Positions 1 through 64,000 of a stretch of DNA of 64,000 nt are shown piece by piece. This DNA is from Roseicyclus mahoneyensis. GTDB taxonomy: Bacteria > Pseudomonadota > Alphaproteobacteria > Rhodobacterales > Rhodobacteraceae. The translations under genes were made by a program, and so were the position numbers. The notes beneath the pieces are model-generated. The model saw nothing but the letters and a program-made list of their open reading frames with translations, searched no databases and was not told the origin of the DNA. How positions within the stretch are numbered: position 1 is the first letter of the stretch; every line of letters begins with the position of its first letter. Location of the stretch: positions 62,001 through 126,000 of the forward strand of contig NZ_QGGW01000008.1 in NCBI RefSeq assembly GCF_003148775.1, read 5' to 3'.

Positions 1-2162
<2,162 letters not shown>

Positions 2163-2186
2163 GCAAGGCCCGATCACGCCAAGCAG

Positions 2187-2216
2187 GGGCTCCGGAGAGA
2201 TCCGGGGCCCTTTCTT
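2187..2216 (+). terminator. Rho-independent terminator of icd
   Basis: A GC-rich stem (GGGGCTCCGGA, loop GAGA, TCCGGGGCCC, with one wobble pair) begins 25 bases after the icd stop and is followed by TTTCTT. This is a standard intrinsic terminator layout and closes the icd transcript. Confidence 0.8.
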
Positions 2217-2297
2217 GTTGACTGGCGTGGCAGACCTTGGTCCGTTGGGCTTGCGTGCTTGCCGCCTGTACAAGCTGTAATGAGGGTCTTTCGTGCC

Positions 2298-3545
2298 ATG
2301 GCTGAACCCGAAGGTCTTCTGCTCGAGGCGGATCTGAGCGAGGCCGGTCTGGCCGCGTGGTTTCGCCGGAAGATCTTGACCGCCGAGGGCAAGGTGACGG
2401 TGGGCCGCGCGCTCTGCCTCGTGCTGGACGGGGGCGAACCGGCTGATATCGTGATCGTTCACCATGATCCGGCCAAGGGCCGCCTGTTCTTTGCCTGGAT
2501 CCTGAATCACTACGCAGATGGGGCGCTTGCGCCGGTCTGGCCGCTGATGGCGGCGCTGGCCAGCGTGCTCGACCGTGAATCGCGCGCTCTGGGGGCTGTC
2601 GCCAGCACCTTTCCGTTGCCGCGCGAAGGGGTCCGGCTGTCAGGCGGCGCTGTTGACCGCTTTGCACCCGACAAGGTCGCGCCCGAACTGCTGACCGGCC
2701 TGTCGGACAGGCTGTGGGGCTTTGCGCGCAAGGGCGTCTTTCCAGATGCCGCAGGGTCCATGGCCGCGCGGGGGATGCAGTGCAAGCCGTTCCGGGCAGC
2801 GTGGAAATCCTATCGCGCCTGGTGCGACGAGGTCGAAAAACCCGCCCGGATCGCCGCCGCGACATCTGAGGCGCCCTTTCGCCTCTTCGATGACATTTTC
2901 ACCGCGGAAGGGGCGGTGTTCCGTCGAGACGGCTTCAGCGGCCGGGATATTCCCTTTCCGGGCGCTGATCCTCTGTCTTTCCGGATCGAGGCAGGGTTTC
3001 ACGCCGACCGCACACAGGTCTGGGATCGGCGGCTTGCGTCCGGCTCGCCGCCCGCGGTTGTCCGGCAGGGCGGCTTCGTCGTGAACAACCGTGCCGCGAT
3101 CTGGAACCATGTGCCGGTAGTTGGCGCCGAAGGTGCGAGTTTCCGCTGGCTCTTCGACCGCTGGGACACGATCTATTGGGCCGACCGAACCCGTGTCTAT
3201 GCCCGCGAAGTAGGCGGTATGCTGGTGGTGCTGCCCGGCGCTGACGCAAAACGGTTCCGCGCGCTTGGTCCGTGTTTCGGAACGGACGGCGCGGGCGTTT
3301 TCTTCGGTGCCCGCCGCCTGCCGCTCGACCCCGCAGGGGTGCGGTCCGAGGGGCTGTTCCTCTGGGATGACGACAAGGTGTTCTTCCGCGATCAGGAGTT
3401 GCCGTTGAAGGGCGCGGAGTTCCGTATCCTCGGGCAGAAGAGGTCGGAACATTCGAGACAGACATGCTATCGCCTGAGCGACGGTGCGCAGGGGCTGGTG
3501 CTGGAACTGAGTGGACAGATCCTGCCCGATGATCCGGCATTCTGA
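2298..3545 (+). CDS. DKNYY-type repeat protein, function unknown
   Basis: A 415-residue protein with no signal peptide and no membrane segment. The C-terminal third (from about residue 270) has the spaced pattern of DKNYY-family repeats: WADRTRVYAREVGGM, then ADAKRFRALG, then DGAGVFFGARRLP, then DDDKVFFRDQELPL. Each unit pairs an Asp with an aromatic or valine-rich strand. The N-terminal part is not recognised. I chose the ATG at 2298 (MAEPEG) because AGGG lies 12 bases upstream; an in-frame ATG at 2280 and a TTG at 2259 are alternatives. It stands alone between the icd terminator and tRNA-Ala. DKNYY proteins have no assigned biochemical role. Confidence 0.75.
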   Translation: MAEPEGLLLEADLSEAGLAAWFRRKILTAEGKVTVGRALCLVLDGGEPADIVIVHHDPAKGRLFFAWILNHYADGALAPVWPLMAALASVLDRESRALGAVASTFPLPREGVRLSGGAVDRFAPDKVAPELLTGLSDRLWGFARKGVFPDAAGSMAARGMQCKPFRAAWKSYRAWCDEVEKPARIAAATSEAPFRLFDDIFTAEGAVFRRDGFSGRDIPFPGADPLSFRIEAGFHADRTQVWDRRLASGSPPAVVRQGGFVVNNRAAIWNHVPVVGAEGASFRWLFDRWDTIYWADRTRVYAREVGGMLVVLPGADAKRFRALGPCFGTDGAGVFFGARRLPLDPAGVRSEGLFLWDDDKVFFRDQELPLKGAEFRILGQKRSEHSRQTCYRLSDGAQGLVLELSGQILPDDPAF

Positions 3546-3615
3546 GCACGATCAAGGCGCCACGACACGCGATGTGGGGCTCTTTGCCCTTCGGGCGTGG
3601 GATGATCTTAAATTT

Positions 3616-3691
<76 letters not shown>

Positions 3692-3803
3692 GAATGAGGG
3701 GCGCTTACGCCCCGTCGAGTGGTCGGCGGTGTATGCGAGGGCGGGGGGGTACGCAAGGGAAAAAACACCGTTTTCCACCACGCTGCCCCGCCCCCGCGGG
3801 TGG

Positions 3804-4145
3804 TCAGTCGTCGTCGTTTCCGGCGACGTCGGTCAGATCGTCAAGCGCGACGGTGTCGCCCTCATCATCATCGTCCAGCACATCGTCATCGTCGATATCG
3901 ACGTCCGCATCGTCGTCATCGATCTCGATGTCGTCGTCCAGAACCAGATCGTCATCATCGACGACGACCTCCTTCACGGCCTTCTTGTCGGCCTTGTCGG
4001 CAACCATGCTGCGACCGCCCTTGCCGGTGTCGAGCGTGACGACTTCGCCGGTGTAGGGGCTGATGATCGGGTTGCGGCCCATGTCATAGAACCGCTTGCC
4101 GGTTGTGGGGCAGACGCGCTTGACGCCCCATTCCTCTTTGGGCAT
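3804..4145 (-). CDS. FYDLN-acid family protein (TIGR02300-like)
   Basis: A 113-residue protein of the small alphaproteobacterial TIGR02300 family. The conserved N-terminal half contains EWGVKRVCPTTGKRFYDMG and SPYTGEVV; the family signature FYDLN reads FYDMG here. From about residue 65 to the end it is almost only Asp, Val, Ile and Leu, with runs such as VVVDDDDLVLDDDIEIDDDD, giving an extremely acidic low-complexity tail. Only one Cys of the ribbon-like motif is present, so metal binding is doubtful. The function is unknown. It reads toward tRNA-Ala on the same strand. Confidence 0.85.
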   Translation of the reverse strand: MPKEEWGVKRVCPTTGKRFYDMGRNPIISPYTGEVVTLDTGKGGRSMVADKADKKAVKEVVVDDDDLVLDDDIEIDDDDADVDIDDDDVLDDDDEGDTVALDDLTDVAGNDDD

Positions 4146-4265
4146 TGAACCCCCTCAAAATAACTCTTCGGTATCGCAGGATGCGGACCTCTGCCATAGT
4201 GTGCGGATGGTGTCAAACCCCGTCCGCGCCTGTCATCGGGTGCGGGGTTCAGGACGGTCGATCCG

Positions 4266-4991
4266 GTGTCGAAAACGCGCGCTTCCACACATGTTCTGCC
4301 CGGCGATCCGCCGGTCGTGGTGTCGCTCAGGCGGTCCACCCGCGCGACGCGTTACAGCCTGCGGGTGTCGCGGTCTGACGGGCGGGTGAGCCTTTCGCTG
4401 CCGCTTTGGGCGTCCGAGGCGGAGGCGCTGGCCTTTTTGCGCGACCGCGAGGCCTGGGTGCGCCATCACCTGAGCGCCGCTCCACGCCCCGCGCGGGCCC
4501 GGATCGGGGTGGATGTTCCGGTCTGCGGCGTGCCGCGTCCGGTGGTGGCCGGCGGAGGGCGTGCGGCCCGGTTCGAGGGTGGCGTGATCGCGGTGCCGCC
4601 GGGTCCGCGCGAGGGGCCGCGAATCAAGGCGCTGTTGACGGCATTGGCGCGCGACCGGCTGGCGCGCGCGGTGGCGGTGCATGCAGGCACGCTGGGTCGG
4701 GTGCCCGGTCAGCTGACACTGCGCGATCCCAAAAGTCGCTGGGGCAGTTGTTCGTCGAAAGGCGACCTGATGCTTTCCTGGCGACTGATCATGGCACCGC
4801 CCTCGGTGCTGGATTACGTCGCTGCCCATGAGGTCGCGCATCTGGTCGAGATGAACCATTCCGATGCCTTCTGGCGGGTCTGCGCCCGCCTGCGCCCAGA
4901 TTACCGTGAGCACCGCGACTGGCTACGCCGCCACGGGTCGGAGCTTCTGGCGCTGCGCTTCGATCTTGTGGAAGAGGATGCCCCATGCTGA
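4266..4991 (+). CDS. YgjP-like metal-dependent hydrolase (DUF45, M48-like)
   Basis: A 241-residue cytosolic metallopeptidase-fold protein. The zinc motif HEVAH is at residues 188-192 with a third histidine at 198 (MNHSDAFW). The family signature KSRWGSCSS precedes it at about 156-164. The substrate of this family is not established. The start is a GTG at 4266. The end overlaps the following GntR gene by 7 bases, so the two are probably co-transcribed. Confidence 0.88.
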   Translation: MSKTRASTHVLPGDPPVVVSLRRSTRATRYSLRVSRSDGRVSLSLPLWASEAEALAFLRDREAWVRHHLSAAPRPARARIGVDVPVCGVPRPVVAGGGRAARFEGGVIAVPPGPREGPRIKALLTALARDRLARAVAVHAGTLGRVPGQLTLRDPKSRWGSCSSKGDLMLSWRLIMAPPSVLDYVAAHEVAHLVEMNHSDAFWRVCARLRPDYREHRDWLRRHGSELLALRFDLVEEDAPC

Positions 4992-5638
4992 TGAACCCCC
5001 GCCCGACCGAGACCGGAGCGGCGGTGGCCCATGACCGGGTCTATCGCGCGCTCAGGACCCGGATCATGCATGGCGAGGTGGGGCCGGGCGAGGCGATGAC
5101 GCTGCGCGGCCTTGGCGCGGAATTCGGCGTGTCGATGACGCCCGCGCGCGAGGCGGTGCGGCGGCTGGTGAGCGAGGGCGCGCTGTTCCTGTCGGCCTCG
5201 GGCCGCGCCTCCACCCCCGAACTGTCCAATGAGCGCATCGAGGAACTGGCGGCCCTGCGCGCGCTTCTGGAGCCGGAACTCGCCGCCCGCGCGCTGCCCC
5301 GCGCCCATCCCGCGCTGATCGAGCGTATGGAGGCGATCAACGCCACCATCGGGCAGGCGATCGCGCGTCGGGACGCCGTGGCCTACATCAAGCGCAACCT
5401 CGAGTTTCATCGCACGCTCTACCTGCGTGCTCAGGCGCCCGCGATGCTGGCGCTGACAGAAACGGTGTGGCTGCAGCTGGGGCCGACGATGCGGGCGCTC
5501 TATGGGCGGCTGAACCGGACGGAACTGCCGCAGCACCACCGGTTGATCGTGGCAGCGCTGAAGGCCGGGGACGAGCCGGGGCTCAGGCTGGCGGTGCGAG
5601 CGGATGTGACGCAAGGCTTGCGGCTCTTGGCGGGGTAG
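4985..5638 (+). CDS. GntR family transcriptional regulator, FCD (FadR-like) subfamily
   Basis: A 217-residue regulator. The N-terminal winged helix-turn-helix includes LGAEFGVSMTPAREAVRRL at about residues 36-54. The helical FCD effector domain follows, with LRALLEPELAARA, the metal-ligand-like RNLEFHRTLY and QHHRLIVAALKAGD. FCD regulators usually sense small carboxylates or sugar acids. It overlaps the YgjP-like gene by 7 bases and is followed by a long hairpin. Its operator cannot be identified from sequence. It is one possible, unproven, candidate for the palindromes near sucC and sdhC. Confidence 0.9.
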   Translation: MLMNPRPTETGAAVAHDRVYRALRTRIMHGEVGPGEAMTLRGLGAEFGVSMTPAREAVRRLVSEGALFLSASGRASTPELSNERIEELAALRALLEPELAARALPRAHPALIERMEAINATIGQAIARRDAVAYIKRNLEFHRTLYLRAQAPAMLALTETVWLQLGPTMRALYGRLNRTELPQHHRLIVAALKAGDEPGLRLAVRADVTQGLRLLAG

Positions 5639-5654
5639 GGCCTGTGGCCGGTCG

Positions 5655-5709
5655 CCGGGGGTCGTCCATTATGCGCCATTGGTTCGAGAACAATGGACGA
5701 CGCCCCCGG
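5655..5709. other. Long imperfect inverted repeat with two alternative hairpins
   Basis: The arms GTCGTCCATT (5661-5670) and AATGGACGAC (5692-5701) are perfectly complementary and extend outward through CCGGGGG/CCCCCGG with a two-base bulge. The loop contains a second copy of CCATT that can pair instead with the same right arm (CCATTGGTTC with GAACAATGG), so two exclusive folds exist. It sits between the GntR gene and the convergent SH3-like gene, so it may be a bidirectional terminator, although no clear T-run follows directly. Confidence 0.6.
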
Positions 5710-5712
5710 ACC

Positions 5713-5738
5713 CCGGGGATATTTTTCAAACACAGAAG
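5713..5738 (+). repeat. Rhodobacteraceae intergenic motif (GGGATATTT type), copy 1
   Basis: The stretch CCGGGGATATTTTTCAAACA followed by CAGAAG matches, in reverse complement, the motif at 62672-62697 (GGGATATTTTCGAAACAGAG). I recognise this GGGATATTT...AAACAGA block as frequent between Rhodobacteraceae genes; its function is unknown. Confidence 0.5.
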
Positions 5739-5741
5739 TGG

Positions 5742-6083
5742 TCAGAGGGACATGAGGTGGCTGTCGGGCAGCCAGCCTGTGGTGCCTTGAGGTGTTTCGC
5801 AAAGTGACCAGCCGTTCAGGCGCAGGAGGCGGACGACGGGAGTGCCTGCTGCAATTGTCAGCTCGGTGCTGTCGAAATCTGCTGTCGCGCAGCCGTCTAC
5901 CACCAGCCCCTCGGGCAGCCAGCCGCCGAGGCCCTCGGCATTGGTGGTCCAGCGCCAGCCGGGGTTGTCGGGGTCGGTGTGGTGGGAGGCGAGGCGTTGG
6001 CCCCGCGCCACGCTGAGCGCGGGGGTGTAGCTGGCCTGCCAGTCCTGCGTGAGGGTGGCGCGCTCAGGCGTGGATCGCGCCAT
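5742..6083 (-). CDS. Small SH3-like tandem domain protein
   Basis: A 113-residue protein with two short SH3-like beta units. Each ends in a Trp-rich turn: [20 protein letters not shown], and later [19 protein letters not shown]. There is no signal peptide, so it is probably cytosolic. Its ATG at 6083 lies inside the 3' end of lpdA (20-base overlap), pointing to translational coupling. It is the last gene of the suc-lpd cluster. Its role is unknown. Confidence 0.75.
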
Positions 6084-7452
6084 CGCCGCAAGCCAGCGCC
6101 GCCTCGCGCACCGCCTCGGAATAGGTCGGGTGGGCGTGGCAGGTCAGCGCGAGGTCTTGCGCGCTTGCGCCGAATTCCATCGCCACGCAGACCTCGTGGA
6201 TCAGGTCGCCCGCCATCGGCCCGATGATATGGGCGCCAAGGATGCGGTCGGTTTCCTTGTCGGCGAGGATCTTGACGAAGCCGTCGCCCGAGAAATTGGC
6301 CTTGGCCCGCCCGTTGCCCATGAAGGAGAACTTGCCGACCTTGTAGGCGCGACCGTCCTTCTTGACGCTTTCCTCGGTGGCACCGACCGATGCCACCTCG
6401 GGGTGGGTGTAGATCACGCCGGGGATCACGCCGTAGTTCACATGGCCATGTTTTCCCGCGACCACCTCGGCCACGGCCATGCCTTCATCCTCGGCCTTGT
6501 GGGCCAGCATTGGGCCCACGATGGCATCGCCGATGGCGTAGATGCCCTTGATGTTGGTGGCATAATGGCTGTCGGTGGCGATCTGGCCGCGGTCGGTCAT
6601 CTTGACGCCGAGCGCCTCGAGGCCGAGGCCGTCGACGTAAGGCTTGCGGCCGGTAGCGACGAGGACGGTGTCGGCCTCTACGATGTGGGTGCTGTCGTCC
6701 TTGCGGAGCTTATAGGTGACCTTGGCGCCGCTTTTGGCCGTGTCCACGGATTGCACGGCGGCGCCGAGCGTGAAGGCAAGCCCTTGTTTTGAAAGGATGC
6801 GCTGGAAGGTCTTGGACACTTCGGCGTCCATGCCGGGCGTGATGTGGTCGAGATATTCGATCACCTGCACCTCGGCGCCCAGACGGGCATAGACGGAGCC
6901 AAGCTCCAGCCCGATGACGCCCGCGCCGATCACGACCAACTTTTTCGGGATCTTGGCCAGCTCCAGCGCGCCTTCGGAGGTCACGACGGTTTTCTCGTCG
7001 ATCTCGATGCCGGGGAGCGCCGATGGCGTGGAACCCGTTGCGATGATGATGGTTTTCGCCTCATGCGTGTCGTCGCCGACGCGGACCTTGCCCGCCTCGG
7101 GGATGGAGCCCCAGCCCTTGAGCCACGTGATCTTGTTCTTCTTGAACAAGAACTCGATGCCCTTGGTGTTCTGGGCGATCACGTCATCCTTGTAGGCCAG
7201 CATCTGTTTCCAGTCGACCGACGGCGACTTTCCCTTGAGGCCCATGGCGGCGAAATTGTGTTCGGCCTCGTGCAGCATGTGGGAGGCGTGCAGCAAGGCC
7301 TTGGAGGGGATGCAGCCGATGTTGAGGCAGGTGCCGCCCAGCGTCTCGCGCCCCTCGACGACGGCGGTTTTCAGGCCGAGCTGCGCGCAGCGGATGGCGC
7401 AGACATAGCCGCCGGGGCCGGAGCCGATGATGATGACGTCATAGCTGGACAT
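6064..7452 (-). CDS. lpdA: Dihydrolipoyl dehydrogenase (E3)
   Basis: A 462-residue FAD flavoprotein that re-oxidises the lipoyl groups of 2-oxoglutarate dehydrogenase E2, reducing NAD. The FAD-binding GSGPGG is at residues 10-15. The redox-active disulfide is C42/C47 in [17 protein letters not shown] second Rossmann motif ([20 protein letters not shown]) lies mid-protein, and the C-terminal catalytic HAHPTYSE is present. A strong AGGAGG lies upstream of the ATG. Being in the suc cluster makes it the OGDH-associated E3 rather than the pyruvate-complex copy. Confidence 0.97.
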
Positions 7453-7488
7453 GGGGTCCTCCTGTCGGGAATAGGTCGGTCACGGGGC

Positions 7489-7517
7489 GTACACACCCCG
7501 TACACAGGCTGTACATA
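7489..7517. promoter_or_regulatory. Triple GTACA direct repeat, 11-bp period, upstream of lpdA
   Basis: GTACACA (7489-7495), GTACACA (7500-7506) and GTACATA (7511-7517) start exactly 11 bases apart, about one helical turn. They occupy most of the short gap between the MAPEG gene stop and lpdA, 37-65 bases before the lpdA start. The first copy also lies inside GGGG-N8-CCCC. A protein-binding array or leader element is plausible; no known factor is assigned. Confidence 0.5.
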
Positions 7518-7523
7518 CGCGGA

Positions 7524-7925
7524 TCACGCACCGCTGCCAAACAGGGCGGCGAGCAGCATGACGAGGGTGGCAAGAAAACCCACGGCCCAGATCACGCTGC
7601 GCCATGGCACGAGCCCCTGCGCATAGGCGGGGATGTAGAGCACGCGGGAGACGAGATAGGCATGGGCGCAGATCTCGGTCAGGGGCGAGGACCGGCCCGA
7701 GAGGGTGACGACGACGACCGCGATGGCGAAGAGGATCAGCCCCTCGAAATGGTTGTTCATCGCGCGCTGGAGGCGGCCGGCCACGCCGGTCAGTTCCACC
7801 TTGGCATCGCGCGGGCCCATGGCGGCCTTGGTCCCCGCCTGCGCGTTGCCGGCGACGGAGTAGAGCGCGATCTGCAGGTATTGCAGGAGGGCGGCGAGGG
7901 TGAGGATGTAGAGTTCGGTGGTCAT
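7524..7925 (-). CDS. MAPEG family membrane protein
   Basis: A 133-residue inner-membrane protein with four predicted helices, at about residues 3-21, 50-75 (LFAIAVVVVTL), 83-101 and 110-130. The family signature region LQRAMNNHFEGLILFA matches bacterial MAPEG proteins. Eukaryotic relatives use glutathione and lipid substrates; the bacterial role is mostly unknown. It lies between the GIY-YIG unit and lpdA in the same direction, so it is probably carried on the suc transcript. Confidence 0.85.
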   Translation of the reverse strand: MTTELYILTLAALLQYLQIALYSVAGNAQAGTKAAMGPRDAKVELTGVAGRLQRAMNNHFEGLILFAIAVVVVTLSGRSSPLTEICAHAYLVSRVLYIPAYAQGLVPWRSVIWAVGFLATLVMLLAALFGSGA

Positions 7926-7953
7926 TTTGGACTTCCGTCAGGATGGAGGGAGG

Positions 7954-7980
7954 CCCTCGGGTCGAGCCCGAGGGTGACGG
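7954..7980 (+). repeat. Palindromic dispersed element, copy 1
   Basis: CCCTCGGG-TCGAG-CCCGAGGG followed by TGACGG. The core matches the copy at 8353-8379 almost exactly and is the same consensus as the inverted copy at 8031-8059. It resembles the extragenic CGGGTCAAGCCCG palindromes widespread in alphaproteobacteria. Confidence 0.8.
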
Positions 7981-8013
7981 TGAGGGTGACGGCGTTGCGG
8001 GAAGTGGAGACGA

Positions 8014-8328
8014 TCATCGGGCCACACCTTCCGTCATCGTCGGGCTTGACCCGATGATCTCGTCCCACAGGTCGCGCCAGCCCGGATTGGCCGTTTCTAT
8101 CAGATCGACCTTCCATGCACGGTTCCAGCTTTTCAGGGCCTTTTCGCGCCGGATGGCTTCCGTGGGGCTATCATGCGGTTCGAACCAGACAAGGCGTTCG
8201 AGGTTGTAGCGATCCGTGAAGCCTTTCACGGCATGGGTCCGATGCTCGTGCACACGCCGGACCAAGTCATTGGTGACGCCGATATAGAGCGTTCCGTCTG
8301 GCTTGTTGGTCATCATGTACACGAACAT
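8014..8328 (-). CDS. GIY-YIG family nuclease domain protein
   Basis: A 104-residue single-domain GIY-YIG protein of the UvrC N-terminal/homing-nuclease fold. The motif reads VYMM...TLYIGVT near the N-terminus, followed by the catalytic-type Arg region (DLVRRVHEHR) and the metal-ligand Glu in EAIRREKALKSW. The first Met of the long frame (8364) would put 12 extra residues inside a palindromic repeat, so I start at the ATG 8328 (MFVYMMTNK). The C-terminal tail IIGSSPTMTE is encoded by another palindrome copy. It interrupts the otherwise standard sucB to lpdA order. Confidence 0.85.
   Translation of the reverse strand: MFVYMMTNKPDGTLYIGVTNDLVRRVHEHRTHAVKGFTDRYNLERLVWFEPHDSPTEAIRREKALKSWNRAWKVDLIETANPGWRDLWDEIIGSSPTMTEGVAR
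8031..8059 (-). repeat. Palindromic dispersed element, copy 2 (inverted)
   Basis: CCGTCATCGTCGGGCTTGAC then CCGATGATC. On the minus strand it has the same order as copies 1 and 3: stem, CGGGTCAAGCCCG core, TGACGG. It overlaps the 3' end of the GIY-YIG reading frame and forms the left end of the unit 8031-8379. Confidence 0.85.
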
Positions 8329-8352
8329 CCTGCTGGCCCCTTGGGTGAGAGG

Positions 8353-8379
8353 CCCTCGGGTCAAGCCCGAGGGTGACGG
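8353..8379 (+). repeat. Palindromic dispersed element, copy 3
   Basis: CCCTCGGG-TCAAG-CCCGAGGG followed by TGACGG, in the same orientation as copy 1 and inverted to copy 2. A degenerate fourth copy (GATCATCGAGCCCGAGGGTG, from 8384) follows directly before the sucB stop. Confidence 0.85.
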
Positions 8380-8413
8380 GTCGGATCATCGAGCCCGAGG
8401 GTGGCGGAACACA

Positions 8414-9916
8414 TCACAGATCCATCAAGAGCCGCCGCGGATCCTCCAGCGCTTCCTTTACCCGCACAAGGAACGTCACCGCGCCCTTGCCGTCCACGAC
8501 GCGGTGGTCGTAGCTGAGCGCCAGATACATCATCGGGCGGATCACGATCTGACCAGCCACGACCATCGGCCGGTCCTGGATCTTGTGCATGCCCAAGATG
8601 CCAGATTGCGGCGGGTTGAGGATGGGCGAGGACATCAGCGAGCCGTAGACACCGCCGTTGGAGATGGTGAAGGTGCCGCCCTGCATCTCGGCCATCGACA
8701 GCTTGCCGTCGCGGGCGCGGCGGCCTTTCTCGGCGATTTCCTTTTCCAGATCGGCAAAGGATTTCTGGTCGGCGTCGCGGATGACCGGCACGACGAGGCC
8801 CTGCGGCGTGCCCGCCGCGATCCCCATGTGGACGAAGTTCTTGTAGACGATATCGGTGCCGTCGATCTCGGCGTTGACCTCGGGGACCTCGCGCAGCGCG
8901 TGGACGCAGGCCTTGGTGAAGAAGGACATGAAGCCCAGCCGCGCGCCGTGCTTTTTCTCGAACAGGTCCTTGTATTCGTTGCGCAGGTCCATGACGCCGG
9001 TCATGTCCACCTCGTTGTAGGTGGTCAGCATCGCGGCGGTGTTCTGCGCGTCCTTGAGGCGGCGGGCGATGGTCTGGCGCAGGCGGGTCATCTTGACCCG
9101 TTCCTCGCGGGCGGCATCCTCGGCCGGGCTGGGGGCGCGCTGCGCGCTGGCCATGGGGGCGGGGGCTGCGGCCACGGGCGCGGGGCTTGAGGCGGCTTTC
9201 ATCACGTCTTCCTTCATGATCCGCCCGTCGCGGCCGGTGCCCTGCACCTGCGCAGGCGTAAGGCCCTTTTCGGCCATCAGTTTCTGCGCTGCGGGGGCGT
9301 TTTCGATATCCTTGCTGGTCGCCGCTGCTGCAGGCGCGGCGGCGGCGGTGGGCGCGGGCGCTGCGGCTGCAGCGGAGGCACCGCCGATGACGCCAAGCTT
9401 GCCCGAAGCCTCGACCGTCGTGCCCTCGGGGGCGAGGATTTCGGTCAGCACGCCTGCGGCCGGGGCGGGCACCTCGACCGAGACCTTGTCGGTTTCCAGC
9501 TCGCACAGCATCTCGTCTTGCGCGACGGTGTCGCCGACCTTCTTGAACCAGGTCGAGACGGTTGCCTCGGTCACGGACTCGCCAAGGGTCGGCACCATGA
9601 CGGTGACGGCCTTTCCCTCGGGGGCGGCGGCGGCTTTGCCGGGGGCCTCGGCTTTGGCCTTGGCGGGGGCGGCACTCGTGCCTTCGGTCAATGTGGCGAG
9701 CAGCGCGTTGACGCCGACCGTTTCGCCCTCGGCGGCGACGATGTCGCCAAGGGTGCCTGCGGCGGGCGAGGGAACCTCGACCGTCACCTTGTCGGTTTCC
9801 AGCTCGCACAGCATTTCGTCGATGGCGACGGTATCGCCGGGCTTCTTGAACCAGGTGGCGACGGTGGCTTCGGTGACGCTTTCGCCCAGGGTGGGCACGC
9901 GGACTTCTATGGACAT
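8414..9916 (-). CDS. sucB: Dihydrolipoyllysine succinyltransferase, 2-oxoglutarate dehydrogenase E2
   Basis: A 500-residue E2 core enzyme that transfers succinyl groups from lipoate to CoA. It carries two tandem lipoyl domains, with lipoyl lysines at K43 and K144, each in ELETDKV(T/S)VEV. An Ala/Pro-rich linker separates them. A peripheral-subunit-binding domain ([20 protein letters not shown]) precedes the catalytic domain, which ends with [12 protein letters not shown]. Most proteobacterial E2o proteins have one lipoyl domain and about 400 residues, so this one carries an internal duplication. It starts 4 bases after the sucA stop. Confidence 0.97.
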
Positions 9917-9920
9917 GGGA

Positions 9921-12881
9921 TTACCCTTCGATGGTCAGCGCGTCGTTCACGAGCGCGGTTTGTTGGGCCTTGTGCATACTGGCAAGCCCCGTGGCGGGCG
10001 AGGCGCTGGCCGCACGTCCGGCATAGCGGGGGCGGGTGTGTTTCGCACCGATCCGGGTCAGGACCCATTCGAGGTTCGGCTCGACAAAGGACCATCCGCC
10101 CTGGTTCTTGGGCTCTTCTTGGCACCATACGATTTCGGCACCCTTGAAGCGTTCCAACTCCTTCATCAGCGCCAGCGCGGGGAAGGGATAGAACTGTTCC
10201 AGCCTGAGCAGGTAAACATCGGTGATGCCGCGATTGTCGCGTTCTTCCAGAAGATCGTAATAGACCTTGCCCGAGCAGATCACGACGCGACGGATCTTGT
10301 CATCCGATGCCAGCACGGTGTCGGAATGGCCTTTTTCGGCGTCATCCCAAAGCACCCGGTGGAAGCTGGAGCCGGTGGTGAAATCCTCGGCATCCGAAAT
10401 CGCCAGCTTGTGACGCAGCAGTGATTTGGGCGTCATCAGCACCAGCGGCTTGCGGAAGCTGCGGTGGATCTGGCGGCGCAGGATGTGGAAGTAGTTGGCG
10501 GGCGTGGTGCAGTTGGCCACGATCCAGTTGTCCTCGGCGCACATCTGCAAGAAGCGTTCAAGACGTGCGGAGGAGTGTTCAGGCCCTTGCCCCTCGAAGC
10601 CGTGAGGGAGCAGCATGACAAGGCCCGACATGCGCAGCCATTTGCGTTCGCCCGACGAGATGAACTGGTCGAACATGATCTGCGCGCCATTGGCGAAATC
10701 GCCGAACTGCGCCTCCCACATCGTCAGGGCGTTGGGTTCGGCAAGGCTGTAGCCGTATTCGAAACCAAGGACGGCGTATTCAGAGAGCGCGCTGTCGATC
10801 ACCTCGTAGCGGCTTTGGCCTTCGCGGACATGGTTGAGCGGGTAGTAGCGGTCTTCGGAATCTTGCTCGACCAGCGCGGAATGGCGCTGGCTGAAGGTGC
10901 CGCGCGCGCTGTCCTGACCGGCCAGACGCACCGGGTAGCCTTCGGTCAGAAGGCTGCCAAAGGCCAGCGCCTCGGCGGTGGCCCAATCGAAGCCGTGGCC
11001 GGTCTTGAACATCTCGGCTTTGGTTTCCAGCAGGCGCGCGACCGTCTTGTGCAGGTTGAAGCCATCGGGCGCGGTGGACAGCGCGCGACCGACCTCGGCC
11101 ATGGTCTCGGGCCGAATCGCGGTCTCGCCGCGCTGGTATTCCTCGCCCTCGCGGTTGAGGTGCGACCAGCGGCCATCGAGCCAATCGGCCTTGTTGGGCT
11201 TGTAATCCTTGCCGGCCTCGAATTCCTCGTTCAGGCGGGCCTGAAACGCGGCTTTCGCATCCTCGATCTCACCTTCGGGGATCAGACCATCCTTGACCAG
11301 CCGTTCGGTATAAAGCTGCAGCGTGGTCTTTTGCGTTTTGATCTTCTTGTACATCACCGGGTTGGTGAAATTCGGCTCGTCGCCTTCGTTGTGGCCGAAG
11401 CGGCGGTAGCAGAAGATGTCGAGCACCACGTCCTTGCCGAATTTCTGCCGGAACTCGGTGGCGACGCGTGCGGCATGGACCACGGCCTCGGGGTCATCGC
11501 CGTTGACGTGGAAGATGGGCGCCTCGACCATCAGGGCGATGTCGGTCGGGTAGGGGCTCGACCGGCTGAAATGCGGCGCGGTGGTGAAGCCGATCTGGTT
11601 GTTCACCACGATGTGCATGGTGCCGCCGGTGCGGTGGCCCCGGATGCCCGAGAGCTGGAACCCTTCGGCGACGATGCCCTGACCGGCAAAGGCCGCATCG
11701 CCGTGCAGCAAGATCGCCATGACGCGGCGGCGTTCACTGTCGCCCATCTGGTCTTGCTTGGCGCGGACCTTGCCCAGAACAACGGGGTTCACCGCCTCGA
11801 GGTGGGAGGGGTTGGCCGTCAGCGACAGGTGCACGCGGTTGCCGTCGAATTCCCGGTCGCTGGATGCCCCGAGGTGGTATTTCACGTCGCCAGACCCGTC
11901 GACATCCTCGGGCTTGAAGCTGCCGCCCTGAAACTCGTTGAAGATCGCGCGGTAGGGCTTGCCCATCACATTGGCCAGAACCGACAGACGGCCGCGGTGG
12001 GGCATGCCGATGACGATTTCCTGCAGACCCAGCGCGCCGCCGCGCTTGATGATCTGTTCCATCGCGGGGATCAGCGCCTCGCCGCCGTCAAGGCCGAAAC
12101 GCTTGGTGCCCATGTATTTGACGTGCAGGAATTTTTCGAAACCCTCGGCCTCGACCAGCTTGTTCAGGATCGCCTTGCGGCCCTGCTTGGTGAACTGGAT
12201 TTCCTTGCCATAGCCCTCGATCCGCTCCTTGAGCCAGGCGGCCTGTTCGGGGTCGGAGATGTGCATGTATTGCAGCGCGAAGGTGCCGCAGTAGGTCCGC
12301 TTCACGATCTCGACGATCTGGCGCATGGAGGCCATCTGCAGACCCAGCACGTTGTCGATGAAGATCGGGCGATCCATGTCGGCCTCGGTGAAGCCGTAGG
12401 ATTTGGGATCAAGTTCGGGGTGTGGCGTGGTTTCGCGCATGCCCAGCGGGTCGAGATCGGCAACCAGATGCCCGCGGATGCGGTAGGCGCGGATGATCAT
12501 CAACGCGCGGATACTGTCGAGCACGGCGCGCTGGATCTGCGCGTCGGTGACTTCCACGCTTTTTTCTTGCGCCTTGGCCTTGATCTTGTCGCCCGCACCC
12601 TTGATCTCGGCGGCGGCCTGGGGCCATTCGCCGGTCAGCGCGTTGGTCAGGTCATCCGAGGGCGTGGGCGGCCAATCGCGGCGCGCCCAGCTTGGCCCTT
12701 GCGCCTCGGCCTGTGCGTCCTGCGCGCTGTCACCAAGGGCCGCGAAAAACGCGCGCCACGCCTCGTCGACCGCGTTCGGGTCGCGGGCGTATTGGGCATA
12801 GAGCTGTTCCAGATAGGCCGCGTTGTGGCCTTGCATGAAGCTGGAGGCGTGGAACTGGTCGTTCGGGCTCTGGTCGGTCAT
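9921..12881 (-). CDS. sucA: 2-oxoglutarate dehydrogenase E1 component
   Basis: A 986-residue thiamine-diphosphate enzyme that decarboxylates 2-oxoglutarate and succinylates E2 lipoate. The N-terminus has the E2-binding-like segment [20 protein letters not shown]. The ThDP region reads [20 protein letters not shown] followed by NNQIGFTT. The C-terminal transketolase-like half has [21 protein letters not shown] chose the ATG at 12881 (MTDQSPND), which has AAGGTG upstream, over the longer frame from 12914. It follows the sulfotransferase gene by 35 bases. Confidence 0.97.
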
Positions 12882-12916
12882 GGCTGCACCTTTTTCAGCA
12901 GGTGTGATACCCACTT

Positions 12917-13603
12917 CTACTGTGGTTCGTTGGCATAGTCACAGTTATCGAAAACCCACTTATGGCGCTCAACAACCATTTTTACTGAGTCTTCATCGTA
13001 GTAGTCCCGCACTTCATATCGTCGGGTTGCAGCCATGCTCTTTGTATGAGGCAGGCTATCTACTGCAATGTCTACGCCAAGTTGCGCACCTAGCGATTTC
13101 AGATCGTCGCGCAAATTTTCAAATCGAACAATAAAGTCTACACACAACTTGCCGTCGATTGTGACAATACTTTCGTCGGCGTCCCAACGTCCACTTACAA
13201 TCCACGTCTGAAAGTTTTTTCGAATACCATCAAAGTCGCCCCCCAAGAAAGGTGCGTTCCGATGACCATAGTGAAACATGGAAACCATGCGGTCAAATGG
13301 GTTGCGCACCGTAGTAATCTTGGTGGATTGCCGCCACTTGATCATGCCAACAAGCTGCTGGACCATCGCCGCCGGTTTATGATTGTGCCAAAGTCCATAA
13401 ATTTTGGATAGCTCATCTGGCAATTGCGCACCTTTAAGTCGTGAGCCGATAATGCCTCGATCTGACACGATAACGTCCACTTTCTCTAAAACCGCATGCC
13501 CTTCTGGTGCGCAGAAGGGTTCGAGTAGCATCTCAACGGATGTGCCTGCGGTTTTCTTCGTCTTTAGGAAAATGAATTTTGGGTCATTGCAAACCAAAAC
13601 CAT
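12917..13603 (-). CDS. Sulfotransferase family protein, low-GC insertion
   Basis: A 228-residue protein resembling the sulfotransferase 2 fold. The 5'-phosphosulfate loop is FLKTKKTAGTSVE near the N-terminus, and a 3'-phosphate-binding-like TTVRNPFDRMVSMFHYG follows mid-protein. Its acceptor is unknown. Base composition is clearly AT-richer than all neighbours, with many A/T third positions, which suggests horizontal acquisition. It sits between sucD and sucA, normally adjacent in related genomes. I start at ATG 13603 with AAGGA upstream; a GTG at 13627 adds 8 residues. Confidence 0.8.
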   Translation of the reverse strand: MVLVCNDPKFIFLKTKKTAGTSVEMLLEPFCAPEGHAVLEKVDVIVSDRGIIGSRLKGAQLPDELSKIYGLWHNHKPAAMVQQLVGMIKWRQSTKITTVRNPFDRMVSMFHYGHRNAPFLGGDFDGIRKNFQTWIVSGRWDADESIVTIDGKLCVDFIVRFENLRDDLKSLGAQLGVDIAVDSLPHTKSMAATRRYEVRDYYDEDSVKMVVERHKWVFDNCDYANEPQ

Positions 13604-13810
13604 GACTAAATTTCCTTTTTCAGACACCAGGTCGGGCAGTTCTTTCGCTTGTTAGGCGAAGGTTTCTTGATGTCGCGTGCGGTGTGGCATCGAATGACGC
13701 TCGAAGCGTATAACCGCCATTTGGAGCTTGGATTGGCCAATTGTGCACCTGACTTGGGTTGAGCGCCCGGACGGGATCACTTGCCGCCCGGGGATGTGTG
13801 GGTTCTCTTG

Positions 13811-14692
13811 TCAGCCGATCGCCTTCAGCACGGCCTCGCCAAGGCCTGCGGGGCTGTCGGCCACCACGATGCCTGCGACTTTCATCGCCTCGATCTTGCT
13901 TTCCGCATCACCCTTGCCGCCGGCGACGATGGCGCCAGCATGGCCCATGCGGCGGCCCGGAGGGGCGGTCCGGCCGGCGATGAAGCCGGCGGTGGGCTTC
14001 CAGCGGCCGCGCTTTTTCTCGTCGGCGAGGAATTGGGCGGCTTCTTCTTCGGCCGATCCGCCGATTTCGCCGATCATGATGATCGAATGGGTCTCGGGGT
14101 CGGCCAGGAACATTTCCAGCACGTCGAGATGTTCGGTGCCCTTGATCGGGTCGCCGCCGATGCCCACGGCGGAGGATTGGCCGAGGCCCACGTCGGAGGT
14201 CTGTTTCACAGCCTCATAGGTCAGCGTTCCCGAGCGGGACACAACGCCCACCGACCCGCGCCGGAAGATGGAGCCGGGCATGATGCCGATCTTGCAGGCA
14301 TCGGGCGTCATAACGCCGGGGCAGTTGGGCCCGATGAGCCGCGATTTCGACCCTTCCAGCGCGCGCTTGACCTTCATCATGTCGAGCACCGGGATGCCTT
14401 CGGTGATGCACACGATCAGTTCCATCTCGGCGTCGATCGCCTCGAGGATGCTGTCGGCGGCGAAGGGCGGGGGCACGTAGATCGCGGTGGCGTTGGCGTG
14501 GGTCGCATGCTTGGCCTCATGGACCGAATCGAACACCGGCAGGTTCAGGTGGGTCGAGCCGCCCTTTCCGGGCGTCACGCCGCCGACCATCTTGGTGCCA
14601 TAGGCGATGGCCTGTTCCGAATGGAACGTGCCCTGTGAGCCGGTGAAGCCTTGGCAGATCACCTTGGTGTTTTCGTCGACGAGGACAGCCAT
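13811..14692 (-). CDS. sucD: Succinate-CoA ligase, alpha subunit
   Basis: A 293-residue subunit that binds CoA and carries the phosphohistidine of succinyl-CoA synthetase, coupling succinyl-CoA to ATP or GTP formation. Features are the N-terminal [14 protein letters not shown], the CoA-binding Rossmann region, [10 protein letters not shown], and the active-site histidine in [17 protein letters not shown] near the C-terminus. The ATG at 14692 has an AAGGAG 9 bases upstream. The longer frame from 14737 would run into the preceding small gene. Confidence 0.97.
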
Positions 14693-14703
14693 CGTCTTTC
14701 TCC

Positions 14704-14970
14704 TTAAATCTTGTGCGGGTCGGAGGGCGAAGGCCACTCCGGACTGGGGGATATGGCCGCGCCCGTCCCGATGGGGGTGGGCGCGCTGTTTGGCCGGGCC
14801 TGTGCCAGATGCGTGATCATCGCCAGCACGAACAGGCCCGCGCCCAGAAGGTGAAGCGCCGACCAGATCGCGCGCCGCCTGCCGATGCCGGCGGCCGGGC
14901 GGGCCAGCGCGTGCTGGCCTGCTGCCGTCGCTGTCGTGAACAGGGTGGCGGGGATCGGGTTCAGGCGCAT
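14704..14970 (-). CDS. Small single-pass membrane protein between sucC and sucD
   Basis: An 88-residue open frame that starts 16 bases after the sucC stop and ends so that its TAA merges with the sucD ribosome-binding site. It has one clear hydrophobic helix ([20 protein letters not shown], about residues 37-56) with an Arg-rich N-terminal side and a Pro/Ser-rich C-terminal tail. The tight packing supports a real gene. I recognise no family. The upstream ribosome-binding site is weak. Confidence 0.55.
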
Positions 14971-14986
14971 CGCGGGGGTTCCCGGT

Positions 14987-16180
14987 TCAGCCCTTGACCG
15001 CTTTCACGATCTTTTCCGCCGCGTCCGACAGGTTGTCGGCGGCGATGACGTTGAGGCCGGAGGCGTTGATGATCTCCTTGCCCTTCTCGACGTTGGTGCC
15101 CTCGAGGCGGACTACAAGCGGGACTTGAAGGCCGACTTCCTTGACGGCGGCCACCACGCCCTCGGCGATGATGTCGCAGCGCATGATGCCGCCGAAGATG
15201 TTCACCAAGATGCCCTTCACGTTGGGGTCGGAGGTGATGATCTTGAAGGCTTCGGTCACCTTTTCGCGGGTGGCCGAGCCGCCCACGTCGAGGAAGTTGG
15301 CGGGTTCCGAGCCATAGAGCTTGATGATGTCCATCGTCGCCATGGCAAGGCCCGCGCCGTTGACCATGCAACCGATCTGACCGTCGAGCGCGATGTAGTT
15401 GAGGTCATACTTGGAGGCCGCCAGTTCCTTGGGGTCTTCCTCGGTCTCGTCGCGCAGGGCTGCGATATCGGCATGGCGGTAGACCGCGTTGCCGTCGAAA
15501 CCGACCTTCGCGTCGAGCACCTTGAGGCTGCCCTCGTCGGTGACGATCAGCGGGTTGATCTCCAGCATCTCCATGTCTTTTTCGGTGAAGGCCTTGTAGA
15601 GCAGGCCCATCAGGGACACGCATTCCTTGACTTGCTTGCCGGTGAGGCCCAGCGAAAAGGCGACGCGGCGGCCATGGAAAGACTGGTAGCCGGTGGCCGG
15701 ATCGACCGAGAAGGACAGGATCTTTTCGGGCGTGTGGGCCGCGACCTCTTCGATGTCCATGCCGCCCTCGGTGGAGCAGACAAAGGAGATGCGGCTGGTC
15801 TGGCGATCCACCAGAAGGGCCAGATACATCTCGCGCTCGATGCCCGAGCCGTCTTCGATGTAGATGCGGTTGACCTGCTTGCCGGCGGGGCCGGTCTGGT
15901 GGGTGACGAGGGTGCGGCCGAGCATGCGCTTGGCTTCCTCGGCGGCTTCCTCGACGGATTTCGTCAGGCGCACACCGCCCTTTTCGCCGGCGTCGGCTTC
16001 CTTGAACTTGCCCTTGCCGCGGCCGCCGGCATGGATCTGAGCCTTGACCACCCAGAGCGGGCCGTCCATTTCGCCTGCCGCCGTCTTGGCTTCTTCGGCC
16101 CGCATGACAACGCGGCCATCGCTGACCGGTGCGCCGTATTGGCGAAGCAGCGCCTTCGCCTGGTATTCATGAATGTTCAC
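14987..16180 (-). CDS. sucC: Succinate-CoA ligase, beta subunit
   Basis: A 397-residue nucleotide- and succinate-binding subunit. The conserved start [20 protein letters not shown] fixes the GTG at 16180 as initiation codon; the frame is open for another 60 codons but these have no family match and cover the operator region. The ATP-grasp segment includes [20 protein letters not shown], and later [12 protein letters not shown] and FGGIMRCD. It is the first suc gene after the paired palindromes at 16291-16321. Confidence 0.97.
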
Positions 16181-16290
16181 GAAACTGTCCCGTCGTTGGT
16201 GGAGTTTGGTCAGGGCATAAGCACAACCGACGCGGGCAATAAACCGGCTTTGTGCCGCAGGAGCAGGGTTTTCGGGAAAAAAGCGACATT

Positions 16291-16321
16291 TGTGATCACA
16301 GGCTGAAAACGTGTGATCACA
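16291..16321. promoter_or_regulatory. Paired TGTGATCACA operator upstream of sucC
   Basis: Two perfect 10-bp palindromes TGTGATCACA, at 16291-16300 and 16312-16321, lie 21 bp apart centre to centre (two helical turns), 111-141 bases before the sucC start. The same pair with the same spacing lies upstream of sdhC (23647-23677), in the same orientation relative to the gene, with partly matching spacer (TTTCA). This strongly suggests one transcription factor. A weak -10-like TATGCC (minus strand, 16219-16214) would put the sites in an activator-type upstream position. Confidence 0.8.
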
Positions 16322-16363
16322 AGCTGCCGATGTTAGTGGTATGCAATCGTATCCCGGCACGAC

Positions 16364-17608
16364 TCAGGTGGGTTTCGTCCCGGTCGCACGGGCCGCGATC
16401 TGCATCATGAGGCGTGTTGCAAGCGCCATGTCCTGCACCGACACGAATTCGAGCGGGCCGTGCACATTCTGCATGCCGGTGAACAGATTGGGGCAGGGCA
16501 CGCCCATTTCCGTCAGCCGCGAGCCATCGGTGCCGCCGCGGATCACGGCCTCGATCGGCTCATGTCCCAGATCGCGCAGCGCGTCGCGGGCAAGATCGAC
16601 GGGCGTCATGTCATCCTCCAGCCAGTAGCGCATGTTGCGGTATTGCGGCGTGATCTGCACGTCGATTTTCGCGCGCGGTTCGGTGGCGGCGATGGCGGCG
16701 CAGACCTGCCTGACCAGATCGCCCTTGGCGGCCAGCCCGTCACGTTCGAAATCGCGCAAGATCAGCCGCAGCACCATCTGGTCGGCGCTGCCCTTCATGT
16801 CGACGGCGTGGATGAAGCCTTCGCGGAGCGATGTGGTCTCGGGCGTCATGGTCGCCTGGGGGAGCGTTTCGACGATGCGGGAGGCGAGGTGGATGGCGTT
16901 CACCAGCTTGCCCGTCGCCTCGCCGGGATGGATCGAGACGCCGGTGATGGTGACGACCGCGAAATCGGCGCTGAAGGTCTCGTAGACGATCTCGCCCGCG
17001 TCGCCGCCGTCGAAGGTATAGGCGAAATCGACGCCCAGATCGGCGGGCAGGCGTTTATCGACGCCGCGCCCTATTTCTTCATCGGGGGTGAAGGCGATGC
17101 GGATCGTGGGGCGCGGCAGGTCGGGGTTTTCGATCAGGTGGCGGGCGGCGGTCATGACGATGGCGATGCCCGCCTTGTCATCAGCGCCCAGCAGCGTGAG
17201 GCCCGAGGCGGTCACGATATCCTCGCCGATCTTGGTGGCGAGGTATGGGAAATCCTCGGGGGTGAGCGTCAGGTCGGGGGCGTCCGGGAAAGTGATCGCG
17301 CCGCCGTTGTAGCCGCGGATGACGCGGGGTTTGACGCCGGTGGCGTTGAATTGCGGGGCGGTATCGACATGGGCGAGAAAGCCGATGGTGGGGCCGGGGC
17401 GGTTGCCGGGAATGGTGGCCAGCACCGTGCCATAGGGGGTTTTGGTCACATCCGCCGCGCCGATCTCTTGCAATTCCTGCACCATCAGGTCGAGCATCGC
17501 GTGCTGGATCGCGGTCGAAGGTTGGGCGGGGCTGTCCATGTCGGACTGGCTGTCGATGGCGGCGTAACGGGTAAGGCGGGTTTCCAGCTCATGGTCGAAA
17601 TCGCGCAT
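16364..17608 (-). CDS. pepT: Peptidase T (tripeptide aminopeptidase)
   Basis: A 414-residue cytosolic M20-family dizinc aminopeptidase that removes N-terminal residues from tripeptides. The first zinc ligand is in FLAHVDTAPQFN, the bridging Asp in LLGADDKAGIA, and the catalytic Glu pair in FTPDEEIGRGVD; FDGGDAGEIVYE and RGGTDGSRL follow. Length matches the family. It lies within the mdh-suc run on the same strand, but its function is unrelated to the TCA cycle. Confidence 0.95.
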   Translation of the reverse strand: MRDFDHELETRLTRYAAIDSQSDMDSPAQPSTAIQHAMLDLMVQELQEIGAADVTKTPYGTVLATIPGNRPGPTIGFLAHVDTAPQFNATGVKPRVIRGYNGGAITFPDAPDLTLTPEDFPYLATKIGEDIVTASGLTLLGADDKAGIAIVMTAARHLIENPDLPRPTIRIAFTPDEEIGRGVDKRLPADLGVDFAYTFDGGDAGEIVYETFSADFAVVTITGVSIHPGEATGKLVNAIHLASRIVETLPQATMTPETTSLREGFIHAVDMKGSADQMVLRLILRDFERDGLAAKGDLVRQVCAAIAATEPRAKIDVQITPQYRNMRYWLEDDMTPVDLARDALRDLGHEPIEAVIRGGTDGSRLTEMGVPCPNLFTGMQNVHGPLEFVSVQDMALATRLMMQIAARATGTKPT

Positions 17609-17670
17609 GTGGGGCTCCTGTCGAGGTTGGGGGGATCAGGGACGCGAGATCGCGGGATGTCAACGGGGGG

Positions 17671-17736
17671 CGGAAATCTGCAGATTTCCGTTTGGAAAAA
17701 CTGCAGTTTTTAGGAGCGTTTTCCTGCAGGAAAACG
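17671..17736. repeat. Three perfect CTGCAG-centred palindromes at 23-bp period
   Basis: CGGAAATCTGCAGATTTCCG (17671-17690), AAAAACTGCAGTTTTT (17696-17711) and CGTTTTCCTGCAGGAAAACG (17717-17736) are each perfect. All are centred on TGCA, with centres 17680.5, 17703.5 and 17726.5, exactly 23 bp apart. They fill the gap between the methyltransferase stop and pepT start. They could be terminator stems on the minus strand or a cooperative operator array. The arm sequences differ while centre and spacing are kept. Confidence 0.85.
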
Positions 17737-17740
17737 TATC

Positions 17741-18400
17741 TCACGCCCGGAACAGGACCTGTCCGCGCGGCAGGCGGTCAGGCTGGCGTTCCAGCGTCAG
17801 GCCCGCAGCATCGGCCATGCCCCGCAGCGCCGTCTCGGTCAGGTGCCACGGCGGCCGGTCGGGGTGGGTGACGACGCCATCGGGCTGGCGCAGGCTTTCG
17901 CCGGCGTGATCTTCGGGTGCCAGAAAGACGGTGAACAGCAAAACGCGGGGCTCGGGCCAGCGGCGGGCGATCCGGGCCAGTGCATGGGCGGTTTGTCCGG
18001 GGGGCAGGTGGGTGAAGAGGCCGAAGGCGATGAGGCAATCGACGCGGAGCGGCAGGTTTGGGAAGGCGAAATCGGCATCTTCGACCAGTCGATCCTCGGG
18101 CAGACGGTCGGGGTCCGGCAGTTCCATCTCGCGGCCGCGCAGCATGAGGGCGCGGCTGGCGTCGGTCGCCCAGTAATGACCGGGATCGAGGTAGGGGACG
18201 GCCTTACAGCCCAAGCGCAGCGATCCCGCGCCGATGTCGAGAAGCGTTTGGTTGGGCTGCAGGCCGTGGGCCTGCAAAAGCGCCATTTGCAGCCGCCCGG
18301 TTTCGTCCCAGCGGCCGCCGACGATATCGCGGTGACGGCCATCACGGAGCGCGCGGTCGTAGAAGCCGGACACGAGATAGGGAGAGGGCGCGCGCGTCAT
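17741..18400 (-). CDS. Class I SAM-dependent methyltransferase
   Basis: A 219-residue Rossmann methyltransferase. The SAM-binding motif I is TLLDIGAGSLRLGCKAVPYL at about residues 53-72, preceded by a conserved region (YDRALRDGRHRDIVGGRWDE). Acidic motif II follows near WATDAS, and FGLFTHLPP fits motif IV. The substrate is unknown. It follows mdh by 43 bases on the same strand, so it is probably co-transcribed, and it ends at the triple palindrome. Confidence 0.82.
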   Translation of the reverse strand: MTRAPSPYLVSGFYDRALRDGRHRDIVGGRWDETGRLQMALLQAHGLQPNQTLLDIGAGSLRLGCKAVPYLDPGHYWATDASRALMLRGREMELPDPDRLPEDRLVEDADFAFPNLPLRVDCLIAFGLFTHLPPGQTAHALARIARRWPEPRVLLFTVFLAPEDHAGESLRQPDGVVTHPDRPPWHLTETALRGMADAAGLTLERQPDRLPRGQVLFRA

Positions 18401-18443
18401 GGGGTGCGGCGGCCCCTCGGTCCGGGGGCCGCCGCGAGGTGCA

Positions 18444-20317
<1,874 letters not shown>

Positions 20318-20325
20318 ACCATGGT

Positions 20326-20658
20326 CTACATCGGTTCACCGGCGGGCAGGGCGGCGATGGCTTCGTAATGCTGCCCCGAGGCCATCAAGCAGGTGATCCC
20401 GTCGACCGAGGTGACAGTGATTGTCCAGCTTCCGGTCTCGGACGACGCGAACACCTCCACGATGCGGGTCTGACCTGCAAGGCCGACCGCGCGGACCTGT
20501 TCGCCGAACCGCGCGCGCAATTGGCCCACGATCTGGGCGCGCTGGCCGCAGATCATCGACCCCGCGCCCTGCGCATAGCCCGCCCCGGCCAGCGGGACGG
20601 TCGTGGTGGCAGTGGCCAGAAGGATCGTCATCGCCCGGAAACGCAGTTCCTGTGTCAT
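20326..20658 (-). CDS. Small secreted protein, function unknown
   Basis: A 110-residue protein with a Sec signal peptide (MTILLATATTTVPLAGAGYA, cleavage likely after AGYA, about residue 29). The mature part has two cysteines (ICGQ and ITCLM) that could form a disulfide, and a RARFGEQVRAVGL region. I recognise it as a short periplasmic hypothetical type common in Rhodobacteraceae. The start at 20658 has AAAGGCACCGGG upstream. It converges with tauE and diverges from mcl2. Confidence 0.75.
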   Translation of the reverse strand: MTQELRFRAMTILLATATTTVPLAGAGYAQGAGSMICGQRAQIVGQLRARFGEQVRAVGLAGQTRIVEVFASSETGSWTITVTSVDGITCLMASGQHYEAIAALPAGEPM

Positions 20659-20837
20659 CCCGGTGCCTTTCCCGGTTTGGGGCGCAGGGGGGCGTTCGCG
20701 GCCCCGCTGAGCCGGTCTCGAACATCGCGCCTGTCGGACGGGCGCCTCTGATCCACAGGCTGCCGTGGCGCGGTTAATATCGGATGAAGGATGCGCGGGT
20801 CGTTTTCTTGCGCCCAAGACCCCCGCGACGCAATTTT

Positions 20838-20877
20838 TTTGCTGCGACGCGGCGCAATGATCTTGCCATCGCGGCAA
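20838..20877. promoter_or_regulatory. TTGC/GCAA inverted repeats upstream of mcl2
   Basis: In the 273-base gap before mcl2, TTGCC-ATCGC-GGCAA (20863-20877) is a perfect inverted repeat. Just before it, TTGC (20838-20841) and GCAA (20853-20856) form a second, wider pair after a run of T. A regulator of the acetyl-CoA assimilation genes could bind here. The rest of the gap shows no gene. Confidence 0.35.
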
Positions 20878-20931
20878 AGCTGTGGTCCCTCAGGCGTCCA
20901 GACGCCCCCCGCACCTGCAAGGAGATGGCCC

Positions 20932-21807
20932 TTGGACACCCTCGAAATCCGCGCGCGACCCTACCGATCGGTCCTCTACATTCCCGCGTCCAAGGACCGG
21001 GCGATCGAAAAGGCCAAGGGCCTTGCCGCAGATGCGATCATCTTCGACCTCGAGGATGCGGTTGCCGTCGAGGAAAAGGCCCATGCGCGCGATCTGCTGA
21101 CCGCGCGGCTGACCGAGGGAGGATTCGGCAACAGGGCGTTGATGGTGCGGATCAATGGGCTCGACACGCCATGGGGCGAGGATGACCTGAGCGCCGTCAT
21201 GGCCATCGGCCCGCAGGCGATCTTGCTGCCCAAGGTCGGCTCGGTGACCGAGGTCGCGGCGCTGGCCGCGCGTCTGCACGGGGCGGCCGCGACACGGAAC
21301 ACGCAGATCTGGGCGATGATGGAGACGCCCATGGGCATCTTGAACGCGGCCGAGATCGCGCGCGCGCCGCGCATGACGGGCTTTGTGATGGGCACCAATG
21401 ATCTGGCCAAGGAACTGGGCTGCCGCACGCGGGGCGCGATGCACATGGCGTTGCAACACTGTCTGCTGGCGGCGCGGGCCGCGGGCATCCTCTGCATCGA
21501 CGGGGTCTACAACGCCTTTCGGGATGAGGAAGGGCTGGCGGTCGAATGTGCCGAGGGGCGCGATTTCGGCTTTGACGGCAAGACCCTGATCCACCCGTCT
21601 CAGATCGCCATCGCCAACACCGCTTTCGCCCCGAGCCAAGCCGAGATAGACCTTGCCCGCCGCCAGATCGCGGCATTCGAGGCGGCGACGGCCCAAGGTC
21701 AGGCGGTGGCGGTGGTCGACGGGCAGATCGTGGAAAATCTGCATGTCGACACGGCGCGTGCCACGCTGGCCAAGGCAGACGCCATAGCACGGCAGGAGGC
21801 TGCGTGA
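20932..21807 (+). CDS. mcl2: (3S)-malyl-CoA thioesterase, HpcH/HpaI citrate-lyase family
   Basis: A 291-residue enzyme of the citrate-lyase beta family. Motifs are RSVLYIPASKDRAIEKAKG, IIFDLEDAVAVEEKA (metal-binding Glu/Asp), LLPKVGSV, MMETPMGILNA and LIHPSQIAIAN. In Rhodobacter sphaeroides the paralogue Mcl2 hydrolyses (3S)-malyl-CoA to malate in the ethylmalonyl-CoA route and lies next to mdh and sdh, as here. The likely start is a TTG at 20932, seven bases after AAGGAG; no in-frame ATG fits. The stop overlaps nnrU by one base. Confidence 0.85.
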   Translation: MDTLEIRARPYRSVLYIPASKDRAIEKAKGLAADAIIFDLEDAVAVEEKAHARDLLTARLTEGGFGNRALMVRINGLDTPWGEDDLSAVMAIGPQAILLPKVGSVTEVAALAARLHGAAATRNTQIWAMMETPMGILNAAEIARAPRMTGFVMGTNDLAKELGCRTRGAMHMALQHCLLAARAAGILCIDGVYNAFRDEEGLAVECAEGRDFGFDGKTLIHPSQIAIANTAFAPSQAEIDLARRQIAAFEAATAQGQAVAVVDGQIVENLHVDTARATLAKADAIARQEAA

Positions 21808-22361
21808 TGGGCTACATTCTACTGATCCTCGGGATCGCACTGTTCGCGGGCGGGCATTGGGTCAAGCGGCTGGTGCCTGAAAAACGCGCCGCATGGGGCG
21901 ACAAGGGCAAGGGCGTCCTGGCTCTCGCCATGCTCGCTGGCATCGTGCTGATGGTGGTGGGCTACCGCAGCGCGGACGTGGTGAACCTTTGGTTCCCGCC
22001 CGCCTTCATGACCCATATCGCCAATCTGCTGGTGCTGATCGGCTTTTGGTTCTTTGCGCTGTCCTCGATCAACGGGACCATGGCGGCAAAGGTGCGCCAC
22101 AAGCAGTTGACCGGCGTCAAGGCATGGGCGGTCGCGCATCTGCTGGTGAACGGCGATCTGGCCTCGGTGATCTTGTTTGGCGGCATGCTGGCATGGGCTG
22201 TCGTGTCGGTCATCCTGATCAACCGGGCGAACCGCAGCTGGGACCGGCCCGCCAATGTCAGCGTCAAGAACGACGCGATCGCCTTTGGTGTGGGCCTTGT
22301 CCTTTATGGCATCGTCGCGGCCATCCACACCTGGCTTGGCTATTACCCTTTCCCTGCGTGA
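21807..22361 (+). CDS. NnrU family membrane protein
   Basis: A 184-residue inner-membrane protein with five or six helices. The start GYILLILGIALFAGGHWVKR and the central HIANLLVLIGFWFF match NnrU, a family first linked to nitrite and nitric-oxide reduction genes in Rhodobacter. Related proteins also include carotenoid isomerase partners (Z-ISO). There are no denitrification genes nearby. It starts at ATG 21807 in the overlap TGATG with mcl2, with GGAGG just upstream. Confidence 0.85.
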   Translation: MGYILLILGIALFAGGHWVKRLVPEKRAAWGDKGKGVLALAMLAGIVLMVVGYRSADVVNLWFPPAFMTHIANLLVLIGFWFFALSSINGTMAAKVRHKQLTGVKAWAVAHLLVNGDLASVILFGGMLAWAVVSVILINRANRSWDRPANVSVKNDAIAFGVGLVLYGIVAAIHTWLGYYPFPA

Positions 22362-22368
22362 GGCATCC

Positions 22369-22572
22369 ATGAAGATCTATCGCCTGCTGACCGAGGATGA
22401 CACCTCGGCCTTCTGCCACAAGGTGTCCGAGGCGCTGTCGAAGGGCTGGGTGCTGCACGGCGACCCGGTGATGTCCTTTGACGCGGCCCGCGGCGTGATG
22501 CGTTGCGGGCAGGCCGTGACCAAGGAGATCGACGCGGCCTACAGCCCCGACATGAAGCTGGGCGCGCAATAG
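22369..22572 (+). CDS. DUF1737 domain protein
   Basis: A 67-residue protein beginning MKIYRLLTEDDTSAFCHKVS, with the typical EALSKGWVLHGDPVMSFD pattern of the short DUF1737 family. The function is unknown. It is placed between nnrU (7-base gap) and mch (1-base gap) in a compact run, so all are probably co-transcribed. No signal peptide or membrane segment is seen. Confidence 0.85.
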   Translation: MKIYRLLTEDDTSAFCHKVSEALSKGWVLHGDPVMSFDAARGVMRCGQAVTKEIDAAYSPDMKLGAQ

Positions 22573-22573
22573 C

Positions 22574-23629
22574 ATGGCCAAGGATATTGGACATGCCACC
22601 AAGACCAATCCCGGCCGGTTTTTCGAGGATTACCGGCTGGGCGAGGTGATCGAACACGCGGTGCCGCGCACCGTGTCAGGGGGCGAGCGGGCGCTTTACC
22701 ATGCGCTTTATCCGGCGCGGCATGCGCTCTATTCCTCGGATGAATTCGCGCGGACCTGCGGGCTGCCTACCAGCCCTGTCGATGACATGATCACCTTTCA
22801 CACGGTGTTCGGGAAATCGGTTCCCGACATCTCGCTGAACGCGGTGGCCAATCTGGGCTATGCGGAGGGGCGGTTTCACCAGCCGGTCTATCCGGGCGAC
22901 ACGCTGCAGGCCACGTCGCAGGTGATCGGCCTCAAGCAGAATTCCAACGGCAAGACCGGGGTGGTCTATGTCCGCACCGAAGGGCGCAACCAGCATGGCT
23001 CTGTCGTGCTGGATTATGTCCGCTGGGTGATGGTGCGCAAGCGCGACGAAGGGGCGGCGGCGCCCGATCCTGTGGTGCCGGATTTGGCATCCGTCGTCGA
23101 CCCTGCGACGCTGATCTTGCCCGAGGGTTTGGATTTCACCCATTACGACCTGACTTTGGCCGGTGAACGCCACCGCTTGGGCGATTACGCGGTGGGCGAG
23201 GTGATCGACCATGTCGATGGCGTGACGATCGAGGAAGCCGAGCACATGATGGCCACGCGGCTGTGGCAAAACACGTCGAAGACCCATTTCGACGTGACGC
23301 CCCGCGCCGATCGGCGGCGGCTGATCTATGGGGGCCACGTCATGTCGATGGCCCGCGCGCTCAGTTTCAACGGGCTGGCCAATGCGCAGATGATCGCGGC
23401 GATCAATGGCGGCAGCCACGCCAATCCCTGTTTCGCGGGCGACACCCTGAGGGCATGGTCCGAGGTGCTTGCGACCGCGCCGACGGCAGCGCCGGGGGTG
23501 GGGGCGATCCGATTGCGGCTGGTTGCGGTGAACGAGGACGGACGAGCAGGCGCGTTGAAGGATGCGGCGGGCAAATACCTGCCGCATGTGCTGCTCGACC
23601 TCGACTACTGGGCCTTGATGCCTGTCTGA
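22574..23629 (+). CDS. mch: Mesaconyl-CoA hydratase (double MaoC domain)
   Basis: A 351-residue enzyme with two hotdog (MaoC) halves, residues about 10-165 and 195-340. The N-terminal GRFFEDYRLGEVIEHAVPRTV, the hydratase stretch FHQPVYPGDTL and the second-half FAGDTLRAWSEVL are visible. In Rhodobacter the orthologue hydrates mesaconyl-CoA to beta-methylmalyl-CoA in the ethylmalonyl-CoA pathway and lies beside sdh, as here. It ends 18 bases before the twin operator upstream of sdhC. Confidence 0.92.
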   Translation: MAKDIGHATKTNPGRFFEDYRLGEVIEHAVPRTVSGGERALYHALYPARHALYSSDEFARTCGLPTSPVDDMITFHTVFGKSVPDISLNAVANLGYAEGRFHQPVYPGDTLQATSQVIGLKQNSNGKTGVVYVRTEGRNQHGSVVLDYVRWVMVRKRDEGAAAPDPVVPDLASVVDPATLILPEGLDFTHYDLTLAGERHRLGDYAVGEVIDHVDGVTIEEAEHMMATRLWQNTSKTHFDVTPRADRRRLIYGGHVMSMARALSFNGLANAQMIAAINGGSHANPCFAGDTLRAWSEVLATAPTAAPGVGAIRLRLVAVNEDGRAGALKDAAGKYLPHVLLDLDYWALMPV

Positions 23630-23646
23630 TCGTGATGCCTACATTT

Positions 23647-23677
23647 TGTGATCACGGATTTCAAGGCTGTGATCACA
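23647..23677. promoter_or_regulatory. Paired TGTGATCACA operator upstream of sdhC
   Basis: TGTGATCACG (23647-23656) and TGTGATCACA (23668-23677) are 21 bp apart centre to centre, identical in layout to the pair before sucC. They end 138 bases before the sdhC start and about 60 bases before a possible -35 element. This position fits an activator more than a repressor that blocks polymerase. Confidence 0.8.
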
Positions 23678-23736
23678 AAGCTCTGATCTGCGGCGTTTGG
23701 ACCCAAGATCACGCAGCGAATCCGCGACGCTTGCTG

Positions 23737-23764
23737 GTGACAGCGCGGCAAAACGCGCTATGCA
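23737..23764 (+). promoter_or_regulatory. Possible sigma-70 promoter of the sdh operon
   Basis: GTGACA (23737-23742), a 16-base spacer and TATGCA (23759-23764) lie between the twin palindromes and sdhC. Both hexamers deviate from consensus, as expected for an activated promoter. The assignment is by eye. Confidence 0.4.
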
Positions 23765-23815
23765 TCGCACAAGACAACCGCCAGACCTTTGAGAACAACC
23801 GGAAGGGTCCAAGCC

Positions 23816-24199
23816 ATGGCCGACGTGAACCGGGGAAACCGGCCGCTTTCCCCGCATCTGACGATCTACCGCCCGCAGCTGAACTCCATCACTTCAATCT
23901 TCGTACGCATCACCGGCAACGGGTTGATCGTGGGCGCGATCCTCGTCGTGTGGTGGCTGATGGCGGCGGCCTCGGGTGCTGCCTATTTCGATACCATCGA
24001 CGGTCTGATGACCTCGGTCCTTGGTGACATCGTGATGACGCTGTCGGTTCTGGCGCTGTGGTACCACGCGCTGGGCGGCGTGCGGCACCTGATCTGGGAC
24101 ACGGGTCGCGCGCTGGATGTCGAGACGTCCGACAAGCTGGGCTGGGGCATGATCATCGGGTCGGTCGTGCTGACCGCGCTGACCGTGGTCGTGATCTGA
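23816..24199 (+). CDS. sdhC: Succinate dehydrogenase cytochrome b556 subunit
   Basis: A 127-residue membrane anchor of complex II with three helices. The N-terminal signature is RPLSPHLTIYRPQLNSITSI, and the heme-ligand histidine region is ALWYHALGGVRHLIWD. It helps bind ubiquinone and heme b. GGAAGGG lies upstream of the ATG at 23816. The stop overlaps the next possible ATG; sdhD starts 12 bases further on. Confidence 0.97.
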   Translation: MADVNRGNRPLSPHLTIYRPQLNSITSIFVRITGNGLIVGAILVVWWLMAAASGAAYFDTIDGLMTSVLGDIVMTLSVLALWYHALGGVRHLIWDTGRALDVETSDKLGWGMIIGSVVLTALTVVVI

Positions 24200-24210
24200 T
24201 GGAGGGCAAG

Positions 24211-24582
24211 ATGGCCTATGTGACCGACCGCAAGCGCGTGACCGGCCTTGGCTCCGCCAAGAGCGGCACCGAACATCACTGGGCGATGACCGTCACCTCG
24301 GTCGCGCTGCTGATCCTGACGCCGTTTTTCCTGTGGATCGTGGGTGGCCTGCTGGGCCAGCCGCATGAGGCGGTGGTGGCCAGCCTGTCGCGCCCGATAC
24401 CTGCGTTGATCGTGGGCGCTTTCCTTGTCGTCGGACTGCACCATATGCGACTGGGCATGCAGGTGCTGGTCGAGGATTACCTGCGCGGCCTTGGCCGCAA
24501 GATCGGCCTGATCGTGACCACCATCCTGTGCTACGCGCTGGCCGCGGGCGGGGTTGTGGCGCTGGCGCAGATTGCACTTTGA
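24211..24582 (+). CDS. sdhD: Succinate dehydrogenase membrane anchor subunit
   Basis: A 123-residue second membrane anchor with three helices ([20 protein letters not shown], about 70-85, and [19 protein letters not shown]). The conserved [14 protein letters not shown] supplies the heme-side histidine and quinone-site residues. I chose the ATG at 24211 (MAYVTDRKR) because GGAGG is 6 bases upstream; the in-frame ATG at 24199 overlaps that site. Confidence 0.95.
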
Positions 24583-24589
24583 GGATCAG

Positions 24590-26410
24590 ATGAAAGATAC
24601 CGTTTCCCCCAGCTACGACCTCAATACCCACAGCTACGACGTTGTCGTGGTCGGTGCCGGCGGCGCGGGCCTGCGCGCCACGCTGGGCATGGCCGAACAG
24701 GGCCTCAAGACCGCTTGCATCACCAAGGTCTTCCCGACCCGCTCGCACACGGTGGCGGCACAGGGCGGCATCGCGGCCAGCCTCAGCAACATGGGGCCAG
24801 ACCATTGGCACTGGCACATGTACGACACCGTCAAGGGGTCGGACTGGCTGGGCGATACCGACGCGATGGAATACCTTGCGCGTGAAGCGCCCAAGGCGGT
24901 TTACGAGCTGGAACATTACGGCGTGCCGTTCTCGCGCACCGAGGATGGCAAGATCTACCAGCGCCCCTTCGGCGGACACACCACCCAATTCGGCGAAGGC
25001 CCCCCGGTGCAGCGCACCTGTGCCGCCGCCGACCGCACCGGCCACGCGATGCTGCACACGCTTTACGGGCAGTCGCTCAAGAACAACGCGGAATTCTACA
25101 TCGAGTATTTCGCCACCGATCTTTTGATGAACGACGAAGGCCAGTGTGTCGGCGTTGTGGCGTGGAAGCTTGACGATGGCACGATGCATGTGTTCCGCGC
25201 CAAGATGGTGGTGCTGGCGACCGGCGGCTATGGCCGGGCCTATTTCTCGGCCACCTCGGCGCATACCTGCACGGGCGATGGCGGCGGCATGGTCGCACGG
25301 CAGGGCCTGCCGCTGCAAGATATGGAATTCGTGCAGTTCCACCCTACCGGCATTTTCGGCGCGGGTTGCCTGATCACCGAAGGCGCGCGGGGCGAGGGCG
25401 GCTATCTCACCAATTCCGAGGGTGAGCGGTTCATGGAACGCTACGCGCCGACCTACAAGGATCTGGCGTCACGCGACGTGGTGAGCCGCTGCATGACCAT
25501 CGAGATCCGCGAGGGCCGTGGCGTGGGCCCGAACAAGGACCATATCCACCTCCACCTCAACCACCTGCCCAAGGAGACGCTCGACCTGCGGCTTCCGGGC
25601 ATTTCCGAGTCGGCGCGGATCTTTGCGGGTGTCGATCTGACGCGCGAGCCGATCCCGGTTCTGCCGACCGTTCATTACAACATGGGCGGCATCCCCACGA
25701 ATTACTGGGGCGAGGTTCTGAACCCCACCGCCAGCGACCCCGACCGCATCGTGCCCGGCCTGATGGCCGTGGGCGAGGCCGGCTGCGCATCGGTTCACGG
25801 GGCAAACCGTCTTGGCTCGAACTCGCTGATCGACCTTGTCGTCTTCGGTCGGGCCGCCGCGATCCGGGCGGGCACCATCGTCGATCCTGACGGCGCTGTG
25901 CCCGATGTCCCGCGCGCCTCACTTGATCATGCGATTTCGCGGTTTGACGATATCCGCCATGCCTCGGGCAATATCTCCACCGCGGAATTGCGGCTGGAGA
26001 TGCAGCGCACGATGCAGGCTGACGCCGCCGTGTTCCGCACGGACAAGACGCTGGCCGAAGGTGTCGAAAAGATGCGCGGCGTCGCCTCCAAGATGGATGA
26101 CATCAAGGTTACGGATCGCTCGATGATCTGGAACTCGGACCTGATGGAAACGCTGGAGCTGACCAACCTGATGCCCAACGCGATGGCCACCATCGTGTCG
26201 GCCGAGGCGCGCAAGGAAAGCCGGGGCGCCCATGCGCACGAGGATTATCCCGACCGCGACGACGTGGAATGGCGCAAGCATTCGCTGGCGACGGTCGACG
26301 GCGAAAAAGTCGATCTGAGCTATCGGCCGGTTCACCTCAACCCGCTGATGGGTCACAACGAGGGCGGCATCGATCTGGAGCGGATCAAGCCAAAGGCGCG
26401 CGTCTATTGA
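24590..26410 (+). CDS. sdhA: Succinate dehydrogenase flavoprotein subunit
   Basis: A 606-residue catalytic subunit that oxidises succinate to fumarate with covalent [12 protein letters not shown] at about residues 22-30 binds FAD. H53 in [15 protein letters not shown] is the histidyl-FAD attachment site. Substrate-site residues lie in [20 protein letters not shown] and [14 protein letters not shown]. It starts 7 bases after sdhD. Unusually, sdhB does not follow directly: three other genes intervene. Confidence 0.98.
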
Positions 26411-26730
26411 TGCGGGTTGCCTGCATCGTGGCGCTGGGCCTGCCGCTGGCGGGCTGCGTCGCGGTGCAGGATGCGGCCGATCAGATCGCGCGCGAACAGG
26501 CGCGCGGTTATGTGAACGGTGAGGTGGAACGCCGCTTTCCGGGCGTGAATGCGCAGCCGATCACCGATTGTGTGATCGACAACGCCAGCGCGCAGGAGAT
26601 CGTCGCCATTGCCGGTGGCGTGGCGCTTGGCCGGACAGAGGCCGCGACCGAAACAGTGTCGACCGTGCTGTCGCGGCCCGAGACGATCCGCTGCGCGGCC
26701 GAAGGCTCGCTCAGGGCGGGGCTGTTTTGA
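26410..26730 (+). CDS. Small lipoprotein 1 of the sdh cluster
   Basis: A 106-residue protein with a lipoprotein signal ([16 protein letters not shown], lipobox LAGC with Cys16). The mature part has three more cysteines (TDCVID, IRCAAE) and an Ala/Thr-rich GVALGRTEAATETVSTVL region. Its ATG overlaps the sdhA stop by one base (TGATG), so it is translationally coupled to sdhA. The function is unknown. A periplasmic or outer-membrane location is expected. Confidence 0.8.
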   Translation: MRVACIVALGLPLAGCVAVQDAADQIAREQARGYVNGEVERRFPGVNAQPITDCVIDNASAQEIVAIAGGVALGRTEAATETVSTVLSRPETIRCAAEGSLRAGLF

Positions 26731-27017
26731 TGATGCGCGCTTTGCTCGTCGCGCTGGCCCTGCCGCTGACGCTTGCCGCCTGCGACACCACCGTCAGCCC
26801 GGAACGCGCTTACGCCGACTGCAGCGAACGCGCGCGCTTGGCCGAGCGGCCGCGCGGCACCGTGGGGCTGGGCGTTGGATCGGGCGGGCGCGCGGTCAGT
26901 TCCTTCGACGTGACTGTGACGGGCGATTTCCTCTCCGGGCGCGATCCCTACGTGGTCTATGACCAGTGTTTCCGCCGCCTGACCGGTGCTGGTCCGACGC
27001 GACCCCTGATCCTGTGA
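26730..27017 (+). CDS. Small lipoprotein 2 of the sdh cluster
   Basis: A 95-residue protein with the signal MMRALLVALALPLTLAACDT (lipobox LAAC). The mature part has two cysteines (ADCSER, DQCFRR) and a Gly-rich central segment (TVGLGVGSGGRAVSSF). The start overlaps the preceding lipoprotein stop by one base; a second ATG follows at 26733. Tandem placement suggests the two lipoproteins act together. A GC-rich hairpin follows the stop. Confidence 0.78.
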   Translation: MMRALLVALALPLTLAACDTTVSPERAYADCSERARLAERPRGTVGLGVGSGGRAVSSFDVTVTGDFLSGRDPYVVYDQCFRRLTGAGPTRPLIL

Positions 27018-27022
27018 CGCCC

Positions 27023-27043
27023 GGCGCGCGTGTTCGGCGCGCC
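27023..27043 (+). terminator. Hairpin after the lipoprotein genes
   Basis: GGCGCGC-GTGTTCG-GCGCGCC is a perfect 7-bp stem just after the stop at 27017. There is no T-run, so it may only attenuate or stabilise the upstream sdhCDA message. Confidence 0.4.
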
Positions 27044-27083
27044 ACGCCCCGGCCTGCTTGCAGCCGCGGGGCAGGGATAGCGG

Positions 27084-27111
27084 TTGAAAAGGCGCCTTGC
27101 CCCTATATCCT
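27084..27111 (+). promoter_or_regulatory. Possible sigma-70 promoter for the glycosyltransferase gene
   Basis: TTGAAA (27084-27089), 16 bases, then TATCCT (27106-27111), preceded by the hairpin at 27023 and followed 39 bases later by the ATG. It suggests the glycosyltransferase, and perhaps sdhB, can be transcribed separately from sdhCDA. Confidence 0.45.
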
Positions 27112-27149
27112 GCGGTGCAACAAGACCGATCCGGGCAGGAGAGCAGGCG

Positions 27150-28787
27150 ATGAACGCACAGACCCGCGCGGGCACGCTGGCAGCCGAGGGTGAGGCCGAG
27201 GGTCGGCGGGTGCTCTTCACGGCAGTGCGGAACGAGGCGCCGTTTTTGCTGGAATGGGTCGCCTATCATCAGGTCATCGGATTTGATACGATCATCGCGG
27301 CCTCAAACGACTGCGACGACGGCACGCATGAAGTGTTGCAGGCGCTTCAGGCGGCGGGCCATCTGCGCCACCTGCCCCACGAAGTGCCGGTTGGCAAGCG
27401 ACCGCAAGGCAATGCGGCCAAGCTGGTCAACGAGATGGGGCTGATCGCGCATGGCGATTGGGTATTGTGGCTGGATGCCGATGAATTCCTGAACGTGCGG
27501 GTTGGGGACGGGCGGCTCGACGACCTGATCGCGGTGGTGGGGGATCATGACGGGGCGCTGATCAACTGGCGCGTCTTTGGCGATGGTGGCAACGCGCGCT
27601 TTCCGGGGCGGTTCATCTCGGACGCCTTCACCGGCGCCTCGCGTCCGGGGTTCCGCAAGAACCTTGAGGTCAAGACATTGTTCAGGCACGGGCCGGGCGT
27701 GGCGGGGCTGGGCCTGCATGGCATCTACCGGCCTGCGCTTGTGCCGGGCGGTGGGGCGCGGTTTATCGCACCCTCGGGCGCTCCGCTCGATGGGGCCGAA
27801 CGTGTGACAGCGCGCTGGCTCGACGGGGCGGACAGTCCGAAGAACTGCAAGGTCGCGGCTCATGAGGCGGGACATGCGCTGGCGCAGGTCAACCACTACA
27901 TCGTGCGCACACCGGAGTTCTTCGCGCTGAAACAGGCGCGCGGACGGGGCTGGGCGCGCAAGCAGGCTGAGGCCGCGAACGCGCGCCATACCGAGGATTT
28001 CTACGAGGCCCATAACCGCAACGAGGTAGAAGACGCGACCATCCTGCGCTGGGCCGATGCGGTGACGGAGCGGATGGCGGTTCTGGCGACCGACGCCGGG
28101 GTCGCGGCTGCCCTTGCGCTTGTGCAGGCACGCCTTGGCGAGCGGCTCGCGCCGCAAGCGGTGGAGACTGAGGTGGTCCCCGCGGAGACGGCGGTTGTCG
28201 AGGCCATGCCGACCTTTGAGCTGACCCTGCCCGGCCCGGCCGCCGAGATGCTGCGCGCGGCCTATGCGCAGGCGGATGTGGTCTTGGAATACGGCAGCGG
28301 CGGGTCGTCCTTTGTTGCGATGGAAGCTGGCGCGCGCAAGCTTTTCACCGTGGAAAGCGACGCGGCTTGGGCCGCGCGCATCGCGTCCAGCCTCAGCGCC
28401 GCTTTTCCCGGCCGTGCGGCGCATGTCCACCATGTCGACATCGGCCCGACGGCCGATTGGGGCCGCCCCGCCGACACCAGCGGGTTCAAAGCCTATCCCG
28501 ATTACGTCACGACCGTCTGGGACCGCCCCGATTTCGAGATGCCCGATGTGGTGCTGATCGACGGGCGGTTCCGGGTCGCGTGTTTCCTGACGGTGATGCT
28601 CCGGGCGACCAAGCCCGTCACGGTCCTGTTCGACGACTATCACAAGCGCCCCGAATACCACTGGATCGAGGAATTCGGCGCGCCAGTGGATCGTGCCCGC
28701 CGCATGGCGCGGTTCGAGGTCACGCCGCGCGGTTTCCCGCCCGAGGCGATGACGCGCATCCTGCGCGCCTTCGTCGATCCGCGTTGA
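27150..28787 (+). CDS. Two-domain protein: glycosyltransferase 2-like plus Rossmann methyltransferase-like domain
   Basis: A 545-residue protein. Residues about 18-330 match bacterial glycosyltransferase family 2 proteins of the type RVLFTAVRNEAPFLLEWVAYHQVIG, with a DxD-like WLDADEF near residue 110 and ASNDCDDGT. After an Ala/Glu/Val-rich linker (about 345-365) a second domain begins, with VVLEYGSGGSSFVAMEAGAR (about 377-396), a SAM-type glycine loop, then VESD and PDVVLIDGRFRVACFL. Each domain also exists as a separate protein, so this is a fusion. It separates sdhA and sdhB; a role in surface polysaccharide is likely, not respiration. Confidence 0.8.
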   Translation: MNAQTRAGTLAAEGEAEGRRVLFTAVRNEAPFLLEWVAYHQVIGFDTIIAASNDCDDGTHEVLQALQAAGHLRHLPHEVPVGKRPQGNAAKLVNEMGLIAHGDWVLWLDADEFLNVRVGDGRLDDLIAVVGDHDGALINWRVFGDGGNARFPGRFISDAFTGASRPGFRKNLEVKTLFRHGPGVAGLGLHGIYRPALVPGGGARFIAPSGAPLDGAERVTARWLDGADSPKNCKVAAHEAGHALAQVNHYIVRTPEFFALKQARGRGWARKQAEAANARHTEDFYEAHNRNEVEDATILRWADAVTERMAVLATDAGVAAALALVQARLGERLAPQAVETEVVPAETAVVEAMPTFELTLPGPAAEMLRAAYAQADVVLEYGSGGSSFVAMEAGARKLFTVESDAAWAARIASSLSAAFPGRAAHVHHVDIGPTADWGRPADTSGFKAYPDYVTTVWDRPDFEMPDVVLIDGRFRVACFLTVMLRATKPVTVLFDDYHKRPEYHWIEEFGAPVDRARRMARFEVTPRGFPPEAMTRILRAFVDPR

Positions 28788-28830
28788 GCCGCCCGTTGCG
28801 ACATTATGCGGCGCAGCAGTGGCTGTGGCC

Positions 28831-28870
28831 CCGGTGAAAAACCGGTATACCTTGGTTCACATACTGAACC
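28831..28870. promoter_or_regulatory. Inverted repeats upstream of sdhB
   Basis: CCGGT-GAAAA-ACCGG (28831-28845) and GGTTCA-CATAC-TGAACC (28854-28870) lie 23-63 bases before the sdhB start. They could form an operator or leader for independent control of sdhB. Confidence 0.4.
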
Positions 28871-28893
28871 GGCACTGAACAGGGCACCGCAGC

Positions 28894-29673
28894 ATGGTCG
28901 AACTCGCGCTTCCGAAAAACTCCCGCATCCGTACGGGCAAGACGTGGCCCAAGCCCGAGGGGGCGACCAATCTGCGCAAATTCCAGATCTACCGCTGGAA
29001 CCCCGATGACGGTGAAAACCCCCGTGTCGACACCTATTGGGTCGACATGGACACCTGCGGGCCGATGGTTCTGGATGCACTGATCAAGATCAAGAACGAG
29101 ATCGACCCGACGCTGACCTTCCGCCGGTCCTGCCGCGAGGGGATCTGCGGGTCTTGCGCGATGAACATCGACGGCATCAACACGCTGGCCTGCATCTACG
29201 GTATGGACGAGATCAAGGGCGACGTGAAGATTTACCCGCTGCCGCACATGCCGGTGATCAAGGATCTGATCCCCGATCTGACGCATTTCTATGCGCAGCA
29301 TGCCTCGATCATGCCGTGGCTCGAGACCAAGACGCAGCGCCCCGAAAAGGAATGGCGCCAGTCGATCGAGGATCGCAGCAAGCTTGACGGGCTTTATGAA
29401 TGCGTGATGTGCGCCTGTTGCTCGACATCCTGCCCGTCCTACTGGTGGAACGGCGACCGCTACCTTGGGCCGGCGGCCCTGTTACATGCCTACCGCTGGA
29501 TCATCGACTCGCGCGATGAGGCGACCGGCGAGCGGCTGGACGAGCTGGAAGATCCCTTCAAGCTCTACCGCTGTCACACGATCATGAACTGCGCCAAGAC
29601 CTGCCCCAAGGGCCTGAACCCGGCCAAGGCAATCAGTGAGATCAAGAAGCTGATGGTGGAGCGCCAGCACTGA
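28894..29673 (+). CDS. sdhB: Succinate dehydrogenase iron-sulfur subunit
   Basis: A 259-residue electron-transfer subunit of complex II. The 2Fe-2S cluster ligands lie in [22 protein letters not shown], the 4Fe-4S in [18 protein letters not shown], and the 3Fe-4S in [17 protein letters not shown]. Length is normal. It is placed 2.5 kb after sdhA, behind two lipoproteins and a glycosyltransferase, with its own possible regulatory repeats. Confidence 0.98.
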
Positions 29674-29694
29674 CAGAGCCGGATCAGGAGCATC

Positions 29695-30408
29695 ATGACA
29701 CCGGTTCACCTGACCCAGATCACACAGACGCGACACCTGCGCATCGCGGAAAATCTGCCCCGCGATGCGCGCTGGCTATTGCCCGATATCCATAGCCGTC
29801 TGCACAGGGCCGCAGAAGCGTTGCCCGAGGGCATGACCCTTCTGGTGATCGAAGCGTTTCGTACGCAGGCCCGGCAATTCGCCTTGTGGAACGCGCGGCT
29901 CGCCCAGCTCGCACGCCTTGCGGCGTTGGATGCGGTGCAAGCGGCCATGTCCGCAGGCACCGACCCGGCAGGCGCCATCGCATCCGTGCGCAGCGCCCCG
30001 GACGACATCGGCGCGCTGCGCAGGGCAACCCGCGTCACCGTTGCCGACCCGGTCGATACCCCCTCGGGCCACCAATGTGGTAGCGCGGTCGACGTCACGA
30101 TCCTGGGTGCGGGCGGTCCGCTGGACATGGGCACCCAATGGGCGGATTTCGCGGAGATTACCGCAACCGTGAACCCGCTGCGCACCCATTCCCCTGACAT
30201 CACACCCGAACAGGCTGCCAACCGCGCGATCTTGCTGGGTGTGATGGAGGGGCAGGGGCTTGTGAACTACCCCGAGGAATGGTGGCATTTCTCTTATGGT
30301 GACGCGCTCTGGCACGAGGTCATGACCGCGCGCGGGGGCGCGCCCGGCCCGGTCGTGCACCGCCCGATCTTTGACAATCCCGCGTTTTCTCACCACCGCG
30401 CCGACTGA
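29695..30408 (+). CDS. D-alanyl-D-alanine dipeptidase-like (M15D, VanX type)
   Basis: A 237-residue zinc peptidase. The M15 ligand motif SGHQCGSAVDVTI (SxHxxGxAxD) is near residue 125, and the catalytic Glu plus third His are in EEWWHFSYGD near residue 198. VanX-type enzymes hydrolyse D-Ala-D-Ala; in non-resistant bacteria they are thought to recycle peptidoglycan dipeptide. No signal peptide is seen, which fits a cytosolic VanX/DdpX role. It follows sdhB by 21 bases with a GGATCAGGAG site. Confidence 0.88.
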   Translation: MTPVHLTQITQTRHLRIAENLPRDARWLLPDIHSRLHRAAEALPEGMTLLVIEAFRTQARQFALWNARLAQLARLAALDAVQAAMSAGTDPAGAIASVRSAPDDIGALRRATRVTVADPVDTPSGHQCGSAVDVTILGAGGPLDMGTQWADFAEITATVNPLRTHSPDITPEQAANRAILLGVMEGQGLVNYPEEWWHFSYGDALWHEVMTARGGAPGPVVHRPIFDNPAFSHHRAD

Positions 30409-30643
30409 TCCCGCGATCTGATGGGGCCGACGCGGGCCGTGGGGGACAGCATCGCCCTGTTCAGGCGCAATCTGCCTTGGAGGACATGAACCATGTCCCG
30501 CCCATGCTCGGGCTTGGGCGTAGCGCGGTCCGCCTTGCGCTATGGTCATGGGCGGCATGCGGCAATCCGGGGGTGTCGCAGCACATGGGCAGGCATAGGT
30601 GTGGTTCCAGGGGAGGCACGACAAACCCGCAGGAGGTTTTGCG

Positions 30644-30835
30644 ATGCCCGAGCACCACACCGTACACAACCCGCTTCACGACGCCTTGGACCCCGACGCG
30701 GCTCTGAGGTTGCTCGATGAGGTATGGGCCTATTACACGCCTGTCCGCGAACCGGTCATGCCCGATGATCAGTACGCGGCGTTTCCGCATCTGGGCACGC
30801 AACTGATTTCAGCCTCCATCATGCCGATTCGGTGA
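30644..30835 (+). CDS. Small protein of unknown function with strong ribosome-binding site
   Basis: A 63-residue frame starting at ATG 30644 with a near-perfect AGGAGG 7 bases upstream. The protein is acidic and soluble (PLHDALDPDAALRLLDEVWA, YYTPVREPVMPDDQYAAF), with no signal peptide or cysteine. The gap before it (30409-30643) holds nothing else that I can support. The family is not recognised. Confidence 0.6.
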   Translation: MPEHHTVHNPLHDALDPDAALRLLDEVWAYYTPVREPVMPDDQYAAFPHLGTQLISASIMPIR

Positions 30836-30840
30836 TAACA

Positions 30841-30858
30841 TCCCTCCGCATCGAGGGA
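30841..30858 (+). other. Hairpin that covers the ribosome-binding site of the BNR gene
   Basis: TCCCTC (30841-30846) pairs with GAGGGA (30853-30858) across a 6-base loop. The right arm is the Shine-Dalgarno (GAGGGAGG) of the gene starting at 30867, so the fold would hide it. It may also act as a weak terminator for the small upstream gene. Confidence 0.45.
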
Positions 30859-30866
30859 GGCTCACC

Positions 30867-32015
30867 ATGTGCGGCATCGTCCATCTGTTGGTCGGCACCA
30901 CCAAGGGGGCCTTTGTCCTGACCGGTGAGGCGGGGCGATGGATCGTCTCCGGCCCGCATTGCGATGGTTGGACGATCAATCACATGGCGGGCGATCCCGC
31001 GACCGGCAGGATCTGGGCAGGCGGCGGTGGCGACTGGTTCGGCGCGGGCGTCTGGCGGTCAGGCGATGGCGGGGCGACATGGCAGCTTGCCAAGCTGTCG
31101 TCCGGCCAGATGGATCAATGGGCCGCAAACGACCCGGATTTCGCCGCGATGATCGGGTGGGAGGATGTGGCCCCGCCCTTTGGTGACACGCTGCATTCCG
31201 TGTGGTCACTGCATCACGCGCATGGCGTGCTCTGGGCCGGGGCGAAACCCGGCACTTTGTTGCAAAGCCAAGATGGCGGCGCGACATGGGCGCGGAACGA
31301 AGCGCTGGCTACGTTTCCGGGGCGCGAGGAGTGGAACGGGGGCGCGGCCGGCCTGACGCTGCACACGATCGTCACAGCGCCAGAGGACCCCGGAAAGATC
31401 TGGCTGGGGATTTCCGCCGCAGGTGTCTTTGCCTCGGAGGATGGCGGGCACAGCTGGGACCGGCGCAACCGCCTGTCCAATGCCGCCGCCTGCGAGGGGC
31501 ATGACCACCCTGCCGCCCCCAAGGACGGCGAGACCGGGCATTGCGTGCACAATATGGTGCGCGCGCCCGGCTCGGACCTTTTGTATCAGCAAAACCACCA
31601 CGGCGTCTGGCGCTCGCGCGATGGCGGGCGGCACTGGGACGACGTCACCGACGGCCTGCCCTCGACCTTCGGCTTTCCCATCGCGGTCCATCCGCATGAT
31701 CCGCTGACGATCTGGACCTTGCCCTTGAATGGCGACATGGCGGGGCGCTATCCGCCCGAGGCCAGCGCCGCCGTCTGGCGCTCGCGCGATGGCGGCGCGA
31801 CATGGGCGGCGCAGCGCGATGGCCTGCCGCAAACGGCGTGTTTCTTTACCGTGCTCAGGCAGGCGATGGCAACCGACGACAGCCCTGCGGGCGGCGTCTA
31901 TTTCGGCACCAACACCGGGTCCGTCTTTGCCAGCGACGACGCGGGCGAGACGTGGGAGGAGATCGCGCGCCACCTTCCCACGATCTTGTCGGTCGAGGCG
32001 GTGCGGATGGGCTGA
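30867..32015 (+). CDS. BNR/Asp-box repeat protein (sialidase/sortilin-type beta-propeller)
   Basis: A 382-residue beta-propeller with six Asp boxes: SGDGGATW, SQDGGATW, SEDGGHSW, SRDGGRHW, SRDGGATW and SDDAGETW. There is no signal peptide, and no catalytic residues of true sialidases can be assigned, so the role is open. Similar proteins are often annotated exo-alpha-sialidase or VPS10-like in environmental bacteria. The DNA contains matching internal repeats (CGCGATGGCGG). Confidence 0.85.
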   Translation: MCGIVHLLVGTTKGAFVLTGEAGRWIVSGPHCDGWTINHMAGDPATGRIWAGGGGDWFGAGVWRSGDGGATWQLAKLSSGQMDQWAANDPDFAAMIGWEDVAPPFGDTLHSVWSLHHAHGVLWAGAKPGTLLQSQDGGATWARNEALATFPGREEWNGGAAGLTLHTIVTAPEDPGKIWLGISAAGVFASEDGGHSWDRRNRLSNAAACEGHDHPAAPKDGETGHCVHNMVRAPGSDLLYQQNHHGVWRSRDGGRHWDDVTDGLPSTFGFPIAVHPHDPLTIWTLPLNGDMAGRYPPEASAAVWRSRDGGATWAAQRDGLPQTACFFTVLRQAMATDDSPAGGVYFGTNTGSVFASDDAGETWEEIARHLPTILSVEAVRMG

Positions 32016-32019
32016 GCCC

Positions 32020-33045
32020 TCAGCTGCGCAGCATGCCGATGATGTCGTAGGTCTGCGCAAGGATCGGGGCCGCGATGTCGCGCGCACGTTCGGCCCCGCG
32101 GCCCAGAATGCGGTCGATCTCGGCCGGGTCATCCATCAGGCGCGACATCTCGGTGGTGATGGGGGCCAGTTTCTCGACCGCCAGATCGGCCAGTGCGATC
32201 TTGAAATGCCCGAACAGCGCGCCCGCGTGCTGGTCCAGCACCGCCTGCGGCGCGATATCGGCCAGCGCCGCGTAGATGTTCACGAGGTTGCGCGCCTCGG
32301 GGCGGGTTTCCAGCCCGGACAGCGCCTCGGGCAGGGCGTCGGGGTCGGTCTTGGCCTTGCGGATCTTTTTCGCGATCTCGTCGGCGCTGTCGGTCAGGTT
32401 GATGCGCGTCTTGTCCGACGGGTCGGATTTCGACATCTTCTTGGTGCCGTCTTGCAGGTTCATCACGCGGGTGGCCGCCCCTTCGATCACCGGCTCGGTG
32501 ATGGGGAAGAACTCCTGCCCGTAGTCGTGGTTGAACTTGGCCGCGATGTCGCGCGTCAGCTCAAGGTGTTGTTTCTGGTCCTCACCCACCGGCACATGGG
32601 TCGCGTGATAGACAAGGATGTCGGCGGCCATCAGCGCCGGATAGGCAAAGAGGCCAAGCGAGGCGGCCTCGGCGTTCTTGCCCGCCTTGTCCTTCCACTG
32701 GGTCATGCGACCCATCCAGCCCATGCGCGCGATGCAATTGAAGATCCAGGCCAGCTGGGTGTGCTCGGGAACCTGGGACTGATTGAACAGGATGGATTTT
32801 TCCGGGTCGATGCCGACCGCGATGAAGCCCGCGCACAACTCGCGGGTGTTGCGGCGGAGCGTCTGGGGGTCTTGCAAGGTGGCGGTGATCGCGTGCAGGT
32901 CGACCATGCAATAGATCGTCTGGTGCGTGCCCGCGTCTTGCATGGTCACAAAGCGTTTCATCGCGCCGAGGTAATTGCCCAGTGTCAGACCGCCCGAGGG
33001 CTGGATGCCCGAGAATACGCGCGGTGCGAACTGCGTCTGTGCCAT
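32020..33045 (-). CDS. trpS: Tryptophanyl-tRNA synthetase
   Basis: A 341-residue class I synthetase that charges tRNA-Trp. The N-terminal [20 protein letters not shown] contains the HIGH-equivalent, and the KMSKS loop is [16 protein letters not shown]. Length is normal. It converges with the BNR gene (4-base gap) and diverges from the rhomboid-like gene. Confidence 0.98.
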
Positions 33046-33146
33046 GGTCCATCCCCGGTCGGTCGCGCGCCAAGGGCCCCTCTGGCCAAGCGCCGTCGCA
33101 TCGCTTACCCACGGGGGCAGATGGCGTCAACCGAAGGTGGCCCGCG

Positions 33147-33830
33147 ATGGACAAGCACAGCGTTTCCCCTTTCAATGCTCTGCCCCCCGTCGTGGTGGCG
33201 CTGGCGGTGGTGATCGCCGGGCTGGAACTGATGTTCCAAGCCGCGACAGCGGGGGTTCTGGGCGGGCAGGGGGGCGTTGGCTGGCGGCTGAACGCGATCC
33301 GCGATTACGGCATCTTTGACGAGATCGGGCGATTCATGTGGGTCAACAACGTCTGGCCTGCCTCGGAGCTGCTGCGGCTGGTGACCTATCCGCTGATCCA
33401 CACAGGCTTTGCCCATGCGGCCTTTGTGGTCGTCTTCATCCTTGCCATCGGCAAGATGGTGGCCGAGGTGTTTTCGCCGCTGGCCTTCGTCGCCCTTTTC
33501 CTTGGATCGGCCATCGTGGGCGCGCTGGGGTTCGTGACCCTGATGAACAGCCCCTATCCGCTGGTCGGCGGCTATCCCGGCGTCTACGGGTTGATCGGGG
33601 CCTTCACCTTCATCCTCTGGACGCGCGAACACCTGCGTGGTGGACCGGGCTACCGCGCTTTTGGTCTGATCGGGGCGCTTTTGGCGATCCAGCTTTTGTT
33701 CGGCGTGATCCAAGGCGAGTTCGGCAATGTCGCGGCCGACCTGTCGGGGTTCGTCGCAGGCTTCACGATGTCCTTCGTGGTCAGCCCCGGCGGCTGGCGG
33801 CGTGTTCTCGACAAGCTGAGGCTGCGTTAA
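33147..33830 (+). CDS. Rhomboid-fold membrane protein lacking catalytic Ser and His
   Basis: A 227-residue membrane protein with about six helices and rhomboid topology (VTYPLIHTGFAHAAFVVVFI; GLIGAFTFILW; a glycine-rich last helix GFVAGF). In active rhomboids the loop is GxSG and the last helix has AHxxG. Here these read GYPG (Pro144 in place of Ser) and ADLSG (Asp198 in place of His), so it should be proteolytically inactive. The ATG at 33147 has GAAGGTGG upstream. It overlaps the convergent murJ stop by 4 bases. Confidence 0.82.
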   Translation: MDKHSVSPFNALPPVVVALAVVIAGLELMFQAATAGVLGGQGGVGWRLNAIRDYGIFDEIGRFMWVNNVWPASELLRLVTYPLIHTGFAHAAFVVVFILAIGKMVAEVFSPLAFVALFLGSAIVGALGFVTLMNSPYPLVGGYPGVYGLIGAFTFILWTREHLRGGPGYRAFGLIGALLAIQLLFGVIQGEFGNVAADLSGFVAGFTMSFVVSPGGWRRVLDKLRLR

Positions 33831-35437
33831 CCGCGCCGCAGCGCGTCGCGGAATTCGGCAATGCGGAAGGCGCCAAGGGCTTGGCCCGTAATGGCGTAAG
33901 CCACCAGCCCGCTCGCAACAAGGATCGTGAGGGCCACATAGCGCCAACCCGGCGTGCCCAGCAGTGGCGACAACAGGGTGGCCATGACCACAAGCACGAC
34001 GCCCATCAGCATCGCGGCCAGCACAATGCGCCCGACCCGTTGCCGGTAGCGATCGTCGAACGTCGCCACCTCGCCCATAGCGCGTTTTCCGCGCATCAGT
34101 TGCCAGACCATCGTCCAAGCCGCGAGGCTGGTGGCAAGCGCCGCGCCGACAAAGCCGATGAAAAAGGACAGGCCGATGGCGACAACGGCGTTCACCACCA
34201 TGGCGACCAGTGCGAAGCGGAAGGGGCTCTTGGTATCCTCGCGCGCGAAATAGAGGGGCTGCAGGACCTTTTGCAGGACAAAGGCCGGAAGCCCGAGGCC
34301 ATAGGCCGCCAGCGCCAGCGCGGTGTTCACGGTGTCGTCAGGTCCGAAGGCCCCGCGCTCGAACAGGACCGATACCAGTGGCGTTGGGATCACGCATAGC
34401 GCCACGGCGGCGGGTACGGTCAGTGCCAGACAGATCTCGCCCGCCCGGCTGAGGGCGCCGCGCCCGCCCTTGGCGTCATCGGCGCGCAAACGGCGCGACA
34501 GGTCGGGCAAGAGGACCACGCCGATGGCGATGCCCACGACACCAAGCGGCAGCTGATACAGCCGGTCCGCAAGCGATAGCCAGACGATGGCGCCGTCGAA
34601 AAAGCTGGCGACCTGACGGCCGACCAGAAGGTTGATCTGTACCACGCCGCCCGCCAGCATCGCGGGCAGCATGATGATGGCAAGCTGCTTCATCTCGGGC
34701 GTCAGGCGTGGCAGGCGCGGGGTCAGGCGGAACCCGATGCGAGAGGCCACGACCCAGACCAGCGCCATCTGCGCCACACCCGCCAGCAAGATTCCCCACA
34801 CCAGCAGCGTGCCGTGGTGCAGCCCGGTCAGGTCATCGCCCGGCGCGGCGGTGTCTACCGCGATGGTGACGCCTGCCACCAGCCCACTTTCGGCCAGAAC
34901 CAGCACCCCGATCAAGATCAGGTTGAGCAAGATCGGCGCGGCGGCGGCGGCCGCAAAGCGCCCCGAGGCGTTGAGGATGCCCGACAGCAGCGCCGCCAGC
35001 GAGATGAAGAGGATGTAGCCGAAGGCCACGCGTCCGAACCCCACGGCGAGCTCGAAGCGCACGTCGCCCGCAAAGCCCCCCGCCATGGCCAGCACGAACC
35101 ACGGCATCGCCAATTGTGCCACCAGCGTCAGCACGATCAGCACGGTGGCCAGCCCCGCAAAGGCGTCGCGGGCAAAGCCCAGCGGGTTGTCGTCGCCCTC
35201 CAGCTTTTTCGAGAACATCGGCACGAAGGCGGTGTTGAACGCGCCCTCGGCGAAAAAGCGGCGGAAGAGGTTGGGCAGCGAGAAGGCGACGAAAAACGCC
35301 TCGGCCACCGGCCCCGTGCCCATGAAGGCCGCGATCATGATATCGCGGACGAAGCCAAGGATGCGGCTGCCCAGCGTCCAGAAACCGACCGTGATGAACC
35401 CCGAGATCAGGCGGATCGGCCGGGCCACGCTGGCCAC
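33827..35437 (-). CDS. murJ: Lipid II flippase MurJ
   Basis: A protein of about 536 residues with 14 helices (MOP/MviN family) that moves lipid II across the inner membrane for peptidoglycan synthesis. The N-terminal PIRLISGFITVGFWTLGSRILGF and the conserved AEAFFVAFSLPNLFRRFFAEGAF with FVPMFSKKL are clear. The frame opens with GTG at 35437, one base after the glnD stop; a second GTG at 35428 has a better-placed GAGG and may be the true start. The glnD-murJ pairing is common in alphaproteobacteria. Confidence 0.95.
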   Translation of the reverse strand: MASVARPIRLISGFITVGFWTLGSRILGFVRDIMIAAFMGTGPVAEAFFVAFSLPNLFRRFFAEGAFNTAFVPMFSKKLEGDDNPLGFARDAFAGLATVLIVLTLVAQLAMPWFVLAMAGGFAGDVRFELAVGFGRVAFGYILFISLAALLSGILNASGRFAAAAAAPILLNLILIGVLVLAESGLVAGVTIAVDTAAPGDDLTGLHHGTLLVWGILLAGVAQMALVWVVASRIGFRLTPRLPRLTPEMKQLAIIMLPAMLAGGVVQINLLVGRQVASFFDGAIVWLSLADRLYQLPLGVVGIAIGVVLLPDLSRRLRADDAKGGRGALSRAGEICLALTVPAAVALCVIPTPLVSVLFERGAFGPDDTVNTALALAAYGLGLPAFVLQKVLQPLYFAREDTKSPFRFALVAMVVNAVVAIGLSFFIGFVGAALATSLAAWTMVWQLMRGKRAMGEVATFDDRYRQRVGRIVLAAMLMGVVLVVMATLLSPLLGTPGWRYVALTILVASGLVAYAITGQALGAFRIAEFRDALRRG

Positions 35438-35438
35438 C

Positions 35439-38267
35439 TCAGGCGCCCGCCCGTTCGGCGACGCGCGCGATGGCGTCGCGCAGCTTGCGTTCCAACGCGT
35501 CTTGCCGGGATTTCGCGTGCAGCTTCAGTCCGAACATGTCCTTGACATAGAAGGTATCGACCACCTGCGCGCCATAGGTCGCGATCACGGCGGACGATAT
35601 GTAGATGTTGGAGGCCGCCAGCGTCTTGGTCAGGTCGTACAGCAGGCCGGGCCGGTCGCGGGTATCGACCTCGATGATCGTGTAGATTTCCGAGCCGTCG
35701 TTGTCGAAGGTGATGTTGGTCGGTACCTTGAAGGGGCGTTCGCGTTTCTTGATCTTTTCGCGGGTTTCCAGCGCGCGGGACGCCACAACCTCGCCCTTCA
35801 GCGTCTTGTCGATCATGTCACGCAGACGGGGCAGACGGCGCGCCTCGTAGGGGTTGCCGTCGGCGTCCTGCACCCAGAAAACGGCGGTCGCATAGCCGTC
35901 CTTGGACGTGTAGGTGCGCGCGTCCACCACATTCGCGCCCACCAGCGACAGCGCGCCCGCCAGCCGTGAGAAGATGCCGGGGTGGTCGTTCAGCGCAAAA
36001 CAGACGCGCGTTGCGTCGCGGTCGAGGTCTTCGCGGGTGTCGATGCGGATCTCGTCGGCGCCGATGCCGCGCAACATTTCGGCGAAGGTGACCTGCGTGG
36101 CAAGATCCAGCCCCTGCCAATAGGGGCCGTAGTGGCGATCCATCTCGGCCTTGAGATCGGGCTTGGGCCAGTTGGCCAAGGCGTCGCGCAATGCGCGCTT
36201 GGCCTCGCCCTCCAGCTTCTCGCGGTTGAGATCCTCAAGGCCCGTATCAAGGGCCGTGGCCGTCGCCCGGAACAGCCCGCGCAGGAGCGTCGCCTTCCAG
36301 TTGTTCCAGGTGTTGGGGCCCACGCCGCGGATATCGCAGACGGTCAGCACGGTCAGCAGTTCCAGCCGTTCGCGCGTTTTCACCGCCTTGGCGAAATCGC
36401 GCACGGTGCGGGGGTCGGCGATGTCGCGTTTTTGCGCCATGTCCGACATCAGCAGATGATAGCGCACGAGCCATTCGAGCGTGTCGCATTCGGCCTGTTT
36501 CAGGCCAAGCCGAGGGCCGACGCTGCGGGCGATGCGGGCGCCGACGACGGAATGATCCTCTTTCCGGCCCTTGCCGATATCGTGCAGCAGACAGGCGACA
36601 TAGATGATCTTGCGGTTCACCCCGCGCTTGAGGATGTTCGAGGCGACCGGCAATTCCTCGACAAGCTCGCCCCGCTCGATCTGCGCCAGCGTCGAGATCA
36701 CCTGAATCGTGTGCTCGTCCACCGTGTAGCTGTGATACATGTTGAATTGCATCATCGCCACGATGGGCGCGAATTCCGGCAAGAAGGCCGCCAGAACGCC
36801 CAGTTCGTTCATGCGGCGCAGCGCGCGTTCCGGGTTGCCCTGTTTCAGCATCAGGTCGAGAAAGATCGCGCAGGCCTCGGGGTCGCGGCGCATCTCGTCG
36901 TCTATCAGGTGCAGGTTCGCGGTCAGCGCCCGCATTGCGTCGGGGTGGATCAGGTAGCCGGTGCGCAGCGCCTCTTCGAACAGGCGCAATATGTTGAGCT
37001 TGTCCGCAAAGAATACCGCGTCATCGGCGATGGCGAGGCGGTTTTGCTTGAGCGTATAGCCGTCCTTGAGTTTCTTGCGCCGGGTGCGTCCGCGCAAAAA
37101 GCCCAGAATGCTGGGTTCTTGCTTGACGTGGCGGGCCTCAAGCTCGGTCAGGAAGATGCGCGTCAACTCGCCCACGCGGGTGGCGTGGCGGAAATAATCC
37201 TGCATGAAATGTTCGACCGCGCGGCGGCCCGAATGGTCGCCGTAGCCCAGCCGTTCGGCGACCTGCACCTGATTGTCGAAGGTCAGCTGGTCCTGCGCGC
37301 GATCGGCGATCAGATGCAGGTGGCAGCGCGTGGCCCACAAGAACCGCTCGGCCGCGTCGAAGGCGGCGAATTCCTCGTGCGTGAACACGCCCAGCCCGAC
37401 AAGCTCGGCCGCCCGCGCGACGCCATGTTCGTATTTCGCGATCCAGTAGAGCGTCTGCAGGTCGCGCAGGCCGCCCTTGCCTTCCTTGACATTGGGCTCC
37501 AGCACATAGCGTTGGCCGCCCTGCTTTCGGTGGCGGGTGGCGCGTTCTTCCAGCTTGGCCTCGATGAATTCGCCGACCGTGCCCCGGAACAGCTGGTCGC
37601 GGAGCGCGCTGCGCAGCTCGTCGGCGATGGCCTCGGCACCGCAGAGATAGCGCATTTCCAGCAGACTGGTGCGGATGGTGATGTCTTGCTTGCCCAGCCG
37701 CAGGCATTCCTTGATCGTGCGCGAGGCGTGGCCGACCTTCATGTGCAGATCCCACAGCATGTAGAGCGCCGATTCGATGACGCTTTCGACATGCGGCGTG
37801 ATCTTCCACGGCGTCACGAACAACAGGTCGACATCTGAAAAGGGCGCCATCTCGCCCCGCCCGTAGCCACCGACGGCCATGACGGCCACCCGGTCCGTTT
37901 GTCCGGGCATTGGGTTCTTGTGCAGATGGGTCTGCGCAACATGCAAGACAGCCTGCACCAGCCCGTCGGTCAGGTAGGTATAGGCGCGCGTGATGCGCCG
38001 GGCCGTCAAGGGATGGGCCGAGATGCCCGTCTCGATGGCGCAACGCCCGCGCGTCTGGGCGTCTTGCAGCACGCGCACGGCTGCGGCCCGGATTGCGCCC
38101 GGGTCGTCCAGACCCGCAACGGCCGCGTCCAGCCGGTCGCGCAGCGCGACCGGGTCAAGGATGTCATCTGCCGGTGCGATCAGCTCGCCCGGCTCGGACG
38201 GGGTCGGGGGAAGGGTCGGGTTCCGGTCAGAGACCGGGACCGCCAAGGAGTCTTGGGGCGGGGTCAA
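35439..38267 (-). CDS. glnD: Protein-PII uridylyltransferase / uridylyl-removing enzyme
   Basis: A protein of about 942 residues that senses glutamine and uridylylates or de-uridylylates PII proteins. The nucleotidyltransferase motif is GGYGRGEMAPFSDVDLLF. The HD phosphohydrolase motif is LLHDIGKGRKEDHS. Two ACT domains at the C-terminus (DHPGIFSRLAGALSLVGANV, DRPGLLYDLTKTLAASNIYI) bind glutamine. No ATG fits the start; a TTG at 38267 with AGGTGG upstream is likely, overlapping the LpoA-like gene by 41 bases. Confidence 0.96.
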   Translation of the reverse strand: MTPPQDSLAVPVSDRNPTLPPTPSEPGELIAPADDILDPVALRDRLDAAVAGLDDPGAIRAAAVRVLQDAQTRGRCAIETGISAHPLTARRITRAYTYLTDGLVQAVLHVAQTHLHKNPMPGQTDRVAVMAVGGYGRGEMAPFSDVDLLFVTPWKITPHVESVIESALYMLWDLHMKVGHASRTIKECLRLGKQDITIRTSLLEMRYLCGAEAIADELRSALRDQLFRGTVGEFIEAKLEERATRHRKQGGQRYVLEPNVKEGKGGLRDLQTLYWIAKYEHGVARAAELVGLGVFTHEEFAAFDAAERFLWATRCHLHLIADRAQDQLTFDNQVQVAERLGYGDHSGRRAVEHFMQDYFRHATRVGELTRIFLTELEARHVKQEPSILGFLRGRTRRKKLKDGYTLKQNRLAIADDAVFFADKLNILRLFEEALRTGYLIHPDAMRALTANLHLIDDEMRRDPEACAIFLDLMLKQGNPERALRRMNELGVLAAFLPEFAPIVAMMQFNMYHSYTVDEHTIQVISTLAQIERGELVEELPVASNILKRGVNRKIIYVACLLHDIGKGRKEDHSVVGARIARSVGPRLGLKQAECDTLEWLVRYHLLMSDMAQKRDIADPRTVRDFAKAVKTRERLELLTVLTVCDIRGVGPNTWNNWKATLLRGLFRATATALDTGLEDLNREKLEGEAKRALRDALANWPKPDLKAEMDRHYGPYWQGLDLATQVTFAEMLRGIGADEIRIDTREDLDRDATRVCFALNDHPGIFSRLAGALSLVGANVVDARTYTSKDGYATAVFWVQDADGNPYEARRLPRLRDMIDKTLKGEVVASRALETREKIKKRERPFKVPTNITFDNDGSEIYTIIEVDTRDRPGLLYDLTKTLAASNIYISSAVIATYGAQVVDTFYVKDMFGLKLHAKSRQDALERKLRDAIARVAERAGA

Positions 38268-39396
38268 TCATGGCCACCTGGTTCTGGGTCACTTGGGCGA
38301 TGGCCATCGCACGCTGGTTCGTGCCATCGGTGAGCAACCGGAATACCCCGTTCGCGCCCTGGAAGCCAGCACTTGCGGTCAGATCCGCCGCACCAACCCT
38401 GCCTGTGGCCGCAGCGGTCTCGCCCACGGCACGGATCGCATCATATCCCAGCGCGCCGAGGATATGGGGCGGGGTGCCGTAAGCGGCCTCGTAACGGGCG
38501 TTGAAGGCGGCGGCGGCCTGCGGATCGGGAACAGCGAACCAGCTGCCCTGAAGACCGGAAAGTTCGAGCGTCTGCGGTGGCGTGTCCCAGCGCGTCAGGC
38601 CCATGATCCGCACCGCTTCGATGTCCAGACCGTTTTCGGGCAGAAGCTGCGCAAAGAAAGGCAGGGCACCCGCGCTGTCCGAGGTCAGCATCAGCGAGTT
38701 TGCGGCATTGCCGCGTACGGCCGACATGATCTGCGGCACGGCATTGATCACGCCGTTTTGCGAAAATTCATACGGCACGCTGGCGACAACTGTCGCGCCG
38801 GACCCTTGCGCTGCGCGCAGCACCGCGTCGCGCGCGACCTCGCCTGCCAGGTTCTGGGCATGGGCAATCACGATCCGGTTGCGGCCTTGCGCTGCGGCAT
38901 AGCTGACCACGCGGGCCGCCGTGTTCTGAAAGGTATGGCCCAGAACAAAGACATTTCCGCCTGCGATCTCTGTGTTGTTCGAGAAACTCAGAACATTGAC
39001 GTTCGATCCGGCCACCGCGACACTTACGGCCGCCGCGGAATCCGACCGCAGCGGGCCGATGATGATGTCGGCACCCGCCTGCACCGCCTCGCGCGCGACC
39101 GATGCCGCCTGCGCGGATTGGCCGGCGGTGTCGTAGACCGTGATCTCGATCGTGACGCCGGTCAGTTCGGCCGCGGCCAGACGGGCCGAGTTTTCGAGGC
39201 TGCGGGCGATGGTCGCGTCGCCGCCTTGGCTGGAGCTGACCGGCAGGAGCATCGCGACCTGCACCGTCTGCCCGCTGACGCTGGGGCCCGCGCCCGTTCC
39301 CGGGCCGGCGACCTGGCAAGCCGACAGGGCGGCTGTCACACCCATCAGGGCAAGCAGGCGCAAGGGGTTGCAGAAAACACGCAAAGCGGAAAACAT
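38227..39396 (-). CDS. Penicillin-binding protein activator (LpoA-like lipoprotein)
   Basis: A 389-residue lipoprotein with a type I periplasmic-binding fold. The signal ends in a lipobox (MGVTAALSAC). The mature part begins with a Gly/Pro linker, then VQVAMLLPVSSSQGGDATIA and ADIIIGPLRSDSAAAVS, typical of the LpoA C-terminal domain and branched-chain amino-acid binding proteins. It likely stimulates peptidoglycan synthases from the outer membrane. Divergent rsmI next to it matches the common alphaproteobacterial order lpoA/rsmI/yraN/gshB. Confidence 0.88.
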   Translation of the reverse strand: MFSALRVFCNPLRLLALMGVTAALSACQVAGPGTGAGPSVSGQTVQVAMLLPVSSSQGGDATIARSLENSARLAAAELTGVTIEITVYDTAGQSAQAASVAREAVQAGADIIIGPLRSDSAAAVSVAVAGSNVNVLSFSNNTEIAGGNVFVLGHTFQNTAARVVSYAAAQGRNRIVIAHAQNLAGEVARDAVLRAAQGSGATVVASVPYEFSQNGVINAVPQIMSAVRGNAANSLMLTSDSAGALPFFAQLLPENGLDIEAVRIMGLTRWDTPPQTLELSGLQGSWFAVPDPQAAAAFNARYEAAYGTPPHILGALGYDAIRAVGETAAATGRVGAADLTASAGFQGANGVFRLLTDGTNQRAMAIAQVTQNQVAMIDPAPRLLGGPGL

Positions 39397-39510
39397 GGAA
39401 CACGAACCTCCGTGGGGGCGCTGGCGGATACGGTCTCGTAGGCTAGAGCGTCCGCTACGGCAAGTAAACGGTGCCCGCGCATACCGCGATGGGCCGGCAG
39501 GACTCCACCC

Positions 39511-40404
39511 ATGGACCAGACACCCGAGCACATCGGCGGCCCCGCCCGCCCGCTGCCACTGACCCCGGGATTGTGGTTCGTCTCCACCCCGATCGGTGCC
39601 GCGCGCGACATCACCTTGCGCGCGCTCGATATCTTGGCCTCCGCCGAGGTGCTGGTGGCCGAAGACACCCGGACCCTGCGGCACCTGATGGAGATCCATG
39701 GCCTGCGGCTGGGTGACCGGCCGATGATCGCCTATCACGACCACAACGGGGCCGAGGCCCGCCCCCGCATCCTGCGCGCGCTGGCCGAGGGCCGGAGCGT
39801 CGCCTATGCCTCCGAGGCGGGCACGCCGGTTGTTGCCGATCCCGGGTATCAGCTTGCGCGGGCCGCGATCGAGGCCGGTCACCTTGTCAGCGCTGCCCCG
39901 GGGCCGACGGCCGCCATCATGGCCTTGAGCGTCTCGGGCCTGCCGTCGGACCGGTTTCTCTTTGCCGGTTTCGCATCGCCTCAGGCCGGCGCGCGCGCCC
40001 GCTGGATCGAAGAGATCGGCAGCATTCCGGCAACACTCATCCTCTATGAAAGCCCCAAGCGCGTTCACCGACTGTTAGGGGAATTGTGCGACCACTGGGG
40101 CGAGATGCGGCCGGCGGCGCTATGCCGGGAATTGACCAAGCGATTCGAAGAGGTGCGGCGCGGTACGCTTGGCAGCCTGCGTGACGGGATCGGCGATGTT
40201 GCTCCAAAGGGTGAGATCGTGTTGGTCGTCGGTCGCCCGTTGCCGGTTGTGCCCGAAGCGGCGGATGTGGATGCGGCGCTGGTCGCGGCGATGGCCCGGC
40301 TGCGCGTCAAGGATGCCGCTGCAGAGGTGGCCGAGGCACTGGGCCTGCCCCGGCGGGATGTCTATCAACGCGCATTGGCGCTGAAGGAAGGGAACGAGGC
40401 ATGA
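39511..40404 (+). CDS. rsmI: 16S rRNA (cytidine1402-2'-O)-methyltransferase
   Basis: A 297-residue tetrapyrrole-methylase-fold enzyme that methylates the ribose of C1402 in 16S rRNA. Motifs are LWFVSTPIGAARDITLRALD, AEDTRTLRHL, YASEAGTPVVADPG, APGPTAAIMAL and LYESPKRVHRLL. It diverges from the LpoA-like gene. Its last four bases (ATGA) overlap the yraN start. Confidence 0.96.
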   Translation: MDQTPEHIGGPARPLPLTPGLWFVSTPIGAARDITLRALDILASAEVLVAEDTRTLRHLMEIHGLRLGDRPMIAYHDHNGAEARPRILRALAEGRSVAYASEAGTPVVADPGYQLARAAIEAGHLVSAAPGPTAAIMALSVSGLPSDRFLFAGFASPQAGARARWIEEIGSIPATLILYESPKRVHRLLGELCDHWGEMRPAALCRELTKRFEEVRRGTLGSLRDGIGDVAPKGEIVLVVGRPLPVVPEAADVDAALVAAMARLRVKDAAAEVAEALGLPRRDVYQRALALKEGNEA

Positions 40405-40757
40405 GCGGGCTGGTGTCGTATCTTTCGGGCAAGGCGGCCGAGGATCGTGTGTTGTCGGCGTATTCCGCACAAGGCTACCGGCTGGTCTGCCGCCGCTGGC
40501 GCGGCCCGGGCGGAGAGATCGACCTTGTGCTGTCGAAGGGCGATGAGGCGATTTTCGTCGAGGTGAAATCCTCGCGCAGCATGGCCGAGGCGGCGGCGCA
40601 TCTGTCGCGTCGGCAGATCGGGCGGTTGCTGGCCAGCGCGGAGGCGGCGCTTGGGTTCTTCGCGCGCGGATCGCTGACGCCGATGCGTTTCGACGTTGCG
40701 CTGGTCGATGGTGCGGGGCGGATCGACGTCATTCCCAATGCGCTGATGGTGGGCTGA
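40401..40757 (+). CDS. yraN: YraN family protein (UPF0102, predicted endonuclease-like)
   Basis: A 118-residue protein with the restriction-endonuclease-like core [40 protein letters not shown] (Asp and ExK) and [15 protein letters not shown]. The biochemical role is unproven. It is translationally coupled to rsmI by a 4-base overlap. Confidence 0.93.
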
Positions 40758-40827
40758 CCACGCGGTCTTGCACCCGGCCGCGGCCCGCGCCAAACAGGGC
40801 GCGACGCAAGCGCCGGGAGAACGGGCC

Positions 40828-41760
40828 ATGAAGATCGCCTTTCAGATGGACCCGATCGGGTCGGTCAATATCGACGCCGACAGCACGTTCCGCCTCGCCG
40901 AAGAGGCGCAGGCGCGCGGCCACCAGATGTGGGTCTATACGCCCGATCACCTGAGCTACCGCGAGGGGCGGATCATGGCGCGCGCCCAGAGCGTCAAGGT
41001 GCAAAGGGTGAAGGGCGACCATGCCCGGCTTGGTGCGGTCGAGGATCTGGATCTGGCCAAAGTCGATGTCGTCTGGTTGCGGCAAGACCCGCCCTTTGAC
41101 ATGGGCTACATCACCACGACACATCTGCTGGACCGCTTGAAGGGCAAGACCCTCGTGGTCAATGACCCGTTCTGGGTAAGGAACTGTCCCGAAAAGCTGC
41201 TGGTGCTCGATTTCCCTGACCTGACGCCGCCCACGACCATCGCGCGCGACCTGTCGGTGCTGCGGGAGTTCAAGGACCGGCACGGCGACATCATCCTCAA
41301 GCCGCTCTACGGCAATGGCGGCGCGGGGGTGTTCCGGCTGACCGACAGCGACCGCAACCTCAATTCCTTGCACGAGCTGTTCACCGGCATGAACCGTGAG
41401 CCACTGATCGCACAGAAATTCCTGCCCGACGTGGCGGCGGGCGACAAGCGGATCATCCTTGTCGACGGGGAGGCCGTGGGCGCGATCAACCGGGTGCCGG
41501 CGGTGGGCGAGACGCGGTCGAACCTGCATGTCGGCGGGCGCGCGGAAAAGATCGGCATGACAGCGCGCGAGCACGAGATTTGCGCCGCCATTGGCCCGCG
41601 TCTCAAGGAGATGGGGCAGGTGTTCGTCGGCATCGACGTGATCGGTGGCTACCTGACCGAGATCAACGTGACCTCGCCCACCGGCATCCAGGAGCTGGAG
41701 CGGTTCGACGGCATCAATGTCGCGGGCAAGATCTGGGAGGCGATCGAGGGCAAGCTCTAG
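40828..41760 (+). CDS. gshB: Glutathione synthetase
   Basis: A 310-residue ATP-grasp ligase that adds glycine to gamma-glutamylcysteine. Features are [40 protein letters not shown], the glycine loop [14 protein letters not shown] and the metal site [16 protein letters not shown]. Length is normal. Its TAG stop lies in a CTAG shared with the stop of the convergent comM gene. Confidence 0.97.
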
Positions 41761-43298
41761 GCTGTGCTCGATCCGATCAGGCGGTAGCCCAGCGCCTCGG
41801 CGATATGGGGCGTCGCCACCCTTGCGTCACCTTCCAGATCCGCGATGGTGCGCCCCAGCCGCAAGATGCGGTGATAGCCGCGCGCGGTCAGTCTGAAGCG
41901 GTCGGCGGCCTTGAGCAAAAAGGCCTTTCCCTCCGCATCGGGGGTGGCGATTTCGTCAAGCAGCGCGCCCTCGGCATCGGCGTTGACGCGCGCGCCCGAT
42001 CCCAGTGCTGCGAAACGGTCGGCCTGCACCCGGCGGGCGCGGCCCACGCGGGCGGCGATATCGGCGCTTTTCTCGCCATTCGCGGGCAGGTCGAGGTCGG
42101 CGTAGGCCACCGGCGGCACCTCCAGCCGCAGGTCGAACCGGTCCATGAGCGGCCCCGAGATGCGCCCCATGTAATCGTCGCCGCAGAGCGGCGCGCGCCC
42201 GCAGGCCTGCGCGGCGTCGTAAAGCTGCCCGCAGCGGCAGGGGTTGGCGGCGGCCACCAGCAAGAAGCGGCAGGGGTAGGTGACATGGGCATTGGCGCGC
42301 GCCACCACGACATCGCCGGTCTCGATCGGTTGGCGCAGGGTTTCGAGTACCGCGCGGGGGTATTCGGGAAACTCGTCAAGGAAGAGCACGCCGTTATGCG
42401 CAAGGCTGATCTCGCCCGGTTTGGCGCCGCGCCCGCCGCCGACGATGGCGGCCATGGAGGCCGTGTGATGCGGGGCGCGATAAGGCCGCGTGCGGGAGAT
42501 GCCCCCCTCGGTCATCAGGCCCGCGAGCGAGTGGATCATTGAGGTTTCCAGCGCCTCGGGCGCCGAAAGCGGCGGCAAAAGGCCCGGCATGCGGGCAGCC
42601 AGCATCGATTTTCCCGACCCGGGCGAGCCCACCATCAAAAGGTGATGGCGTCCCGCTGCGGCGATTTCCAGCGCGCGTTTCGCCCGTTCCTGCCCACGCA
42701 CTTCGGAGAGGCATTTGAGATGCGCCTCCGCCGTCACCTCGCCCGGGCGGGCAGGGTCCAGCGGCGCGCGGTCGGTCAGGTGGCCGATCAGCTCGGCCAG
42801 GCTGCGCGCGGCGAAGACCGGCGTGGCGCCGACCCATGCCGCCTCGGCCCCGCACCCTTGCGGACAATAGAGCACACGACCGTCCTCGCCCGCCGCCAGC
42901 GCCGTGGGCAGGGCGCCGATGACAGCGACCAAGGTGCCGTCAAGCGACAATTCCCCCAGAGCCATGGCCGTTTCGACCCGTTCGCGTGGAATGATGTCGA
43001 GCGCCGCCAGCAGCGCCAGCGCGATAGGCAGGTCGAAATGCGACCCTTCCTTGGGCAGATCAGCGGGCGACAGATTGATCGTGATCCGCTTGGAGGGCAG
43101 CGCGATGGCCATGGCCGAAAGCGCGGTGCGCACCCGCTCGCGCGCCTCGCTGACGGCCTTGTCGGGCAGACCGACGACGGAAAAGGCCGGGATGCCCGGC
43201 GTCACCGCGCATTGCACCTCGACCCGGCGCGCCTCGAGCCCCTCGAAGGCGACGGTGTGGATGCGGGACAGGCTTTCGGGGCGGGCGGCGTCGAACAT
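41757..43298 (-). CDS. comM: YifB/ComM family Mg-chelatase-like AAA+ ATPase
   Basis: A 513-residue AAA+ protein. An N-terminal Lon-like domain ([19 protein letters not shown]) precedes the ATPase with Walker [17 protein letters not shown] and Walker [12 protein letters not shown] four-Cys zinc-like segment ([21 protein letters not shown]) is present. ComM is a helicase that aids branch migration in natural transformation. It starts just before a GST gene on the same strand. Confidence 0.94.
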
Positions 43299-43349
43299 GG
43301 TTAACCGCTACGCCAGAGGCGTTACCGAATCGTAAACGACGCGGTGCGG

Positions 43350-44042
43350 TCAGGCGTCGGGTGGCGCGATCGGAAAGGCGCGCCGCGGCAGGCCCATCTC
43401 GTAGGTGGGTTGCTCGGGGCCGTCGGTCTGGCCCAGCGCACGCCAGAGGCGCAGCGGACCATGATCGAGATGCGCATCGACATAGCCGCGCGCGCGGTTC
43501 GAGACCGGTAGCCCGTAGCCGGCGATGCGCATGGCGACGGGGGCATAGAAGGCATCGGCGAGCGTGTAGTCCCCAAACAGGAAGGGCCCTCCGGATCGGT
43601 CGAGCGCCGAGGTCCAGAGCGTCTCGATCCGGGCAAGGTCTGCCAGGACCGCCTCGGACGGCGTGACCCCTTCCCAGGCGGTGCGCAGGTTCATCGGGCA
43701 GGCGCCGCGCAGGGCCGAAAAGCCGGAATGCATTTCGGCGATCATGCTTTGGGCGCGGGCACGTTCGACCGAGTCCGCGGGCAGCAGCCCACGGTCGGGA
43801 AAGGCCTCGGACAGGTGCCAGGCGATGGCGATCGTGTCGGTCAGCAGGCCACCGCCGGGCGTGCGGACGGCCGGCACGGTGCGCAGCCCGGGGGCAAAGA
43901 CGTGGCGATCTTGCGCGAACTCGGGTCGATACATGATCGTGGCCTGCACCCGCACCGGGATGTCGAAGGCCGCAAAGGACAGCCAGCCGCGCAAGGACCA
44001 GCTGGAATAGGATCGGTCACCGATGAGGATGTCGTATGTCAT
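43350..44042 (-). CDS. Glutathione S-transferase family protein
   Basis: A 230-residue GST-like protein. The thioredoxin-fold N-terminal half has GDRSYSSWSLRGWLSFAAFD, with a Ser-rich active loop, and a later TDTIAIAWHLSEAFP. An all-helical C-terminal domain follows (FGDYTLADAFYAPVAMRI). The substrate is unknown. I start at ATG 44042 (MTYDIL); ATG 44051 adds three residues. It diverges from rpoH. Confidence 0.88.
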   Translation of the reverse strand: MTYDILIGDRSYSSWSLRGWLSFAAFDIPVRVQATIMYRPEFAQDRHVFAPGLRTVPAVRTPGGGLLTDTIAIAWHLSEAFPDRGLLPADSVERARAQSMIAEMHSGFSALRGACPMNLRTAWEGVTPSEAVLADLARIETLWTSALDRSGGPFLFGDYTLADAFYAPVAMRIAGYGLPVSNRARGYVDAHLDHGPLRLWRALGQTDGPEQPTYEMGLPRRAFPIAPPDA

Positions 44043-44239
44043 GGAGGGCATCGCACCCGGATCGGCCGGATCAGTCAATCGCGAATTCGTGATCTGCCCC
44101 ATCAGCCAGCAAAATCGGGCCTGACGGCGCCGTGTCGGAATTTTCTGTCCTGCAAAGTGAACCGAACGGTCTTTCGCTGCGTAACGGATATGAAACGCTC
44201 TGTGAAAAGGCGTTCGCAACACCAACCGGGGGGTGCAAC

Positions 44240-45121
44240 ATGGCACTTGATATGGGTGGAGACCACAGCCTCAGCCGCCGCGCGATGCGGGCGGAACTTC
44301 TGGATGCCGAGACCGAATTGAAACTGGCCTATGCGTGGCGCGACCAGCGCGACGAAGAGGCGCTGCATCGCCTGATCACCGCCTACATGCGCCTGGCGAT
44401 TTCCATGGCCGCCAAGTTCAAGCGTTATGGCGCCCCCATGAATGACCTGATCCAGGAGGCGGGGCTTGGCCTGATGAAGGCCGCCGACAAGTTCGACCCC
44501 GACCGTGGCGTGCGTTTTTCGACCTATGCCGTGTGGTGGATCAAGGCCTCGATCCAGGATTATGTGATGCGCAACTGGTCGATGGTGCGCACGGGTTCCA
44601 CCTCCAGCCAGAAATCCCTGTTCTTCAACATGCGCCGGGTGCAGGCGCGTCTTGAGCGTGAGGCGATGGCAGCAGGCCAGTCCCTCGACAAGCATCAGAT
44701 GCGCCAGATGATCGCGACAGAAGTGGGCGTTCCCCTGCATGATGTCGAGATGATGGAGGGCCGTCTTGCCGGATCGGACTATTCGCTGAATGCCACGCAA
44801 TCGGTCGATGACGAAGGGCGCGAATGGATCGACGCGCTGGAGGATACCAGCACGCAGGCCGCCGAGATCGTCGAGGAAGCCCATGACACCGAGCAGTTGC
44901 GCGACTGGCTGATCATCGCCATGCAGGCGCTGAACGACCGCGAACGCTTCATCGTGCGCGAGCGCAAGCTGCGCGAGGAGCCCCGCACGCTCGAAAGCCT
45001 TGGGGCCGAACTGGGCCTGTCCAAGGAACGGGTGCGCCAGCTCGAAGCCGCCGCCTTCGCCAAGATGCGCAAGACGCTCGAGGCGCAATCGAAGGAGGTC
45101 CGGTCATTCTTCGCCGCATGA
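44240..45121 (+). CDS. rpoH: RNA polymerase sigma-32-type factor (RpoH, probably the RpoHII paralogue)
   Basis: A 293-residue sigma factor. Region 2.1-2.4 includes AYMRLAISMAAKFKRYGAPM, DLIQEAGLGLMKAADKFDP and RFSTYAVWWIKASIQDYVMR. The RpoH box reads QKSLFFNMRRVQARLE. Region 4.2 is TLESLGAELGLSKERVRQLE. Rhodobacter carries two RpoH proteins; the divergent N-terminus and lack of neighbouring heat-shock genes fit RpoHII, which serves photo-oxidative stress, but this is inference. A GGGGGG run precedes the ATG at 44240. Confidence 0.92.
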   Translation: MALDMGGDHSLSRRAMRAELLDAETELKLAYAWRDQRDEEALHRLITAYMRLAISMAAKFKRYGAPMNDLIQEAGLGLMKAADKFDPDRGVRFSTYAVWWIKASIQDYVMRNWSMVRTGSTSSQKSLFFNMRRVQARLEREAMAAGQSLDKHQMRQMIATEVGVPLHDVEMMEGRLAGSDYSLNATQSVDDEGREWIDALEDTSTQAAEIVEEAHDTEQLRDWLIIAMQALNDRERFIVRERKLREEPRTLESLGAELGLSKERVRQLEAAAFAKMRKTLEAQSKEVRSFFAA

Positions 45122-45252
45122 TGCTTCACGCGCCGCTGGCCTTGCTGGCGGTGCTTTTCGCTTATTCGCTGGCAACCGCCTCGCCCGAGGCGAGCGGGCC
45201 TGTAACGGTTGACCGGCCCTTGGTCTTGATGACCTTCGCCGCCTTGCGCTGA
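45118..45252 (+). CDS. Possible 44-residue membrane peptide between rpoH and the ChaN-like gene
   Basis: The frame starts at the ATG that overlaps the rpoH stop (ATGATG) and ends three bases before the next gene. The peptide has one hydrophobic helix (APLALLAVLFAYSLATAS) and a short polar tail. The GAAGGAGG inside the rpoH end could serve as its ribosome-binding site. It is short and unrecognised, so it may only couple translation. Confidence 0.35.
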   Translation: MMLHAPLALLAVLFAYSLATASPEASGPVTVDRPLVLMTFAALR

Positions 45253-45255
45253 TCC

Positions 45256-46068
45256 GTGGGGCGGCTTTCCCTTGTGCTGCTGGGTGGTCTGGCCGCCTTT
45301 GCAACTGATGCCGCCGCGCAGGCGACGGCGCAAGACGTTGTGGCTGCGGCCGAAGGCGCGCAGATCGTCATCCTTGGCGAGGTGCATGACAACCCCGGTC
45401 ACCACGCGGTGCAGGCCGAGGTCATGGCAGGCCTTGGACCAAGTGCCATCGTGTTCGAGATGATCTCGGCCGAGGGTGCTGCGCGTGTGACGCCCGATGT
45501 TGCCACCGATCCCGTTCGTCTGGCCGATCTGCTGGATTGGGCCAACTCCGGCTGGCCGGATTTTGCATTCTACGCGCCGCTCTTTGCCTTCGGAGCAGAG
45601 GTTCCGATCTACGGGGCGCAGATTGACAGAAACGCAGCGCAGGGCGCATTCGCCGAGGGTGCGGCCGCCGTTTTCACGGGCGACGCGGCGCGTTTCGGGC
45701 TCGAGCAACCGCTTCCCGCCGAGGAGCAGGAGGCGCGTGAGGCCGAGCAGTTGGCGGCCCATTGCGACGCCTTGCCACCCGAAATCCTGCCCGGTTTCGT
45801 TGAGGCCCAGCGGCTGCGCGACGCGGCGCTGGCCGAAGCGGCGCTTGCGGCGCTGGCGGCGCATGGGGCCCCGGTCGTGATCATCACCGGAACTGGCCAC
45901 GCGCGCCGCGATTGGGGCGTGCCTGCGGTGCTGGCGGTGGCCGCCCCCGGAACGACGGTGTTTTCGCTTGGCCAGTTCGAGGTGGCGCCGCAAGGGGATG
46001 TTCCTTTCGATCTCTGGGCGCTGTCAGACCCGGTGGACCGGCCCGACCCCTGCGCGGGTTTTCGTTGA
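45256..46068 (+). CDS. ChaN-like (DUF399) heme/iron-related secreted protein
   Basis: A 270-residue protein with a signal peptide (RLSLVLLGGLAAFATDAAAQA). The ChaN/Tiki-like domain shows VILGEVHDNPGHHAVQAEVM, IVFEMISAEGA, and a C-terminal VVIITGTGHARRDWGVP. ChaN binds heme dimers in Campylobacter; the fold is shared with metalloprotease-like Tiki proteins. The start is a GTG at 45256. No lipobox is seen, so it is probably soluble in the periplasm. Confidence 0.85.
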   Translation: MGRLSLVLLGGLAAFATDAAAQATAQDVVAAAEGAQIVILGEVHDNPGHHAVQAEVMAGLGPSAIVFEMISAEGAARVTPDVATDPVRLADLLDWANSGWPDFAFYAPLFAFGAEVPIYGAQIDRNAAQGAFAEGAAAVFTGDAARFGLEQPLPAEEQEAREAEQLAAHCDALPPEILPGFVEAQRLRDAALAEAALAALAAHGAPVVIITGTGHARRDWGVPAVLAVAAPGTTVFSLGQFEVAPQGDVPFDLWALSDPVDRPDPCAGFR

Positions 46069-46131
46069 AAGAGATTGCCCTTGCCGGGGCGGGCCCCTAC
46101 GCTTTTCCCGCGTGGAACAAGGTGGGCCATC

Positions 46132-47328
46132 ATGCTGGCGGGCAAGCGGATTCTCCTCATTATCGGCGGCGGCATCGCGGCCTATAAATCGCTCGACCTG
46201 ATCCGGCGGCTGCGCGATCAGGGTGCCTCGGTCGTACCGGTGCTGACGCGGGCGGGCGAGGAATTCGTGACGCCGTTATCAGTTTCGGCGCTGGCAGGCG
46301 AAAAGGTCTATCGGGACCTTTTCGACCTGACCGACGAGGCCGAGATGGGCCATATTCAGCTTTCGCGCGCGGCCGAACTGGTGGTCGTCGCACCCGCGAC
46401 GGCCGATCTGATGGCCAAGATGGCCAACGGACATGCCAATGACCTTGCGTCCACCTTGCTGATGGCGACCGACAAGCGGGTGCTGATCGCACCCGCAATG
46501 AATGTCCGGATGTGGGAGCATCCGGCCACGCGTCGCAACCTTGCCACGCTGCAGGGCGACGGCGTGCTGGTGGTGGGGCCCAATGACGGTGCCATGGCCT
46601 GCGGCGAATTCGGGCCGGGGCGGATGGCTGAGGTGCCCGAGATCATGGCCGCCGTGGGGGCTGCGCTGACCGAGGGACCGCTCAAGGGGCGGCATGTTCT
46701 GGTGACGTCGGGCCCGACGCATGAACCGATCGACCCGGTGCGTTACATCGCCAACCGATCCTCGGGCGCGCAGGGGACTGCGATTGCGGCGGCGCTGCGC
46801 GATCTGGGGGCGAGGGTGACCTTCGTGACCGGGCCTGCAAGCGTGCCGCCGCCGGGTGGCGTCACCGTGGTGCGGGTGGAAACGGCGCAGGAGATGGCAG
46901 GCGTGGTCAAGGCGACCTTGCCGGTTGATGCGGCCGTCTTCGCAGCCGCGGTTGCCGACTGGCGCGTGGCCAATGCGGCCGGCCAGAAGATGAAGAAGGA
47001 CGGCACCGGCACATTGCCCATGCTCGAATTCGCGGAGAACCCCGACATTCTGGCGGGGGTGGCGCAGATGGGCGCCGGGCGGCCCCGGCTGGTCGTGGGC
47101 TTTGCCGCCGAGACCGAGACGGTGGAGGCCCACGCCACGGCCAAGCGCGCGCGCAAGGGTTGCGACTGGATCGTGGCCAATGACGTCTCGCCCGGCACGG
47201 GCATCATGGGCGGGTCCGAGAACGCGGTCGTGCTGATCACTGCCGACGGAGCCGAGGTTTGGCCGCGGATGGCCAAGCCCGAGGTGGCGCGGCGTCTGGC
47301 CGCGCGCATCGCGGCAGCCTTGGCCTAA
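46132..47328 (+). CDS. coaBC: Phosphopantothenoylcysteine decarboxylase / phosphopantothenate-cysteine ligase
   Basis: A 398-residue bifunctional flavoprotein of CoA synthesis. The CoaC half has GGGIAAYKSLDLIRRL, a conserved His in MGHIQLSRAAELVVVAPATA, and APAMNVRMWEHP. The CoaB half (from about 185) has VTSGPTHEPIDPVRYIANRS and AAVADWRV. The ATG at 46132 begins MLAGKRIL; the preceding bases overlap nothing. It is followed by dut, a pairing common in proteobacteria. Confidence 0.97.
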   Translation: MLAGKRILLIIGGGIAAYKSLDLIRRLRDQGASVVPVLTRAGEEFVTPLSVSALAGEKVYRDLFDLTDEAEMGHIQLSRAAELVVVAPATADLMAKMANGHANDLASTLLMATDKRVLIAPAMNVRMWEHPATRRNLATLQGDGVLVVGPNDGAMACGEFGPGRMAEVPEIMAAVGAALTEGPLKGRHVLVTSGPTHEPIDPVRYIANRSSGAQGTAIAAALRDLGARVTFVTGPASVPPPGGVTVVRVETAQEMAGVVKATLPVDAAVFAAAVADWRVANAAGQKMKKDGTGTLPMLEFAENPDILAGVAQMGAGRPRLVVGFAAETETVEAHATAKRARKGCDWIVANDVSPGTGIMGGSENAVVLITADGAEVWPRMAKPEVARRLAARIAAALA

Positions 47329-47348
47329 GCTTCCAGCGACGCATATGC

Positions 47349-47368
47349 ATATTTGGGGAAAGATGAAG
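47349..47368 (+). repeat. Rhodobacteraceae intergenic motif (ATATTT...AAGATGAAG)
   Basis: ATATTTGGGGAAAGATGAAG follows a perfect ATATGCATAT palindrome (47343-47352) in the coaBC-dut gap. I recognise ATATTT-N-AAAGATGAAG blocks as frequent between Rhodobacteraceae genes. Here the GAAG also contributes to the dut ribosome-binding site. Confidence 0.4.
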
Positions 47369-47376
47369 GGGGCGAT

Positions 47377-47844
47377 GTGGTCGTTCTGATCGAGGTTTCG
47401 CGCGAGGATTGGGCGGATCATGCCGTGGCCTTGCCCGATTACGCGACCGCCGGGGCGGCGGGCGCCGATCTGCGCGCGAACCTGCGGGCTGAGGATCGGC
47501 TTGTTGGGCTGTGGCTCAAGCCCGGGGCGCGGCTGCTGGTGCCCACAGGGCTGCGCGTGGCGATCCCGCCGGGATTCGAGATGCAGATCAGGCCGCGGTC
47601 GGGGCTGGCGTTGAAACATGGGGTGGGCCTGCCCAACAGTCCCGGGACGATCGACAGCGATTATCGCGGGCCGCTGGGGGTGATCTTGGTGAATTTCGGC
47701 GAGACGGCGTTTCGGGTGCGTCATGGCGCACGGATCGCGCAGGCGGTGGTGGCGCCGATGGTGGTGGCACGGTTCGAGGCGGTCGCGGGGCTGGACGCGA
47801 CAGCACGGGGCGCGGGCGGTTTCGGCTCCACCGGGGTGGGCTGA
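47377..47844 (+). CDS. dut: dUTP diphosphatase
   Basis: A 155-residue trimeric dUTPase that hydrolyses dUTP to dUMP. All five motifs are seen: [48 protein letters not shown] and GAGGFGSTG. The likely start is the GTG at 47377 ([10 protein letters not shown]) with GAAGGGGG upstream; a TTG at 47353 would add 8 residues. The stop overlaps the next ATG by one base. Confidence 0.95.
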
Positions 47845-48893
47845 TGCTGTTTGTTCTGATCCTTGCCGCGGGTCTGTGGGGGCTTGGCCATCTGATGAAG
47901 GCGCCCGTGCAGGCACGTCTCTACATGCTGGGTCTGTTGTATCTGGCGGTACTGGCGGTGCAGGTCGCCTTGCCACAAGGCAATGCGCTGCGCGCCACCG
48001 TCGGCGGATCGCTGGCGGAATGGCTGGTACTAGGCGTGCTGGTGGCGGTGGTGATCGGCTATCGCGCGGCTCTGGCGCGCGTCCGGGCGCGGGCCGAGAC
48101 GGTGGAGGCCGGGCGCGCCGTGCCGGTGGTGCAGCGCGGGTCCTTCGCCGACGAGGAACTGGAGCGCTACGCCCGCCACATCACGCTGCCCGAAATCGGC
48201 GGGACGGGACAGCGGGCGCTCAAGCAGGCGTCGGTTCTGGTGATCGGGGCGGGGGGGCTTGGCTCGCCCGCGATCCTCTATCTCGCGGCGGCGGGCGTCG
48301 GGCGGATCGGGGTTATCGACGCCGACAGCGTCAGCCTGTCGAACCTGCAGCGGCAGGTGATCCATACCGACGACCGGCAGGGCATGCCCAAGGTGTTCTC
48401 GGCCCAGAAAGCGGTAGGGGCGCTGAACCCCCGGATCGACCTGCGCCCCTACAACCGGATGTTGACGCCCGAGATCGCCGAGGGCCTATTCGCCGAATAC
48501 GACCTGATCCTCGACGGCACCGATGCCTTCGCCACCCGCGCCATGGTCAATGCAGCCGCAGTGGCGGCAGGCAGACCGGTGATCGCGGGGGCCATTTCGG
48601 CCTGGGAGGGGCAGGTGACGCTCTATGATCCGGCGGGTGGCGCGCCCTGCATGGCCTGCATATTTCCCAAGGCGCCCGCGCCGGGCCTGTCGGCGACCTG
48701 CGCCGAGACCGGGGTGATTGGCGCGCTTCCCGGTGTGATCGGCGCGATGATGGCGCTGGAGGCGGTAAAGGAGATCACGGGCGCGGGGCGAGGCCTGCGC
48801 GGGCGGATGGTGATCCATGACGCTCTGCATGCCGAGACCCGCGAGATCGCGGTCAAGCGTCGCCCCGATTGCCCGGTCTGCGGCGGCGATTGA
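47844..48893 (+). CDS. MoeB/ThiF/HesA-type adenylyltransferase with N-terminal membrane anchor
   Basis: A 349-residue protein. The first about 80 residues hold three hydrophobic helices (LFVLILAAGLWGLGHL, MLGLLYLAVLAVQVAL, AEWLVLGVLVAVVIGY). The E1-like domain starts near 105 (ELERYARHITLPEIG), with ATP loop VLVIGAGGLGSPAILYLAAA, SNLQRQVIHT, and paired CxxC motifs (PCMACIFP; CPVCGGD) for zinc. It should activate the C-terminal Gly of a MoaD/ThiS-like carrier for sulfur transfer. Classical MoeB is soluble and about 250 residues, so the membrane anchor is unusual. Confidence 0.88.
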   Translation: MLFVLILAAGLWGLGHLMKAPVQARLYMLGLLYLAVLAVQVALPQGNALRATVGGSLAEWLVLGVLVAVVIGYRAALARVRARAETVEAGRAVPVVQRGSFADEELERYARHITLPEIGGTGQRALKQASVLVIGAGGLGSPAILYLAAAGVGRIGVIDADSVSLSNLQRQVIHTDDRQGMPKVFSAQKAVGALNPRIDLRPYNRMLTPEIAEGLFAEYDLILDGTDAFATRAMVNAAAVAAGRPVIAGAISAWEGQVTLYDPAGGAPCMACIFPKAPAPGLSATCAETGVIGALPGVIGAMMALEAVKEITGAGRGLRGRMVIHDALHAETREIAVKRRPDCPVCGGD

Positions 48894-48956
48894 GGCCGGA
48901 TTGGACTTTTGCGCGGCGTGACCCAGATTTCCCTTACGTCAAGGGAGGACGCTGCC

Positions 48957-49391
48957 ATGAAACATCTTTTCACTGCCATTTTGCTTGCCACTGCTGTCCC
49001 CGCCTTCGGACAGGGCATGCCTGCGCCCGAGGGGGCGGAGGTCTATTTCATCAGCCTCGAGGACGGGGCCAGTGTCACGTCGCCGGTGACCGTGCAATTC
49101 GGTCTGTCGGGAATGGGCGTTGCGCCCGCTGGCACCGATGCGCCGAACACCGGGCACCACCACCTTTTGCTCAACCGGCCGCCGCTGGGCGAGGGGCCTG
49201 ACGGGGCGGAGGAGTTCCTGTACGGGCTGCCCGCCGATGACAACCACCGCCATTTCGGCGCGGGCCAGACCGAGGTCACGCTGGAGTTGCCCCCGGGCAG
49301 CCACACGCTGCAATTGGTGCTGGGGGACATGAACCATGTGCCTCATGATCCGCCGGTGGTCAGCCCGGTGATTACCATCACGGTGCAGTAA
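48957..49391 (+). CDS. DUF4399-type secreted protein
   Basis: A 144-residue periplasmic protein with a signal peptide (MKHLFTAILLATAVPAFGQG). The mature domain is a beta sandwich rich in His: GTDAPNTGHHHLLLNRPPLG, DDNHRHFGAGQTEVTLELPP and LVLGDMNHVPHDPPVVSP. The pattern fits DUF4399 proteins and suggests metal binding. An AAGGGAGG lies upstream. The role is unknown. Confidence 0.85.
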   Translation: MKHLFTAILLATAVPAFGQGMPAPEGAEVYFISLEDGASVTSPVTVQFGLSGMGVAPAGTDAPNTGHHHLLLNRPPLGEGPDGAEEFLYGLPADDNHRHFGAGQTEVTLELPPGSHTLQLVLGDMNHVPHDPPVVSPVITITVQ

Positions 49392-49448
49392 CCCCTCGTA
49401 GCCATGGGCCATGCGGCCTATCTATCGGGGCAAAGGAGATTTGCCCCG

Positions 49449-51470
49449 ATGACCAATCCGCTGCTAGAGACCTGGGAAACCCCCTTCGCCCTGCCGCCCT
49501 TCGACAAGATCGCGGACGACCAGTTCGCGCCCGCTATGGAGACAGCGCTGGCAGAGGGGCGAGCGGCGATTGGCGCCATCGCGGACAACCCCGATCAACC
49601 CAGTTTCGCCAATACGATCGAGGCGCTGGAACTGGCGGGCGACACGCTCGACCGGGTGGCGGGGGTTTTCTACAATCTGGCAGGTGCGGACTCGAGCCCC
49701 GTGCGCGAGGCCTTGCAGCGCGAATTTGCCCCCAAATTCTCGGCCTATTCCTCCGAAATCACCAATAACGCGGCCCTTTTCGCGCGGATCGACGATCTGT
49801 GGCAGCGGCGCGATACCTTGGGTCTCTGTGCAGAACAGATGCGGGTGCTGCGCCTTACCCATCGCGGCTTTTCCCGTTCGGGTGCCGCCCTTGAGGGGTT
49901 CGCGCGCGACCGGCTGACCGAGGTGAAGAGCCGTCTGGCGGTGCTCGGCACGACGTTCTCGCAAAACCTGCTGGCCGATGAGCGGGCGTGGGTCATGCCC
50001 CTGTCAGAGACCGATCTGGAGGGCTTGCCTGATTTCGTCATCGCCGCCGCGCGCGAGGCCGGGCGTGAAAAGGGGCATGATGTCCCGGTCGTCACCCTGT
50101 CGCGGTCGCTGATCGTGCCGTTCTTGCAATTCTCGCCCCGCCGCGACCTGCGCGAGATCGCCTACAAGGCATGGGTCGCGCGCGGCATGAACGGGGGCGA
50201 GACCGACAACCGCGACATCGCGGCGGAGGTTCTGGCGCTCAGGGCGGAACGGGCGATGCTCTTGGGCTACGACAGTTTCGCCGATTACAAGCTTGAGACC
50301 GAGATGGCAGGCAATCCGCATGCTGTGAGGGACCTGCTGATGCAGGTCTGGGAACCGGCGCTTGCGCAGGCGCAGGCGGATGCGGTCAAGCTGACCGCCA
50401 TGCTGCATTCCGACGGCGTGAACGGCGAGTTGGAGCCGTGGGACTGGCGCTACTATTCCGAAAAGCGGCGGCTGGCCGAGCATGATCTGGATGAGGCGGA
50501 GCTGAAGCCGTATTTTCAGCTCGACGCGATGATCGAGGCGGCCTTCGATTGCGCGCGCCGCCTGTTCGGGCTGGAGTTCCGACCGCTTGACGTGGCGCTT
50601 TATCACCCAGACGCGCGGGCGTGGGAGGTGATGCGGGGCGGCAAGCATGTCGCGGTTTTCATCGGTGACTATTTCGCGCGCGGGTCGAAACGCTCGGGCG
50701 CGTGGTGTTCGGCGATGCGCAGCCAGAGGAAGCTGGGTGGGGATGTGCGGCCCATCGTTGTGAACGTGTGCAACTTCGCCAAGGGTGATCCCTGCCTCTT
50801 GTCCTACGATGATGCGCGCACGTTGTTCCACGAATTCGGCCACGCGCTGCACCAGATGCTGTCGGATGTAACCTATGGCTCGATCAGCGGCACGAGCGTT
50901 GCGCGCGATTTCGTGGAGCTGCCAAGCCAATTGTACGAGCATTGGCTGGAGGTTCCCGAGGTGCTCGAAAAACACGCCCTCCACGCAGTGACAGGCCAGC
51001 CGATGCCCCGCGCCCTGCTCGACCGGCTCTTGGCGGCGCAAACCTATGACATGGGGTTCCAGACAGTCGAATATGTCGCTTCGGCGCTGGTCGATCTGGA
51101 TTTCCACACCAGCGAAGAGGCCCCCACCGACCCGATGGCTGCACAGGCCGTGACGCTGGAAGGGCTGGGAATGCCGCGTGCCATCGGCATGCGGCACGCG
51201 ACGCCGCATTTCGCCCATGTCTTCAGCGGCGACGGCTATTCCAGCGGTTACTACAGCTACATGTGGTCCGAGGTGATGGATGCCGACGCCTTCGCCGCCT
51301 TCGAGGAGGCGGGTGGTCCCTTCGACACCGAGACGGCGCAAAAGCTGGAACGCTTCATCTTGTCGGCCGGCGGCAGCCAAGAGGCGGATGCGCTTTACAC
51401 CGCATTCCGGGGCCGGATGCCGGGGGTCGAGGCGCTGCTGAAGGGCAGAGGTCTGCAGCGGGTGGCCTGA
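49449..51470 (+). CDS. M3 family oligopeptidase (peptidyl-dipeptidase Dcp / oligopeptidase A type)
   Basis: A 673-residue cytosolic zinc peptidase. The zinc motif is FHEFGHALHQML with H461, E462 and H465, followed by the third ligand in DFVELPSQLYEHW. The N-terminal helical cap begins NPLLETWETPFALPPFDKI. The C-terminal HVFSGDGYSSGYYSYMWSEV is the conserved substrate-gripping Tyr/Gly loop. Length suits Dcp/PrlC-type enzymes, which degrade short peptides. Confidence 0.94.
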   Translation: MTNPLLETWETPFALPPFDKIADDQFAPAMETALAEGRAAIGAIADNPDQPSFANTIEALELAGDTLDRVAGVFYNLAGADSSPVREALQREFAPKFSAYSSEITNNAALFARIDDLWQRRDTLGLCAEQMRVLRLTHRGFSRSGAALEGFARDRLTEVKSRLAVLGTTFSQNLLADERAWVMPLSETDLEGLPDFVIAAAREAGREKGHDVPVVTLSRSLIVPFLQFSPRRDLREIAYKAWVARGMNGGETDNRDIAAEVLALRAERAMLLGYDSFADYKLETEMAGNPHAVRDLLMQVWEPALAQAQADAVKLTAMLHSDGVNGELEPWDWRYYSEKRRLAEHDLDEAELKPYFQLDAMIEAAFDCARRLFGLEFRPLDVALYHPDARAWEVMRGGKHVAVFIGDYFARGSKRSGAWCSAMRSQRKLGGDVRPIVVNVCNFAKGDPCLLSYDDARTLFHEFGHALHQMLSDVTYGSISGTSVARDFVELPSQLYEHWLEVPEVLEKHALHAVTGQPMPRALLDRLLAAQTYDMGFQTVEYVASALVDLDFHTSEEAPTDPMAAQAVTLEGLGMPRAIGMRHATPHFAHVFSGDGYSSGYYSYMWSEVMDADAFAAFEEAGGPFDTETAQKLERFILSAGGSQEADALYTAFRGRMPGVEALLKGRGLQRVA

Positions 51471-51536
51471 GCTGTTCGGCGGGCAGGGCGCGATCAGACG
51501 GTCGGCCCTTGGTGCCTCTCGTAACCCTTCTGTGCA

Positions 51537-51930
51537 TGGCTTTTGCGCTGCATGTCACGCCTGTCCGGGCCCAAGAGGCGCTCCTCCGTGAACTTCTGAA
51601 AGCCTTCGGCGCAGGTGTCGGGGGGCGTGTCGTCGGGCGGTTGCAGAGCATCGGTGGGCGGAGTGGCGTGACGCGGCCGAGAGCCCGTCCGCCTTTGCCT
51701 TTGTCAACGAGATCATGGCGGGGATCACCACGGTCGACCCGATCATCGAGAGCGGAGGCAACGCGCATTTTGTTCACTCGTTTCAGGCATGCGGCCAATT
51801 GGATGATCCGTTGGCTGCCCATTTCGTGCCCGGAGGCGTCGCCGCGGATACGGAGGTCGCGCTTGTCGAGATCTTGCGGGGCTGCTTTGCGGCGCTGGCG
51901 ACAGACGGCGTAGCGCCCTGGTGTGGACTC
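51537..51930 (+). pseudogene. Probable frameshifted gene for a small exported protein
   Basis: Within the 460-base gap after the M3 gene, an ATG at 51537 opens a signal-peptide-like frame (MAFALHVTPVRAQEALLREL, then LKAFGAGVGG). Around the G6 run at about 51620-51625 the coding pattern moves to another frame: EWRDAAESPSAFAFVNEIMA, then TTVDPIIESGGNAHFVHSFQ, ending near LRGCFAALATDG. That frame has no stop before the antisense MFS gene. The two halves look like one broken gene. The family is not recognised. Confidence 0.45.
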
Positions 51931-53064
51931 TCAGCGGGCGATGAGGCGGGCGGTAAGCGGAAAGGCCAGCATCAAGATGGCCAGAGCTCCAAAGGCCATG
52001 GCAAGGCTGCTCGCCTCGGCTACGAAGCCCACCAGCGCGGGGCCAAGCAAGATGCCCGCGTAGCCCGTGGTGGTGACGGCGGCGACGGCGAGGCCGGGGG
52101 CCATGTCGGGCTGGCGGGCCGCAAGGCTGAAGACCACGGGTACAAGGTTGGCGCAGCCCAGCCCGATCAGGACGAAGCCCAAAAGCGCCACGCCGACCAT
52201 GCCCGGCACCAGCGTCAGCCCGATGCCCGAGATGGCGATCAGACCGCCCACAATCAGCACCGCGCGTTGACCCAAAGCCGCGACGATCCTGTCGCCGGTC
52301 AGCCGCGCCACGGTCATCGCCACCGAGAAGAGCATGTAGCCGATGCCTGCCGTCGTCGGCTCCAACAGGTCTTGGGCCACGATCAGCAGTGCGCCCCAGT
52401 CAAGCACTGCGCCTTCGACCAGAAAACAGATCGCCGCCAGCACCGCCAGCAGCAAAACCATGCCACGCGGCAGGGCCAGTTTGGGCGGGGCCCCACCTGC
52501 AGCGCGCAGAAAACGCGGGGTGGCGACGATCATCATGGCCAGCGCAAGGGTGCTGCCAACAGCGGCCGCCATCAGCGGCGAGGCGCCCGCCCAGAGCAGG
52601 CCGGTAACGCCGCCCGCGCCCAAGATGCCCCCGACGCTCCACATCGCGTGAAAGCCCGACATCATCGGGCGTTGCGCCCGGGTCTCCACCTCGGCGGCAT
52701 GCACGTTCATCGCCACGTCGATGGTGCCGAGCGCCGCCCCGAAAAAGGCCAGTGCAACACCCAGCACCAGCACGGAGGGTGCCAGCACCAGCATCGGCAA
52801 CAGCAAGACAAGGCCGTACCCCCCCAACAAGATCATCGGCCGCGCCCCCATGCGCGCGCTGATATACCCCGTCACCGGCATCGCCACGATCGACCCCAGC
52901 CCCAGACACAGAAGCAGCAGGCCAAATGTGCCTTCGCCCGCGCCGACCTGATCCTTGGCGAAAGGGATCAGCGGCGCCCAGCAGGCCATCACGAAACCCG
53001 CCGCCAGAAAGGCGAGGCGGGTGGCAAGGGCTGCCGCCGGAAGGGTCCGCGCTACGGGGATCAT
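51931..53064 (-). CDS. MFS transporter (fucose permease/YbjJ-like)
   Basis: A 377-residue inner-membrane transporter with about 12 helices. The loop motif GYISARMGARPMILLGG is the MFS motif A. IDVAMNVHAAEVETRAQRPM-type sequence between helices 4 and 5 and FHAMWSVGGILGAG are typical of the FucP/YbjJ branch. The substrate is unknown. It converges with the broken gene. Confidence 0.88.
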   Translation of the reverse strand: MIPVARTLPAAALATRLAFLAAGFVMACWAPLIPFAKDQVGAGEGTFGLLLLCLGLGSIVAMPVTGYISARMGARPMILLGGYGLVLLLPMLVLAPSVLVLGVALAFFGAALGTIDVAMNVHAAEVETRAQRPMMSGFHAMWSVGGILGAGGVTGLLWAGASPLMAAAVGSTLALAMMIVATPRFLRAAGGAPPKLALPRGMVLLLAVLAAICFLVEGAVLDWGALLIVAQDLLEPTTAGIGYMLFSVAMTVARLTGDRIVAALGQRAVLIVGGLIAISGIGLTLVPGMVGVALLGFVLIGLGCANLVPVVFSLAARQPDMAPGLAVAAVTTTGYAGILLGPALVGFVAEASSLAMAFGALAILMLAFPLTARLIAR

Positions 53065-53112
53065 GTCGGGACTGCCAGACGAAGGGGGTGGGGGCTGCGC
53101 ATCGCGCTTGGG

Positions 53113-53775
53113 TCAGTCGAAACTTTCGCCCGGGTCTACGCCCCAAAGCCCGCGGGCCTCGACCCAGCCGCGAAAGCCGCCAACTTCCATTTCGCACCAA
53201 TCGACGCGGCATTGCCGCAGCGTGCCGATGACGCCCTGTTCAGCCTCCGCGCGCACCATCGAGGCACGGTCGGGCCGTTGATGCAGCGTCAGGCGTTCGG
53301 CCTCGACAATCGCGGTGCGTTCCCCGGACAAAAGCGTGTAATGGACCCAACCGCCTGCACCGTCCCGGTCGATGACGCGGCGCCAATGGCCGTGTTCGGC
53401 CACCACCATCACCGGCATGTTGCGGCGCTGAAACACCCAGTCGATCCTGTGGCTGCGCGACGGTCCGCGGCGGGCATTCGCCTCGGCCGCCTTGATCGAG
53501 ACATAGCGCGGGATCGGAAAGCCGGTGACGGAGCCGACGGCCGGATCGCGGGGGGGGCTTGTGGCGGCGACATCCTCGATGGGCTGGGCCTCGTCGGGCA
53601 CGGCGGCACTTGCAGGGGCAGGTGTCGGGGCGGGTTGCGCGGTCGTCTCGAGTGCCGCCAACGTCAGAGGTCGGGGAACCGGATCTGTCCTGGGCCTGTC
53701 CTGTGCAAGCGCACCCCCCGCCAGCCCAATCAAGACCGAGGCCGTCAGAAGGCCACGCCACACTGCTTTTTGCAT
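53113..53775 (-). CDS. Secreted SH3-domain protein (DUF1058-like)
   Basis: A 220-residue periplasmic protein with a signal peptide (WRGLLTASVLIGLAGGALAQ), a Pro/Ala/Thr-rich linker (about 30-75) and two bacterial SH3 units. The first contains AAEANARRGPSRSHRIDWVF and RRVIDRDGAGGWVHYTLLSG; the second has VDWCEMEVGGFRGWVEARGL. This matches the aromatic SH3_4 family. It probably binds cell-wall material. I start at ATG 53775; ATG 53811 is possible. It diverges from the 2-hydroxyacid dehydrogenase. Confidence 0.86.
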   Translation of the reverse strand: MQKAVWRGLLTASVLIGLAGGALAQDRPRTDPVPRPLTLAALETTAQPAPTPAPASAAVPDEAQPIEDVAATSPPRDPAVGSVTGFPIPRYVSIKAAEANARRGPSRSHRIDWVFQRRNMPVMVVAEHGHWRRVIDRDGAGGWVHYTLLSGERTAIVEAERLTLHQRPDRASMVRAEAEQGVIGTLRQCRVDWCEMEVGGFRGWVEARGLWGVDPGESFD

Positions 53776-53931
53776 CCCACTCGTCCTGCGCTTGCCCGCC
53801 CCTTTTTGCATGGGGCGCGTCGTTTTTCTGCCTGCCGTCCGGGGGCTGCGGCGGCCACGCGGCTTGCGCCCCCGGTTCGGACCTGAGAGTGTCACGGCAG
53901 GCGCGCGAATGCCAGAAAAGGGAAGGGTCCG

Positions 53932-54918
53932 ATGCCAGCTCAGCGGTTGAGTGTTGTCCTGACGCGACGGTTGCCCGAGATCGTCGAGACGCGGATGACC
54001 GAATTGTTCAACGTCCAGCTGCGCGAGGATGACACGCCGATGTCGCGCGCCGAGCTTGTGGCGGCGATGGCGCAGGCCGATGTGATCGTGCCCTGCATCA
54101 CCGACCGGATCGACGGCGGGATGCTGGGGCAGGCGGGCGACCGGCTGAAACTCGTCGCGAATTACGGCGCGGGCGTCGATCATATCGACGTGGCGACGGC
54201 GCGCCAGCGCGGCATCCTCGTTTCGAACACGCCCGGCGTGATGACCGATGACACTGCCGACATGGCGTTGGCGCTGATCCTCGCCGTGTTGCGCCGGTTG
54301 CCCGAGGGCATGGCCGCGATGCAGGCGGGCAATTGGGACGGCTGGGCGCCCACCGCCTTCATGGGCGGGCGCGTCGCGGGCAAGCGGCTGGGCATCCTTG
54401 GCATGGGTCGCATCGGTCAGGCGGTGGCGCGGCGCGCGTCGGCCTTCGGGATGCAGGTGCATTACCACAACCGCCGCCGCCTTCATGCCGATATCGAAAC
54501 GGCGCTCGAGGCGACCTATTGGGACAGTCTCGACCAGATGATCAGCCGGATGGATGTGATCAGCGTGAACTGCCCCCACACGCCCTCCACCTTTCACCTG
54601 ATGAACGCGCGGCGGCTCAAGCTGATGAAACCGCAAGCCGTGATCGTGAACACGTCCCGCGGCGAGGTGATCGACGAGAACGCGCTGACCCGCATGCTGC
54701 GCGCGGGCGAGATCGCGGGCGCGGGTCTGGATGTGTTCGAGAAGGGCCGCGAGGTGAACCCGCGCCTGCGCGAATTGCCCAACGTTGTGCTGCTGCCGCA
54801 CATGGGATCGGCCACGCGCGAGGGGCGGATCGAGATGGGCGAGAAGGTGATCATCAACATCAAGACCTTTGCCGATGGGCACCGGCCGCCGGATCTGGTC
54901 GTGCCGAGCATGTTGTGA
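53932..54918 (+). CDS. D-isomer-specific 2-hydroxyacid dehydrogenase (glyoxylate/hydroxypyruvate reductase type)
   Basis: A 328-residue NAD(P)-dependent enzyme. The Rossmann motif is LGILGMGRIGQAVARRASAF. The catalytic Arg lies in VNTSRGEVIDENAL, the Glu in GLDVFEKGREVNP and the His in LPHMGSATREGR. The sequence style fits glyoxylate reductases of alphaproteobacteria, but the true substrate is unproven. The stop overlaps the next gene by one base. Confidence 0.92.
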   Translation: MPAQRLSVVLTRRLPEIVETRMTELFNVQLREDDTPMSRAELVAAMAQADVIVPCITDRIDGGMLGQAGDRLKLVANYGAGVDHIDVATARQRGILVSNTPGVMTDDTADMALALILAVLRRLPEGMAAMQAGNWDGWAPTAFMGGRVAGKRLGILGMGRIGQAVARRASAFGMQVHYHNRRRLHADIETALEATYWDSLDQMISRMDVISVNCPHTPSTFHLMNARRLKLMKPQAVIVNTSRGEVIDENALTRMLRAGEIAGAGLDVFEKGREVNPRLRELPNVVLLPHMGSATREGRIEMGEKVIINIKTFADGHRPPDLVVPSML

Positions 54919-55829
54919 TGCGCCACCGCTGGCTTTGGGCGGTTGCGGGTCTGGTTAGCCTCGCCATTGGCGTCTTCGATGTGACAAACGAAAGGCCGCT
55001 GAACCCGACGCTTTGGCCCGCCACGGCGGCAGCCGAGGACATCGCCCTGTCGGCAGGCGCGGTCTATGTTTCGCTGCGGGTCATCAATGCGGCCCTGTCC
55101 ACCGCGCAGGAGGTCGAGATCGGCGCTTCGATCGGCGCGCAGGCCAATCTTCAACCGCTGAAGTTCCTCGAGCCGCTGGACGACACCGTCGAACGGGTTG
55201 CAGGCGTGGTTTTTGTGATCGCGGCGGGGGCGGCGCTTGCCGGACTGGGTCTTGCGCCTGTTGCCGGTCTTGGGCTTTGTCTGCTGGGGATTGGTTGCCT
55301 GATCCGGGCAGCAGGTGAAGGCAGGCCCCGCCTCGCCGGGATCGAGGGCGCAGGCGCCTACGCGATGCGCATGGGGGCGGTGTTCGGTCTTGGTCTGCCG
55401 GTGATCTTTGCCCTTGGCGTCGGGCTCGGGGATGCGCTGACCGCCTCACGATGGGACCGTGCAATGTCCGACCTTGCCGGTGTCACCGAAGAGGCGCGCG
55501 TTCTTGTGGGCGCTGTTGTGGACGCCGAGCTTGCGGCGAGTGGCGTAGACCCCGGCGTTTTTGCGGAGGACGCGCAGACCGAAGCGGGGGGCGGGTGGTT
55601 CGACTGGATCGGATCCGGCGTCCAGTCGGTCGGAGAAGGGTTCGGCGGTGCGGTCGAGGCAACACGTCGCTACATCCGTGCGGGCGGCCTGCTCATGTCG
55701 CGCGCCGATGACGTGTTTTCGGCCTCGCTCACCATCATCGGTGTCTTCGTCCTGCGCACGCTGGTGTTGCCGGGGCTTCTGCTCTGGGCGCTCGTCGGGC
55801 TGATGCGCCGCGTTGTTGCGGCAGGCTAG
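54918..55829 (+). CDS. Membrane protein of unknown function
   Basis: A 303-residue protein. It has an N-terminal helix (WLWAVAGLVSLAIGVFDV), a periplasmic-like segment, two mid helices (VAGVVFVIAAGAALAGLGL and VAGLGLCLLGIGCLI), a further one near 155-175 (GAVFGLGLPVIFALGVGL) and a C-terminal helix pair (ASLTIIGVFVLRTLVLPGLLLWALV). A soluble acidic stretch of about 80 residues lies between. The start overlaps the dehydrogenase stop (TGATG), implying coupling. I recognise no family. Confidence 0.75.
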   Translation: MRHRWLWAVAGLVSLAIGVFDVTNERPLNPTLWPATAAAEDIALSAGAVYVSLRVINAALSTAQEVEIGASIGAQANLQPLKFLEPLDDTVERVAGVVFVIAAGAALAGLGLAPVAGLGLCLLGIGCLIRAAGEGRPRLAGIEGAGAYAMRMGAVFGLGLPVIFALGVGLGDALTASRWDRAMSDLAGVTEEARVLVGAVVDAELAASGVDPGVFAEDAQTEAGGGWFDWIGSGVQSVGEGFGGAVEATRRYIRAGGLLMSRADDVFSASLTIIGVFVLRTLVLPGLLLWALVGLMRRVVAAG

Positions 55830-55862
55830 ACACCGCCCCGCACCCATGCCACCCCTCTGCCC

Positions 55863-56945
55863 ATGACCCATGACTTCCTCATCGTCGGCGGCGGCATCGC
55901 GGGCCTGTCCGCCGGCGCGCGCCTGTCGGAGCTTGGCACCGTTCTGCTGCTCGAGGCCGAACCCGCGCTTGCCTACCACGCCTCGGGTCGGTCCGCCGCG
56001 CTCTATGAGGCGCAATATGGCAATCCCGCCACCATCGCTCTCAACCTCGCCTCGCGCGCCGATCACGAGACGCTGGGTGGCGGTGTGCTCAGCCAGCGCG
56101 GGTTGATGTTGCTGGCAGGCTTGGGCGAGGAGGAGGTCTTTGCCCATGACGCGGCGCAAATGGGTCTGGAGGTCATCGGGGCGGCTGAGGCGGTGGCACG
56201 TGTGCCCGCGCTGAACCCTGACGGCATCGCCGGGGCGGCGGTGCATGACGACGCCTGGGACATCGATACCGACCGGCTCATCCAGCATTTCGCCCGCACC
56301 ATCAAGGCGCAGGGCGGCACCGTGCAGACGGGCGCCGCCGTGACCGCAATCCAAAAGACCGTCGGCGGCTGGCGGGTGCAGACCGCCGGGGGCGATTACA
56401 CCGCCCGCCTTCTGGTCAATGCCGCCGGCGCATGGGCCGACGGTGTCGCCGCCATGGCCGGCATCGCGCCCATCGGCATCACGCCCTATCGTCGGTCGGT
56501 CGCCCGTGTGCCCGCCCCCGGCGGCCTTGACGTCTCACGCTGGCCCATGTTGCTGGGCGCGGGCGAGACATGGTATGCCAAGCCCGACGCGGGGCAGATG
56601 ATCGTCTCTCCCGCCGAGGAAGACCCGGTGGCCGAACCTCATGACGCCTGGCCCGAAGACCTGATGCTGGCCGAAGGGATCGCCCGCTATCAGGCCTTTG
56701 TCACCCAAGAGGTCACGCGCCTGACCTCCTCCTGGGCGGGGCTGCGCAGTTTTTCGCCCGACCGCGCGCTGGTGCTGGGGCCCGAGCCTGCCGATCCCTC
56801 CTTTGTCTGGGTGGCGGGGCAGGGTGGCTACGGCTTCCAGACCGCGCCCGCCGCCTCGCGGCTGGTGGCCGATCTGGTCGCGGGCCGCGCGCCCGATCTT
56901 GATCCCCACATCGTGCAGGCCCTCTGCCCTTCGCGCTTTCGCTGA
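55863..56945 (+). CDS. FAD-dependent oxidoreductase, DadA/glycine oxidase family
   Basis: A 360-residue flavoenzyme of the DAO family. The FAD motif GGGIAGLSAGARLSELG is near residue 8-24, then LLEAEPALAYHASGRSAALY. The central NAAGAWADGVAAMAG and C-terminal VAGQGGYGFQTAPAASRL are characteristic. It likely oxidises an amine or D-amino acid; the substrate is unknown. A perfect hairpin (56951-56969) follows the stop. Confidence 0.9.
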   Translation: MTHDFLIVGGGIAGLSAGARLSELGTVLLLEAEPALAYHASGRSAALYEAQYGNPATIALNLASRADHETLGGGVLSQRGLMLLAGLGEEEVFAHDAAQMGLEVIGAAEAVARVPALNPDGIAGAAVHDDAWDIDTDRLIQHFARTIKAQGGTVQTGAAVTAIQKTVGGWRVQTAGGDYTARLLVNAAGAWADGVAAMAGIAPIGITPYRRSVARVPAPGGLDVSRWPMLLGAGETWYAKPDAGQMIVSPAEEDPVAEPHDAWPEDLMLAEGIARYQAFVTQEVTRLTSSWAGLRSFSPDRALVLGPEPADPSFVWVAGQGGYGFQTAPAASRLVADLVAGRAPDLDPHIVQALCPSRFR

Positions 56946-56950
56946 GGTCG

Positions 56951-56969
56951 GGGAAACCTGTGGTTTCCC
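56951..56969 (+). terminator. Hairpin after the FAD oxidoreductase gene
   Basis: GGGAAACC-TGT-GGTTTCCC is a perfect 8-bp stem 6 bases after the stop. No T-run follows, so termination strength is uncertain. Confidence 0.5.
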
Positions 56970-57023
56970 ACGGCCCGCGCGCCCACTAGACTGTTCCCAT
57001 CCGTGACCACCAAGGAAAACGCC

Positions 57024-57488
57024 ATGACATTTCCCCGCGCCCTCGCCCTTGCCACAGCCTTTTGCATGTCCGCCCTGCCTGCCGCCGCGCAATCGCAGCT
57101 CGACCGGATGCAGGTCGTGTCCGAACGGGCCAATACCCTCATGAACGAGGCCATGATCATCGAGATCCCCGCGCTTGCGGGCAACATGCCCGATCCCACA
57201 TGGGATGACCCCATGCGCACGGCCTATGCCTGCATCCTCGATGGGTACGTCGCGGCCAGCAGCACGGGCGCGGTTGACAGCATGCTCGACGAGATGGAGG
57301 CGCTTTTGGAAGATGCCACCGCGGACTCGATCCTGAATGGCGATATGGCCGAGGATGCGATGCTGCCCGAAGGCGTAGACGAGGCGCAGGCGCAGGCGAT
57401 CTTGATGAATTGCGGACTGATGGAGCTGATGATGACGCGCATGGCCGAAAGCGGTGCGATGGGCGTGATGATGCAGCAATCGCAGTGA
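57024..57488 (+). CDS. Small secreted acidic protein, function unknown
   Basis: A 154-residue protein with a signal peptide (MTFPRALALATAFCMSALPAAAQ). The mature part is helical, acidic and very Met-rich (MEALLEDATADSILNGDMAE; LMELMMTRMAESGAMGVMMQ), with two Cys (AYACILD, LMNCGLM). I chose the ATG at 57024 with AAGGAA upstream; a GTG at 57003 is possible. Its last four bases overlap the next start. No family is recognised. Confidence 0.75.
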   Translation: MTFPRALALATAFCMSALPAAAQSQLDRMQVVSERANTLMNEAMIIEIPALAGNMPDPTWDDPMRTAYACILDGYVAASSTGAVDSMLDEMEALLEDATADSILNGDMAEDAMLPEGVDEAQAQAILMNCGLMELMMTRMAESGAMGVMMQQSQ

Positions 57489-58144
57489 TCCGGCGGCTTG
57501 ACCTGCCTGACGGGGGCGGCGCGGAGGCGGGCGATGCCCGGCTCTCGGCGCCCTCGGCCTTGCGCAACCGCGACCTGATTGCGGCGGAACTTGTGCGCCT
57601 GGCCCCTCCGCGGGGACGCGCGCTGGAGATCGCATCGGGCACGGGCGAGCATGTGGTGGTCTTTGCCGCCGCCATGCCGGGGCTGGATTGGCAGCCGACC
57701 GATCCCGATGCCGCGCGACGCGCCTCCATCGCCGCATGGGCACAGGATGCGGGCTTGCCCAATATCTTGCCGCCGCGACCGCTGGATGCCGCGCGGCCGG
57801 GCTGGTCGGATGAGCACGGCCCGGCCGACCTCATCGTGCTGGTCAACCTGTTGCACCTGATTTCCACGCCCGAGGCGGCGACGGTTCTGACCGAAGCGGC
57901 TGCGGCCCTTGCTCCGGCAGGGATATTCGCGCTCTACGGCCCATTTCTCCGCGATGGCACAGCGACCAGCGAAGGTGACGCCGCCTTTGACGCCAGCCTG
58001 CGCGCGCAAGACCCCGCCATCGGCTACAAGGATGTGATCTGGACCTGCGCGCAACTGGTCGCGGCGGGCCTGTCCCATGTCGAGACCGTTGCGATGCCCG
58101 CCAACAACCTGCTCTTGATCTTCGAGCGACGGGCCGCAACGTAA
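57485..58144 (+). CDS. DUF938 SAM-dependent methyltransferase-like protein
   Basis: A 219-residue protein of the DUF938 family. Conserved blocks are SAPSALRNRDLIAAELVRLA, the SAM loop ALEIASGTGEHVVVFAAAMP, WQPTDPDAARRASIAAW, and VLVNLLHLISTPEAATVL. The start is a GTG at 57485 in a 4-base overlap (GTGA) with the upstream gene. The methyl acceptor is unknown. A hairpin follows the stop. Confidence 0.9.
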   Translation: MIRRLDLPDGGGAEAGDARLSAPSALRNRDLIAAELVRLAPPRGRALEIASGTGEHVVVFAAAMPGLDWQPTDPDAARRASIAAWAQDAGLPNILPPRPLDAARPGWSDEHGPADLIVLVNLLHLISTPEAATVLTEAAAALAPAGIFALYGPFLRDGTATSEGDAAFDASLRAQDPAIGYKDVIWTCAQLVAAGLSHVETVAMPANNLLLIFERRAAT

Positions 58145-58147
58145 CAT

Positions 58148-58170
58148 CCCGAAAACCGTCGCTTTTCGGG
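58148..58170 (+). terminator. Hairpin after the DUF938 gene
   Basis: CCCGAAAA-CCGTCGC-TTTTCGGG forms a perfect 8-bp stem 4 bases after the stop. It lacks a following T-run but its own A/T-rich stem and position suit a terminator. Confidence 0.55.
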
Positions 58171-58230
58171 CTACGTCCGCCTATGGTTGCGACCGGCCGG
58201 GCGGGGATAAGGCCCGGAGGAGAGATTTTG

Positions 58231-60045
58231 ATGACGATTGCGGACGAGTTTGCCCCGCAAGGCCTGTTTGCCGTTCTCGAAGGGGCGGCGCTTGCGCTTT
58301 TGCCGCAACAGACGGTGCGCCGTGGTGATGTCCTGATTGCGGCGGGCACCTCGGCGGATGCGATGTATCTGGTCCGGACGGGCCGGTTTCGCGTGGCCCG
58401 CGACGGGGTCGATCTGGCCGAGATCGGGCCGGGATCGGTGATCGGCGAGATCGCGTTTTTCACCGGCCAACCCCGGACCGCCGATGTGATCGCCGCCCGC
58501 GACAGCGTGGTGCTGCGCGTCAGGCAACAGGATTACGAGGCGCTGTGCCGCGACAACCCCGGCCTCGCGCGCGCCATCTCCGGGGAACTGGCCGACCGTC
58601 TGGCGCGCACCTCGGCGCGGGTCGTGCCGGACCCCGGCCGCCCGCCTGCCCGCACCTTTTGCATCCTGCCCTGCGGTCAGGCACCCCTGCCGGCGCGCTT
58701 TGTCCCCGATCTGGCCGCAGCCATCGCGGCGCATCATTCGGTCGCCATCGTGACCGAGCAGAGCTTTCGCGAGGCCTTGGGGCCAAAGGCCGACCCCACC
58801 GGCCCGAAGGCCGTGAGCTGGCTGAACGATCAGGAACGCCGCGCGGAGATCGTCATCTTCGTCGCCACGCCCGAGACCGAGGCATGGTCGGAGGCGGCGC
58901 TGCGGCAGGCCGATCAGGTTATCTTTGTCGCGCAGGCGGTGCATTTCACCCCGCCCTCCGAGATCGAACGCATCGCCCTGTCGATCCTGCCCGAAAGCCA
59001 GCGGCGTCTGGTCCTTCTGCACCCCCACAAGATGCAGCGCGCCGCCGGTACGGGGCGCTGGCTCGACAGCCGCCCGGTCTTCTTGCACCACCATGTCGCG
59101 CTGACCGGCGACGGGGCCGACATGGCGCGGCTGGGCCGGTTCCTGTCAGGGCGCGCCATCGGTCTGGTCCTTTCGGGCGGGGGGGCGTTTGGCGTGGCCC
59201 ATGTCGGCGTCTGGCGCGCGATGCAAGAGGCCGGGCTGCCCATCGACATCGTCGGCGGTACATCCGTGGGCAGTGCCATGGCAGGGGCCATCGCGCTGGG
59301 CGTGCCCGCGCATGAGATCGGGCCACGGGTGGAACAGATCTTTGTCCGCTCGGGTGCGATGCGGCGCGTCACCGTCCCGAAATACGCCTTTCTCGATCAC
59401 AAGGTTCTCGATGCCGCCTTGCAAGAGCATTATGGCAGCGAGCCGGTCGAGGACCTTTGGCTGCCCTTCTACGCCATCTGCGCCGATCTTTCGACGATGC
59501 AAAAGCGCGTCCTGCGCCGGGGTCCGCTGTGGGAGGCGGTGCGCGCCTCCTCGGCCATTCCGGGCATCTTGCCGGCCTTGTTCACCTCGGACGGCGGGAT
59601 GCTGGTCGACGGTGGGTGCATCGACAACATGCCTTACCGCGACATGCACGGATTGAAATCGGGGCCGAATGTCGTGGTCAATGTGCAGAAGGATACCACC
59701 AGCCGCATCCATGTCGATTACGACAGCCTGCCGGGGCGGGCCGAATTGCTCAAACGCACGGTGCTGCCCTTCGGCAAGCGCGCACCGCGCGCGCCGGGCG
59801 TGGTCTCGACCGTGATGCGCAGCCTGCTGGTGGGGCAGGGCGCCACGCATAGCGGCATGAACCCCGATGACCTGCACATCCGCCCGCCCGGCCTGAAGGG
59901 CGCGGGGTTCCTCGCCTGGTCGCAGCACAGGCTGTTCTACGAGATCAGCTACCGCCACGCGACAAACGAGGTGTTCGCCGATCTGTCCACCTCGGACGAT
60001 CCGGCCAAGATCGCCTTGCGCCGTGCGGCGGGTCTGACCCCCTAG
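58231..60045 (+). CDS. Cyclic-nucleotide-domain patatin-like phospholipase (NTE-like)
   Basis: A 604-residue protein. Residues about 10-125 form a cNMP-binding fold (AGTSADAMYLVRTGRFRVAR, IGPGSVIGEIAFFTGQPRTA). A middle Rossmann-like region (about 135-300) follows. The patatin domain has oxyanion SGGGAFGVAHVG, nucleophile Ser in GGTSVGSAMAG (about residue 345) and the dyad Asp in LVDGGCIDN. It resembles neuropathy-target-esterase proteins, which hydrolyse lysophospholipids. The ATG at 58231 has GGAGGAGAG upstream. The stop overlaps the convergent gene by 4 bases. Confidence 0.9.
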   Translation: MTIADEFAPQGLFAVLEGAALALLPQQTVRRGDVLIAAGTSADAMYLVRTGRFRVARDGVDLAEIGPGSVIGEIAFFTGQPRTADVIAARDSVVLRVRQQDYEALCRDNPGLARAISGELADRLARTSARVVPDPGRPPARTFCILPCGQAPLPARFVPDLAAAIAAHHSVAIVTEQSFREALGPKADPTGPKAVSWLNDQERRAEIVIFVATPETEAWSEAALRQADQVIFVAQAVHFTPPSEIERIALSILPESQRRLVLLHPHKMQRAAGTGRWLDSRPVFLHHHVALTGDGADMARLGRFLSGRAIGLVLSGGGAFGVAHVGVWRAMQEAGLPIDIVGGTSVGSAMAGAIALGVPAHEIGPRVEQIFVRSGAMRRVTVPKYAFLDHKVLDAALQEHYGSEPVEDLWLPFYAICADLSTMQKRVLRRGPLWEAVRASSAIPGILPALFTSDGGMLVDGGCIDNMPYRDMHGLKSGPNVVVNVQKDTTSRIHVDYDSLPGRAELLKRTVLPFGKRAPRAPGVVSTVMRSLLVGQGATHSGMNPDDLHIRPPGLKGAGFLAWSQHRLFYEISYRHATNEVFADLSTSDDPAKIALRRAAGLTP

Positions 60046-62546
60046 CCGTCGGCGCGGATGCGGGCGTTTTGCGGGTCGTGGGGGCTGTCCTCGACGACAA
60101 CGGCATCCCACAATTCGCGGAACATGCGGACCTTGAGCTTCGTGCCCACAGCCGCCAGGTCAGGGCGCACATAGCCCATCCCGATCTGTTTGCCGAAAGC
60201 CACGGACCAACCGCCCGAGGTCAGCCGCCCGATCTTTTCATCGCCGGAATACAGCGCCTCGCGGCCCCAAGGGTCTGCATCTTGCGGCCCGTCGATCAGC
60301 AGCGTGACGCAAGACGCGCGGATGCCTGTCGCCTGCATCGCGGCCTTGCCGGCAAAGTCCTTCTGCAGATCGACGAAGCGGTCGAGCCCTGCCTCCAGGG
60401 GCGTCGCGTCGCGGCCCAGTTCCGTGCCGAAGGCGCGATAGCTCTTTTCTTGTCTCAGCCAGTTTTGCGCGCGGGCGCCCACGGGTTTCAGCCCGTGTTT
60501 CTCGCCCGCCAGCATCAGCTGGTCCCAGAGGTAGGTCTGCATCTCGATCGGGTGGTGCAGCTCCCAACCAAGCTCCCCGGTATAGGCTACCCGGATCGCG
60601 CGGACCGGGCACATGCCCAGTTCGATCTCGCGCATCGAGAGCCATGGAAACCGTTTGTTGCCCAGCACCGTCGCGGGATCGGCATCCCTGACCAGTTCCT
60701 TGAGCACATCGCGCGATGCGGGCCCCGCGATGGCAAAGACGCCCCATTGCGTCGTGACATCGTGGATGTCGACATGGGCACCACCCGCCGCCATGAATTC
60801 CTCGGACGATTTCAGCAGGTAATCGCCGTCATAGGCGGCCCAGCCCCCGGCGGAGATGAGGGTATAGGCGGTCTCGGCCTGCCGCACGATGGTGTATTCG
60901 GTGCGCACCGTGCCGGTTTGCGTCAGAGCATAGGTCAGGCTGATGCGTCCAACGGATGGCAGCTTGTTGGTGGTGAAGCGGTCGAGGAATTCCGTCGCCC
61001 CCGGCCCGCGCACCAGATGCTTGGCAAAGGCGGTGGCGTCGATCAGCCCCGCGGCACTGCGGATCGCCTCGGCCTCGGTGCGGGCGTACTCCCACCAGCC
61101 GCCCCGGCGGAAACTGCGCGTGTCGTGATCGAACCCCTTGGGCGCATCCTTGGGGCCAAAGTAATTCGGCCGTTCCCAGCCGTTCACGCAGCCAAACTGT
61201 GCCCCCATCGCGCGCTGCCGGTCATAGGCGGGCGCGGTGCGCAAGGGGCGGCAGGCCTCGCGCTCCTCGTCGGGGTGGTGAAGGATGAAGACATGCTCGT
61301 AGCATTCCTCGTTCTTCCGCGCGGCATATTCGGTCGTCACCCACGGCCCGTAGCGCTTGGGATCAAGCGCTGCCATGTCGATCTCGGCCTCGCCCGCGAC
61401 CATCATCTGCGCAAGGTAGTGGCCGGTGCCGCCCGCCGCCGTGATGCCGAAGCTGAACCCTTCCGCCAGCCACATGTTGCGCAGGCCCGGCGCGGGGCCG
61501 ACCAGCGGATTGCCATCGGGCGTGTAGCAGATCGGGCCGTTGAAATCGTCCTTGAGCCCCACTTCCTCCGAGGAGGGCAGGCGGTGGATCATGCTCATGT
61601 ATTCCTCTTCGATCCGCTCCAGATCGAGGGGGAAGAGATCGGCGCGGAAGCTGTCCGGCACGTCATAGAGAAACCGCGCGGGCGCGTTCCGCTCATAGGG
61701 TCCAAGGATCCAGCCGCCGCGTTCCTCGCGCACATACCATTTCGCGTCGGCGTCGCGCAGCACGGGGTGCTCGGGGTTGCCAGCCTTGCGCCAGTCCACC
61801 AGCGCGGGGTCGGGTTCGGTCACGATATACTGATGCTCGACCGGGATGGCGGGGATCTTGATGCCCAGAAGCCGTGCGGTACGCTGGGCGTGGTTGCCGG
61901 TCGCTGTTACCACATGCTCGGCATGGATCACGGCGGTCTCGTCCGAGGGCACGAGGTTGCCGCCCTGCTCGACCATCTTCGTTACGGAAACCCGCCATTC
62001 CGACCCGTTCCATGCGTAGCCGTCGACCTGCCATTTCCGCTCGATCGCCACACCGCGCTGGCGGGCGCCCTTGGCCATGGCCATGGTGACATCGGCGGGG
62101 TTTATGTAGCCGTCGGTCGGATGATAAATGGCACCCTTCAAATCCTCGGTCCGCACCAGCGGCCAGCGCGCCTTGATCTGTTCGGGCGTCATCCATTCGA
62201 CCGGAATGCCCACGCTTTCGGCCGTCGCGGCATAGAGCATGTATTCGTCCATCCGGTCTTGCGTCTGCGCCATGCGCAGATTGCCTACGACCGAAAAGCC
62301 CGCGTTCAGCCCCGTCTCCTCCTCCAGCGTCTTGTAGAACCGGACGGAGTAGTCGTGGATATGGCTCGTCGCATAGCCCATGTTGAAGAGCGGAAGCAGG
62401 CCTGCCGCGTGCCATGTAGACCCAGCCGTCAACTCGTCGCGCTCGAGCAGCATCACATCCTCCCAGCCCGCGCGGGCGAGGTGATAGGCGATCGAGGTGC
62501 CTACGGCACCGCCGCCGACGACGAGGGCTTTGACATGGGTCTTCAT
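60042..62546 (-). CDS. Dimethylglycine/sarcosine dehydrogenase-like FAD-GcvT protein
   Basis: An 834-residue enzyme. The N-terminal FAD domain has ALVVGGGAVGTSIAYHLARA and ERDELTAGSTWHAAGLLP, with the His of HAAGL a likely covalent-FAD site. The C-terminal half is a GcvT-like folate-binding domain (DRFVDLQKDFAGKAAMQATG; RVAYTGELGWELHHPIE). Such enzymes demethylate dimethylglycine or sarcosine and pass formaldehyde to tetrahydrofolate. The ATG at 62546 (MKTHVKAL) has AAGGA upstream. It fits use of glycine betaine or choline in marine Rhodobacterales. Confidence 0.9.
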   Translation of the reverse strand: MKTHVKALVVGGGAVGTSIAYHLARAGWEDVMLLERDELTAGSTWHAAGLLPLFNMGYATSHIHDYSVRFYKTLEEETGLNAGFSVVGNLRMAQTQDRMDEYMLYAATAESVGIPVEWMTPEQIKARWPLVRTEDLKGAIYHPTDGYINPADVTMAMAKGARQRGVAIERKWQVDGYAWNGSEWRVSVTKMVEQGGNLVPSDETAVIHAEHVVTATGNHAQRTARLLGIKIPAIPVEHQYIVTEPDPALVDWRKAGNPEHPVLRDADAKWYVREERGGWILGPYERNAPARFLYDVPDSFRADLFPLDLERIEEEYMSMIHRLPSSEEVGLKDDFNGPICYTPDGNPLVGPAPGLRNMWLAEGFSFGITAAGGTGHYLAQMMVAGEAEIDMAALDPKRYGPWVTTEYAARKNEECYEHVFILHHPDEEREACRPLRTAPAYDRQRAMGAQFGCVNGWERPNYFGPKDAPKGFDHDTRSFRRGGWWEYARTEAEAIRSAAGLIDATAFAKHLVRGPGATEFLDRFTTNKLPSVGRISLTYALTQTGTVRTEYTIVRQAETAYTLISAGGWAAYDGDYLLKSSEEFMAAGGAHVDIHDVTTQWGVFAIAGPASRDVLKELVRDADPATVLGNKRFPWLSMREIELGMCPVRAIRVAYTGELGWELHHPIEMQTYLWDQLMLAGEKHGLKPVGARAQNWLRQEKSYRAFGTELGRDATPLEAGLDRFVDLQKDFAGKAAMQATGIRASCVTLLIDGPQDADPWGREALYSGDEKIGRLTSGGWSVAFGKQIGMGYVRPDLAAVGTKLKVRMFRELWDAVVVEDSPHDPQNARIRADG

Positions 62547-62671
62547 GATGTGCAGGTCCTTCGTGGGCGCCTCGGAAAATCCTGACCCTACCTGCCTCAG
62601 CCGCGCAAGCCGCGCCACGCCTACCCGACGCTAATTCGCGCGAAAGCGACAAGGCCCCGCCGCGCCCCCTT

Positions 62672-62730
62672 CTCTGTTTCGAAAATATCCCGGGGGAGGC
62701 GCGGCACGCGCCGGGGGCAGAGCCCCCCGC
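62672..62730 (-). repeat. Rhodobacteraceae intergenic motif (GGGATATTT type) with GC hairpin, copy 2
   Basis: On the minus strand the block reads CCCCCGGGATATTTTCGAAA then CAGAG, matching the copy at 5713-5738. It is joined to a perfect hairpin GGGGGC-AGA-GCCCCC (62713-62727). This pairing of a GGGGGCTCTGCCCCC-type hairpin with the ATATTT block is familiar in Rhodobacteraceae intergenic DNA. Confidence 0.55.
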
Positions 62731-62789
62731 GCCGCGCCAGCGGCGCGCACCCGGGCGATGGCGCAGCCAGCGCAACCAGATGAAATGAA

Positions 62790-62816
62790 AAAGGCCCGCC
62801 ACCGGGGCGGGCCTTT
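62790..62816 (-). terminator. Rho-independent terminator of the BMP-family gene
   Basis: AAAGGCCCGCC (62790-62800) pairs perfectly with GGCGGGCCTTT (62806-62816). On the minus strand the stem is followed by a T-rich stretch (TTTTTCATTTCA), 20 bases after the stop at 62836. Confidence 0.88.
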
Positions 62817-62835
62817 CGCAGTCACGCCGGAGCGA

Positions 62836-63915
62836 TCAGTTCGGGATATCGCCCGTCATGCCCTCGACGTAGAACATCATCCCCGCCAGCGTGCCGTCAT
62901 CGGCCACTTCGCCCTCGGCAAGCCAGGCCGTGCCGTCCTGCCGGTTGATCGGGCCGGTGAAGGGGTGGTACTCGCCCGCCCCGATCGCGTCGATCATGGC
63001 TTGCGCGGATGCGCGCACATCCTCGGGGATCGCGTCGGTCATCTCGCCGATCACGACCATGCCGGTGTCGATGCCTTCCCAGATGTCGCTTTGCGTCCAG
63101 GTGCCGTCCATCGCCTCGCCGACGCGGCGGATGTAGTAGGGCGCCCAGTTGTCGATGATCGAGGCCACCCGGGGCAGGGGCGCGAACTGGATCATGTCGG
63201 AGGCCTGGCCGAAGCTGATGATCCCCGCCTCCTGCGCGACCGTCTGGGGCGCGGTCGAGTCGGTATGCTGCATCAAAACGTCGACGCCCGCGTCGATCAG
63301 CGCCTGCGCGGCATCTGCCTCAACGGCGGGATCGAACCAGGTGTAGGTCCAGACCACGCGCATCTCGACATCGGGGTTCACCTCTCGGGCGTGCAGGAAG
63401 GCCGAGTTGATGCCCTGGATCACTTCGGGGATCGGGTAGGACCCGATGTAGCCGATGATGTTGCTTTCGGTCATCTGGCCCGCGATGTGGCCCAGTACGG
63501 CGCGGCCCTCGTAGAAGCGCGCGTTGTAGGTGGACACGTTGGGATGCTCGCGCAGATAGCCGGTCGCATGCTCGAAATAGACATCGGGGAATTGCGCCGC
63601 GACCGCATTGGTCGCCTCGCCATAGCCGAAGGACGTGGTGAAGACCATGTCGGCCCCGCCCAGGATCATCTGGGTGATCGCGCGTTCGGCATCCGCGCCT
63701 TCGGGCACGTTTTCAAGGAACACGGTCTCGACGCGGTCGCCGAAATGCGCCTCGACGGCAAGGCGGCCCTGGTCATGTTCGTAGGTCCAGCCGTAATCGC
63801 CCGGCGTGCCGATGTAGATGAAGCCGACCTGGAACGGGTCGTCCTGGGCTGCGACAGGCAGGGCCAAGCCCGCGGCAAGTGCCGCGGAAGCCAGGAGTTT
63901 GGGCATCAGTTTCAT
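62836..63915 (-). CDS. BMP family ABC transporter substrate-binding protein
   Basis: A 359-residue periplasmic binding protein with signal peptide (LLASAALAAGLALPVAAQ). The BMP/PnrA domain shows VGFIYIGTPGDYGWTYEHDQ, ADMVFTTSFGYGEATNAVAA, YIGSYPIPEVIQGINSAF and DVLMQHTDSTAPQTVAQEAG. Family members bind nucleosides such as guanosine or uridine. The ABC permease and ATPase genes are not in the window and may lie upstream or elsewhere. A CGGAGGATATTCC site precedes the ATG. Bases 63916-64000 hold the leader only. Confidence 0.93.
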   Translation of the reverse strand: MKLMPKLLASAALAAGLALPVAAQDDPFQVGFIYIGTPGDYGWTYEHDQGRLAVEAHFGDRVETVFLENVPEGADAERAITQMILGGADMVFTTSFGYGEATNAVAAQFPDVYFEHATGYLREHPNVSTYNARFYEGRAVLGHIAGQMTESNIIGYIGSYPIPEVIQGINSAFLHAREVNPDVEMRVVWTYTWFDPAVEADAAQALIDAGVDVLMQHTDSTAPQTVAQEAGIISFGQASDMIQFAPLPRVASIIDNWAPYYIRRVGEAMDGTWTQSDIWEGIDTGMVVIGEMTDAIPEDVRASAQAMIDAIGAGEYHPFTGPINRQDGTAWLAEGEVADDGTLAGMMFYVEGMTGDIPN

Positions 63916-64000
63916 GGAATATCCTCCGTGTTGGATGGGGTGGTTGGGTGGTGTGCCGTCTGCGCGCCTGTCCCTTGGGCGCGCTTGTCGGGGTCAGGGT

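Follow-up and report, generated by a model that had tools for sequence, protein, structure and literature searches.

Paired palindromes before the suc and sdh operons of Roseicyclus mahoneyensis are candidate operators of an AkgR-type GntR regulator

The nearest described counterpart of the locus reported here is AkgR of Rhodobacter sphaeroides, which we take to be the product of RSP_0981. McbR of Escherichia coli, a structurally characterized protein, has targets and an operator that differ from those of AkgR. By sequence, McbR is nonetheless the closest solved structure for the R. mahoneyensis regulator (4p9f, E 1.2e-22, residues 21-212). In the available text of one study RSP_0981 is predicted to regulate sucCD, sucAB-lpd and sdh (PMC4344238), and the available text of another calls AkgR an activator and reports GTGATCAC as its motif (PMC6365646). 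The latter also proposes PS417_07240, a GntR-like protein of Pseudomonas simiae that is 32% identical to AkgR, as a regulator of deoxyribonate catabolism and a binder of GTGATCAC. In that same text PS417_07240 has other targets and, unlike the locus below, a single palindrome, located at -47 to -40 relative to the start codon.

The window, the whole 64-kb stretch of R. mahoneyensis DNA analysed, contains the suc and sdh operons together with a gene for a GntR protein:

4985..5638, plus strand: gntR, a FadR-type GntR regulator with GntR and FCD domains, the proposed AkgR orthologue
6064..7452, minus strand: lpd
8414..9916, minus strand: sucB
9921..12881, minus strand: sucA, 2-oxoglutarate dehydrogenase E1
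13811..14692, minus strand: sucD
14987..16180, minus strand: sucC, GTG start
23816..24199, plus strand: sdhC
24208..24582, plus strand: sdhD, start provisional
24587..26410, plus strand: sdhA, start provisional
28894..29673, plus strand: sdhB

Two candidate operators precede each of sucC and sdhC:

16291..16300, minus strand: proximal suc operator, an exact match to TGTGATCACA
16312..16321, minus strand: distal suc operator, an exact match to TGTGATCACA
23647..23656, plus strand: distal sdh operator, TGTGATCACG, which ends in G and departs from the palindrome by one base
23668..23677, plus strand: proximal sdh operator, an exact match to TGTGATCACA

A preliminary description of this DNA had called the twin operators identical, which holds for three of the four sites and fails for 23647-23656 by its final base. 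Its other measurements of the sites stand: the suc and sdh pairs share a spacing of 21 bp centre to centre and, as sucC starts with the GTG at 16180 and sdhC at 23816, the sites lie 111-169 bases upstream of the starts. All four sites keep the 8-base core GTGATCAC without a mismatch, the TGTGA and TCACA halves abutting with 0 bases between them. Exact copies of TGTGATCACA number three in the window, compared with 0.04 expected from shuffles, and the whole 4.03-Mb genome holds the same three only, which extends the earlier remark that the motif was seen nowhere else in the window. Single GTGATCAC cores occur 86 times in the genome, from which about 0.002 pairs would be expected per spacing. Two exact pairs were observed, and random scatter through the genome and a chance origin of the pairs were rejected. 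The reversed core CACTAGTG has 2 copies against the 86 of GTGATCAC. The reversed pattern is too lenient a control because CACTAGTG contains CTAG and is itself rare, and weight was therefore placed on the pair expectation and on gene placement.

The TGTGA and TCACA halves resemble the half-sites of CRP. The half-sites of CRP are separated by 6 bases, however, and those of FNR by 4, and neither separation is found in these contiguous palindromes. CceR, named as a candidate in the preliminary description, is likewise predicted for sdh of R. sphaeroides, but its site, predicted as [A/G/T]GTT-N6-8-AAC in the available text of PMC4344238, is not contained in TGTGATCACA, and the palindromes do not supply its arms. 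We thus give almost no credence to CceR or a CRP/FNR-type protein as the factor that binds the pairs.

The exact GTGATCAC pair is present in 267 of the 295 sampled Rhodobacteraceae genomes that made up our survey. Among the matches listed, all 78 pairs with a spacer of 12-13 stand before sucC, sdhC or sucA (these are the first-listed loci, two triple arrays being counted twice). The scan of related genomes that had been suggested earlier thus recovers the paired motif together with its downstream genes. In the relatives whose regions were inspected the pair precedes both the suc and the sdh operons (20/20), and it is kept where the two operons lie far apart (G093 and G252) and where sucA comes first in the operon (G177). 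These 20 relatives and the separated operons support the earlier prediction of a regulator common to succinyl-CoA synthetase, OGDH and SDH. Some genomes have three palindromes instead of two. Beyond the Rhodobacteraceae the pair is seldom seen: 5 of 190 genomes of the class carry it, and three of those five are Rhodobacteraceae. One genome outside the family (L303) has the pair and no match to any query protein. A search allowing up to 2 mismatches (389/394) was set aside, as it included evident chance matches.

The preliminary description had also proposed looking for a regulator with a co-occurring pattern, and genomes that lack the orthologue of the window gntR usually lack the sites as well. 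Seventeen of the 20 genomes without an orthologue are also without the exact pair, compared with 11 of the 275 that have one. The gntR neighbour ygjP is retained in 15 of the 17 genomes that lack both, as are other FCD-type GntR proteins (15/17). Exceptions run both ways. The exact pair occurs with a weak gntR match (E 6e-33) in G114, which is 100% complete, and with no gntR match in G096, G256 and G264 (77, 93 and 77% complete, respectively); the orthologue, at a cut of E<=1e-60, occurs without the exact pair in G040, G122, G147, G155, G166 and G291. Regulator and sites agree in 41 of 42 rows. Nine changes were counted on a tree that excludes rows with an SdhA shorter than 500 residues (G256, G040 and G157), at least five of them on well-supported branches; this count excludes G155 and G021, on whose loci no sdhC was found, and scores G096 as having the regulator despite the lack of a match. 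Independent contrasts on the tree went the same way in four cases, the opposite way in none and showed no difference in one, numbers too small for significance.

The pairs could instead be bound by another FadR-type GntR protein, such as a paralogue of 35-41% identity carried by 9 of the 10 named genomes of relatives. Outside the family, in L304, a pair of the same spacing adjoins the gene of a GntR protein that is 30% identical, and relatives of AkgR may therefore share the motif. In R. mahoneyensis, however, the window gene is the one match at E<=1e-30 among 17 FCD proteins in total, and Cereibacter johrii, which carries the pairs, lacks a paralogue of this kind. The palindrome moreover precedes gntR itself in 34 of 47 gntR loci (48 rows with C. 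johrii appearing twice; 30 were best matches to the window protein and not a random sample). Binding by another such GntR protein is accordingly most improbable, and the GntR protein encoded at 4985-5638 is very probably the regulator acting at the pairs, as judged from sequence comparison. In 24 of those 34 loci the palindrome before gntR follows the start of a TTGAC at a distance of exactly 18 bases, and it lies over the gntR -10 region; it is absent at gntR of R. mahoneyensis and C. johrii. In the relatives it is a probable autorepressor site.

The orthologue of the window GntR in C. johrii, a near relative through which R. sphaeroides was compared, shares 75% identity with it, and a single small ORF separates its gene from sdhB. 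The sdhB gene of R. sphaeroides is presumably RSP_0979, and the C. johrii position fits RSP_0981. AkgR and the GntR at 4985-5638, listed earlier as separate candidates, appear from this position, the motif and the predicted targets to be a single gene. As far as the available texts describe the AkgR regulon, the likeness extends to a GntR-family regulator, the GTGATCAC motif and the same three predicted target operons, sucCD, sucAB-lpd and sdh, before which the sites were found in R. mahoneyensis and in all 20 relatives (before sucA in one). Since the window GntR is probably the AkgR orthologue and motif and targets coincide, the locus would belong, as a new case, to the AkgR regulon already described. 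It differs from the R. sphaeroides system, viewed through C. johrii, in that gntR adjoins lpd instead of sdhB.

The following promoter elements and linkers were assigned:

16215..16220, minus strand: putative sucC -10, TTATGC, spacer 17, assigned by eye
16238..16243, minus strand: putative sucC -35-like element, TTTATT, assigned by eye, within the positional cluster of relatives
16244..16290, minus strand: linker from operators to sucC promoter, with phased A/T tracts (T6 at 16277-16282, A4 at 16269-16272)
23678..23736, plus strand: linker from operators to sdhC promoter; its A/T tracts are phased in relatives and only weakly visible here
23737..23742, plus strand: putative sdhC -35, GTGACA, position conserved in 28 of 35 promoters
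23759..23764, plus strand: putative sdhC -10, TATGCA, spacer 16

For sdhC, the GTGAC of the -35 begins 58-61 bases past the proximal core in 28 of the 35 promoters, which comprise relatives and R. mahoneyensis. The sucC assignment is the weaker one. By score, a home-made scan for sigma-70-type promoters missed the one of sucC (mean 8.12 versus 8.05 for shuffled sequence), which showed by position only; the best-scoring -35 starts cluster at 47-49 bases (13 of 40 promoters), and the top match in R. mahoneyensis is elsewhere, at start 79. Distances of 76 and 86 bp from -10 to proximal centre had been given previously; our recount yields 78 for sucC and 89 for sdhC, and the difference of one turn survives. 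The two promoters thus differ by about one helical turn in their distance from the operators, and the stretch from operators to promoter carries A/T tracts at every helical turn, in a register common to both operons. In some relatives the linkers contain a palindrome of another kind that may be a CceR site; it is absent from the R. mahoneyensis linkers. Searching the literature for the exact motif gave one relevant paper, as judged by title and passage, among otherwise seemingly unrelated entries. The literature search, confined to the available texts, met with neither the paired 21-bp spacing for AkgR nor the own-gene site, the phased A/T tracts or the one-turn promoter offset.

Most GntR proteins are repressors, and the own-gene site of the relatives occupies a repressor position over the -10 region. 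The same GntR might therefore bind the pairs and repress sdh and suc. The sdhC sites, however, lie 58-61 bases before the -35 in a conserved helical register that suits activation, as does, less clearly, the register of site and promoter at sucC, and AkgR is called an activator in the available text of PMC6365646. We consider repression unlikely. The reading we hold with considerable confidence, from sequence evidence, is that the four palindromes are operators of the AkgR encoded at 4985-5638, through which it would activate sucCD-sucAB-lpd and sdhCDAB.

One AkgR dimer would occupy each palindrome, and at a spacing of 21 bp, or two helical turns, both dimers of a pair would face the same side of the DNA. 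Counted from the inferred start, the operators would be at about -88/-109 for sucC and -99/-120 for sdhC, and AkgR would have to reach RNA polymerase across 45-60 bases, either over DNA that is probably bent, as the A/T tracts at every helical turn of the linker suggest, or by contact with the polymerase alpha subunit. At gntR itself, the single site over the -10 in most relatives examined should repress. Tentatively, and with slightly more doubt than belief, we picture a phased enhancer at sucC and sdhC, retained across the family: two AkgR dimers, or three in some genomes, 21 bp apart, about 55 bases of A/T tracts in a shared register, and a promoter at whole-turn steps (approximately 48, 59 or 69 bases), with curved DNA or alpha contacts coupling three successive steps of the TCA cycle and the own-gene site limiting the level of AkgR.

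These findings provide a strong candidate regulator for the central TCA operons of R. mahoneyensis and suggest that the AkgR regulon, described in one species, extends to most Rhodobacteraceae. With operators, A/T tracts and promoters in a conserved register, long-range activation by a GntR protein becomes directly testable.

The palindrome TGTGATCACA occurs in three exact copies within the window, at 16291, 16312 and 23668 (expected 0.04). As the preliminary description had noticed, it is found nowhere else in the window, and these three are also the only copies in the 4.03-Mb genome. All four sites had been described as identical; this is true of these three, but the fourth (23647-23656) reads TGTGATCACG, and what all four share exactly is the core GTGATCAC. 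In the pair before sucC as in that before sdhC, 13 bases separate the cores, confirming the reported spacing of 21 bp centre to centre. The genome contains 86 single GTGATCAC cores, from which about 0.002 pairs would be expected per spacing; two were observed.

We surveyed 295 genomes of Rhodobacteraceae, each from a different genus, and 267 of them carry an exact GTGATCAC-N3..30-GTGATCAC arrangement. Among the matches listed (75 forward-strand places in 37 genomes, counted by hand), the spacer was 13 in 65, 12 in 5 and another length in 5. When the regions of 20 relatives were read, the pair preceded sdhC in all 20 and sucC in 19. The proposed link between the suc and sdh operons held in relatives: among the loci collected, 78 pairs had a 12- or 13-base spacer, and every one of them preceded sucC (42), sdhC (35) or sucA (1). 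The pair precedes sucA in genome G177, in which sucCD is absent from the stretch read, and genomes G093 and G252, with the two operons far apart, retain a pair at each. Ten named genomes drawn from a set of 80 loci all had at least one exact pair and a gntR 74-77% identical. Few genomes of the class at large carry the pair: it was found in 5 of 190, and 3 of these belong to the same family. Three sites in 21-bp register occur in three named genomes (G395, G396 and G399), and sucC was the downstream gene in both triple-array loci checked (L254 and L249). Most genomes have one to three exact pairs; G265 and G135 have 10 and 6, respectively.

In this genome a sulfotransferase-like gene (12917-13627, Pfam Sulfotransfer_2) lies between sucD and sucA; G208 has a weak relative, 25% identical, in the corresponding position. 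The sdhA-sdhB gap (26411-28893, about 2.5 kb), whose size differs between relatives, contains a 567-residue reading frame (27084-28787) that is glycosyltransferase-like by eye.

The window gntR (4985-5638, + strand) encodes GntR and FCD domains; FCD matches number 17 across the whole genome. An orthologue at E<=1e-30 was present in 275 of the 295 family genomes. The exact pair was missing in 17 of the 20 genomes without this orthologue versus 11 of the 275 with it (Fisher p 1.3e-17, ignoring kinship); the preliminary description had suggested looking for a regulator with such a co-occurring pattern. At E<=1e-60, 260 genomes had both, 7 the pair only, 6 the orthologue only and 22 neither. Counter-cases were G096, G256 and G264 (77, 93 and 77% complete), with a pair and no gntR match, and G019, G033, G114 and G273 (91, 74, 100 and 73% complete), with a pair and a weak match only. 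Six genomes (G040, G122, G147, G155, G166 and G291) have the orthologue without an exact pair; the sdhC upstream region was readable in two, both with near pairs (one mismatch in G040, two in G291). The best sdhC pair had 5-7 mismatches in all 15 orthologue-less genomes where sdhC was found, and the best pair had 4-7 in four genomes with weak gntR matches. With G096 counted as regulator-bearing, a 44-row SdhA tree requires 9 changes to account for absence, of which at least 5 fall on well-supported branches; with G096 labelled regulator-less, pair and regulator agree in 41 of 42 rows. Five independent tree contrasts gave four in the same direction, none opposite and one without difference (p 0.125). 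As a control, the 17 genomes lacking both orthologue and pair were searched for ygjP, found in 15 (G172 partial only), and for FCD-type GntRs, also found in 15; both were present in all 17 comparison genomes. Nine of the ten named genomes (G395-G403) also encode a further GntR that shares 35-41% identity with the window gntR.

AkgR activates several TCA genes, and we take it to be RSP_0981, with sdhB presumably RSP_0979. In Cereibacter johrii, a species whose reaction-centre L protein matches the bait at 100% identity, the gntR orthologue is 75% identical and has a single small ORF between it and sdhB, a position that fits RSP_0981. The preliminary description had offered AkgR and the GntR at 4985-5638 as separate candidates; they appear to be one gene. 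Of two papers, one reports GTGATCAC among the binding sites of the R. sphaeroides activator AkgR (PMC6365646), and the other gives RSP_0981, a GntR protein, as the predicted regulator of RSP_0967-6, RSP_0974-6 and RSP_0965-62 (PMC4344238). Outside the family, a GntR gene in f15 with 30% identity to the window gntR is likewise preceded by a GTGATCAC pair of spacer 13 (L304:992-1900), so a broader group of AkgR-like regulators may be marked by the paired motif.

GTGATCAC also lies just upstream of gntR itself in 34 of 47 distinct loci (48 rows), beginning exactly 18 bases past the start of a TTGAC in 24 loci. A -10 element at the usual spacing would overlap this operator, with the message starting near the ATG, so that the regulator, judged from this layout, likely represses its own gene. 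The site is missing in this genome, where gntR and ygjP overlap, in three of the four nearest relatives (L104-L106) and in C. johrii; it is present in L103, also among those four, and doubled with a 5-base spacer in G187.

The linker between proximal site and promoter shows no sequence conservation (pairwise identity over positions 8-46 has a median of 0.31-0.33), and its A/T content peaks every 9.5 bases at sucC and every 10.25 at sdhC. Over positions 1-55, power in the 9-12-base range relative to randomly shifted sequences was 33-fold at sucC (n=40) and 28-fold at sdhC (n=35); this null makes no correction for kinship. The same measure gave 4.8 upstream of mdh, 0.9 of mcl, 1.0 of mch, 0.5 of lpd, 2.0 of sdhB and 2.8 of sucA, 5.5 (sucC) and 1.3 (sdhC) upstream of the distal site, and, at positions 60-115, 13 at sdhC (promoter included) and 3.1 at sucC (n=8); several control regions thus exceed 1, yet fall far under the linker values. 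The two A/T profiles share their register (r 0.68, positions 8-46), with r 0.69 at shift 0 and -0.73 at -5 in a shift scan. Of the 35 sdhC promoters, 28 have a GTGAC beginning at 58-61, and two have it one turn further, at 69-70. For sucC the element tends to lie roughly one turn closer, at 47-49 in 13 of 40 promoters, but over the 40 its score was no better than that of shuffled sequence. The A/T tracts are no more than weakly visible in the sdhC linker of this genome. In relatives, 5 of 35 sdhC and 3 of 40 sucC linkers contain palindromes of another kind (TTAGCGCTAA or GTTAGCGCT, for example) that may be CceR sites; neither linker of this genome has one.

Among the papers listed in the literature searches, which did not include Imam 2015, no description of the phased layout or the own-gene site was seen. 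The AkgR regulon itself is already known, and the suc and sdh pairs of this genome are, as predicted sites, an addition to it; the fresh parts are the phased layout and the site before gntR.
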